In this document: positions 1 to 41,474 of the stretch, in pieces
How the letters are laid out: each line of letters begins with the position of its first letter
Position numbering within the stretch: position 1 is the stretch's first letter
Made by a program: the position numbers and the translations under genes
IMG/VR virus record: IMGVR_UViG_3300021092_000084
Span: 1-41,474 of that record
DNA: 41,474 bases
Strand: one strand, 5' to 3'
Source: a virus
Notes under the pieces: model-generated
What the model saw: only the letters and a program-made list of their open reading frames with translations
What the model was told of the DNA's origin: nothing
Databases searched by the model: none

Positions 1-3000
1 AGATTAAAGTTTCCAAGATTTAGTGTAGGAAGTCCACTAGTATTTCCAGCACCAACTACAGCAGTGACGACTCCAACAAGAGAAGTAATATTATTTTGTA
101 CATCAGTACATGCTGCAGTACTAGAAATTCCTACATTTCCACCACCTCCTGCAAAGACTGTTGGCCCAGGAGTAGCATTTAAATTTTTATTGCTGAGCTG
201 GTTCGTAATAGCTCTTCGCATTTGGATTCCAGCTTGTTGGAATCCGTAAATTGATTGTTGTTCTTCTCCAACAAGACCGGTTGATATAGCTGTTCCAACA
301 TTATCAAAGTAAAACGCAGCAAATGTTCTTGCATAGTTATTACCACCGGTAAATACGTCTGTTGAAACGGCATCAACAAAGTATCCAAGATCTCTCTGAC
401 ATTTAGCTGAGGATATTCCAGAAGACCAAAGATTAGGATACTGGGTATTAATAGCCGTTAATGCAGTAGAAACGATTTCACTCTTATTGATTTGTATTAA
501 TTGATATGCACGATAGTATCTAGAATCTTTAGTTGTAGCAACAACACCGGGACCTGGTACATAGAATCCGGTAGGGAATCCAACAGCAAGAGAAGCTATT
601 GATTTATCAACAATTTCTTGTTTGTTGATTTCAATTAATTTATGAGCATAATAATATCTTGATCTTGTAGTAGTTTCAGCATCTCCAGGGAAGAAGAATG
701 TTGATCCCACTCCGACTGCAACAGAAGCAAGAGATTTATCAATGATCTCCTGTCTATTTCCTACAATAAGATTTCTAGCATCTTTAGATGTATGGAAATA
801 ATTAGCATTTGAATTTTCTGGATCCGGTTTAATGGTAAAATCAAATGTTTGATTTACACTAGTCTGATATAGTGTAGGTGGTGACTGATTATTAATTACA
901 TATTGTCCAATAAATTTAACATAATCTATCGCAAAAATAAGTGGAACTTCTTCTCCAGTATATGTTCCAGAATCCTTAAGTACAGATCCAATATTCCTAG
1001 ACTTAGAGTTTCCGCCAAATCTAATATCATACGTAAGAGCCTCTACAACCGAACCGATTCCAGCTTTCCAAGTATTTTCGTTAAAATCTGGGAATATTGT
1101 AGCAATTCCAATATTTTCAAAATTAAACTTAACATAGGCAATCGCTTCTTCCTTAATGAAGTTGTTATTTGCCTCTAATAAATCCCCAGCATCCAGAAAT
1201 CTTTGACCAGGAATTTGGAAACTATCAAACGAAGCTAACTGAGCTGCCCTCCTAATTGTTTTGACTGGAAGAGCTTTACCATCAAAAGCATCATTACCAT
1301 TTGCAGCAGAAACATAATATCTACTTTCAAATAATCCAGCACCATTGGTTGTAAATCCCAATGTGCCGTCTGGGAGTAAACCTAAAAGTTGTCCAGCACT
1401 ACCTATTCTAGGAGGTAAAGTTAATGTATAATTTGAAGAAATACCAGAATTAGAAAGCTGAATCTTTACAGTTTTATCTTGATTGCCTAAAGTATTAAAA
1501 CCGACTAAGGATAATGTACTTACACCTACATTATTAAATGTAGAAACTCCAGAATAATTAATATTAGTTCCAGAAAGACTTGTAACAAATCCAGCAGAAG
1601 ATCTTAAACTCTGTAGACCAATAATTGAAGAATCTGGCCCAACAATAGTTACAGTTCCTGTACCAACCGAAAGAATACCTGTAATTCTTGCATCACCATC
1701 AACAACAAAATCTGTACCTGCAGCTCCGATTGATATATTTCCAAAAGTAACAAAACCATTAACATTTATTTCTGATACAGTTAGATAAGTAATAACTCCA
1801 ACTTGACTGTTCAATGTCTGAACAGTTCCCACTCCAGTTACATCAAAGTATGTTGCGAATCCACTATTAACTCTAGAAAGATTAGTATTAGACGTTTCTA
1901 TATTTAAATCGGTAGCAATACCAGAAGAAATATATGCAACATCTAATCTTGCACTAGAAATTCCTGCAGTAGTTACGATACCACTTGTAGCAAAGAAATC
2001 ATCTACTCTTGCACTAGAAATTCCTGCAGTGGTTACAATACCGCTCGTAACATATAAGTTATCAATATATCCGAAAGAAATCCCTGCAGTAGTTACGATA
2101 CCACTTGTAGCAAAGAAATCATCTACTCTTGCACTAGAAATTCCTGCAGTTGTGATTCCTACAGTTGTTACAATACCGCTCGCAACATATAAGTTATCTA
2201 CTCTTGCACTAGAAATTCCTGCAGTAGTTACAATACCAGAAGTTGCAAAGAAATCATCTACTCTTGCACTAGAAATTCCTGCAGTGGTTACGATACCAGA
2301 AGTTGCAAAGAAATTATCTACTCTAGCGCTTGTGATTCCTACAGTTGATGCAATAGCAGAAATAACAGTTGCGTTACTCACACTTAAATTTGTAACAATA
2401 CCGCTTGTAACAGATAAAGTGTTTATAGCAGCAGTTGTTACGATACCGCTGGCGAGATATAAATTATCGATATATCCGACAGAAATCCCCGCAGTTGTTA
2501 CAATACCAGAAGTTGCAAAGAAATCATCTACTCTTGCACTAGAAATTCCTGCAGTGGTTACAATACCAGAAGTTGCAAAGAAATTATCTACTCTAGCGCT
2601 TGTTATTCCTGCAGTGGTTACGATACCAGAAGTTGCAAAGAAATTATCTACTCTAGCGCTTGTGATTCCTGCAGTGGTTACAATTCCTGATTGTGCAAAG
2701 AATAAATTATTAATCGATAATAAATCAACATTTTCTTGGGTAACTACTAAGCTTGTTACGATACCAGAAGTTGCAAATAAGTTATCTACTCTTGCACTAG
2801 AAATTCCTGCAGTGGTTACGATACCAGAAGTTGCAAAGAAATTATCTACTCTAGCGCTTGTGATTCCTGCAGTTGTTATGATACCTGAATTAATATTCGC
2901 ATCACTTAAATTAGATGTTTGTACATTTAAAGTTGTTACAATACCTGATAATGCAAAGAAGTTATCTACTCTAGCGCTTGTTATTCCTGCAGTGGTTACG

Positions 3001-4052
3001 ATACCAGAAGTTGCAAAGAAATTATCTACTCTAGCGCTTGTGATTCCTACAGTGGTTACAATACCGCTAGCGAGATATAAATTATCAATATATCCTACAG
3101 AAATTCCTGCAGTAGTTACAATACCAGAAGTTGCAAAGAAATTATCTACTCTAGCGCTTGTGATTCCTGCAGTTGTTATGATACCAGAATTAATATAACC
3201 AGTATTAGCTGATAAAGTTGTAGTGTAGAGATTAGTTATAATCCCAGAAGCTACATAAGCATTAGTAATATTAAAACTAGTGGCAATACCACCATTAATA
3301 TTAGCAAGATCAACGTATTGTGTACTAACGAATAAATTGGTAACAATGCCAACATTAACATAAGCATCATTAATATATGCACTAGTAATTCCGGTTGTAG
3401 TTACAATACCGGAGCTTATAAACAAATTATCAATATATGCAGAAGTAATTCCCGCTTCAGCTATGATTGTATGATTACTAACTTCTAGATCATAAAGAGA
3501 AGTTTTTCCAGATTCTGGATTTATAAACGTAAAACTTGTTGAAATTGAGCCGTTAACACCAAAATGAATTATTGATAATTGAATACTTGATATTCCAACC
3601 GCATCAACTACACAATCAAGATCTATATGATTAGGGTTTTGTACAATTTGACCTACCCTAATATTATCAGTAGAAATTCCAGTGATGAACAAAAGTTCAT
3701 TTGGATCACCAATGTTACTATCAGTTAACTCACCCTGTCTTACAATAGGAGGTTCGTAAGCAACCGCTAAACTCCTTAAGTTTAGATTACCTGCTATTGC
3801 AACGTCTCCTATAGCTATTAATGCTAAAGAACCTGTTGTTGTAGTTCCTATTCCAATAAAAGATTTGTTTACTAATCCTTGGGATACTGTAGCACCAAAT
3901 CCAGTTCCTACTAAATAATGACCCCCAAGTTTAACTCCATCATGAACAACCAGAACGTCTAGAGTAGTATCTACAGTTACTTCTCCAACCGCTCCCGTAA
4001 ATACTGTATGTTCTGAAGATGTTCCCCTTCTAAGTTGTACCTGCTTGGTCAT
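1..4052 (-). CDS. Tail fibre protein with Mtd-like N-terminus, partial
   Basis: The ATG is at 4052-4050 and the frame stays open to the left edge, giving at least 1350 residues with the C-terminus missing. Domains in order: residues 1-50 (MTKQVQLRRGTSSEH, then VGEVTVDTTLDVLVVHDG) match the N-terminal virion-anchoring domain of the major tropism determinant type. Residues about 190-705 are some 25 repeats of 20 residues (SGIVTTAGISSARVDDFFAT type), probably a fibre shaft. Residues about 865-895 carry YTLTLPP and GSAGQLLGLLPDGTLGF, common in T4-like fibres. Near residue 907, YYVSAANGNDAFDG resembles the start of a parallel beta-helix. From about 960 to the edge there is a helix-rich module that recurs in the gp7-like giant. 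It probably contacts the host surface (inference). It is the last gene of the fibre block and has a late-promoter-like octamer about 37 bases upstream. I see no strong ribosome binding site. Confidence 0.85.
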   Translation of the reverse strand, partial: MTKQVQLRRGTSSEHTVFTGAVGEVTVDTTLDVLVVHDGVKLGGHYLVGTGFGATVSQGLVNKSFIGIGTTTTGSLALIAIGDVAIAGNLNLRSLAVAYEPPIVRQGELTDSNIGDPNELLFITGISTDNIRVGQIVQNPNHIDLDCVVDAVGISSIQLSIIHFGVNGSISTSFTFINPESGKTSLYDLEVSNHTIIAEAGITSAYIDNLFISSGIVTTTGITSAYINDAYVNVGIVTNLFVSTQYVDLANINGGIATSFNITNAYVASGIITNLYTTTLSANTGYINSGIITTAGITSARVDNFFATSGIVTTAGISVGYIDNLYLASGIVTTVGITSARVDNFFATSGIVTTAGITSARVDNFFALSGIVTTLNVQTSNLSDANINSGIITTAGITSARVDNFFATSGIVTTAGISSARVDNLFATSGIVTSLVVTQENVDLLSINNLFFAQSGIVTTAGITSARVDNFFATSGIVTTAGITSARVDNFFATSGIVTTAGISSARVDDFFATSGIVTTAGISVGYIDNLYLASGIVTTAAINTLSVTSGIVTNLSVSNATVISAIASTVGITSARVDNFFATSGIVTTAGISSARVDDFFATSGIVTTAGISSARVDNLYVASGIVTTVGITTAGISSARVDDFFATSGIVTTAGISFGYIDNLYVTSGIVTTAGISSARVDDFFATSGIVTTAGISSARLDVAYISSGIATDLNIETSNTNLSRVNSGFATYFDVTGVGTVQTLNSQVGVITYLTVSEINVNGFVTFGNISIGAAGTDFVVDGDARITGILSVGTGTVTIVGPDSSIIGLQSLRSSAGFVTSLSGTNINYSGVSTFNNVGVSTLSLVGFNTLGNQDKTVKIQLSNSGISSNYTLTLPPRIGSAGQLLGLLPDGTLGFTTNGAGLFESRYYVSAANGNDAFDGKALPVKTIRRAAQLASFDSFQIPGQRFLDAGDLLEANNNFIKEEAIAYVKFNFENIGIATIFPDFNENTWKAGIGSVVEALTYDIRFGGNSKSRNIGSVLKDSGTYTGEEVPLIFAIDYVKFIGQYVINNQSPPTLYQTSVNQTFDFTIKPDPENSNANYFHTSKDARNLIVGNRQEIIDKSLASVAVGVGSTFFFPGDAETTTRSRYYYAHKLIEINKQEIVDKSIASLAVGFPTGFYVPGPGVVATTKDSRYYRAYQLIQINKSEIVSTALTAINTQYPNLWSSGISSAKCQRDLGYFVDAVSTDVFTGGNNYARTFAAFYFDNVGTAISTGLVGEEQQSIYGFQQAGIQMRRAITNQLSNKNLNATPGPTVFAGGGGNVGISSTAACTDVQNNITSLVGVVTAVVGAGNTSGLPTLNLGNFN
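1936..3480 (-). repeat. Tandem 60-bp (20-residue) fibre-shaft repeats
   Basis: About 25 units of 60 bp lie inside the partial fibre gene. Each encodes a variant of SGIVTTAGISSARVDDFFAT. Units between 1980 and 3190 are nearly identical in DNA, while units beyond about 3200 have diverged. The period is a multiple of three, so both strands stay open, which creates a long false antisense frame. Confidence 0.9.
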
Positions 4053-4080
4053 AGTACTATACGACTCAAATTACTATTTC

Positions 4081-4100
4081 TTCTGATGTATTTATCAGAA
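4081..4100 (-). promoter_or_regulatory. Late-promoter-like octamer inside a 7-bp hairpin
   Basis: On the minus strand GATAAATA (4096-4089) differs in one base from the T4 late promoter TATAAATA and lies 37 bases upstream of the fibre ATG. The octamer sits inside a perfect inverted repeat, ttctgat/atcagaa with a 6-base loop, directly after the stop codon of the upstream gene. No T-run follows, so it does not look like an intrinsic terminator. Confidence 0.45.
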
Positions 4101-7100
4101 TTAAATGATCACTACATATGTTCTTGGGATTTGGAATGGATTATTAATAGCTAATCCAGAAAGTTCTAGAATATAAATTGTACCAAGCCCAACATAAGTG
4201 GATTTTGTGAAGGATTCTAATCCAGAAGAGAATCCAAACAGACTTCCAGATGCAATATCATATATTTTTGTAATTGAATCATCGGCGGATCCAAGAACAT
4301 TAATTAGACCAGAACCACCTAGTGATGGGATATAGTCAACATCTGGATGGAGAAGTTCACCAGAAAGTGTTATGGTTCCAGAACCTATTTGAGTATATGT
4401 AGCAATTTCTGAAGTAATTGCAGATCCACTTACAGTAAATAGTCCTATACCAACAATTGAATATTCAAGTTCTATGGAAGTAGTTGCAGATCCAGAAATT
4501 TGAATGAGAAGTGTATTTTCTGGTGGAATGACACCAATGGACTCTCCAGAACCAGATAAAGTAAATAGATTTCCATTTCCAATGTAAGTATTTGTTTCTC
4601 TTTCGGAAGAAATTTCTGAAATGAATACTGTTCCAATTCCAATTTCGGAATAAGTAAGTTTAATATCGTTGTATGTTCCCGATAAAGTATAAAGTCCAAC
4701 TCCAATATCAGTATATACGGAAATTTCAGAAGTAACTGCACTTCCATCAAGATCTAACAGAACAGTATTTTCTGGAGGATTGGCTGTAAAACTTACATGT
4801 GCAGAGTCTTGATTATCACATACAATATCTTCATTATCACAAGTATCGTAATCATTATCTACATTGTGCCTTGTAAATCTAAAGGTTCCTCTTGCTGGAT
4901 AGTTAGGAACATAGAATACAGTCGAATCTCCAGTAAGACTTACAGATCCTAATCCTTCATAACTATTTGTAATTGATTCTTCAATGAATCCATTGATGAT
5001 GTAAAGAACTTCAGTTTCTGGAGTTTGTGCAGAATATACTTCAAGACTAAATCCAGAAATACTAAAGAGTTGAATATCTTCAGGAGTTTGTGCAGAGAAG
5101 GATTCTAGAGCCGTTCCGTAGAATTGAACCGTTCCAAGTCCACGGAAAGACTTAGTTCTCAATATATCGAAACTTCCGTTAACAGATAGTTGTCCAGATC
5201 CACTGTAAGCAAAAGTTATTTTTTCAATAATTGGCGAAGTTTGTTGCGATACGAAAATTGTTCCTGAAGTTCCTGGATTATTATCATCTCCATAATAACC
5301 ATATACTGCAATTTCTCTTGTAGATGCAATTCCGGAAAGTGTTATTATTTCTCCAGAACCATCATAATTACATCTGCTGAAGGATTCATTTCCAGTACCA
5401 GATATAAATATAGATCCTTGACCAAATATAACTGGAACCAATCTTCCTTTGCCTGATCCTAACAGTCTTATTGTTCCAATACCAGAGCCAAGATTAAAGT
5501 CGCCAATAAGGAATCCATATCTATTGCAATATGTTTTAGCGTCACGAAGATTACCATCTCCATCCGGAGCAAATCCTACTCCAGGAACAGGGCCAAAAGT
5601 ACCTATACCAGCATAAGACTCTGTATTTCTTTCTACAGCAGTTCCTAAGAATGTGTAGAGAGCTGTATCTTCTGGAGTTTGTGCAGAGAAGGATTCTAGA
5701 GCAGTTCCAGAGAAACTATAGAGAATAGTATCTTCAGGAGTTTGTGCAGAGAAGGATTCTAGAGCAGTTCCAGAAAGCGTTAATGTACCTATGCCAACAT
5801 AAGACTCTGTATTTCTTTCTACAGCAGTTCCTAAGAATGTGTAGAGAGCTGTATCTTCTGGAGTTTGTGCAGAGAAGGATTCTAGAGCAGTTCCAGAGAA
5901 ACTATAGAGAATAGTATCTTCAGGAGTTTGTGCAGAGAAGGATTCTAGAGCAGTTCCAGAAAGCGTTAATGTACCTATGCCAACATAAGACTCTGTATTT
6001 TTCTCTACAGCATATCCAGATAAGTTGATTCCTGTAGTTCCAACACCAATATTTTTCTCAATACCATAGTGTGGAGTATAATCAATATTTGGATGTAATA
6101 ATTCTCCAGAGAAACTATAAAGAACCGTATCTTCTGGAGTTTGTGCAGAGAAGGATTCTAGAGCAGTTCCTAAGACAAATATTGATCCAAATGGACAAGT
6201 AACAACTAGAGGTTCAATTATGAATCCAGCATCATCTGGAATATTGCCGGTTTCTTCTTCGGATATTAAACCAGAATCAATGAAATCAGAAGGTGTTTCA
6301 CTTACAAATCCAAAATCAGTTGCGTCTTCGCCAGGATCATAACATGATTCTGGATCTGCATTATAAGAGAAAGTAAATCTTTCGGTGAGGACACCATTGA
6401 GTTTAATACCTGTTGTTCCAACACCAATATTTTTCTCAATACCATAGTGTGGAGTATAATCAATATTTGGATGTAATAATTCTCCAAATAACTTGATTCC
6501 TGTAGTTCCAACACCAATATTTTTTTCAATACCATAGTGTGGAGTATAATCAATATTTGGATGTAATAATTCTCCAGAGAAACTATAAAGAACCGTATCT
6601 TCTGGAGTTTGTGCAGAGAAGGATTCTAGAGCAGTTCCTAAGAATGTGTAGAGAGCTGTATCTTCTGGAGTTTGTGCAGAGAAGGATTCTAGAGCAGTTC
6701 CTAAGAATGTGTAGAGAGCTGTATCTTCTGGAGTTTGTGCAGAGAAGGATTCTAGAGCAGTTCCAGAAAGCGTTAATGCACCTATGCCAACATAAGACTC
6801 TGTATGTGACTCTAAACCAACTCCTAAGAACGTATAGAGAGCTGTATCTTCTGGAGTTTGTGCAGTAAAACTTATAGTTGCAGAACTTTGATTATCGCAA
6901 GAAATACCATTACTGTCGCAGGTATCATAAGTATTATCTGCGTTATAATTTACAAATCTAACCGTTCCAAATGGAATTTGTGGATACGAAGTTGGATTAT
7001 TGATTATTAGTCCGAAATCGTCGAGAGAGGGATATGGTCCTCTGATAGTTGGTGGTTCAGTTATCGACCCGAAATCATCGATCCCACTCAAGCCAGCTTC

Positions 7101-7781
7101 GGTTATACTTCCCCAATCTAATTGTGGATTATAAATTGAACTTGTATTATATGCCCATGATACTCTTTCCAGTGCTGTGGCCGCAACACTGGCATCCATT
7201 CGGAGAGTACCAGAAGCAACATACGGTCGTACTGTTCTTTCTAATCCACTACCTATTTCAAATACAGTACCATTTCCAACCCAGGCAAAAGTAACATTCT
7301 CGTCTAGAACTCCAACAGTAAATAATGTTCCAGATCCTGTAAAGTGATGAAGTTGACTTACAGCAGCACTTGTTAATTTTATTTCAAGTGCTCCCATCGG
7401 AGTCAATGTTGAATTAACATAAAGATATCCAAAGTCTTCGTATACAGTAGAATCAAAAGTATAAACTTCATCTACAGTTTCATAAGGAGTAGAAGAATCA
7501 TATAATGTTGGACTATCAGTAAGAGATGAAAAATTTATTGATGTACTATCAAAATGAGGTGCAGAATCAAAAGTCACATCTGTAGATGAAAATTCTGTTG
7601 CTGATCCCGGTAAAGGTCGAGTCAAATAAAAATTAGTGGTATAATCTACTACAGATTGTGGTTGTAGGGATAAATCTGCAGCATAATCTATACTTCTTTC
7701 AACAGGAGATGTGATACTGCCAAAATCTCCTGTTTCGTAAGTGTTAGTACTTATTATAGAATTATATACATAGATACTCAT
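4101..7781 (-). CDS. Repeat-rich virion fibre protein, 1226 residues
   Basis: No catalytic motif was recognised. Almost the whole protein is short beta-prone repeats. A 21-residue unit (GTALESFSAQTPEDTALYTF plus one residue) recurs, with AQTPE present 11 times. A second unit of about 30 residues contains GELLHPNIDYTPHYGIEKN and IGVGTTGI and occurs three times. A third, ESYVGIGTLTLSG, is interspersed. Two larger related modules (near residues 270-320 and 950-1005) contain YDTCD followed by CDNQ. The N-terminal part has DFGSIT-type motifs that return as DDFGSI, DDFGLI and DDAGFI. This pattern suits an elongated fibre or decoration protein, but the assignment rests on repeats and neighbours. The ATG is at 7781, after an intrinsic terminator, and no late promoter lies in the short leader. 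Confidence 0.75.
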   Translation of the reverse strand: MSIYVYNSIISTNTYETGDFGSITSPVERSIDYAADLSLQPQSVVDYTTNFYLTRPLPGSATEFSSTDVTFDSAPHFDSTSINFSSLTDSPTLYDSSTPYETVDEVYTFDSTVYEDFGYLYVNSTLTPMGALEIKLTSAAVSQLHHFTGSGTLFTVGVLDENVTFAWVGNGTVFEIGSGLERTVRPYVASGTLRMDASVAATALERVSWAYNTSSIYNPQLDWGSITEAGLSGIDDFGSITEPPTIRGPYPSLDDFGLIINNPTSYPQIPFGTVRFVNYNADNTYDTCDSNGISCDNQSSATISFTAQTPEDTALYTFLGVGLESHTESYVGIGALTLSGTALESFSAQTPEDTALYTFLGTALESFSAQTPEDTALYTFLGTALESFSAQTPEDTVLYSFSGELLHPNIDYTPHYGIEKNIGVGTTGIKLFGELLHPNIDYTPHYGIEKNIGVGTTGIKLNGVLTERFTFSYNADPESCYDPGEDATDFGFVSETPSDFIDSGLISEEETGNIPDDAGFIIEPLVVTCPFGSIFVLGTALESFSAQTPEDTVLYSFSGELLHPNIDYTPHYGIEKNIGVGTTGINLSGYAVEKNTESYVGIGTLTLSGTALESFSAQTPEDTILYSFSGTALESFSAQTPEDTALYTFLGTAVERNTESYVGIGTLTLSGTALESFSAQTPEDTILYSFSGTALESFSAQTPEDTALYTFLGTAVERNTESYAGIGTFGPVPGVGFAPDGDGNLRDAKTYCNRYGFLIGDFNLGSGIGTIRLLGSGKGRLVPVIFGQGSIFISGTGNESFSRCNYDGSGEIITLSGIASTREIAVYGYYGDDNNPGTSGTIFVSQQTSPIIEKITFAYSGSGQLSVNGSFDILRTKSFRGLGTVQFYGTALESFSAQTPEDIQLFSISGFSLEVYSAQTPETEVLYIINGFIEESITNSYEGLGSVSLTGDSTVFYVPNYPARGTFRFTRHNVDNDYDTCDNEDIVCDNQDSAHVSFTANPPENTVLLDLDGSAVTSEISVYTDIGVGLYTLSGTYNDIKLTYSEIGIGTVFISEISSERETNTYIGNGNLFTLSGSGESIGVIPPENTLLIQISGSATTSIELEYSIVGIGLFTVSGSAITSEIATYTQIGSGTITLSGELLHPDVDYIPSLGGSGLINVLGSADDSITKIYDIASGSLFGFSSGLESFTKSTYVGLGTIYILELSGLAINNPFQIPRTYVVII
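5612..6870 (-). repeat. Near-identical internal repeats in the 1226-residue gene
   Basis: A 186-bp unit (62 residues = 21+21+20) occurs twice in tandem, at 5612-5797 and 5798-5983, with almost no differences. A 63-bp AQTPE unit is repeated again in 6560-6870. A 90-bp unit is tandem at about 6421-6580, with another copy near 6040-6105. The low divergence points to recent expansion or homogenisation by recombination. Confidence 0.9.
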
Positions 7782-7814
7782 TTGTAATTTCTACCGACAC
7801 TTGTAGGTATTCGC

Positions 7815-7847
7815 AAAAAAGAGGACCGCCATAAAATAGCAATCCTC
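7815..7847 (-). terminator. Intrinsic terminator after the 335-residue gene
   Basis: Read on the minus strand: GAGGATTGC (7847-7839), a 9-base loop, GCGGTCCTC (7829-7821), then six T (7820-7815). The stem is nine uninterrupted pairs, two of them G-U. It starts 40 bases after the stop of the upstream gene and ends about 34 bases before the next ATG. It is the clearest terminator in the window. Confidence 0.85.
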
Positions 7848-7886
7848 CCATTCACAATTAAATTATTAAATTTTTTTATTCAAGTA

Positions 7887-8894
7887 TCAATCAAGAGCAA
7901 CGTTTAGGGTAATCTTGATTTGGTCTCCGTTATTTTGAATTGCGTAAGGACCATTTGTAAATCTTTCAGCATACATTATAGAACTATAAAGAGTTGCGGT
8001 ATTTAAACCAACAACCGTATTTAATGTTGGATTGATAGAAGGAGTTGTAAAGAATTCATTTGCATTTGGAACAGAGAATACTGTATATACATTAGATGAA
8101 TGAGTTGTATTTCCAGCTCCAGCTGCAATATATAGGATATCCCCAGCAACTAGTTGGTGACCAGCTGCTGTAATTTTTCCAAAACTAAACTCTACACTTG
8201 GATCAGTTGCAACCTGAATGTTGTCAATAAGAGGTTTATCTAAATAAACCACTTTTAATGCCCTATCAACTCCAATAACTTTAGTTCCTGTTTGGACTCC
8301 AGCATTTCCCTTAACAAGCATTCCTAAAGTGAGATCATCTACAGTGATATCTGGGTCAATAGTAATATAGGAGTTACCAACGACTCCAATGCATGGATCA
8401 ACCGCACTTCCCTTGGTAACTGTAGTTCCGATACCAACTGACGCATAGTGAACTTTACCTTGGACAGCGATAGGCATATTATTTGCGCGAGTCACATGAT
8501 AACCGTAGATATCACCAGCATCTCCAGTAAATGTAAAGGTTTGTTCTGGATATGTAGCGGTTGTACCAGAACCTACTTGATTAATTCTCCAACGCGATCC
8601 ATTAAGAAGAATTCCAGTTTGTGATGTGTAACTTTGATCATTTCTATTATTTACACAATATGGATAACCTGTATATGGAGCAAATCCATAGGCATTAGTA
8701 TTACCAATACCATATGGTTCATAATATGCAGTTTCAGAAGGAACATCTGACTCTACTGGAGTCGTGTTACTTGTAAAAAGTTTTAAAACTAGGTTTCTGG
8801 GAGACTGGTCAGCAAGACTTGCAGTGTGGTTGTTGTTTGCAACCAAGTATCTGAGTGACTCAAGTTCTCCAATATTTGGAACTAATAGTGCCAT
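7887..8894 (-). CDS. Virion structural protein, 335 residues
   Basis: It begins MALLVPNIGELESLRYLV, a start I associate with structural proteins of T4-like cyanophages, but the exact role is unknown. The sequence has no transmembrane segment or signal peptide and is rich in G, T, N and V, as in beta-structured phage proteins. A segment near residues 80-125 (QTGILLNGSRWRINQVGSG) precedes several beta repeats. The ATG at 8894 has a good ribosome binding site (AGGGGAG about 10 bases upstream). The gene forms its own transcription unit, with an exact T4-type late promoter upstream and an intrinsic terminator downstream, so it is probably made late and in quantity (inference). A tail-fibre or fibre-tip component is most likely from its neighbours. 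Confidence 0.75.
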   Translation of the reverse strand: MALLVPNIGELESLRYLVANNNHTASLADQSPRNLVLKLFTSNTTPVESDVPSETAYYEPYGIGNTNAYGFAPYTGYPYCVNNRNDQSYTSQTGILLNGSRWRINQVGSGTTATYPEQTFTFTGDAGDIYGYHVTRANNMPIAVQGKVHYASVGIGTTVTKGSAVDPCIGVVGNSYITIDPDITVDDLTLGMLVKGNAGVQTGTKVIGVDRALKVVYLDKPLIDNIQVATDPSVEFSFGKITAAGHQLVAGDILYIAAGAGNTTHSSNVYTVFSVPNANEFFTTPSINPTLNTVVGLNTATLYSSIMYAERFTNGPYAIQNNGDQIKITLNVALD

Positions 8895-8938
8895 TTAAAC
8901 AACTCCCCTACAGGTTATGATTTTTTAATAACTATCTT

Positions 8939-8946
8939 TATTTATA
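8939..8946 (-). promoter_or_regulatory. T4-type late promoter TATAAATA
   Basis: The minus strand reads TATAAATA, an exact match to the T4 late promoter core recognised by the gp55 sigma factor. It lies 45 bases upstream of the ATG at 8894, with a strong ribosome binding site in between, and overlaps the end of the preceding gene. Confidence 0.7.
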
Positions 8947-9619
8947 ATTTTAATTTTAAAGAAACTAAGAAACGATTGATGTTATTTACAGCAATCACAT
9001 CAAAAGTTAAAATATCTCCAGCAACTACTGCAGTATGCCAACCTATTAAATTATCATCACGAACTTTTCTAGAATTTGTCATCTGTGGATAAGCTGGACC
9101 AACTATTGAATGAAAAGTTGGAAATGTGCTATAATTTGATTTTTTTATGTCTAAAGTAAGATCACCCTCTTGATCTGATAAAATCACTAAAGATTCAATA
9201 ATCCCACTCACATCTAGAGTTAAAGAACCTTTATTTCCAGCAATCATAGAAATAGAACCACTATCAATTACATAATTAATGGTTCTTGTTAAATCTGCAG
9301 TTGTCGCAAGAGCTATGATAAAAACATCGTCTCCAGGATTTGGAGCTATAGTAAAAATTATATTATTTGTAGAAACGGTATAATCTTCAATAGGCTCCAT
9401 TACAAGATTATTTTTTACCACAATCAATTGTTGATCATTGATAGGTACGTAATAATTTGAACTATAATTCAACCCAAATGTATGAGCAACTCCAGTAAAT
9501 TGAGAGTTTATATTGTCTAGTATTAAATTTCCATACTGAATGGATTTTGTAGGAATTTCATAGTCTACACCAATTCTAAATGGTCCAGGTTCGTTTAAAG
9601 TTACTAAGTAATCTGTCAT
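8942..9619 (-). CDS. Probable tail fibre or adaptor protein, 225 residues
   Basis: Residues about 30-108 (LILDNINSQFTGVAHTFGL, LIVVKNNLVMEPIEDYTV, then IIFTIAPNPGDDVFI) form a small beta module typical of cyanophage tail proteins. The same module appears twice in the gp7-like giant (residues about 3510-3590 and 3775-3860). The C-terminal half (LTLDIKKSNYSTFPTFHSIV, then GWHTAVVAGDILTFDVIAV) resembles a jelly-roll or phage-fibre beta domain. Its ATG shares a base with the TAA of the preceding gene (TAATG), so the two are probably translationally coupled. A minor fibre or adaptor role is inferred, with no specific family assigned. Confidence 0.7.
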   Translation of the reverse strand: MTDYLVTLNEPGPFRIGVDYEIPTKSIQYGNLILDNINSQFTGVAHTFGLNYSSNYYVPINDQQLIVVKNNLVMEPIEDYTVSTNNIIFTIAPNPGDDVFIIALATTADLTRTINYVIDSGSISMIAGNKGSLTLDVSGIIESLVILSDQEGDLTLDIKKSNYSTFPTFHSIVGPAYPQMTNSRKVRDDNLIGWHTAVVAGDILTFDVIAVNNINRFLVSLKLKL

Positions 9620-9951
9620 TATGATACCCCTGGTGTTACTAGAACATTTCCTTGAACAGCTCTTGTTTTATAAGAATTTGGAGAAATTAAAATAACATCA
9701 TAGACATAACGACCCCCTTCAATTGCATCAGTTGCAGTATATCCCATGGAAACGGTAATTTTTCCATTTATTCTATCAGGAAAAGTCAATAGTAATGGAT
9801 ATGCAGTGGAAGAAGTTGGGTGTTTTCTAATTGAAGAAATGCCCGTATACCCAGTCAAATTTAATGGTGCATTATTTGTGTTCCTGATCGTAAAGGTGGC
9901 TTGAAAATCAACCCCTTGTTCAAGAACTAAGTTTACATTCCTTGCCGCCAT
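9619..9951 (-). CDS. Small structural protein, 110 residues, beta-sandwich type
   Basis: The sequence MAARNVNLVLEQGVDFQATF, then NAPLNLTGYTGISSIRK and GRYVYDVILI, has the pattern of small Ig-like or BppU-N-like phage baseplate domains (QGxDxxxxxxxxxxxxxPLNLTGY). It is a single compact domain with no transmembrane or signal segment. The stop overlaps the ATG of the 225-residue gene by one base, so the pair is likely made together. A possible late promoter lies just upstream. The domain class is inferred from pattern only. I cannot say whether it joins the baseplate or the fibre. Confidence 0.65.
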   Translation of the reverse strand: MAARNVNLVLEQGVDFQATFTIRNTNNAPLNLTGYTGISSIRKHPTSSTAYPLLLTFPDRINGKITVSMGYTATDAIEGGRYVYDVILISPNSYKTRAVQGNVLVTPGVS

Positions 9952-9972
9952 TATAGGAACCCGTTTTCTAAG

Positions 9973-9980
9973 TATTTATG
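9973..9980 (-). promoter_or_regulatory. Possible late promoter CATAAATA
   Basis: CATAAATA on the minus strand is one base from the T4 late octamer, 22 bases upstream of the ATG at 9951. It overlaps the stop of the 71-residue gene. A single 8-base near-match in AT-rich DNA is weak evidence alone. Confidence 0.35.
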
Positions 9981-10191
9981 AGTTGGAGTCTAGTTTAGAA
10001 AGAATGAGTCTCATCATATCTTTTATTTCACTTACTTCATTTTTTAATGACTGAATTTCATCTTGTTTTTCAAGTAATAATTTTTTATGTTGCAAATATG
10101 ACTCATAATCAGATGAGGAACAGTTCAAAACTGCTCCTGATTCAATATCTCTGTAAAGAGAATGGTTATTTTCTATTGGTATCAAATTCAT
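9976..10191 (-). CDS. Small coiled-coil protein, 71 residues
   Basis: The N-terminal 33 residues (LIPIENNHSLYRDIESGAVL) resemble small proteins common in T4-like marine phages, which start with a short conserved head containing a GAV motif. Residues about 34-67 form a strong predicted coiled coil with heptad leucines and isoleucines (QDEIQSLKNEVSEIKDMMRL). It starts one base after the stop of the DUF4815 gene, so it is probably co-translated with that huge protein. An assembly chaperone or oligomerising adaptor for fibre proteins is plausible but unproven. Confidence 0.75.
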   Translation of the reverse strand: MNLIPIENNHSLYRDIESGAVLNCSSSDYESYLQHKKLLLEKQDEIQSLKNEVSEIKDMMRLILSKLDSNS

Positions 10192-10192
10192 T

Positions 10193-13100
10193 TTATATTG
10201 TTGCTATGGCTCTAAAGTCTCTTATCAATGGTACATATGATGAATTACTTCCTGTCATCAATATTTTAATTTGGAATCCTTGGAACTGTGGTAAATTTTT
10301 AACATTATATTCATAAGATCCAAAATCTCCAAGAGCATTTGATGATAAAACATTAGTATCCGACAAACCATTATTAAGTGAAGAATTGATTACATTATTA
10401 TTAACATCTAGATTAGTATAACCTGGGAATAATTCCCATAAAGGACTTGAATTTTGATCAGACCTAAACAGTCTATACAATACTCTTATATCGTTTGTTG
10501 AATGTCTATATGCATCAAATAGTACTTTGAGATTGTCCGAAGATCGTTCTAGAGTAACTATCTTACTTGAATAAATTGCTGCTGTTGGATCAGAGGATGA
10601 TGTATTTACCCTGAAATCTGATGCATAGTTTGTAACTTTAGAATTAATTCTGTTTCCCGTAGTAATCAAATTAACTCTATCCAAATCTATAACTGGCGAA
10701 ACCAAAGAATTATTGGTTATCATATCAATTTCTAAAGTAAATGATTTTGAACCAGGGAAATTGGATAGGTATGCAGTTTCATTCACTTTTGAAGCAATAA
10801 TTCTTGGAGAATCAAAATAATTTGTTTCATTTATAGCTACAGTTTCAAATCCTTGATCTAAGAAAGAAGTTAAGGAGGAATCTGGAGTAGATCCAGAGAA
10901 TGTTCTTGCTCTAGCAGAAATTGAAGTTCCTGATGGTAACATCAATTGAATATTTGGCCTAATTGCATTAAATGGAATATTTTGGGTAGCTTTTGGACTT
11001 CTTCTAGAATTAATTAAAGGAACAGTATCGTAGGAACCACAAGACCTACTAGAAGCGAAATACAATTCTGGGAAAGAATTTGGATTTGAAGAAGATCTAT
11101 CAGTAATTGCTACACCAGCTATTCCGCCATTGTTTATCTTAATATAATAGTAATCAAGATCATTTGGATATTTAGATTGATCTGCATCAGCTAAATTATG
11201 AGTTTTATTTATTCTGTTCAATGAAACTCCAGATAGTTCATATTTGTAAACTAGATTTCCACTGGAATAAGATCCAGAAATAGTTCCTCCAACATTTCTC
11301 TGAATTCCAATAAGCGAACTTGTTGATGTAACAACTCCAGTATATCTGATGATTTCATCTTCTACTAAAATATATCCAGGATTTAAATTACTTACAACAA
11401 TATTTTCAAAAGTTGTAAGTATTCCAACGGAACTTACTACAATTGCGTCAGTTGAAGATGGTGAGATTGTAGAAGTCAATGTAACAGGTCTTACATCGGG
11501 TTCAATTCCGCTTAATGTTACATAATCATTATCAGAATACATACCATGATTATTATGAGAAACCCTGAAGTGAAGCCCGTCAGATTTCACATTTGAATAT
11601 CTTACTGTAGCTCCAGATAAATTAGTTGTACCAGCACTTCCAACATAATATAATGAATCTGTGGAATTTTCATTTATATTACCTTGAACACGATCTAATA
11701 CTAAAGAGTTGAATGCAGATATTATACCAATATTGTTAGGAATTGTAAGAATTAAATTCTTACCTCTATTATCAGTATCAGAAAAATCAATTGTTAAAGC
11801 ATCTCCATAAGAATATCCAGTTCCTCCAATAGAAACTGTAGCAGCTACAGCAACTCCACCATTAATTGTTAGATTTACTTTTGCTCCAACACCATCTCCA
11901 CTTAAAGCCACAACATCTACATTTGAATAAGTTCTAGAAGATGAAGTAAACGCTGTTCCAACATTTGTAATTGCTAATGTACTTCCTATCCCAATGGCTC
12001 CACTAAGATTTTTAATTTTAGATGTGAATTTTGTATTATTATTTTGTAAAATTGTTATTCCTGGAACCAAAGCAGTTTGTTCTGCAGAAGTAAGACTTCT
12101 TGCAATACCAACTACTATAGATCTGGAAATAGTGTCAAGTGGATTTGGTCTTAAAGTTGCAATTTGTCTATTTCCAATGTTTAACTCTGGATTATAGAAT
12201 CTTATTGTTGAAGTTCCTCTATAAAACTCACTTCTATAGATTGTTAACTTAAGATCTTCAAGTTGACTTGGATCCCAAGTAGCTCCATTTTGAGATTTAA
12301 ATAGAGATCCCAACAATGGTTGTTGAGAAACTACAACTCTCTCAGACTCAACTCTATTAATAGTTGTAATATCCTGTTCGCCCATTCGGGAAATCCAAAC
12401 AGTATATTCATCTGAAGCTGAAAGTAAAACAACACAATATGCTTGACCACCTTCACAATAAACTGGAGATGGGAACGTAAATGTGGTTGGAGTCAAACCA
12501 TCAGCAGAAATATTTACCTGAGCTGGATCAAGTATTACTTCCCCAAAAGGAAGAATTTCTTGCGTAGGCAAACCAGTCTGCATCGTTCTGACTTGTATTG
12601 TGACAGGTAAGTTTCTCTGATCTTTAGTTCTGAAAAATATGTCCACTTTTGAAATAAAAATACCAGGTCTATCAGTAACTTCAAATGATTGAGCTAATGG
12701 ATCAACCCATCTAGTTTGTCTTACTGTCCTATCTGTAAATGAAGTAGATGCAACTGTATTAGTTTCACTTTCCCTCGTAGTTCTGGATTCAGTTCTTGGT
12801 ACTCTTTCAATGGTTGCATTTCTAATTCTAAGAGTAGATTCTTCAACATTATTAATAGTTCCTGCTGCTGTATAAGTTGCTTCTCCAGTACTTTCACTTG
12901 TACCACCAACGGTTCTATTCTGTTCGCTTGTAGTTAGTACAAAAGTTTTTGTGCCTGTTTCAAAGGAAGGCGTAGATGGTAGAGTTGAATCAGGAATATA
13001 GAAAGATCCAATAAGAGTTCCAGCCTCATCACTAACAAGTCTTAAATTACTAACTCTAGCAATAGCGCCACTTGTTTCACCGCGAAGTTGCATTCCATTT

Positions 13101-16100
13101 ACAATATAACCATAAAATCCAGATGCAGCTTGCAATTCTAAACTTGCAGTATCTACATTAAGTAAAGAAGAAGTGCTGGAATACGAAGTTGGAATGGTTT
13201 CACTAATGTTATATGGATTTGTTACGAATATTTGTGTTGGGTTATTATATGGTCCATACTTATGATTCAACTTAGCTAATCTAAATCTTATAGAAACAGT
13301 ACCTAAAGTTCCTGAAACTGTTTCTCCTAGAGAAAAAGTTCCACTTTGCATTTGTATTTCTACTAATTTTGGAGTTATGTAATTTGTTATCGCTACATTA
13401 TCAAAGAATGCATATAATCTAGTTCTTGGTTTTAATCTTCTACCAATAAATTCTATATTTCTAGAACGCATTCTATGAATAATATCTGTTGATACTACTC
13501 TATCTCCAAGATTGGTGGTATCAATTCGTTGACCAACCCTATATTGAATTCCCTGTCTACTTTGATTTGAAGTAGTTAAAGTGGTTACATTATTAAAATT
13601 GATAAAATTATCTCTTAGTGTTGTTGCAGTAGTAATTGGAATACCTCTTCCATGTTGAAAAGATCCTGTGGTAGTAGTACTGGATCTAGTGTCAGTTCCG
13701 GTTTGAATTCTACCTATAAATGCAGTATTTGTTGTAGTTGTACCCGTCCAACTAGTTTCCCAAGATGCCCAATCGGTCGGAGAAAGACCTGTATTTGTAT
13801 CTACTCCAAGTTGTTGAACTGCGCTGCTATAACTACCTTCCAAATCTATATCTCTTCTACTTCTTCTTGTTTCAATCCAAGTATCTGTTGCAGGATTTAG
13901 TTCAATTACACCAATCCAGTTAACTACATTAAACGGATTTACATTTTCAGATTTGGTAGCAAACCTATTTTGCAACCAAACAACGTCGGTATATTTTAAA
14001 CAAACAACGTCTCCCACTTTAACTGAATTTGGTGATCCTAAATCACTAACAAATCTCAAATCTGCATTTGGATTAGAAGTATTTGCGGTCCCCACAACTG
14101 CTTCAGATCCAAGTAATAAATCTATAGAACTTGTATAATGTTGAGGTCTCACCACACCTTCAGTAGTATCTATACTACATCTATGAAGAGGGTCTCCTAA
14201 AGATCCGGAAAGATTAGATTTAAAATTATCTACCAAAAATCCAGATTTAAATCTATCTAGTCCTGTAGTAGCATCTCTTATGACTAAGTTTCTTGTTTCA
14301 CTTTCCAAAAGACTTAATGAACTATAATATTCTACATTTTTTAATCTATCTTCCAATAGAGATATATCTTTCATTCTATATCTCTTGTGACTTACTAACT
14401 TAATTTTAATTTGTTCAATATTATAAACATATGGAGGTAGAGTTATTGTAGCAACTTCCATACTTCCATCAACTGGATCTGGAGTTACTGGTGTTACAGA
14501 AGGGACTCCTTTTGTTAATACAAATTGTCCCGTTCTATCTATATAAAGCCTATCAATTCTACCTAGATAATACTTATAAGATAAATTTAAATTTTTATTT
14601 TTAGCTAAAATATATGAAGAAGAGTTTGTGGGATTAGAAAAAGTTCTAGCACTCCACTCAAAAGGAGAAAAAGTAGCCGTAATTGGATTGTATGGGATAA
14701 CTCTTGGACGTAAATCAATCAAATCTGTGGTATTATTCCCATCAAAAACTATCGTATCATTTGTAAACCTATTACTATCATACGAATTTGCTACGACTAA
14801 ATCACCTTCATCAGAGGGATTAATATAATAATAATTATATACTATTTTTAATTTCTTAGATGGAGAAGTTGCCGAAGATTTTCTTTCAATATAAGAATAA
14901 TTTATGATGTCTTTTTCTTGACCAGAATTAAATTCAAAATCATTTGCAATATTTCTATCTCCTTCTATTGCATAGTCAACGTTTGCAGTTAAGTTTGATT
15001 CTAAAAATGTTACTCTTTCATCTTTTATAAAAGTATTTTCATTAACATAAACAAAGTCAACGCGATTACTACCATTATTTAAAACCAACATTGCCCTAGC
15101 ATTACTAGAGGATCCATATATAATTTCACCAGTTACTGTATTTAAAATATTGGTATTTAAATTTTTTATTTGTAATTTAGGTAGATCTGGTTCATTTGTA
15201 TCGTTAGATTCAAAAATACCAATAATTTCTGTTGCATCTGGTACTTGTAGAGAAATTTTATCATCCTGCACTCTTGTACCGTAAATGGGACTGTAGGTTA
15301 ACCCATCATTTAAAGAAGTGTTTCCTACTCCAGAAGCAACTAATGAAGATCTACTAATATCTAAAATTCCAGCCCTTTTATGAATTTTTCTTCTTGGTTT
15401 TAAATTTTGTTTTTTGAGTGTCGCTATTAATGTTGCAGATCCACTAGCCACACTTAAGTCAACAAAAGTTACAGTTCTGCCAGCAGTAATTGTGAATTTA
15501 GTTTCATCTAATGGTTCAATTGTACCATTAGCATAAACTATTGTATAATCTTCTTCATCAAAAGGTTCCGCCGTTATAGTAGTATCCGATTCTAAAGTTA
15601 TAGTAAAACTGTTTGATGATATTGTTACTGGATATGATTTTCTAAAAATTAAATTTCCAGAACTAAGATCTACTGATGATATATTTCTATGCTCTAATCT
15701 TTCATACAAGTAAGCTTCTCTAGAATTTAATATTCTTGAAACTACTTTAAAAACTTCATTAGAGGTTATCTGACCAGTTGGAAGAGTTCCAGAACAAACA
15801 TTAACAACATTAGTGGTTGCTTCAACTATTATAGACCTAGATGAAGCATTTACAGTAGTTACTCTATTGTATGTTGGTAAAATTTCACCGGGTTTAGTGT
15901 AAGAAATTATATCTCCGGTTTGAATTCCTATACCAAAATTTATATTGGAAGTTGTGATGGTACTTATTCCAGAATTAGCTGTAGATATAGTAAATCCAGA
16001 GGTTACTGGTGCTAATAAAATATTTTGATTTAAAATTGGGTCTGCAGTAAATATATTACCAGATAATCCAGTGCCAGCTATCTGATGCACATCGGATATT

Positions 16101-17719
16101 GAATAATCATTTACTTTACTAATAATCCTGGTGTTTTCTACACGATTTATTATTATAGCTTCTTGTAGTGAAAACTTTCCAGTAGTTTGATAAAGAACTA
16201 ATTCATTAGTATTTGAGGCATTTTTAGCTAAAAATCCTGTTGCTCCACTATTTTTACCTTCAATATATGCAGGTGTAGACAGAGTAATGGTTGTGTTTAA
16301 ATTTAAGTATGTATAAGTTTGAATATCATACAAAACTGTTTCAAAAACTGATCCATTATTAGTATATGAAGAATTTTTAAGTTTTAAATCATAAATTCTT
16401 GCTACACCAACTTGAATTCCAGAAGCTGTCCCTTGAGTACTAGTACGATTTGAAAATAATCTTACTTGACTTGTAGTACCAAAACCAACATTAGTGGTTC
16501 CAAATACATTATTTAATTCTAATTGATTTCCTAAATTTATAGTTATCGAAGTATTGTCATTTGAAGCCGTAGTTCTGGGTTTATCAACATCTAAGTTAAT
16601 TGTACTAATAGTTTCTACTTCATATCCCCTAACGTAGGCTTTACCTGGAGATATTTGTAAATTAAACAGATCATCACTTGGAATATTCCCTTGTGTAGTT
16701 AGTTGAGTAAAATTAAATACTCCGTTATTACCAATTCCATTGTTTAGTGCTTCTTTAGCTGCGACCGCAAATGGTTTTATATAATAATCTCCAGATTCAT
16801 CATATGTTCTTCTAGCTAATATATCAGTAATTAACTTGTCTAATTCTACTTTTTTTACAAATCTAGATAAAAATCCATTTTCAACTCGCATCAGTTCTAT
16901 AAAACTTTCATCATTAAAATCATTTAACGATTTTTTAGCCAAATTTACAGATATTTTTAATCTATCCGCTCCAGGAGCAGCAAAATTAGAGAACCCTCTA
17001 GCATTATCAAAAAGATCTTGATTATTTTGTGATGCTACTGATATTTGTTCATTAATATTAAGTCCTATACGATAAGAAGGTGTATTACTATACTGATCTA
17101 ATATTAAAGTTTCTGCGAAAACATCTACAAAAAATCCTCTGATAAAATAAACTCCCGTCTCTATTTTGGCTGCAGATCCAATGGTTGAAGAATTATTAAT
17201 GATACATGTAGCAAAAGTTGAATCTTGTCTTATACTGCCAAGACCATAATCAATAGTTTCAATTGATACTAAATCTTCACCATTTTGAAATACTGAAGTT
17301 GAAAAGCTTCCTTCTCCAGAACTTTGATATTTTATGTACAAAGTATAATTATTATTTTCTGATTCAGAATCTGTTATTATTTTTTCTACTTTTGCTGTTA
17401 CGCCACTAGTAGCTCCTTTTATTTGTTTACCGGTAAAAAACGAAATATAAGTTGATACGGGAAGTCCTAGATGACTTGGATCTATCTGAACAGAAGTATA
17501 TTGAGAATCGTAAGCAATGTTTCCCGGAATAACAACCGCACCTTCTTTGAGAAAATGTTTTCCAAATTTTTCAACCTGATCTTGTAAGATAGTTTGTAAA
17601 GTTGTTAACTCTCTTGCTTGTATGGGAGTTCCTGGCTTAAATAATACCTTTTGATAATTCTTTTTTGAATCAAAGTCATCAAAATATGGAGATGTGTTAA
17701 GATTGGTATTTTGTGCCAT
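10193..17719 (-). CDS. Giant DUF4815 virion protein, 2508 residues
   Basis: Residues about 8-70 (SPYFDDFDSKKNYQKVLFKP, GTPIQARELTTLQTILQDQV, then KEGAVVIPG) are the DUF4815 signature found in large tail proteins of T4-like cyanophages. A second conserved block at about 1670-1830 starts RWVDPLAQSFEV, continues through FPSPVYCEGGQAYCVVL and VWISRMGEQDI, and ends near SLFKSQNGATWDPSQLEDLK. Near residue 2100 is an EDEIIRYTG...GIQRNVGG module that also appears in the gp7-like giant. The C-terminus VPLIRDFRAIATI is typical of this family. The gene follows gp8, where T4 carries gp9 and gp10, so a baseplate-to-fibre connecting role is likely (inference). The start is an ATG, seven bases from the gp8 stop. 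Confidence 0.88.
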   Translation of the reverse strand: MAQNTNLNTSPYFDDFDSKKNYQKVLFKPGTPIQARELTTLQTILQDQVEKFGKHFLKEGAVVIPGNIAYDSQYTSVQIDPSHLGLPVSTYISFFTGKQIKGATSGVTAKVEKIITDSESENNNYTLYIKYQSSGEGSFSTSVFQNGEDLVSIETIDYGLGSIRQDSTFATCIINNSSTIGSAAKIETGVYFIRGFFVDVFAETLILDQYSNTPSYRIGLNINEQISVASQNNQDLFDNARGFSNFAAPGADRLKISVNLAKKSLNDFNDESFIELMRVENGFLSRFVKKVELDKLITDILARRTYDESGDYYIKPFAVAAKEALNNGIGNNGVFNFTQLTTQGNIPSDDLFNLQISPGKAYVRGYEVETISTINLDVDKPRTTASNDNTSITINLGNQLELNNVFGTTNVGFGTTSQVRLFSNRTSTQGTASGIQVGVARIYDLKLKNSSYTNNGSVFETVLYDIQTYTYLNLNTTITLSTPAYIEGKNSGATGFLAKNASNTNELVLYQTTGKFSLQEAIIINRVENTRIISKVNDYSISDVHQIAGTGLSGNIFTADPILNQNILLAPVTSGFTISTANSGISTITTSNINFGIGIQTGDIISYTKPGEILPTYNRVTTVNASSRSIIVEATTNVVNVCSGTLPTGQITSNEVFKVVSRILNSREAYLYERLEHRNISSVDLSSGNLIFRKSYPVTISSNSFTITLESDTTITAEPFDEEDYTIVYANGTIEPLDETKFTITAGRTVTFVDLSVASGSATLIATLKKQNLKPRRKIHKRAGILDISRSSLVASGVGNTSLNDGLTYSPIYGTRVQDDKISLQVPDATEIIGIFESNDTNEPDLPKLQIKNLNTNILNTVTGEIIYGSSSNARAMLVLNNGSNRVDFVYVNENTFIKDERVTFLESNLTANVDYAIEGDRNIANDFEFNSGQEKDIINYSYIERKSSATSPSKKLKIVYNYYYINPSDEGDLVVANSYDSNRFTNDTIVFDGNNTTDLIDLRPRVIPYNPITATFSPFEWSARTFSNPTNSSSYILAKNKNLNLSYKYYLGRIDRLYIDRTGQFVLTKGVPSVTPVTPDPVDGSMEVATITLPPYVYNIEQIKIKLVSHKRYRMKDISLLEDRLKNVEYYSSLSLLESETRNLVIRDATTGLDRFKSGFLVDNFKSNLSGSLGDPLHRCSIDTTEGVVRPQHYTSSIDLLLGSEAVVGTANTSNPNADLRFVSDLGSPNSVKVGDVVCLKYTDVVWLQNRFATKSENVNPFNVVNWIGVIELNPATDTWIETRRSRRDIDLEGSYSSAVQQLGVDTNTGLSPTDWASWETSWTGTTTTNTAFIGRIQTGTDTRSSTTTTGSFQHGRGIPITTATTLRDNFINFNNVTTLTTSNQSRQGIQYRVGQRIDTTNLGDRVVSTDIIHRMRSRNIEFIGRRLKPRTRLYAFFDNVAITNYITPKLVEIQMQSGTFSLGETVSGTLGTVSIRFRLAKLNHKYGPYNNPTQIFVTNPYNISETIPTSYSSTSSLLNVDTASLELQAASGFYGYIVNGMQLRGETSGAIARVSNLRLVSDEAGTLIGSFYIPDSTLPSTPSFETGTKTFVLTTSEQNRTVGGTSESTGEATYTAAGTINNVEESTLRIRNATIERVPRTESRTTRESETNTVASTSFTDRTVRQTRWVDPLAQSFEVTDRPGIFISKVDIFFRTKDQRNLPVTIQVRTMQTGLPTQEILPFGEVILDPAQVNISADGLTPTTFTFPSPVYCEGGQAYCVVLLSASDEYTVWISRMGEQDITTINRVESERVVVSQQPLLGSLFKSQNGATWDPSQLEDLKLTIYRSEFYRGTSTIRFYNPELNIGNRQIATLRPNPLDTISRSIVVGIARSLTSAEQTALVPGITILQNNNTKFTSKIKNLSGAIGIGSTLAITNVGTAFTSSSRTYSNVDVVALSGDGVGAKVNLTINGGVAVAATVSIGGTGYSYGDALTIDFSDTDNRGKNLILTIPNNIGIISAFNSLVLDRVQGNINENSTDSLYYVGSAGTTNLSGATVRYSNVKSDGLHFRVSHNNHGMYSDNDYVTLSGIEPDVRPVTLTSTISPSSTDAIVVSSVGILTTFENIVVSNLNPGYILVEDEIIRYTGVVTSTSSLIGIQRNVGGTISGSYSSGNLVYKYELSGVSLNRINKTHNLADADQSKYPNDLDYYYIKINNGGIAGVAITDRSSSNPNSFPELYFASSRSCGSYDTVPLINSRRSPKATQNIPFNAIRPNIQLMLPSGTSISARARTFSGSTPDSSLTSFLDQGFETVAINETNYFDSPRIIASKVNETAYLSNFPGSKSFTLEIDMITNNSLVSPVIDLDRVNLITTGNRINSKVTNYASDFRVNTSSSDPTAAIYSSKIVTLERSSDNLKVLFDAYRHSTNDIRVLYRLFRSDQNSSPLWELFPGYTNLDVNNNVINSSLNNGLSDTNVLSSNALGDFGSYEYNVKNLPQFQGFQIKILMTGSNSSYVPLIRDFRAIATI

Positions 17720-17725
17720 TTTATT

Positions 17726-19321
17726 TTAGAACTCCAGTATAACTTTGATATCTTCCTTTTGATTTGCAGATCTTGGAATTGGGGCCCTGTTATCTATGTA
17801 TATTATTTCTCCGGACTTTACGTTATATTCTGCTGAAGAAATTCCGGAAACAAAGTTCAGACCTAACTGATATATTCTATTATTTATTGTGGTAGTAATA
17901 CCTATAAATCCAGTATCTATAGATAAAGCTGGTCCAATAATAGAATTACAGTTGATAGTTATTCCATATCCAGCAACAGGTGTTGATGTAAAAGGAATAA
18001 TTTTATATCCAGATTCACTCGATGCTAATCCAGTTGGTTGATAGTATTTCAATACTCCTGTGATTGGATCCCAAGACGCAACATATCCTATAGCGGTAGA
18101 ACCTAACCCAACAGTTTGTTTAATAATAGAATCTACAGCATAAGTTGTATTTGTTGTTACTCCAGCTAATTTCAATCCTTTAAGTCCACTAACTAAGGAG
18201 GCATTAAGAACTTCTACGTCACTATTAACAACAGTAGGATTTCTCATTATTCCCACTCTAGCAAAATCATTTCCAATAATGATATCTGGATTTGCATCTA
18301 AAGTTTCATATCTAGAGTAGAGTAAAACTCTATAAGCTCCTAATTCTCTGTAAATATTATACCCATGACCACCTTTAGGAGGAATAACGACATTAAAAGA
18401 TGCTTTCGATGTTGTTCCAATACCAGTATTACTTAACTTACCTAAAGGTCCATTAATATCACTTCCGGGAGCTCCAGGAAAAAATTCTATAGTTCCATAA
18501 GTATAATCTTTCCCACCTTCTGTAACGAAAATTTCAGAAACTTTTCCAAAAGAATCGATAGTAATCGTCGCCTTTCCATCCGTTCCATCGCCTAGTATTG
18601 GTACATTGGAAAATGAAGTGGAAATTGGTTGATAATTACTTCCTCTATTAGAAATTAAAATAACTTCAATTTTTCCATCTATGGAATTATTTTTAGTAGA
18701 AATACTTTCTCCGGTCACTCCCCAATCTTCTGGAACTGGTATATACTCTATGGACTCAAATTTTATTATTTCCGATGGTTTTATCGTATAAACATATTTC
18801 CAAAGATATCCGTCTCCACTTGATCCCGAGGCTCTTGGTTCAAGATCAATAAATGTTGGTTGATCATAAGAAGGCCTTCCTTTTGGATTTTCTGGATCTG
18901 TTCCATTTTGTAAACAAACATAAACTCTAAGATCTTCATTAACAACATAATAATTTGCTTCATATAAACTAGTATTACCAGTTACTGGGGTGGGATTATA
19001 TACATTATAATCATGTCTGTACATTTCATATGTGTTACCACTTACCCACTGAACTTTTCTTACCAGTCTTCGTACATCTTGACTAGTAATTTGTTTCATT
19101 GCAATAATACTTTCTTTTATCTGATTTTCCTCTCTAAATCCATCTAGTGGAGAAGGGGTATTATTAATCCAGATTGGAGATCCACCAGATTGAACACTAG
19201 TAGAATTTGGCAACCCAATAAAAGTATAATATTTATTACTAGTATCTCCAACACCAGAGACACTCTTTACAAAATTTTCTGCATTTAGGATTCTAAACTG
19301 ATCAGATATGATGGCAGGCAT
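17726..19321 (-). CDS. 8: Baseplate wedge protein gp8
   Basis: Two blocks match T4 gp8 as I remember it. SSGDGYLWKYVYTIKPSEII followed by EYIPVPEDWG (residues about 165-205) corresponds to T4 GDGYVWEYLFEIPPD and EYIVVPWPEEL. The C-terminus SGEIIYIDNRAPI...QKEDIKVILEF corresponds to T4 SGEMIYMENRPPI...TEEINILFTF. At 531 residues it is about 200 longer than T4 gp8 (334). The extra residues lie mainly in the middle, where GGKDYTYG and GHGYNIYRELGAY occur. gp8 joins gp6, gp7, gp10, gp25 and gp53 in the wedge. Gene order gp25-gp6-giant-gp8 agrees. A CTAAATA late-like motif lies about 20 bases upstream. No strong ribosome binding site is visible. Confidence 0.95.
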   Translation of the reverse strand: MPAIISDQFRILNAENFVKSVSGVGDTSNKYYTFIGLPNSTSVQSGGSPIWINNTPSPLDGFREENQIKESIIAMKQITSQDVRRLVRKVQWVSGNTYEMYRHDYNVYNPTPVTGNTSLYEANYYVVNEDLRVYVCLQNGTDPENPKGRPSYDQPTFIDLEPRASGSSGDGYLWKYVYTIKPSEIIKFESIEYIPVPEDWGVTGESISTKNNSIDGKIEVILISNRGSNYQPISTSFSNVPILGDGTDGKATITIDSFGKVSEIFVTEGGKDYTYGTIEFFPGAPGSDINGPLGKLSNTGIGTTSKASFNVVIPPKGGHGYNIYRELGAYRVLLYSRYETLDANPDIIIGNDFARVGIMRNPTVVNSDVEVLNASLVSGLKGLKLAGVTTNTTYAVDSIIKQTVGLGSTAIGYVASWDPITGVLKYYQPTGLASSESGYKIIPFTSTPVAGYGITINCNSIIGPALSIDTGFIGITTTINNRIYQLGLNFVSGISSAEYNVKSGEIIYIDNRAPIPRSANQKEDIKVILEF

Positions 19322-19341
19322 TTTTTAATTAGACTTTTTTT

Positions 19342-19348
19342 TATTTAG
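19342..19348 (-). promoter_or_regulatory. Possible late promoter CTAAATA upstream of gp8
   Basis: The minus strand reads CTAAATA, related to the T4 late core and to motifs described upstream of cyanophage late genes. It overlaps the stop codon of the giant gene and is 20 bases upstream of the gp8 ATG. Confidence 0.35.
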
Positions 19349-22300
19349 TTACTTAAATTGGGTCTTGTTCTGATAACCCTAGGAGAAGTCGATAAACCGG
19401 TTAATCCATTATCTGTATACACATCAAAAGATTTTGATCCACCTAAAGATAGTGACCTATTTTGGAAATCATAAAGTTTAGACCAACTATATCTCCCGTA
19501 AAAACCATTAGTATTAATGCCAGAGAAAGTTGAAGTATTAGAATCATAAGTTCCTCTATCGGAAACTGAAACTGATGTTCCAGAATCTGGCGCAAAATGA
19601 CAAGTAACTGTTACTATTCCTGCAAAAGGAGTTGTTACATTTTCAACAATATAAACTCCATCTAAGAAATTAGTTGCTATTCCAATTTTAGAATTTGGAT
19701 AGTTACTCATTCCGCCCAATAATGTAGATATTCCTATTAAACTTCCATCTGTTTGAACATTACTTTGACTAATAACAAAATAATCTCCTTTTTGAAGTTG
19801 AGATGCAGTCACACCAAAAGTATTTGGAGATGAATATCCAATACCGAGAGTACTATTGTCATAAGTCTCAGATTTTAATCTAAAGTCTATTTTTGGCGAA
19901 GTTGTTCCTATACCTGGTGTTCCGGCTAAGAAAGTAGTTACTCCGATGATGTTTCCATAATCACCTTTTACCTTAAATGACCTTATTAATTCTTTTTTAA
20001 AAATTTCAGACTCTATTATAACGCTTGGAATATCATAATTAAAATATCCAAATCCCCCATCTGTTATATTAATAGATGATACTTGACCATTAGTTACTAC
20101 GGATTGAGCAGTAGCTCCGTGATAAACAGGAGTCGATGTTATAATTGTTCCAGCAGCCCCAACAGCAACAAATGTGCCATCCAAACCTAAACTATTTGCA
20201 AATAAAGCATCATTAAGTTGGTTTGATTGCAAAGTATTTCTATAAGTCCAATTTTGAAGATCAAAAGAATAATACATCTTATTTACAGAAGTAATACCAA
20301 CATATAACCCATCAAAGTAAGTTATGTCTATAATATTTTCAGAAGAATTGATATTATTAGAAACTACTTGATATTGAGTACGATTGATAGATTTTAATAT
20401 CGTACCATTATTACCAACAACTACAAATTTACTTCCATCAAATATTACTTCGTTATATTTTTGGAATGATGGTACTCCACTTTGGTTAATTTCCCAAGAA
20501 GTTCCATTATCAGAGGAAATAACTGTTCCATTACTACCAACTGCGACAAAATACTGATTACCATAAGCAATAGAATTCAAATCTTGATTAACTCCGGAAT
20601 ATCTACTTACAAATCTTGAAGTTATTATTCCAGAAGAAGTAAATATAGATCCACCTGTTCCAACTACAACCCAACCATTACTTCCATAAGTTATAGAATT
20701 AAATGACCCATTATAAGTTGTTGGATTATAGCCGATAACACCAACTCCAACTAGAGTAATTTCTTCAAAACAAGGAATTTGATCCCAAGAAGTTATTGTA
20801 GAACTATATCCAACAGCTTGAGCTATTTTTGCCTTAGTACCAACTGTTAAGATGATATCAGAGGATCCGATACTAACTTTTTTAACAGACTTCAAATTAA
20901 CAGTGCTTCCAACTCCAACATTACCAGTAGTCCAAAGTTGACCATCAAAACTATAAGCAAATAAAGAACTATTTCCCACTGCTACAAATTGATTTCCGTA
21001 TGATATATTATTAAATACAGATGAACTAGTTATTCCGCTGATATTCACATATTTCCAATTATATATTGGGTCTTTTTTCTTTATAGAAGATGTAGATATT
21101 CTAACTTTGGGAGATAAAGTATTTGCATAACCAACTCCAGCATTTGCAATAATTATTGAAGATACTGTTGATGCTCCCGAAACTGTTGCTTGACCAATAG
21201 AATCTATTACGGTTCTATTTTCTGTAATAAATATGTCTCTAATATTTTCATTTAGTTGATCAAGATCGGAAAATAGTGGAAAAGCATTATCAACATAAAT
21301 TACATCATCTGAAGCCTCTATTTTTTTAATTATATGCGCGTTTGGAAAAATATTAGCTTGTACACTAGGTCTAGATTTAGAGAACAACGTGCCAGAAATG
21401 ATTCTATCTTGTTTTTGTTTTTTCCATGTCAATGGTCTAAATTTAGAAACATCATCATCAATTCCAATACTAGAATAAATGAAAGTATCCAACTGGTCCG
21501 AAGAAGTTAAAGTTTTTACAACTCTATCAAATTGTTGTATATCAAAAATATCAGTTGCACTTTCTTGAATAGTAACAGTATCACCTTCTTTTATAGTTTT
21601 CGGTGGAGTTATTTCACTTACATCTACAGAAGATCCTCTGTAATATAAAATGGTACACTTTGATCCGGCTATCGGTGCTTCAGTAAAGATAACTCTACTA
21701 CCTCTAAACGTATAAGAATACGTAGGATCTTGTAAAATATCATTTAAGAATATGAATATATTGTTTGTTATATCTAAATCACTTCCAGTTGGAGTTCTTA
21801 AATTAATAATTTCAGTCACTCCATTAATTTCTGTGCTTAGGGTAAATTTCTTTCTAAATCCATTAAAAGAATTGCTGATATCATTGAATTTAATAAATTG
21901 ACCCGGATAAAATCCACTAAATGAGTCGGTTTCTACTACATCTACCGTTAAAACAAATTCTGTTAACGGTCCACTATGAACCGTTGGTATCCCAACCACT
22001 TTTAATTTATCGCCAACTTTATAACCAATTCCAGGATTATCAAATTTGAAGTCAATAATACTCGATCCAGAACCAACCTCTACTGTTATTTTAGCTTGCT
22101 GGCCCACGCCAGATGTTCCTCCAGTGTACGCTAAACCAAGATTACTATATCCAGTAGGTATTCCAATTACAACGGTTGGTGGCGAGGTTATAGTGTATCC
22201 AATTCCAGGCGTAACAACTTTTATAGAAGTAACAATTCCCAAAGTTGTTCCACTTGTACCGACAAATGCTACCAAACTTGCTCCATACCCAATCGTAGAA

Positions 22301-25300
22301 GCTAAACTGACTGGCGGAGCATTTCTATACCCTGAACCACCACCATTAACAACAATTGATGATATTGTTCCGGCAGCAGAAACTATTGCATCAGCTGATG
22401 CTACTAACCTTGGTTGATATCCAAAAGAAGTACTTATCGAAACTACAGAAATTCTTCCTGCTGATGGAGTTCCACTTAGAAATGCCAAGGAGTTAGTTAT
22501 TGAATTTTCAACTGTTACATCAACTGATGGAGTTTGAAAAACACCATTGATAAAAATTAATGGATTATTGCTGATATTACTACTATTATTAACATTATTA
22601 AATAATGTCGTGGTCGTGTTACCATCAACCTTTACAGTAAACTGAGTTGCAGCTATACCAGTGAATGAATTTGAAATATCATCTAGTATAATATTTTTAT
22701 CTCTTGGTTCATTCGCATTAATTTGTCTGGAAAAAACTCTTCCAGAGAATGATGATCCCGTCTGAACTCCTGTTGGACCAGTTAGTCCATATGGTGCAGT
22801 AGCAAAAATTATAGTATCTCCAACTATATTAAATTTACCTTTAAATACAGTTCCAGCTATACCAACACTGTGTATTCCAATAGTAGATCCAAAAGAACCT
22901 CTTTCTACATCAAGTTTATTTTGACTTAATAAAACATTTTTTACATTTAAATATTCATTATTTAATGCAATAACATCACCAACAACTACAGATGTTATTC
23001 CTGAAGAAATATTTAAGATTGTAGTTGTTGCAGTAGAAACTGCTGATGATAGTCCAATAATTAATGAAGTTCTAGATAAAGGTGGTTGAACAATATTATC
23101 AATTGATATAAATGCATTTGCATTAGGATTTTTAAGACTCAAACTATGTGATCCAATTCCTAACTGAGTTATATTTAAAAATGTTGAACTAGTAGATAAT
23201 CCAAGCAATCCAAACTGATTATCACTTAACTTATATACAAATACAGTTTTAGGTAATATTTTTGATCCAAGAACGGCCGGAGAGAAACTTACAAAATCAA
23301 AACTTGATCCACCCAGGTAAGTTCCGGCTATAGATACTATAGAGGTTGTGGCATATCCCACACCGCCTTGGACAACATCAACTACTGATACATATCCAGA
23401 ACCATTTCTCGTTACATTGAAAATTGCTCCATTTGTATCTGTAGAAGGAACATTTAAGTATGTTTCATTTGCTCTAGTTTGAATACCTGTAGGTCCTACT
23501 GAAGATATTTTAAAAGTTAAATCGTTTGTTGGTGTCACTCCACCGAGATAAGTTCCAGCGATAGAAACGGTTTGTCCAACAGAATAACTTCTTCCACCTT
23601 CCATCAATATGACTGATGTTGAAATTGGTTGTCCGGTTGATGAATTATAATTTATAAGTATATTAAATCTTGCATTAGTTCCAATTCCAGCAGTACCTAG
23701 TCCTACAGCTTGTAAATACAGTTTAGAAGTTGGTCCAACTGGAGATAATACTGTAGAAACTCCTGTAACTGAAGTTGTTATAGCAACGGAATATCCATTT
23801 TCAAAAATTGCAGTACCTGTTAGTTTATGCACTTGCATTAACACCGTAGCACCAGATCCAACATAAGAAGTTGTAGCTATTCCTATTGGACTTCCGTCAG
23901 AGAAATTATAATCAAGTTCTTGACCTGTTTGATAATTATGATTAAAAATAGTCAGTGTATTACTAGAAAGAGAAATTACATTTTCAGATGCAGAATTAAA
24001 AACATGTTTAAAAAGACTTGTTCCTTTATTTTTCAGTTTAAAGGTAGTAAGTCCAACTATTCCACCACCCAATGTAAGTGACGGATATGTCATAGTTGGA
24101 GCAAAAGATGTACCTAATCCAATAATAGTTGTTATAATTCCTACATAGTTTCCTAAAGAAGTTCTAACATCAGCACAATCAGTTGTTCCATAATTTTCAG
24201 TTGGAATACCAGAAAGACTACTATTACCTATAGCAACCGTTAAAATACCAACTAGAGTATTAATATTCGTCTGGATATCTAAGTATGAATTAGTAGTTGT
24301 ATTGACCCCAGTTAAAGGATCTGGTTCTATAGTCAAATTTCTTGCATACAACTGATTTGTAATCGCTTGCTTCATAAAATATTTGGAAGTTTCAAACACC
24401 AATATTGATTGAGATTCTTCTCCAACTAATCCATTGGTCAATGCAACACCAGCACCATTAAAATATTTTTTAGTATTATAAATTGTGTGTTGATTAGTAC
24501 CGTAGGAAATATCTTGAGCAACACCATCTATAATATATCCAAGATCTCTAAAACATTTTAGTCCACCTGTATTATATGTTCCAGGATTTGCGATGGGAAG
24601 AGTTGCTGTCGATCCAACAGAAATAATAGTACTAACTATTCCAACCAAACTTATAATGGTATTTTGTACATCTGTGCAAGCTGCGGTTGAGGTTATTGCT
24701 ACGTTTCCACCCCCACCTCCAAAAATTGTTGGTCCAGGAGTAGAGTTTAAATTTTTTAAGGTTAATCCATTTGTAACTGCAGTTCTCATTAAAGTCTGAG
24801 CTTGACCGAATGCAAATGTAGATTCAGCTACCTCACCCACTAATCCGTTTACAATGGGCAATCCGTTATCAAAATATTTTAATACAAATAGACGAGAATA
24901 AGCATTTCCGCCCGTGAATAGATCAAGGGAGATAGCATCAACCAAATATCCTAAATCTCGTTTACAGGAAACTTCAGTAGCAGCTATTGCTGGATAAACT
25001 GCAACTGTATTATTCCATGCAGTGTTGACAATTTCAGTTCTATTAATTTGTATCAATTGGTACGCACGATAATATCGTGATCTAGAATTAGTTTGACTAT
25101 CTCCTGGGAAATAAAATCCTGTTGGGAATCCAACCGCAACTGCCGATAAAGATCTGTCTTGAATTTCTCTCTTATTGAGTAAAATTAAATTGCGAGCATT
25201 TTTAAATTTTGTAGATGTAACATTTAATGGATCTTGAATAATTTCAAAATTAAATTTTTGTGCAACAGCAGTTTGATACAGTGTTGGGGGAGTTTGATTA

Positions 25301-28300
25301 TTGATTATATATTGACCAATAAATTTAACATAATTATAAGCAAATAAAATTCGATCAGTTTCAGCTGAAGTATATGAATATCCGGCATTCCAATAAGAAA
25401 GTCCAGCTTCTACGGATAAATTATTGGAGTTATATTTTAGATCATGTGTTACAGCGTCAACTATGTAACTAACATTATATGTTGTGCTTAATCCAATATT
25501 AGGATAATTAAATTGAACAAAGGACAGAACTTCTTGTTGAATAAATTCATTATTCAATTCTAAGAGAGAAGCAGCATCGGCATATCTACCATTTAAATAT
25601 ACTTCCGTAGTACCAGTAAATTCTGGGCTAATATCATCTATTCTTAATACTTTGTTTGTTTCATTTAAAATATATGGTTTGAGCTCAACTCCTTCAGTAA
25701 AGAAAATTTTATCTGTAGATCCATCTGGATAAAGATCATCTTCATAAACTAGTGCATAATTTTTTATTGATGCAAAATCAACTTCACTATCAATATTAAA
25801 TAAGAGTGATGAACTTGAACCCAATAATTTGGGTTTCATATTTTCCGATTTTGAAATACCTACTAAAACTTCATTAGAAGTTGGTTGAGTATATAAAGTA
25901 TAATCTGAAAATTCTTGAAATCCAGATGGATGAACGATTGATCTTACAGATTCTCTCCATGTTGAATATGGAACATTAGTTCTTAATGAATAAGAAAACT
26001 TCTGATAATAAAAATTATCAGAAATTCTTTGTTGAAACTCATTTAAAATACCATCGTTATTTGAAGAATTTTCTTTATCTCTAATTGCACCTAATGTTGA
26101 ATTTAGTTCAAAAGAGCTAAGATACTCAACAACACCGGTAATTTTTGAAGTTTCTCCAAATAATGAATCTCCTATTTTAAAGGTTCCAGAAGAATCGATA
26201 ATTCTCATCTGATTTAATTTATCATCCCACCCGTTTTCCATTATTCTACCACTAAATCCAGGCGAAACTACCTTCTCAGAAGATTGATATGTAACATCGT
26301 CTTTTAAGACCATTTCAAAAGAAGCCATATCTTTTTTATTAATTACGTAACCTCTTCTTTCATCATCATATGTTCCGAAACTTCCAGTGGATATTCCAGA
26401 CATACTATAAGTTATGGTATTATTTGAAGTGCTTACTCCAGTAACAGTGAAGAAAGTATAATCATATGATGAGGAATTAAAATTTGCTAGTCCACTAGTT
26501 TGACTAGTTAGAGTACATTTTTCAATAAAAATTTTATCCCCAATTGAAAATGGAAACTGTACTATAGTTGATCCATATCCAATATTAACTAATGGATATG
26601 AAATTGGTGTATTTAATAGTTCTATCGTTACGTCATTACCAGATATAGTGAAAGCATCTATTTCATATCCATTGGAATTATAAATTGGAATTATTTCTAA
26701 TGGAGAACTAAGAGATGTGGAATTTTTTATAATATCAACTTTAACTATAGACCCTCCACTAATAGATGATTTTAATTCAATATTTCCACCATTTTTTACA
26801 AATAAAACAGGAGCTGTATTATATTTTTTACCCGCATTTAAAATTTCTATTTTATCAATTGTTCGTATATTTTTTATTCCACAAACTATTATTGAGGATA
26901 ATTGTGCAGATAAAGTTGGGTCAGTAGGATAATCAAATCCATCTTTTATTCTTGTTAATGTTTCAATTTTTCCAATATCATTGGATATTAACTTAAGAAC
27001 AGCATTGTTTCCGGAATCAGATACAATCCTAGAAATAGTTGGTAATTTTAAATATCCTCTACCACCAAAATTAACTTTTACATCTTCAATAGGACCATCT
27101 GCATTTTCAGATGTAGTGGTATAACTTATATTTGCACTTGGTAATATTTGTAGTTCAGTATCAGTTAAATTCTTTACTGAATTAAAAGAAAAAGCATTGT
27201 CACTATTAATTAAATCTATATTAATTTTAGTATTTAATTGATGTTCGATTACAGTAATTTTATTGAACGATACTACTTCTTCATCAGTTGATATTTGATT
27301 TTTAGATTGATCTAATGGACTTATTGGATTTAATTTATAATATAAAACTTTTGGAAACTCATTAACATTTGTGTTAATAGTTATTGAAGCGTTTGTTTGT
27401 CCTGGAATTCCAGATCTCGTAATAGCAAATCCATCGTTAAAAAGTCCAATAAATTCTATTTTTCTAGTGAAATTGCTATCAACATAAAAGTCAAGTGACA
27501 TATCAGATAGTGAGGCATCAGACAAATCAAAAGATATTATAGATCCCTTGTAAGGAGTTATTTGTGGATTAATAATTTTTATTGATTGTGAACCTCCAGA
27601 TGAAGGAGATGTTATATCAATTTCTTTAGAAATGAAGATATCACTTTCATATTCACAAAAAGATATAATATCTACATCTTTTTTAAAAATATAATATACT
27701 CTTCCATTTGTTAATCCACCTAATGGATTATCAGCAAAATAAACAACTTTTGTTCCATTTTTTATATTTCGGAAAGAAGTATTTTTTATAGAATTATTTG
27801 AAAGTGAAACGTTTGAATTATTAAAAGTATATTGTCCAATTAAAACTTTTCTATTAATTTTATCAAAAAATAATTTATGTGATTCAGTTAAAGTACTTAG
27901 AATTTTAAACTCAACTTGGTCACCAACAGATAGACCATGGTTTTCCGATGTGGTTACAATTCCAGAAACTCTGTTTACACTAGCAGTAAGATTTTGATTT
28001 TGAGTTGTAAGTGAATGTGCCGATCCAACAACTCCAAAAGCTTGGTCTATGTTCCAAAATTCTACACAGGCCAAATCTGTACCTATACCTGTAGAAGTTG
28101 TATACCCAACTGTTGATATACCTATGTAATCTTTTCCTAGATTTACAGCATAAACTGTTTGATTATTAACAATAGTAAAAGATACTCCAGAACCAACCTT
28201 ATTGATATACAAGGGTGTTCCACTAAGTCCAGCATTATATGTCAGGGGTTGACCTGTGTAGAATTTGTGGTTTGGTAAATAAATTGATTTTGCAGGTATG

Positions 28301-31300
28301 AATCTAGATTCAAAAGAAGTGGTTCCTAATCCAACTACAGTCCTAGTTATTCCAGAAAATCCTGTTCCAACAGATTCTTTTGGATCGAAAAATGTAGTTG
28401 TATTGGGAATAAAGACTCCAGCTATTGGATTTTCAGTTTTAAAGGTAAATTTCTTAGGAAGAAGAACAACATCATCTATTCCAGAAGTATGAACTCCCGT
28501 ATTGGAAATTCTGTTCACAAAGAATCCAGATCTTTGTGGAGAAATTCCAGTTATTAACAACGTTTCTGTTCCTATTCCAATAAAATCATTTACAGAAAAA
28601 CCAGAAATATCTTTTACTTTTATAAAAGTAGATATTCCAGTGACTGCTTGTGTAGGAATACTTTCTATTAATTGAACTACCTTATCATTAACATTAATTT
28701 TATATAAACCTTCTAACTCAATTGCAGATATTGTAGAAACTCCAGAAATAGTTACTGGTTCTAAATTATAAAATTGATGAGGTGTATCAAATTGTGCTTC
28801 AATCTGATTATATTTGGGGACAAAAACTACATTTGAAAAAGATTTCGATTGTACGGAGATATTTTTAATTTCCTTTCCCTTTAATTTTGATATTACAATA
28901 TTGGCTCCAGTTCCACCTGAACCTTTATTATCCAGAAGAATCAAATCATTTACTTTATAATTGTGGCCAGGAGAAAATATTGAAACGTCTTGTATTGTTC
29001 CAGAATTTAAATTTGTAATTTGAAATTCTTGTTTATAATTATCGGAAACATTATCTATGAGTCCATAAGATGATCTTGAATAATTTAAATAGTATGGTCC
29101 TACATTTCTTGTGACTTCATTTGTAAAAAAGTCATATCCTTGATTATATATTGGTAAAAAGTTTTCTTCTAATGGTATATTATTAAATGTTGGTCCAACA
29201 ATATATGGATATCTATTTTTTGCTACTTTAGAAATGTCAATATCAACACTGTAAAAATATGCATAAACTCCATCAGGATATTCTGGAGTTACACAAAATC
29301 TCCCATTATGTTCATCAAGATCTCCAGAACCATCATACACATAATCATTAACAAAGTATCCTGCTTGAAAACTAGATGGTCTAATATCTGGATCTGTAAC
29401 CGCTTTTAATACATAACTAGTTTTTATTTGTCGTATTGCTCCTCCAGAAGCATTTCCATATCCGTAAGGTCCATATATAGGGTTTCCATCATAAGCATAT
29501 CCAAATATAGGAGAATGTCGCAGTTCTCCTGAAGTTTCTTTATTAGATGCAGTAAAATTATCAGAAAGTTGATATCTTAATTTTTTTGGAATGTAGTATG
29601 AACAAACTTGCAGTCCTAACTCTTGATTTTGAGGGTCTAAAAGAATAGAATCATCGTTTTCATTGGTATAATTTTGAAATTTTACTACTTGATCAACTTT
29701 CCATTGTTTTAGATTTGCCAAAAACTTTGCACTCTTTCCTCTATTTTCCAGTCTTATACTTGTATTTGATATGCCATATCCAACTCCACCATCAATTATA
29801 TTGGTTTGAACTAATTTTCCTTCAGAATTAATAATTGGTTCAATTTTAGCAAAATCTCCATCACCTGTAATGATAATATCAGAGTCTTCCCTATACCCTT
29901 TACCACCATTGGTTATTTTAACATCCACAATTTTACCATTAACAACAATAGGAACCAAGGAAGCTTCAGATTTTATACTAGATACTCCTACAAAAGGTCT
30001 CCTATGAAAATTTACTATATCTGTGCATCCGTAAGAAACCCCACCAGTTTCCAAATAAATATCTTCTATTTGTCCCAGAACTACCGGTTTTAAGATCGGA
30101 GAAATTATAGATGTGGATCCCAAAGAAGAAGTAGCTTCTACACTTATTGTTATAGGCGGGTATCCAATAATATGTGTTCCGACTCCAAGAGACTCAAATT
30201 TAATATATTTTTTATTTACATAATTATCAGTGGTTAAACTGGAAATTCCAACTCCAGCGAAAGAAAGTTTAAATTTATTTTCATCTAAAACTTTTATATA
30301 ATAATAATGGGAAGTATTGAGTCCAGATATTGGTGTTCCCGTAGTAGAATAAGTAACAAGTTCAACATCTGAAAATCCGTGATTTGGAGCAAAAACATAT
30401 GAATCAAAAGTATTGATTCCAATAGTATCATTATCAAATGATAAGACCGATAAAACTTTTACTTTTCTGTTTGAATATCCTTGTCCAGGATCTTTAACAT
30501 AAATCTCGGTTATTGTATTTTTACTTTTTAAGGTACTAAAATAATGAAATCCAGAACTAACTCCAATAATATTAACTTCATTAATTTTCTTTAGAGATTC
30601 TTCTTTTGTTGTATAAAGTTTAATTTTACTATCACTTACTATTCCAACATAATAAGATGACCCATTTACTAATCCAGGCACGTCTAAATTAGTATTTGAA
30701 TCATATACTATCTCTTCCCCATCTTCAAAAGCAATATTTGTTAAGAACGAAATAATATTATTTGTATCGTCAACATTTATTTCTGATTTAAATCCATAAG
30801 ATAATCTTGATTTCACTAAATTCGATTCTAATGAACAACCCGCTCCATTACCACCAAAAATATTAATTTTGGGTTTAGATTGATATCCTATTCCTGGAGA
30901 GATTATTTTTATTTTTTCAACTTTACCTGATAGATTTGCATGAGCTTTTGCGCCGAGTCCTGATGAATCTATAATTTCAATAGTAGGAGGATTTACAACA
31001 TCATATCCAACTCCTTTATTAGTAACATCTATAGAATCTATAGGTCCGTAAAAAATATTTTCATCATAATATGTTGAAGATAATAATTCAACACCGTTTA
31101 CCATTAAACCTACTTGTTTGTTATTTGTAGTTCTCTTACTAATATCGTCAGCAGAAGAAACTTTTGTTGGAGTAAATGGAAACTTTTTAAGAATTTTTTG
31201 GTGATTTAAAGTTTTATTTGCGAATCCACCAATAACTATAGTATCTGAAGAAATTCCTGATTTAGCTTCAAGATATTTCTTGGAAAAAATATCTGATTTA

Positions 31301-33216
31301 CTAAATGATAGTTTTATATTGTTTGGATCAACAGAAGTGACATAGTAGTAACCGGTGGATATTCCAGAAGAATTAAAATTATTTGTATTATAAAATATTA
31401 AATTACCATTTGAATAGTTATGACTTGGAACATAAAAAGTTGACGTAAATCCTTGAAATTCTGCAGGTCTATTTGATTGTACAAACGTTTGTACGGTTCT
31501 TTTATCATCGGTCACGTAAATTGTATAATTTGGCAGTCCCGAAGAAGTCACATAAAAATACTTATTATCTTTACCCAAATAACTATTTTGAACTCCAGTA
31601 GGATATTTTACAATATCAGGAAAATAATTAGTATAGTGATTTGATTTATTAATTGTTTTTTGTATACATTTAATTTTATTTACATTTATACCTACTTGTG
31701 TAAGTTGCACCAATATTTGATTGGAATATTTTTTAATCTGATCAGAAATAGGAAACTCGATGCCTATAATTTCAGCCTGAACAAAATTAGAGTTTTCATC
31801 AAAAACTAATATTTTCTCTTGGTTATATGCAGATATTTTATCATATAGAGTAAATCTAAACTTATTTGAACTTTGTTGTTCAGATAATTCAACATCATGT
31901 TTTGTTGGAATATTGTATATCCATGAATTAAATCTCACATCATCCAATAAATTTTTACCAAAAGAAGATAATTTAATTTTATCCCCTACTCTTAGATTAT
32001 TAGTAGTTTTATAATCAATATCTTGAATAACATTTACGACTCTAAATTCTACTTTAGAAGTATTTCCAAATCCAACATAACTATAAGCAAATTTATCTTC
32101 TACTAAGAAAAGCCCATAATTTAATTTTTTTGTTACACCAGTTACTCCTAAAAATTGGGTGGAAGTTTTATCCGTATAAAAAATTTCTATAAAGTCTGAA
32201 TTTTCGGGTTTGACTAAAATTTTTCCAGATTTTTCAAATCCAACAGTAGAATCAACTATAATATTGTTAGCTCCCACTTGAACATCTTCAAGTATTTTTG
32301 TTTGGCCTGTAGCTCGAAAAGTTCCAGAGAGGGAAGATGAATCTAAAGAAATTTCATATAAATTTTTACCTGATACTGGTCTGAATTCTATATTAAAGAT
32401 AGAACCGGTTGCGGTTGAAATACCAGTATTTTGAAATAAAAAGTTTCCTTTAGTGTTTACTGGATCTGCTCCAGAAATTTTCTCTACAAGAATATTTTTA
32501 GTAACAAAAAAAGTATCTGAAGATGGTTTTAATGTAAAATCATTTGGTTTTATTACATCAATATCACTTCCATACAATACTTTGAATAAAAATTTATAAG
32601 AAGAATCTGTACCTTTTGAAATATAAAAATTTCTTGCATTTAAAAGTACATTTTCTATCGAAACATTTTCATCAAAATTTCTATTTTCAAATCCAAGGAA
32701 AAACTCATACTTAAAATTCTCATAGAATTTAAGTAAAAATAAATTACTTAAATTAATAACCTCAGATCCGGAAGAATGTTCAGTTGCTGAAGTTTTAGAA
32801 AAATTTAAAAATTCAGAATTTTCAAAAGATTCTATAGAATCAATTCCAGAAAATCCTCTGATACACCCAGTAAACGTATTTGTCGTTATACCAGTATATG
32901 TGATGATTTCATCATTAATTTTTAATAATCCATATGTATCTGGCCAACCATCTGTACTATCTACTGTTATAGTGGTGTCATATGTCAATAGATTACTACT
33001 TAATTCAGTTGCCGCAACCAATTTTAGTGGGTTGAATTCACTTGTACTTTTATACTTGTTTATATTTGAAGCTAAATCAACCGTTCCAGACTGATGTTCT
33101 AAAGATTTGTAATATTGTCTTAAAAACTCAACAAATAATGGAGAGTCTTCACTTAGAAATTGGGGAATTTGAGATTCTATTATAGAATCAATTTTTACTC
33201 TTTTAATTTCTGACAT
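19345..33216 (-). CDS. 7: Giant gp7-like baseplate wedge protein, 4623 residues
   Basis: Lies between gp6 and gp8, the T4 gene 7 position. Residues 15-40 (SQIPQFLSEDSPLFVEFLRQ) and 190-230 (FYISKGTDSSYKFLFKVLYG) resemble T4 gp7 FEAFCEAYIQYLSDGYG and FYSTKGIEASYKFLFKVLY. Residues 2395-2435 (NVPYSTWRESVRSIVHPSGF) resemble T4 LPSSRWKSDVIRFVHPVGF. T4 gp7 has 1032 residues and the blocks are close together there. Between and after them are: GGxGY beta repeats (about 730-790 and later); a YHYH domain (1230-1345; GYAYDGNPIYGPYGYG, then EHNGRFCVTPEYPDGVYAYF); a helical module in tandem (about 2540-3040) shared with the left-edge fibre; two DISNSF modules; a BNR-like propeller (about 4055-4365; FVAVGSNGTVISSDNGTSW); and a C-terminus with KLYDFQNRSLS and VYTDNGLTGLSTSP. 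A host-binding role for the insertions is inference. The start ATG is one base from the gp6 stop. Confidence 0.88.
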   Translation of the reverse strand: MSEIKRVKIDSIIESQIPQFLSEDSPLFVEFLRQYYKSLEHQSGTVDLASNINKYKSTSEFNPLKLVAATELSSNLLTYDTTITVDSTDGWPDTYGLLKINDEIITYTGITTNTFTGCIRGFSGIDSIESFENSEFLNFSKTSATEHSSGSEVINLSNLFLLKFYENFKYEFFLGFENRNFDENVSIENVLLNARNFYISKGTDSSYKFLFKVLYGSDIDVIKPNDFTLKPSSDTFFVTKNILVEKISGADPVNTKGNFLFQNTGISTATGSIFNIEFRPVSGKNLYEISLDSSSLSGTFRATGQTKILEDVQVGANNIIVDSTVGFEKSGKILVKPENSDFIEIFYTDKTSTQFLGVTGVTKKLNYGLFLVEDKFAYSYVGFGNTSKVEFRVVNVIQDIDYKTTNNLRVGDKIKLSSFGKNLLDDVRFNSWIYNIPTKHDVELSEQQSSNKFRFTLYDKISAYNQEKILVFDENSNFVQAEIIGIEFPISDQIKKYSNQILVQLTQVGINVNKIKCIQKTINKSNHYTNYFPDIVKYPTGVQNSYLGKDNKYFYVTSSGLPNYTIYVTDDKRTVQTFVQSNRPAEFQGFTSTFYVPSHNYSNGNLIFYNTNNFNSSGISTGYYYVTSVDPNNIKLSFSKSDIFSKKYLEAKSGISSDTIVIGGFANKTLNHQKILKKFPFTPTKVSSADDISKRTTNNKQVGLMVNGVELLSSTYYDENIFYGPIDSIDVTNKGVGYDVVNPPTIEIIDSSGLGAKAHANLSGKVEKIKIISPGIGYQSKPKINIFGGNGAGCSLESNLVKSRLSYGFKSEINVDDTNNIISFLTNIAFEDGEEIVYDSNTNLDVPGLVNGSSYYVGIVSDSKIKLYTTKEESLKKINEVNIIGVSSGFHYFSTLKSKNTITEIYVKDPGQGYSNRKVKVLSVLSFDNDTIGINTFDSYVFAPNHGFSDVELVTYSTTGTPISGLNTSHYYYIKVLDENKFKLSFAGVGISSLTTDNYVNKKYIKFESLGVGTHIIGYPPITISVEATSSLGSTSIISPILKPVVLGQIEDIYLETGGVSYGCTDIVNFHRRPFVGVSSIKSEASLVPIVVNGKIVDVKITNGGKGYREDSDIIITGDGDFAKIEPIINSEGKLVQTNIIDGGVGYGISNTSIRLENRGKSAKFLANLKQWKVDQVVKFQNYTNENDDSILLDPQNQELGLQVCSYYIPKKLRYQLSDNFTASNKETSGELRHSPIFGYAYDGNPIYGPYGYGNASGGAIRQIKTSYVLKAVTDPDIRPSSFQAGYFVNDYVYDGSGDLDEHNGRFCVTPEYPDGVYAYFYSVDIDISKVAKNRYPYIVGPTFNNIPLEENFLPIYNQGYDFFTNEVTRNVGPYYLNYSRSSYGLIDNVSDNYKQEFQITNLNSGTIQDVSIFSPGHNYKVNDLILLDNKGSGGTGANIVISKLKGKEIKNISVQSKSFSNVVFVPKYNQIEAQFDTPHQFYNLEPVTISGVSTISAIELEGLYKINVNDKVVQLIESIPTQAVTGISTFIKVKDISGFSVNDFIGIGTETLLITGISPQRSGFFVNRISNTGVHTSGIDDVVLLPKKFTFKTENPIAGVFIPNTTTFFDPKESVGTGFSGITRTVVGLGTTSFESRFIPAKSIYLPNHKFYTGQPLTYNAGLSGTPLYINKVGSGVSFTIVNNQTVYAVNLGKDYIGISTVGYTTSTGIGTDLACVEFWNIDQAFGVVGSAHSLTTQNQNLTASVNRVSGIVTTSENHGLSVGDQVEFKILSTLTESHKLFFDKINRKVLIGQYTFNNSNVSLSNNSIKNTSFRNIKNGTKVVYFADNPLGGLTNGRVYYIFKKDVDIISFCEYESDIFISKEIDITSPSSGGSQSIKIINPQITPYKGSIISFDLSDASLSDMSLDFYVDSNFTRKIEFIGLFNDGFAITRSGIPGQTNASITINTNVNEFPKVLYYKLNPISPLDQSKNQISTDEEVVSFNKITVIEHQLNTKINIDLINSDNAFSFNSVKNLTDTELQILPSANISYTTTSENADGPIEDVKVNFGGRGYLKLPTISRIVSDSGNNAVLKLISNDIGKIETLTRIKDGFDYPTDPTLSAQLSSIIVCGIKNIRTIDKIEILNAGKKYNTAPVLFVKNGGNIELKSSISGGSIVKVDIIKNSTSLSSPLEIIPIYNSNGYEIDAFTISGNDVTIELLNTPISYPLVNIGYGSTIVQFPFSIGDKIFIEKCTLTSQTSGLANFNSSSYDYTFFTVTGVSTSNNTITYSMSGISTGSFGTYDDERRGYVINKKDMASFEMVLKDDVTYQSSEKVVSPGFSGRIMENGWDDKLNQMRIIDSSGTFKIGDSLFGETSKITGVVEYLSSFELNSTLGAIRDKENSSNNDGILNEFQQRISDNFYYQKFSYSLRTNVPYSTWRESVRSIVHPSGFQEFSDYTLYTQPTSNEVLVGISKSENMKPKLLGSSSSLLFNIDSEVDFASIKNYALVYEDDLYPDGSTDKIFFTEGVELKPYILNETNKVLRIDDISPEFTGTTEVYLNGRYADAASLLELNNEFIQQEVLSFVQFNYPNIGLSTTYNVSYIVDAVTHDLKYNSNNLSVEAGLSYWNAGYSYTSAETDRILFAYNYVKFIGQYIINNQTPPTLYQTAVAQKFNFEIIQDPLNVTSTKFKNARNLILLNKREIQDRSLSAVAVGFPTGFYFPGDSQTNSRSRYYRAYQLIQINRTEIVNTAWNNTVAVYPAIAATEVSCKRDLGYLVDAISLDLFTGGNAYSRLFVLKYFDNGLPIVNGLVGEVAESTFAFGQAQTLMRTAVTNGLTLKNLNSTPGPTIFGGGGGNVAITSTAACTDVQNTIISLVGIVSTIISVGSTATLPIANPGTYNTGGLKCFRDLGYIIDGVAQDISYGTNQHTIYNTKKYFNGAGVALTNGLVGEESQSILVFETSKYFMKQAITNQLYARNLTIEPDPLTGVNTTTNSYLDIQTNINTLVGILTVAIGNSSLSGIPTENYGTTDCADVRTSLGNYVGIITTIIGLGTSFAPTMTYPSLTLGGGIVGLTTFKLKNKGTSLFKHVFNSASENVISLSSNTLTIFNHNYQTGQELDYNFSDGSPIGIATTSYVGSGATVLMQVHKLTGTAIFENGYSVAITTSVTGVSTVLSPVGPTSKLYLQAVGLGTAGIGTNARFNILINYNSSTGQPISTSVILMEGGRSYSVGQTVSIAGTYLGGVTPTNDLTFKISSVGPTGIQTRANETYLNVPSTDTNGAIFNVTRNGSGYVSVVDVVQGGVGYATTSIVSIAGTYLGGSSFDFVSFSPAVLGSKILPKTVFVYKLSDNQFGLLGLSTSSTFLNITQLGIGSHSLSLKNPNANAFISIDNIVQPPLSRTSLIIGLSSAVSTATTTILNISSGITSVVVGDVIALNNEYLNVKNVLLSQNKLDVERGSFGSTIGIHSVGIAGTVFKGKFNIVGDTIIFATAPYGLTGPTGVQTGSSFSGRVFSRQINANEPRDKNIILDDISNSFTGIAATQFTVKVDGNTTTTLFNNVNNSSNISNNPLIFINGVFQTPSVDVTVENSITNSLAFLSGTPSAGRISVVSISTSFGYQPRLVASADAIVSAAGTISSIVVNGGGSGYRNAPPVSLASTIGYGASLVAFVGTSGTTLGIVTSIKVVTPGIGYTITSPPTVVIGIPTGYSNLGLAYTGGTSGVGQQAKITVEVGSGSSIIDFKFDNPGIGYKVGDKLKVVGIPTVHSGPLTEFVLTVDVVETDSFSGFYPGQFIKFNDISNSFNGFRKKFTLSTEINGVTEIINLRTPTGSDLDITNNIFIFLNDILQDPTYSYTFRGSRVIFTEAPIAGSKCTILYYRGSSVDVSEITPPKTIKEGDTVTIQESATDIFDIQQFDRVVKTLTSSDQLDTFIYSSIGIDDDVSKFRPLTWKKQKQDRIISGTLFSKSRPSVQANIFPNAHIIKKIEASDDVIYVDNAFPLFSDLDQLNENIRDIFITENRTVIDSIGQATVSGASTVSSIIIANAGVGYANTLSPKVRISTSSIKKKDPIYNWKYVNISGITSSSVFNNISYGNQFVAVGNSSLFAYSFDGQLWTTGNVGVGSTVNLKSVKKVSIGSSDIILTVGTKAKIAQAVGYSSTITSWDQIPCFEEITLVGVGVIGYNPTTYNGSFNSITYGSNGWVVVGTGGSIFTSSGIITSRFVSRYSGVNQDLNSIAYGNQYFVAVGSNGTVISSDNGTSWEINQSGVPSFQKYNEVIFDGSKFVVVGNNGTILKSINRTQYQVVSNNINSSENIIDITYFDGLYVGITSVNKMYYSFDLQNWTYRNTLQSNQLNDALFANSLGLDGTFVAVGAAGTIITSTPVYHGATAQSVVTNGQVSSINITDGGFGYFNYDIPSVIIESEIFKKELIRSFKVKGDYGNIIGVTTFLAGTPGIGTTSPKIDFRLKSETYDNSTLGIGYSSPNTFGVTASQLQKGDYFVISQSNVQTDGSLIGISTLLGGMSNYPNSKIGIATNFLDGVYIVENVTTPFAGIVTVTCHFAPDSGTSVSVSDRGTYDSNTSTFSGINTNGFYGRYSWSKLYDFQNRSLSLGGSKSFDVYTDNGLTGLSTSPRVIRTRPNLSN
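20120..21050 (-). other. BNR-like beta-propeller segment of the gp7-like giant
   Basis: Within residues about 4055-4365, blades repeat the pattern ISYGNQFVAVGN...SFDGQLWTT, ITYGSNGWVVVGTGGSIFTS, IAYGNQYFVAVGSNGTVISS, FDGSKFVVVGNNGTILKS and FDGLYVGIT...SFDLQNWTY. The SxDxxxW Asp-box-like turns are those of sialidase/BNR and Ycf48-type propellers. Five to seven blades are visible. Binding of a glycan or protein is inferred from fold class only. Confidence 0.7.
24090..25590 (-). repeat. Helical module in the giant, shared with the left-edge fibre
   Basis: Encodes YVKFIGQYIINNQTPPTLYQ, RSRYYRAYQLIQINRTEIV, CKRDLGYLVDAISLDLFTGG, NGLVGE, MRTAVTNGL, NSTPGP and STAACTDVQN. The fibre at 1-1180 encodes the same string in the same order: YVKFIGQYVINNQSPPTLYQ, CQRDLGYFVDAVSTDVFTGG, NATPGP and STAACTDVQN. 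The giant also contains a second diverged tandem copy (CFRDLGYIIDGVAQDISYG, then NGLVGEESQSI). DNA similarity is visible too, for example 488-526 against about 25042-25080. Confidence 0.9.
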
Positions 33217-33217
33217 T

Positions 33218-35128
33218 TTATCTAGTATACTGTCCGTTTAGATAGCTTGATGTTGAAACATATTGTGTAGCTGAAATATTTTCACCTGAGGTAATACTAT
33301 CTTCAATCATATTTACCACTGATTTTTGTATATCAACTTGAAGATATAAATCTTTCAATCCAATAACATCATTGGATTCGGGAATAGCTTGAACTTCGAT
33401 TACTCCACTCTCTGTAGTTGAATCTATTATATTTACCACATTCAAAAGTATCTCTCCTTTTTTATAATCAATAGTTCCAGCATTTGCAGTAACTATCGTA
33501 GGAACATTATTTGTCAATTTAAAAAAGAATATTCTTCCAAAATTTGTCGTTTTAGATGTATCTAATGTTCCCGCTGTTGCACTATCTTGTACTTGTACAT
33601 CCGCCATATAAATTATTTCTGAAGTTCCAAATATTTTAAATCCTGTTGATTTAATGGAGTATCCATTTTTTTTAATATGTATTCTATTTCCAAAACATAA
33701 CTCATATGTTGCAGCAGTGTTTAATTTTGGAATTAAATCTCTCCTCATTCTAACTTTTGTTATATTCGATGTTACTGCTTTATCGGAATCATCAATTAAT
33801 CCAACAACCTTACTATATTTGAATCTTCCGCCAAAACTATTAACATCAGAAGATTTTGAGTATGTTGTTAAAGTATTTAAAATTTTTCCTCTGATAGATT
33901 CTGGACGAGTAGACCTATTTACGTTGTAATAAACGGAAGAATCTATTTCAACATACAAATATGACAAATCAACAATTTCTGGCTTAATGCCAGCTATTGA
34001 ATATTGTTTTAATGATCTGGATATTTCCTGTTTTGTTAAAGATGATAAAAATTGCCCATTTCTTGGTTTTATAGAAATGAATACTTTACCATATTCAGGT
34101 GGATCCAACTCTTCTCCACCATAAGCAGTCACAGAATCAACATTTGAATATATGTACGGTATCAATCCCTTATAGTCATTTGCTGTTACTGCTCTATACT
34201 GAGAAGCATAAACTCTTGGAGCCAAATATTTAATTGAATCAATATTTTCAATTTCATCACCATTTTGTGATGGAAACTCAGTAAGAGGTAAAGAAACTCC
34301 AGAAGAAATTTCTTCAAGATTATTATCTTTCAATATTCCGGCAAAAGTAAAATTATTTGCACCATTACCAGAAGTACCACTCGTAACAATATAGCTAACT
34401 TCAATTCTGCTTCCATCTGGAGGTCTTTTTCCTAAAATATCATCCCCAAATCTAATTTCATATTTTTGATCGGAAACTTCCTGAATCAAAAATATTCTAG
34501 AGTCTTTATTAATGTTTAAAATATTATTATAAATTGTATAAATTTCAGTAACTTGATCTGTAACTTTAATTCTAATAGTAGTAGTATCAATATTTGGATT
34601 TGGTAAAATAAATCTTTGATTTTTTTGGGAATAATCCATTATAAAAGTACTAGTTAAATATCTCCCCTCATATACTTCTAAATTATTAAAATGTGCAAAT
34701 CCATCACCTTCTATAGGAGTGGTTACATTTTCTGGAATTGAAAATATAAAATTGCCACCAACTACAGCCCCTAATACAATAGTGCCTGCATAAACAGTAA
34801 CTGTTCTAGAATTGTTATTGTTTCTCATATCCACTGAGAAACTTATTTTTGTCCTTGAAGATCTTCTTGACCTAGGAACATAACCTATATTACGAGCCAG
34901 TGAAACAACATTTTCTCTAAGAGTTGCACTATCTAAGAAAGTTTCATTTACTGCCATATTCGTATTATAGGCAGTAATATAACTATTGTATGCTAAGAGA
35001 TCAATTAGTGTAGAAAAATTAGATCCTTCAAAATCAAAGTCGGTGAACTCACTATTTGCTCGCAAATAGTCTTTGATCTGTATTCTTAGATCGTTAAAGT
35101 CTAAATTTGTGAATTGATTAAATGACAT
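33218..35128 (-). CDS. 6: Baseplate wedge protein gp6 (baseplate J family)
   Basis: At 636 residues it is close to T4 gp6 (660). The N-terminal half carries the baseplate J pattern: DFDFEGSNFSTLIDLLAYNS at about 25-50, ETFLDSATLRENVVSLARNI, then GYVPRSRRSSRTKI, followed by a beta domain with FGDDILGKRPPDGSRIEVSY at about 225-250. RAVTANDYKGLIPYIYSNVD at about 310-335 is also typical. gp6 forms the ring that holds the wedges together around the hub. The ATG shares one base with the gp25 stop, and the gp7-like giant starts one base after its own stop, so gp25, gp6 and gp7 look like a coupled unit. Nothing looks truncated. Confidence 0.95.
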   Translation of the reverse strand: MSFNQFTNLDFNDLRIQIKDYLRANSEFTDFDFEGSNFSTLIDLLAYNSYITAYNTNMAVNETFLDSATLRENVVSLARNIGYVPRSRRSSRTKISFSVDMRNNNNSRTVTVYAGTIVLGAVVGGNFIFSIPENVTTPIEGDGFAHFNNLEVYEGRYLTSTFIMDYSQKNQRFILPNPNIDTTTIRIKVTDQVTEIYTIYNNILNINKDSRIFLIQEVSDQKYEIRFGDDILGKRPPDGSRIEVSYIVTSGTSGNGANNFTFAGILKDNNLEEISSGVSLPLTEFPSQNGDEIENIDSIKYLAPRVYASQYRAVTANDYKGLIPYIYSNVDSVTAYGGEELDPPEYGKVFISIKPRNGQFLSSLTKQEISRSLKQYSIAGIKPEIVDLSYLYVEIDSSVYYNVNRSTRPESIRGKILNTLTTYSKSSDVNSFGGRFKYSKVVGLIDDSDKAVTSNITKVRMRRDLIPKLNTAATYELCFGNRIHIKKNGYSIKSTGFKIFGTSEIIYMADVQVQDSATAGTLDTSKTTNFGRIFFFKLTNNVPTIVTANAGTIDYKKGEILLNVVNIIDSTTESGVIEVQAIPESNDVIGLKDLYLQVDIQKSVVNMIEDSITSGENISATQYVSTSSYLNGQYTR

Positions 35129-35526
35129 TAGACTCTAGTTGGTTGTAATATGAAGTCTACTGTTTGAGGAGGAATTGATAATCCAATAACATCGTAAGAT
35201 ATTGCAATATTTAATTCATTAGTATAATCTGGATAACTAACTTCAACAGAAGATATTTTAATTCTTGGTTCAAAATTCTTAAGCAAAATTTCAATATCTA
35301 TTTGTAAAGATCTAGCTAAAGGAATTGATTGAAGTTCAAAAACTGAACTTTCAATATTAGTTCCTATAAGACTATTAAAAAATTTTTCTCCAATTCTAGT
35401 TCTAACTAGATTAACTACAGATTTTTTAATAGCATCAGCATCATTTAATGATAAAATATCATTAGTTACAGGATTTCTAGTAAATGAAAGACTAATGTCT
35501 CTAAATTTTCTAGAAATCCTTCTCAT
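35128..35526 (-). CDS. 25: Baseplate wedge protein gp25 (GPW/gp25 family)
   Basis: The family pattern of lysozyme-like gp25 is clear: DIKKSVVNLV-type text appears as DADAIKKSVVNLVRTRIGEK, followed by FFNSLIGTNIESSVFEL and LNIAISYDVIG. The length, 132-133 residues, equals T4 gp25 (132). The ORF can begin at GTG (35529) or the next codon ATG (35526). I prefer the ATG, and the choice changes only one residue. gp25 links the sheath-initiating part of the wedge to gp6 and gp53. Its stop overlaps the gp6 ATG by one base. AATAAATA, a late-like motif, lies 16 bases upstream. Confidence 0.93.
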   Translation of the reverse strand: MRRISRKFRDISLSFTRNPVTNDILSLNDADAIKKSVVNLVRTRIGEKFFNSLIGTNIESSVFELQSIPLARSLQIDIEILLKNFEPRIKISSVEVSYPDYTNELNIAISYDVIGLSIPPQTVDFILQPTRV

Positions 35527-35541
35527 CACTCAAACTAAGGG

Positions 35542-35549
35542 TATTTATT
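35542..35549 (-). promoter_or_regulatory. Possible late promoter AATAAATA upstream of gp25
   Basis: The minus strand reads AATAAATA, one base from TATAAATA, just upstream of the gp25 start in the 36-base gap after the 96-residue gene. It is placed to drive the gp25-gp6-gp7-gp8 block. The leader would be very short. Confidence 0.4.
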
Positions 35550-35565
35550 ATATGTATAAGACCTT

Positions 35566-35856
35566 TTACCACTTTTTACCATAGGTTGGTTCAGTTCCGT
35601 ATGACCAATCATCATAATCTTCATCATTACGAATCTGCTCATGTAGTTGATTTTGCGTTTTTATCCGCTCAGAGAAGAACCCATACCCATAAGTATAGTG
35701 TCCGCTATAATCTTTACCTTCGAAAGTCACTAATTTTGCTTCTAAATCTTCAATTTTCTTCAAAAAATCGTCAGATCCATAATCAGTGATCAATTTTGTG
35801 GTCCCCCACGTTTCCTTCATGTAATTCGAGTCTCTATCGACTGGTAAATTTGACAT
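35566..35856 (-). CDS. Hypothetical protein, 96 residues
   Basis: Not recognised as a named family. It is acidic and rich in Tyr, Trp and Asp, with KIEDLEAKLVTFEGKDYSGH as a likely helix (residues about 30-50) and a C-terminus with DDWSYGTEPTYGKKW. There is no transmembrane or signal segment. The ATG has a good ribosome binding site (AGGAG, 6 bases upstream), and a perfect 7-bp hairpin abuts that site. It lies directly ahead of gp25 and may be a baseplate or assembly factor by position only. Confidence 0.75.
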   Translation of the reverse strand: MSNLPVDRDSNYMKETWGTTKLITDYGSDDFLKKIEDLEAKLVTFEGKDYSGHYTYGYGFFSERIKTQNQLHEQIRNDEDYDDWSYGTEPTYGKKW

Positions 35857-35864
35857 TTTAGCTC

Positions 35865-35881
35865 CTGATTTGTTAAATCAG
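35865..35881 (-). promoter_or_regulatory. Hairpin abutting the ribosome binding site of the 96-residue gene
   Basis: A perfect inverted repeat, ctgattt/aaatcag with a 3-base loop. On the mRNA the 3' arm ends CAG and runs straight into the AGGAG site, sharing bases with it. No T-run follows, so termination is unlikely. It could influence ribosome access. Confidence 0.45.
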
Positions 35882-35898
35882 AACTTTTTACGGGGTTG

Positions 35899-36366
35899 CT
35901 ATCCCGAAATTTCGTCTGTCATTACCGATTCGTACTCATCACCAAGTATTTTTTTAAGATATTCTTCGTTCCAATAAGTATAATACTCAGTTTTTGCTAA
36001 TTTTTTGCGAATTTTGCTCAATTTTACCTTAGATTGACACAAAATTAAGTTAAATTTCTTATTATTTGTTTGAACCCCATTGATAAAAGTAGGTTGAGAC
36101 GCACAATCTTCAAAAAATGTGTAGTAGGGGAACTTTTCATTATAGATATCTACCCATTTCTTAACTTGAGTTAAATTCCAAAAGTCATCTACAATAAAAA
36201 TGATGACATCATAACCTGGTTCAGGTACAATATCATCAATTGGACACTCAATAATTTTATTTTTAGAGTTAGAAGCATAAGGACAAACAGAGAATCCTCC
36301 AAGTTCTTCTCTTTCTTTAGCTACATCTTTAGCCCATGATAAAATATAAGCTTCTTTTTCATTCAT
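35899..36366 (-). CDS. Hypothetical protein, 155 residues
   Basis: Not recognised with confidence. Residues 1-30 are a helix followed by GGFSVCPYA, a Cys-Pro-Tyr motif. The middle (PGYDVIIFIVDDFWNLTQVK) alternates strand and helix, and the C-terminus (KVKLSKIRKKLAKTEYYTYW) is basic and helical, then acidic. The order of strands and helices suggests a small alpha/beta domain. The ATG has a ribosome binding site (AGGA) inside the end of the upstream 52-residue gene, two bases away, so translation is probably coupled. I can offer no function. Confidence 0.7.
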   Translation of the reverse strand: MNEKEAYILSWAKDVAKEREELGGFSVCPYASNSKNKIIECPIDDIVPEPGYDVIIFIVDDFWNLTQVKKWVDIYNEKFPYYTFFEDCASQPTFINGVQTNNKKFNLILCQSKVKLSKIRKKLAKTEYYTYWNEEYLKKILGDEYESVMTDEISG

Positions 36367-36368
36367 AA

Positions 36369-36527
36369 TTATCCTGCTGCAAGAGGAGAATTTGGATTTG
36401 GCTTAGAAACGTAATTACTTCTTACTTGTTGTGCAACATTATAACCAAAAACTTTAGCATCTACTGGAGGAGTTTCAGGAGCATCTGCAAGATTTGGTCC
36501 TAGTTTTGGATTTAGGTCTTCTGACAT
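36369..36527 (-). CDS. Small hypothetical protein, 52 residues
   Basis: ATG at 36527, TAA at 36369. The sequence starts MSEDLNPKLGPNLADAPETP, is proline- and asparagine-rich in both halves, has VFGYNVAQQVRSNYV in the middle, and ends SKPNPNSPLAAG. It looks unstructured apart from a short central helix. It is packed two bases from the next gene, and a CTAAATA motif lies about 26 bases upstream. Its tight spacing and open frame support a real gene. Function unknown. Confidence 0.6.
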   Translation of the reverse strand: MSEDLNPKLGPNLADAPETPPVDAKVFGYNVAQQVRSNYVSKPNPNSPLAAG

Positions 36528-36551
36528 TGTGGTGAAAATAATAACTTAAAA

Positions 36552-36662
36552 TTATTTAGACTTTTTGCCTTTATTTGCTTTTGCTTGGGTTTTAATACCT
36601 TTATATCTTTTATCTGGTCGGCAAAGATTGCCCTCTCTTACTGTTCTTTGAGTTTTACTCAT
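36552..36662 (-). CDS. Tiny basic protein, 36 residues
   Basis: ATG at 36662, TAA at 36552. It starts MSKTQRTVREGNLCRPDKRY and then is almost all Lys, Ala, Gly and Gln to the end (KGKKSK). The ATG overlaps the TGA of the 50-residue gene as ATGA, a classic coupling. The strong basic charge suggests nucleic-acid or virion binding, but no family is recognised. Confidence 0.6.
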   Translation of the reverse strand: MSKTQRTVREGNLCRPDKRYKGIKTQAKANKGKKSK

Positions 36663-36811
36663 TTTCCTTGTCCTCGATAAGGTTTACGAGCCTTGTTACG
36701 GCTTGTTGCAGCATATTTAGTTCCAGTTCCCATACCTTGACGAGTCAGTTTGGGTTTTCCAGGTACATAACCTACATTTTTATTTAATCCACCTTTTGAT
36801 TTTACTGCCAT
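36659..36811 (-). CDS. Small basic Gly/Lys-rich protein, 50 residues
   Basis: ATG at 36811, TGA at 36659. It starts MAVKSKGGLNKNVGYVPGKP, has many Lys and Arg, and ends RKPYRGQGK. A good ribosome binding site (GAGGT) sits about 9 bases upstream. It is followed by the 36-residue gene through an ATGA overlap. Both are strongly basic and may bind nucleic acid or the virion, which is inference. The region upstream contains a direct repeat of CGCGCCAAAA. Confidence 0.65.
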   Translation of the reverse strand: MAVKSKGGLNKNVGYVPGKPKLTRQGMGTGTKYAATSRNKARKPYRGQGK

Positions 36812-36842
36812 TTTTCTAATACCTCACAGTTGGTTTTACTTG

Positions 36843-36873
36843 CGCGCCAAAATTGCCTTCAAACGCGCCAAAA
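36843..36873. promoter_or_regulatory. Operator-like direct repeat cgcgccaaaa, 21-bp spacing
   Basis: cgcgccaaaa occurs at 36843-36852 and 36864-36873, 21 bp apart, which is two helical turns. It is the main GC-rich patch within the AT-rich part, upstream of the 50-residue gene. The spacing suggests a site for a protein dimer. No repressor was seen in the window. Confidence 0.35.
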
Positions 36874-36901
36874 CATTAATTTCTAGGAATTCGACACATA
36901 A

Positions 36902-37654
36902 TCAAAGAATACGAGTCTTTTCATGTCCTACGCGAATCTTCGGATCACACCAGATCTCAAATCCCGCCTCTTTTGCATCAAGACAGAACGATACGTCTTC
37001 ACCACACATATCTTGAACCTCTCCAGAGTCAAAGACTTGCATCTTTGGAGCGAACCAGGGATACTCTAGAGACTCAAATACACCCTTCTTAATCAGAACC
37101 CAACCAAACCCCGTATAATCAACCGTAAAGGGCTTACGGCGCTTCTGCATAGTCTCTCCGGTCTCATGATTCATCACTCCACCATTGTTCCTAAAGTCAT
37201 CTTCTTCAAGCCAATGAGCAACTGAAGTCGTTTGACCATCTTCAGTCATATACCAACCAGCCGCAATATCCTTATCCATTGCGACAAGACGATAAAACTT
37301 CTCGGTATCAAATACAATATCGTTATCAATCCAGAGTTGGTAATCATAGTTGAGTTTACCATCCCAAGGAATCTGTTTTGGACCACGTAGAACGTTTGCA
37401 CCAAGACACTTGCAACGTGCAAAGTTTACCATGGAAGAGTAATCCTGTGAGATTTGAATACTTGCACCAGATTGTACAAGATCAAAACACAATTGAACAA
37501 AATTCTTTAAAAAGATATAAGAACATGAACGACCAGGTAAACAAAATATAATATTTTTACCTTTTACCAACTCTTTTGCAGACTGTAGATCGAAATCTTC
37601 TTCGTTCTTTTTTGGAGTTGGAGCTGTAGCTTTAATTGTAAATCCTTTAGACAT
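36902..37654 (-). CDS. GT-A-like glycosyltransferase, 250 residues
   Basis: The sequence has a GT-A layout. IIFCLPGRSCSYIFLKNFVQ (residues about 34-55) is an alpha/beta start. LWIDNDIVFD near 107-116 is a DxD-type metal-binding motif. GWVLIKKGVFE follows in the middle, and QDMCGEDVSFCLDAKEAGF near 215-235 supplies an acidic helix with Cys residues. This fits glycosyltransferases carried by T4-like cyanophages, acting on sugar or DNA substrates. The acceptor is unknown. The ATG lies 17 bases after the expected start of transcription from a sigma-70-like promoter. It is separated from the rest of the glycan cluster by a 49-residue gene. Confidence 0.75.
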   Translation of the reverse strand: MSKGFTIKATAPTPKKNEEDFDLQSAKELVKGKNIIFCLPGRSCSYIFLKNFVQLCFDLVQSGASIQISQDYSSMVNFARCKCLGANVLRGPKQIPWDGKLNYDYQLWIDNDIVFDTEKFYRLVAMDKDIAAGWYMTEDGQTTSVAHWLEEDDFRNNGGVMNHETGETMQKRRKPFTVDYTGFGWVLIKKGVFESLEYPWFAPKMQVFDSGEVQDMCGEDVSFCLDAKEAGFEIWCDPKIRVGHEKTRIL

Positions 37655-37677
37655 AAAATTAGAATTGCAATGTTTTC

Positions 37678-37706
37678 ATTATACCACCACAAGTCAATTC
37701 ATGCAA
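37678..37706 (-). promoter_or_regulatory. Sigma-70-like promoter for the glycosyltransferase
   Basis: The minus strand has TTGCAT (37706-37701), a 17-base spacer and an exact TATAAT (37683-37678). The start codon lies 24 bases downstream of the -10 box. This is a host-polymerase type, probably early, promoter. A CTAAATA late-like motif (37725-37719) lies further upstream. Confidence 0.5.
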
Positions 37707-37734
37707 TGGTTTCTGATTTATTTAGAATGTTAAA

Positions 37735-37884
37735 TTAAAGACATTCTTCATCAATTTTTGATAATAGATCTTCAATTTCGTTTTTGAGAGATTCGTTAAT
37801 TACTAAGACTTTATCAACATCAAGACGATATTGAATACAGTCGATCAGTAAATCTTTTTCCTGATAATCCAACTTAAGTTCCAT
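37735..37884 (-). CDS. Small acidic helical protein, 49 residues
   Basis: ATG at 37884, TAA at 37735. It starts MELKLDYQEKDLLIDCIQYR and continues as a highly charged pair of helices with leucine heptads (NEIEDLLSKIDEECL at the end). It appears to be a coiled coil without a membrane segment. It lies between the acyltransferase and glycosyltransferase genes in the same direction. The codon pattern matches its neighbours. Function unknown, possibly a small oligomerising or regulatory protein. Confidence 0.55.
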   Translation of the reverse strand: MELKLDYQEKDLLIDCIQYRLDVDKVLVINESLKNEIEDLLSKIDEECL

Positions 37885-37929
37885 ATATTTAATGATTCAT
37901 TTCAAACATTATATAGGATTTTTATTTTT

Positions 37930-38535
37930 TCAATTTTGTTCTGGAACATATCGAGCAATAGATCCAAGATATCTTCCTGGCTTTGTAATATCTTTAGTTA
38001 CATTACTATATGCACCTACAGTAACATTGTCAATAATTGTTGTTTTACTCAGTACTGAGGATTTGAATTTAAATATACAATTTTCCCCAATATTTGTTTT
38101 ACCTGCGATAGCAACTCCAGAGTGCAAGACACAACACCGGCCCATATTCACATGATGTGCAATTAGACAATAACTTTCAATCCAACAATGATTTCCAATA
38201 TCACTTGCATATAACGCTGAACTGAATGCACCAATGAGTACACCTTTGCCTAATTTACATGTTTCTGGAACTAAACAAGTATCGTGTACATAGGTAATAC
38301 AATCTAAATTCAAATTATCAATTTCATCACAGATAATTTTTCTTAGGTCTGTATCAATACAAAATGCAACAAGATATTGATAATCAGACTTATTCGTTAA
38401 CTCTAAAAATAATTCTGGAGTAATTACATCTATTTGATTCTTCGATTCTGGTAAAACAAAATTTAATGCTGTCTCGACCATTGAAGATTCTGGATAGCCA
38501 ATAAATTTAACTGGCTTATCATTTTCTAAAATCAT
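37930..38535 (-). CDS. PglD/NeuD-like left-handed beta-helix acyltransferase
   Basis: Residues 1-95 are a small alpha/beta domain, as in the sugar-binding N-terminus of PglD. Residues about 95-190 carry hexapeptide repeats of a left-handed beta-helix: LGKGVLIGAFSS, IGNHCWIESYCLIAH, VNMGRCCVLHSGVAIAG, IGENCIFKFKSS and VTVGAYSNVTKDI. The His pair in IAHHVNMG occupies the place of the catalytic His of PglD/NeuD acetyltransferases. These enzymes acetylate an amino-sugar using acetyl-CoA. The gene overlaps the preceding one by four bases (ATGA). In this cluster it probably modifies a surface sugar, which is inferred. Confidence 0.82.
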   Translation of the reverse strand: MILENDKPVKFIGYPESSMVETALNFVLPESKNQIDVITPELFLELTNKSDYQYLVAFCIDTDLRKIICDEIDNLNLDCITYVHDTCLVPETCKLGKGVLIGAFSSALYASDIGNHCWIESYCLIAHHVNMGRCCVLHSGVAIAGKTNIGENCIFKFKSSVLSKTTIIDNVTVGAYSNVTKDITKPGRYLGSIARYVPEQN

Positions 38536-39692
38536 ACTTTATCTGAAACTGAAACTTTAAAATGCTCTAAGGCTTTTTTAATTTTACCATGATTATATGT
38601 TCTTTGGCATGTTTTATCATGCATAAAATTATCCAGTCGATCTACATTATCTTTGAATCTTTTTTCATTATCGTGCCATAACTCACTGATATTTGTTGAT
38701 CCATTCAATAATGTTTCATTTCGATCAATTGCAGCCGCAAGTCTTTCAAATGGATTCTCAATCTCATCATAACTATGATCAATAATATCATCAAACGTAT
38801 CGATATCCAAATAGCTTTTAATTCCTTTTACCATCCCAGGCCCATTCAGATAGATTGGAAAATTTTGGCCATAGATCGATTGTAGTTCTTTTTCGCTGAG
38901 TAATGGAGATCTTTCAAAAAAGATTGATCCAGGTATAATTTCAATTCCAACATTTTCATAAGCTGGTTTTATATTTGTATTGTAATTATTTGCAACTCGA
39001 TCATCATTTTTTGCAAAGTCATCAATGGATAATAAATTAAAATCTTTTTCTTTAAACCGTGTAAAACCTTTTGTTAAAGTTCTTTTTAACTCATTTGACA
39101 ATATTGCTACATCTGATATATTTTTATATTGAGGAAAGGTTGAAAGTGTTGATTCATCCATTCTAACTGAAATATCACCATTTCGATAATAATCTTTAGA
39201 TAACAAATAACATATTGCTAAAATTTTATGTAATTTAGTATTTCGATTTAATGATATCCATCGATTTGAAATTTCTTTTTTTTCAACAGGAGTAAAATTA
39301 CTTGCAAAACTTGTAGGTATAATTGAATCAAAATATAAATTAGGAATATTAAACTGTTTTTGAAGATCTAAATGAACATTGAATATAATAAAATTTTGTT
39401 CTGAGTGATTTTTACAAAATTGCGTGATCTGTTTTATATCCAGATTATCATATTCATCGACTATTGAATCCATGATATTTAAAATCACAACTCTACTACT
39501 AAATTCAATTTGATTTAAATCATTAAAAGATGTTCCACTGGCGTAAGGACAATACAATAATTGATAACATTCGATATTTTCACCAATTTCATGCGTATCC
39601 AAAAAACTTTCAAGTGTATCGTTAAATGGTACACCTACAAATGAAGATAATGTGTTAATTCTAGAAATATTTTTGGAAGATTTCTTTTTCAT
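38532..39692 (-). CDS. Putative glycosyltransferase-like protein, 386 residues
   Basis: Residues about 260-330 (FFERSPLLSEKELQSIYGQN, GPGMVKGIKSYL, FDDIIDHSYDEIENPFERLA) match a phage pattern I know from fucosyltransferase-like proteins (SEK...P...GPPGSLK...FDDIIDESYDEIxDPxER). That motif forms the nucleotide-sugar binding C-terminal half in those families. The N-terminal half is not recognised. It overlaps the preceding oxygenase gene by 32 bases and the acyltransferase by 4, so the three are one operon. Length and start (ATG, then KKKSSKNIS) look complete. Function is inferred from the C-terminal motif only. Confidence 0.6.
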   Translation of the reverse strand: MKKKSSKNISRINTLSSFVGVPFNDTLESFLDTHEIGENIECYQLLYCPYASGTSFNDLNQIEFSSRVVILNIMDSIVDEYDNLDIKQITQFCKNHSEQNFIIFNVHLDLQKQFNIPNLYFDSIIPTSFASNFTPVEKKEISNRWISLNRNTKLHKILAICYLLSKDYYRNGDISVRMDESTLSTFPQYKNISDVAILSNELKRTLTKGFTRFKEKDFNLLSIDDFAKNDDRVANNYNTNIKPAYENVGIEIIPGSIFFERSPLLSEKELQSIYGQNFPIYLNGPGMVKGIKSYLDIDTFDDIIDHSYDEIENPFERLAAAIDRNETLLNGSTNISELWHDNEKRFKDNVDRLDNFMHDKTCQRTYNHGKIKKALEHFKVSVSDKV

Positions 39693-40263
39693 TTGATAGT
39701 CTCATTGAGAGTAAAATTCTTGGCAATTCTTGATTTAAAATTCGAACGCTATGAAGTTCTTTGACATTCATTAATGTTGGAATATCTAAGACGTATTTAT
39801 CTATTTCGTTACAATCATTCAGATCATAATATGTCCCTGTCCCCCATCGGTGTGAATGAAGTACTCCTTTAATATCTTCATTCTTTTTTTGATAGAAAAC
39901 TGTTTCTGCACTTTCTCCATTTAAAATAGGCCAATTTAATCGAATTCTTTTTCCAGTTGATGAATTACCCGCATCTGTGTGTATTGGAACATGAGTATCT
40001 ATATCTACAAAAAGATATGATGCAAATATAACCTCAGAGTTTAATTCTTTATGAATACATTCAAATAATTCTGGAATATTTTTTTTAAATTCTTGAAGGT
40101 TTTCTTCTGAAATTAAATTGTAAAATAATTTTTCACTTCGATTTATAAACTGAATCACATAAGGACTTATAGTTTCTTGAATACTGTCAAAGTTATTAAT
40201 ATCAAGTTTCTTGTAATACACGTAAATTATTATGTGTTCCCTGTGATATTTAGGGGCCGGCAA
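39661..40263 (-). CDS. 2OG-Fe(II) oxygenase-like protein, start uncertain
   Basis: The pattern VPIHTDAG (residues 93-100), KELHSV (about 171) and PRILLSMR (about 185) gives the H-x-D...H...R set of 2-oxoglutarate-dependent oxygenases of the aspartyl/asparaginyl hydroxylase or phage cupin type. There are further features: RLNWPIL after HTD and a central HSHRWGTGTYYD. The longest frame opens with a TTG at 40263, just where the base composition changes. There is no ATG near it. The next candidate is a GTG about 14 codons later, and a weak AGGGA lies upstream of that. It is the first gene of the glycan operon and may hydroxylate a protein or sugar; the substrate is unknown. Confidence 0.65.
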   Translation of the reverse strand: MPAPKYHREHIIIYVYYKKLDINNFDSIQETISPYVIQFINRSEKLFYNLISEENLQEFKKNIPELFECIHKELNSEVIFASYLFVDIDTHVPIHTDAGNSSTGKRIRLNWPILNGESAETVFYQKKNEDIKGVLHSHRWGTGTYYDLNDCNEIDKYVLDIPTLMNVKELHSVRILNQELPRILLSMRLSNEKEIFQKYF

Positions 40264-40487
40264 AAAAAATTTTGAATACGAAAGGCTTTATGAGCGCTTT
40301 TTGGGGTCGTTATAGATTAGGGTAGTGAGCGGTTTTATATACGGGGGCCACCGCGCCCCGCGCTAACATAAACCGCGCACAAAACCGCTGCTCAAACTGC
40401 GCCAGCTACACGAGCATCGCTGCTCCTCCTAGGTCTATTCGTGTCCCCTCCAAGTGCTCATAAGCCTCAGAGGGGACACATAAGCCC
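40264..40487. other. Non-coding junction between AT-rich and GC-rich DNA
   Basis: About 224 bases without a convincing gene, marking the change from about 33% to about 50% G+C. It starts with an A8 run and contains GC-rich text (ccaccgcgccccgcgc). Two stretches related to AAAACCGC appear inverted (gcggtttta, aaaaccgctgctc), and a 10-bp stem lies near the end. No tRNA or att site was seen. Confidence 0.6.
40441..40479. repeat. Strong 10-bp inverted repeat
   Basis: gtgtcccctc (40441-40450) and gaggggacac (40470-40479) pair perfectly across a 19-base loop. It lies 8 bases beyond the stop of the 81-residue gene on the minus strand. No T-run follows in either direction, so it could be a factor-dependent or bidirectional terminator, or a protein site. 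Confidence 0.6.
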
Positions 40488-40733
40488 TCAGCCGCTGGTC
40501 TTGAAGTATGCTGCACCGTTGCCCTCAGTGATAGCATTCTGTGCATGTGTGGCATGCCCATTGTATGCCTGACCGCGACGGTTAGTGTTAGTCCGAGGGC
40601 CATTCGTGCGGCTCATGATCAGCTCAGATTTCTTAGCTTTACGGGTGGGTAGCACAGTGTACTTAATCTGCCCCTGCACATCAGCAACCAGGAGATCCAG
40701 TTTGCTTGCTTTGGAGATGTCAATGTTGGTCAT
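40488..40733 (-). CDS. Hypothetical protein, 81 residues
   Basis: I place the start at ATG 40733 (MTNIDISKASKLDLLVADVQ). A TTG-initiated longer frame to 40781 would run into the end of the preceding gene. The N-terminal part has a helix and strand pair (LLVADVQGQIKYTVL). The C-terminal half is low complexity and basic (RTNGPRTNTNRRGQAYNGHA), ending NGAAYFKTSG. GC-rich codons differ from the rest of the window. It follows the NGWANYETW gene by 44 bases, so the two are probably one unit. No family recognised. Confidence 0.6.
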   Translation of the reverse strand: MTNIDISKASKLDLLVADVQGQIKYTVLPTRKAKKSELIMSRTNGPRTNTNRRGQAYNGHATHAQNAITEGNGAAYFKTSG

Positions 40734-40777
40734 GATGTTGTTAGCGAAGGTGTGTTGGAAAGTATAGACGAATGAGA

Positions 40778-41059
40778 TCAAAGCTCACTCATCATTTCAT
40801 TCATCTCCACATCACAGATCTTGTCATCGTTCCAGCTAACCCCATCAGGAGTTTGCATCAGATGACGACCAATCTGGCCCTCAGTCATACAACGAACGAA
40901 CTTAGCCCATGGGGTCTCAGAGTCACCACAGAAGGTCACACAAGCCTTCGCAGTGTTATACAGAAACTCATCATTGCCAATCCACAGAGCAGCATTCCAG
41001 GTTTCGTAGTTAGCCCAGCCGTTGTAGGTTGTCATGGTGGTTTGAGTGGTTTTGTTCAT
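40778..41059 (-). CDS. NGWANYETW-motif protein (DUF7249-like), 93 residues
   Basis: The motif YNGWANYETWNAALWI near residues 11-27 is shared by a family of small phage-associated proteins of unknown function that I recall as DUF7249. The rest has AKACVTFCGDSETPWAKF and a C-terminus with VEMNEMMSEL. I choose ATG 41059 (MNKTTQTTM). A second ATG at 41035 (MTTYNGWANYETW) is also possible, and an upstream TTG at 41143 is less likely. There is no strong ribosome binding site. The codons and G+C are unlike those of the main phage. No enzyme function can be given. Confidence 0.7.
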   Translation of the reverse strand: MNKTTQTTMTTYNGWANYETWNAALWIGNDEFLYNTAKACVTFCGDSETPWAKFVRCMTEGQIGRHLMQTPDGVSWNDDKICDVEMNEMMSEL

Positions 41060-41230
41060 ATGGCTAAGATACAGGTTCTGAGCCCCCTTTGGCGGTTCAT
41101 TGGGCCAGTTAGATAGCTGTCCATTGTGTCTCTCAGTTGTCAAGGTTCTATGGTAGGCTCATGAGTCTTTGTGGCTTGAGCTTTATCAAAGCTAGCTTCC
41201 TTATGAAACTCCACAGAGTCATTATAAGGC

Positions 41231-41452
41231 CTCCGAGGGCTTATGTCAAGAGCCTATGAGCTTTGCGGAAAACTTATACACTTTTTCCACAAGTTTTCCA
41301 CAGATTTGTTATACTTTTCCACAGCCCCTAAGTATAAGAACTCGGATGGCTTCTGAGAACTTGTGATAACCTGTGGAAAACTTTTGCTGTGGAAAACTCA
41401 TAAACTCTCGGAGACTTATGTATAGCAAATTGTGAGGGTTCTGAGACTTATG
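41231..41452. repeat. Short CTTATG-centred repeats (iteron-like)
   Basis: Variants of ctcggagacttatg occur at 41231-41245 (ctccgagggcttatg), 41407-41420 and 41439-41452 (ttctgagacttatg). Inverted copies (cataagcctcagag, cataagccctcag) occur at 40459-40472 and 40479-40491. An imperfect inverted pair spans 41399-41420. Several copies flank the DnaA-box cluster. Confidence 0.6.
41283..41396. promoter_or_regulatory. Cluster of five TTTTCCACA DnaA boxes
   Basis: Exact TTTTCCACA at 41283-41291, 41294-41302 and 41315-41323 on the plus strand, and TGTGGAAAA at 41372-41380 and 41388-41396 (minus orientation). The two groups face each other across about 48 bp. TTTTCCACA is the DnaA box reported for cyanobacteria such as Prochlorococcus and Synechocystis. 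The arrangement is typical of an origin. Confidence 0.6.
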
Positions 41453-41474
41453 TTCGGGTCCGGTTGACAAAATT

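Follow-up and report, generated by a model that had tools for sequence, protein, structure and literature searches.

Five exact copies of the cyanobacterial DnaA box lie within 114 bp at the right end of the viral DNA analysed here and, judging from its sequence, this cluster is probably part of a phage replication origin that recruits the DnaA protein of the host, an arrangement that would be shared by many large T4-like cyanophages. A host-DnaA-dependent phage origin was among the readings offered in the initial annotation, and it now stands as the best hypothesis because nine of 19 whole cyanophage genomes have such a cluster, each at one place only. The comparison suggests that cyanophages carrying such a cluster start the copying of their DNA with the host initiator, unlike phage T4.

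The window, by which we mean the whole stretch of DNA that was analysed, corresponds to a virus record in IMG/VR with a length of 41,474 bases. Exact copies of the 9-mer TTTTCCACA were found five times at 41283-41396 and nowhere else in the window. Three boxes on the plus strand face two on the minus strand across a gap of 48 bp. The features of the right end are listed below, where L131 is a related IMG/VR contig and E is a conserved element described further on.

40488..40781, minus strand: ORF of 97 aa after DUF7249, for which Pfam and PHROGs gave no family
40778..41143, minus strand: DUF7249 (PF23907 / phrog_871) gene, given as the longest ORF; translation may in fact begin further downstream
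41221..41249, minus strand: putative sigma-70-type promoter, TTGACA-17-TATAAT, 12/12 consensus, directed towards the DUF7249 gene; called from the consensus match alone
41264..41398, no strand: whole promoter-proximal box cluster, both ends of which align to the three-box cluster of L131 (9795-9836)
41283..41291, plus strand: DnaA box 1, exact match to TTTTCCACA
41294..41302, plus strand: DnaA box 2, exact match to TTTTCCACA, 11 bp after box 1
41315..41323, plus strand: DnaA box 3, exact match to TTTTCCACA
41372..41380, minus strand: DnaA box 4, exact match to TTTTCCACA
41388..41396, minus strand: DnaA box 5, exact match to TTTTCCACA
41464..41469, plus strand: TTGACA near the contig end; by alignment, the equivalent point in L131 is followed by a degenerate E and another box group

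The five boxes in 114 bp reported in the initial annotation were thereby confirmed, and they exceed what composition would give: in dinucleotide shuffles of the whole window, counted on both strands, TTTTCCACA occurred 0.77 times on average and three times at most, with five or more copies in 0/100. The window thus contains a cluster of species-type DnaA boxes beyond chance. The chance rate previously quoted for such a 9-mer, one per 130-260 kb per strand, proved slightly low, as the shuffles gave about one per 108 kb per strand, but the conclusion drawn from it stands. The looser E. coli consensus TTWTNCACA matched six times in the window (the five boxes and one site at 9084) against 7.4 expected, so that the enrichment is limited to the exact cyanobacterial form. 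The cluster of L131 has three boxes as compared with five in the window, the middle of 41264..41398 being extra, and a 20-mer spanning boxes 1 and 2 also occurs in the box clusters of several cyanobacterial genomes. By eye, box 3 is followed by GCCC and then by CTAAGTATAAGAA (CTAAGTATAAG) at 41315-41340, which is a DnaA-trio-like order of box, GC-rich spacer and trio.

Passages of PMC4674748 identify TTTTCCACA as the DnaA box of most cyanobacteria and mention assays for Anabaena and footprints for Cyanothece, and the 9-mer is given the same role in parts of PMC5987646. A pair of such boxes was present in 238 of the 291 cyanobacterial genomes of a class sample, with a reversed-pattern control near zero. 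Phage-encoded DnaA was rejected as the protein acting on the boxes, a DnaA domain having been found neither in T4 nor in any of the 22 phage records searched, which comprised the 19 isolates, G003, G004 and the window (20 large cyanophage genomes or contigs plus two fragments, one of these being the window); on control genomes the domain searches succeeded in 10 and 13 of 14. As TTTTCCACA is the cyanobacterial box and no DnaA domain was found in the phages, the DnaA of the host is the natural candidate. In cyanobacteria themselves, the DNA upstream of dnaN was inspected at 32 loci, nine of them with only 173 bp upstream: at least two TTTTCCACA occurred in six and at least four TTATCCACA in eight, counts that lean to TTTTCCACA-poor genomes since the 28 dnaN genomes were chosen largely for zero or one box pair. 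Several TTTTCCACA were seen upstream of dnaN in L595, L596, L613, L629 and L630, and TTATCCACA there in L632-L636 and L607. Six genomes of 2.1-2.7 Mb (L614, L615, L617, L621, L623 and L624), which are putative relatives of the marine hosts, judged by their size and gene order, and were picked as box-pair poor, had degenerate boxes at this place, at most one of them perfect, which weighs against taking a preference of the natural hosts' DnaA for TTTTCCACA for granted. Three of these (L621, L623 and L624), whose DnaA boxes there are only degenerate, share the DnaA-trio-like sequence CCTACTACG[A/G]CTGTT upstream of dnaN.

To map recurrence, TTTTCCACA was located in 19 whole large cyanophage genomes (144-252 kb, mostly filed under Kyanoviridae), a cluster being defined as at least two exact boxes within 50 bp. 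Clusters were found in nine: DSL-LC03, S-H38, S-MbCM6, S-PM2, Syn9, S-ShM2, S-RIM32, Syn33 and P-SSM7. All nine have one locus per genome, where the box groups lie no more than about 1.1 kb from each other, and most of them also carry scattered single copies elsewhere. The locus includes a second box group in S-ShM2, S-RIM32, DSL-LC03 and P-SSM7 and a further single box in S-H38 and Syn33; in S-H38 all boxes share one orientation. Second box groups were placed at 53068-53092 in S-ShM2, 46602-46631 in P-SSM7, 61859-61880 in S-RIM32 and 9795-9836 in L131. The remaining ten genomes (S-RSM4, S-CAM9, P-SSM2, S-CRM01, S-PRM1, RB11-B, S-SCSM2R, P-HM1, P-SSM4 and P-RSM4) have no cluster, although in S-PRM1 a single box stands 12 bp from a variant copy, and a one-mismatch scan of the seven box-less phages other than P-HM1, P-SSM4 and P-RSM4 gave no clusters of TTATCCACA or ATTTCCACA. 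The podoviruses P-SSP7 and Syn5 contain zero copies of TTTTCCACA, while T4 and PSS2 have two scattered copies each, those of T4 lying 10 kb apart and forming no cluster. Five IMG/VR contigs were also searched, with clusters in G003 (L131) and G004 (L134) and none in G001, G002 and G005. At loci coding for a DUF7249 protein, many of which are cut close to the gene, at least two boxes within 200 bp were found in 8/80.

When all canonical 9-mers were counted without bias in 15 genomes, TTTTCCACA was the one clustered (at least three copies in 300 bp) in most of them, namely 7/15; the runner-up reached 5 and, from its motif, looks like a repeat inside genes. Clustered 9-mers of S-CAM9, CTTCTGACC and CAGGTCCTA, were discarded, being spaced at multiples of 9 bp and looking like intragenic repeats. 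Against a null of permuted boxes, the observed score was reached in 0/60 permutations for S-MbCM6, S-PM2, Syn9, S-ShM2, S-RIM32, DSL-LC03 and S-H38 and in 1/60 for Syn33. A box pair spaced by 12 bp was set aside as a cyanobacteria-specific mark, as many phyla are among the matches listed in the contig scan. Absence of the cluster from related phages, which the initial annotation had held to count against its reading, was observed in 10/19 relatives and presence in 9/19, an outcome that goes mostly the other way. Its assumption that DnaA is not used by T4-like phages agrees with T4 itself but appears not to extend to many of the cyanophage relatives.

Gene tables around the boxes were read for eight of the nine cluster phages, P-SSM7 being left out. 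They contain small ORFs, mostly hypothetical, and neither dnaN nor dnaA is named beside the boxes in the eight tables, where many genes are labelled 'hypothetical'. On one side, at a distance of 1.5-6 kb, S-ShM2, Syn33, Syn9, S-MbCM6 and S-H38 have a helicase gene; within about 2 kb on the other side there is a baseplate wedge gene in S-ShM2 and Syn9 and a large hypothetical gene in Syn33. The box groups are intergenic in S-MbCM6, S-H38, DSL-LC03 and S-RIM32, and one group shares sequence with an annotated short ORF or tRNA in Syn9, S-ShM2, Syn33 and S-PM2. The next gene downstream is T4-GC 640 in S-MbCM6, S-ShM2 and Syn33, DUF7249 in the window and downstream of the box groups of L131 and L134, and neither of the two in S-PM2 and S-RIM32. 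In S-PM2 (NC_006820, 17.4-19.3 kb; L221), two of the annotated tRNA genes lie over the boxes and next to E. ARAGORN found no tRNA in a 9-kb stretch there and Rfam none at gathering threshold, and the tRNA annotation at the boxes looks wrong.

Downstream of the boxes, an AT-rich stretch is followed by a conserved non-coding element, E, with the sequence CTTAGCRYGYNNNCYAWCGANNNNCAA. Its first 20 positions occur exactly once and with zero mismatch in each of S-RSM4, S-MbCM6, S-PM2, Syn9, S-ShM2 and S-RIM32; in Syn33 they occur with two mismatches. The whole of E is found in P-SSM7 and P-RSM4, with two and three mismatches respectively. Weaker matches were left uncounted (S-SCSM2R at 53898, nhmmer E-value 0.0005; DSL-LC03 at 80273, E-value 0.8; P-SSM2 at 142565, three mismatches). 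In seven of the nine box-bearing isolates E follows the boxes at a distance of about 45-120 bp, DSL-LC03 and S-H38 being without a match to E, and E was found in 0/291 cyanobacterial genomes. Read on the other strand, E has the form TTGAC[T/A]-N17-TAAG[C/A]C and is directed at the AT-rich stretch and the boxes. TTGAC stands 17 bp from TAAG in 71 of 80 distinct copies, where the search pattern forces TTG and TAAG but not AC, and E can be read as a conserved promoter. Tandem repeats with a unit of some 12 bp, similar to GATACTGTGAAG, were noticed between the AT-rich stretch and E in several box-less loci (for example L506, L507, L526 and L528).

No match to E was found within the window itself. 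L131 extends further than the window does. Starting at DUF7249 (10001), it has a promoter region, then a group of three boxes (9795-9836), next a degenerate E and finally three more boxes (9530-9606); the degenerate E at 9688 is the sole match there, with two mismatches in 20 and an nhmmer E-value of 3.4. As the window aligns to this layout, its cluster corresponds to the promoter-proximal box group, and E together with another box group is predicted to lie within a few hundred bp beyond 41474, as in L131. The 176-kb contig L134 has boxes, an AT-rich stretch, an E-like sequence and DUF7249, the E-like sequence having been recognised by eye where the pattern search was negative. In G005 (L197) E is present and the box cluster is absent.

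These promoter-like sequences bear on a different reading of the locus as a DnaA-controlled promoter region, in which host DnaA would switch the neighbouring early genes and replication would not start there. A purely regulatory role is allowed by the 12/12 sigma-70-type promoter that adjoins the window cluster, by the TTGACA-17-TATAAT seen by eye after boxes and E in S-MbCM6 and Syn9, by the second box pair of S-ShM2, which ends 6 bp ahead of the next gene start, and by the promoter-like character of E. The gene downstream, however, varies among the phages whereas the order of boxes, AT-rich stretch and E is constant, and E is directed towards the boxes and away from the downstream gene. We regard control of transcription as an unlikely sole function of the locus.

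The association between boxes and E was quantified by a scan of IMG/VR for E, using a pattern derived from seven isolates. The scan returned 93 stretches, 81 of them distinct, and nine were dropped for short upstream sequence, leaving 72 loci among which S-PM2, Syn9 and S-RIM32 are themselves included. Within 260 bp upstream of E, at least one box was found in 40 of the 72 loci and at least two in 39, the commonest places relative to E being -121 and -109 on the plus strand and -86 on the minus strand. Control windows from the same loci contained at least one box in 0.87% of cases and at least two in 0/9129, and each of 1259 permutations of the box occurred at no more than 1/72 E loci. Considered from the side of the boxes, 18 among 120 box-pair contigs listed carry E, and in 15 of these it follows the pair by no more than 250 bp; most of the box-pair contigs listed are thus without E.

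The coupling to E also helps to judge whether the cluster could be a decoy that would soak up host DnaA and thereby stop host initiation or free replication resources. Multiple perfect boxes in the phages, as against the degenerate ones beside dnaN in six putative host relatives, are what a decoy might look like. A decoy would, however, require neither E nor a roughly fixed distance to it, and the few boxes in each genome would titrate DnaA only weakly until phage copies had become numerous, so that this explanation appears quite improbable to us.

Box-less E loci tell of a second type of sequence at the same position. Among the 32 of them, TTCTCAATA or its complement was found in 19, twice or more in 8, and neither in 13, as compared with 2 of the 40 box-bearing loci. 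S-RSM4 has E and the AT-rich stretch at about 140.2-140.3 kb, the boxes being replaced by TTCTCAATA/TATTGAGAA as an inverted repeat; since this phage has E without boxes, DnaA cannot be universal in the group. In 19/72 E loci and in S-RSM4, then, TTCTCAATA ... TATTGAGAATCAATAA repeats stand where DnaA boxes would be. They are possibly sites for another initiator, and the TTCTCAATA repeats may mark an initiator gene of their own in related phages.

Such loci, 32/72 without boxes and 19/32 with TTCTCAATA or its complement instead, could equally be taken to mean that the 9-mer is bound by another protein, of phage or host, or acts as a hairpin, the likeness to a DnaA box being only apparent. The window cluster is indeed a strong predicted hairpin (z -4.95, with equally stable shuffles in 0/200). 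Yet the boxes all point one way in 15 of the 39 E loci with at least two boxes and in S-H38, so that a hairpin is not a common feature; nothing reached the Rfam gathering threshold in five of the loci, and the 9-mer is letter for letter the cyanobacterial DnaA box as given in passages of PMC4674748. On balance we find this account highly improbable. One sub-threshold snoRNA match in the window (E-value 0.16) was regarded as chance and rejected.

For an origin recruiting host DnaA, these loci lead us to a tentative proposal, which we hold as possible rather than probable: the origin may be modular, one per genome, with a conserved core formed by the AT-rich stretch and E and an exchangeable initiator cassette, such that host DnaA and another starter would be switched while the T4-type replisome is kept. 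At E loci, host DnaA boxes are found in about half and the TTCTCAATA / TATTGAGAATCAATAA repeat in about a quarter, and the two rarely occur together.

We infer host DnaA binding, strand opening, helicase loading and a promoter function of E. Host DnaA would bind the perfect TTTTCCACA boxes and would open the AT-rich DNA beside them, and the opened DNA would let the T4-type helicase, primase and polymerase of the phage load; recombination-dependent replication would succeed this DnaA start later. As a promoter, E would direct transcription back across the AT-rich stretch towards the boxes, and such transcription may assist opening or provide a primer. Of nine genomes tested, duplex instability near E was unusual in S-RIM32, S-PM2 and S-RSM4 only (combined p 0.0004-0.007, kinship being ignored). 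GC skew, which had been suggested as a check in the initial annotation, brought no consistent support: no extremum was found at the locus in the window, in 15 isolates and T4, or in seven isolates when centred on E. A slight upward step is present in four related genomes (with 3-5 kb flanks, 5-14% of positions equal it) and the opposite in S-PM2; for phage genomes that recombine we regard GC skew as a weak test.

Chromosomes, plasmids and some phages are known to have origins with DnaA boxes. With cyanobacterial oriC (Synechococcus elongatus PCC 7942, Anabaena PCC 7120 and Cyanothece ATCC 51142) the cyanophage locus has in common the same 9-mer TTTTCCACA, pairs with an 11-bp period and, in the window, the 20-mer of boxes 1 and 2 that recurs in cyanobacterial box clusters; it differs in that no dnaN or dnaA was found there, in its setting among small phage ORFs and in the presence of E, seen in none of the 291 cyanobacteria. 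P1 oriR represents a type of plasmid or phage origin which has DnaA boxes plus an initiator of its own, and the likeness is that a mobile element has DnaA boxes next to an AT-rich sequence, whereas the cyanophage locus is without an identified initiator gene. T4 has several origins, and its oriF and oriG are promoter-primed. A possible promoter into the AT-rich stretch would be a point of likeness to oriF and oriG, and T4-type replisome genes are another, but T4 has no DnaA-box cluster and its several origins compare with one candidate locus per cyanophage genome.

The T4-type replisome genes of cyanophages are listed in a section of PMC2984593, where a single theta origin predicted for Syn9 is also cited (Weigele et al. 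2007) and the origin of T4-like cyanophages other than Syn9 is stated not to be known. One candidate locus per genome is what we find as well, and Syn9 is a box-cluster phage (boxes at 52.55-52.68 kb). DnaA boxes in a cyanophage are not described in the accessible portions of the openly licensed PubMed Central literature, which included PMC3037559, PMC5835720, PMC7198777, PMC4674748, PMC6293099, PMC2297514, PMC9927357, PMC6359870, PMC7150976, PMC5987646, PMC12510456 and PMC2984593, although their absence is unproven; the DnaA genes in marine viromes that are cited in a passage of PMC6359870 are a matter distinct from phage DnaA boxes. Those portions give no account of a recurrent DnaA-box origin in T4-like phages that is tied to E and can be exchanged for another repeat, and such an origin would be new with respect to them. 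T4-like cyanophages are abundant viruses of sunlit water, and the locus provides a precise place for a test in nine sequenced isolates. If our reading is true, host DnaA would start a T4-type replisome, tying phage replication to host initiation control, and the initiator cassette would be exchangeable between relatives.

The window as a whole is a piece of a T4-like cyanophage with baseplate genes on the minus strand, and the families recognised include the gp6 family (PF21379, phrog_219), the phrog_438 baseplate wedge and DUF7249. DNA matches of its right end are Synechococcus and Prochlorococcus phages. Some of the short alignments obtained are to unrelated phages. Contig L122 is 99.9% identical to the window over 30779-41076, GC jump included, and L123 is 95% identical over 40255-41041 and 100% over 41058-41184; both stop short of the cluster. 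For L131 the identity is 77% over 40247-41250, and further alignments cover the cluster parts 41264-41294 and 41385-41469. The cluster adjoins cyanophage DNA (DUF7249 / phrog_871), on which L122 and L131 agree, and the earlier suggestion of an origin from a plasmid, the host or another phage was not upheld. Mis-assembly of plasmid, host or other DNA onto the phage could be read into the increase in GC at 40.26 kb (about 28% before it and 49% after), the mere 78 bp of contig after the cluster, and a right-end 27-mer absent from all other IMG/VR contigs together with the ends of L122 and L123 before the cluster, but it is hardly conceivable, as the GC junction is found independently in L122 and L123, the gene and box cluster recur in L131 at about 77% identity and the same kind of cluster stands inside complete isolate genomes; a misjoin or foreign fragment was rejected on these grounds.

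The GC step itself (40255-41474) lies within a phage contig and is present in an independent contig too. Many contigs with DUF7249 (L122, L123, L124, L126, L127, L132, L137 and others) end no more than about 100 bp from the 5' side of the gene, as if a repeat-rich stretch breaks assemblies there. Elsewhere in the window, between the baseplate genes, a single open frame of 4623 aa extends over 19345-33216 on the minus strand.
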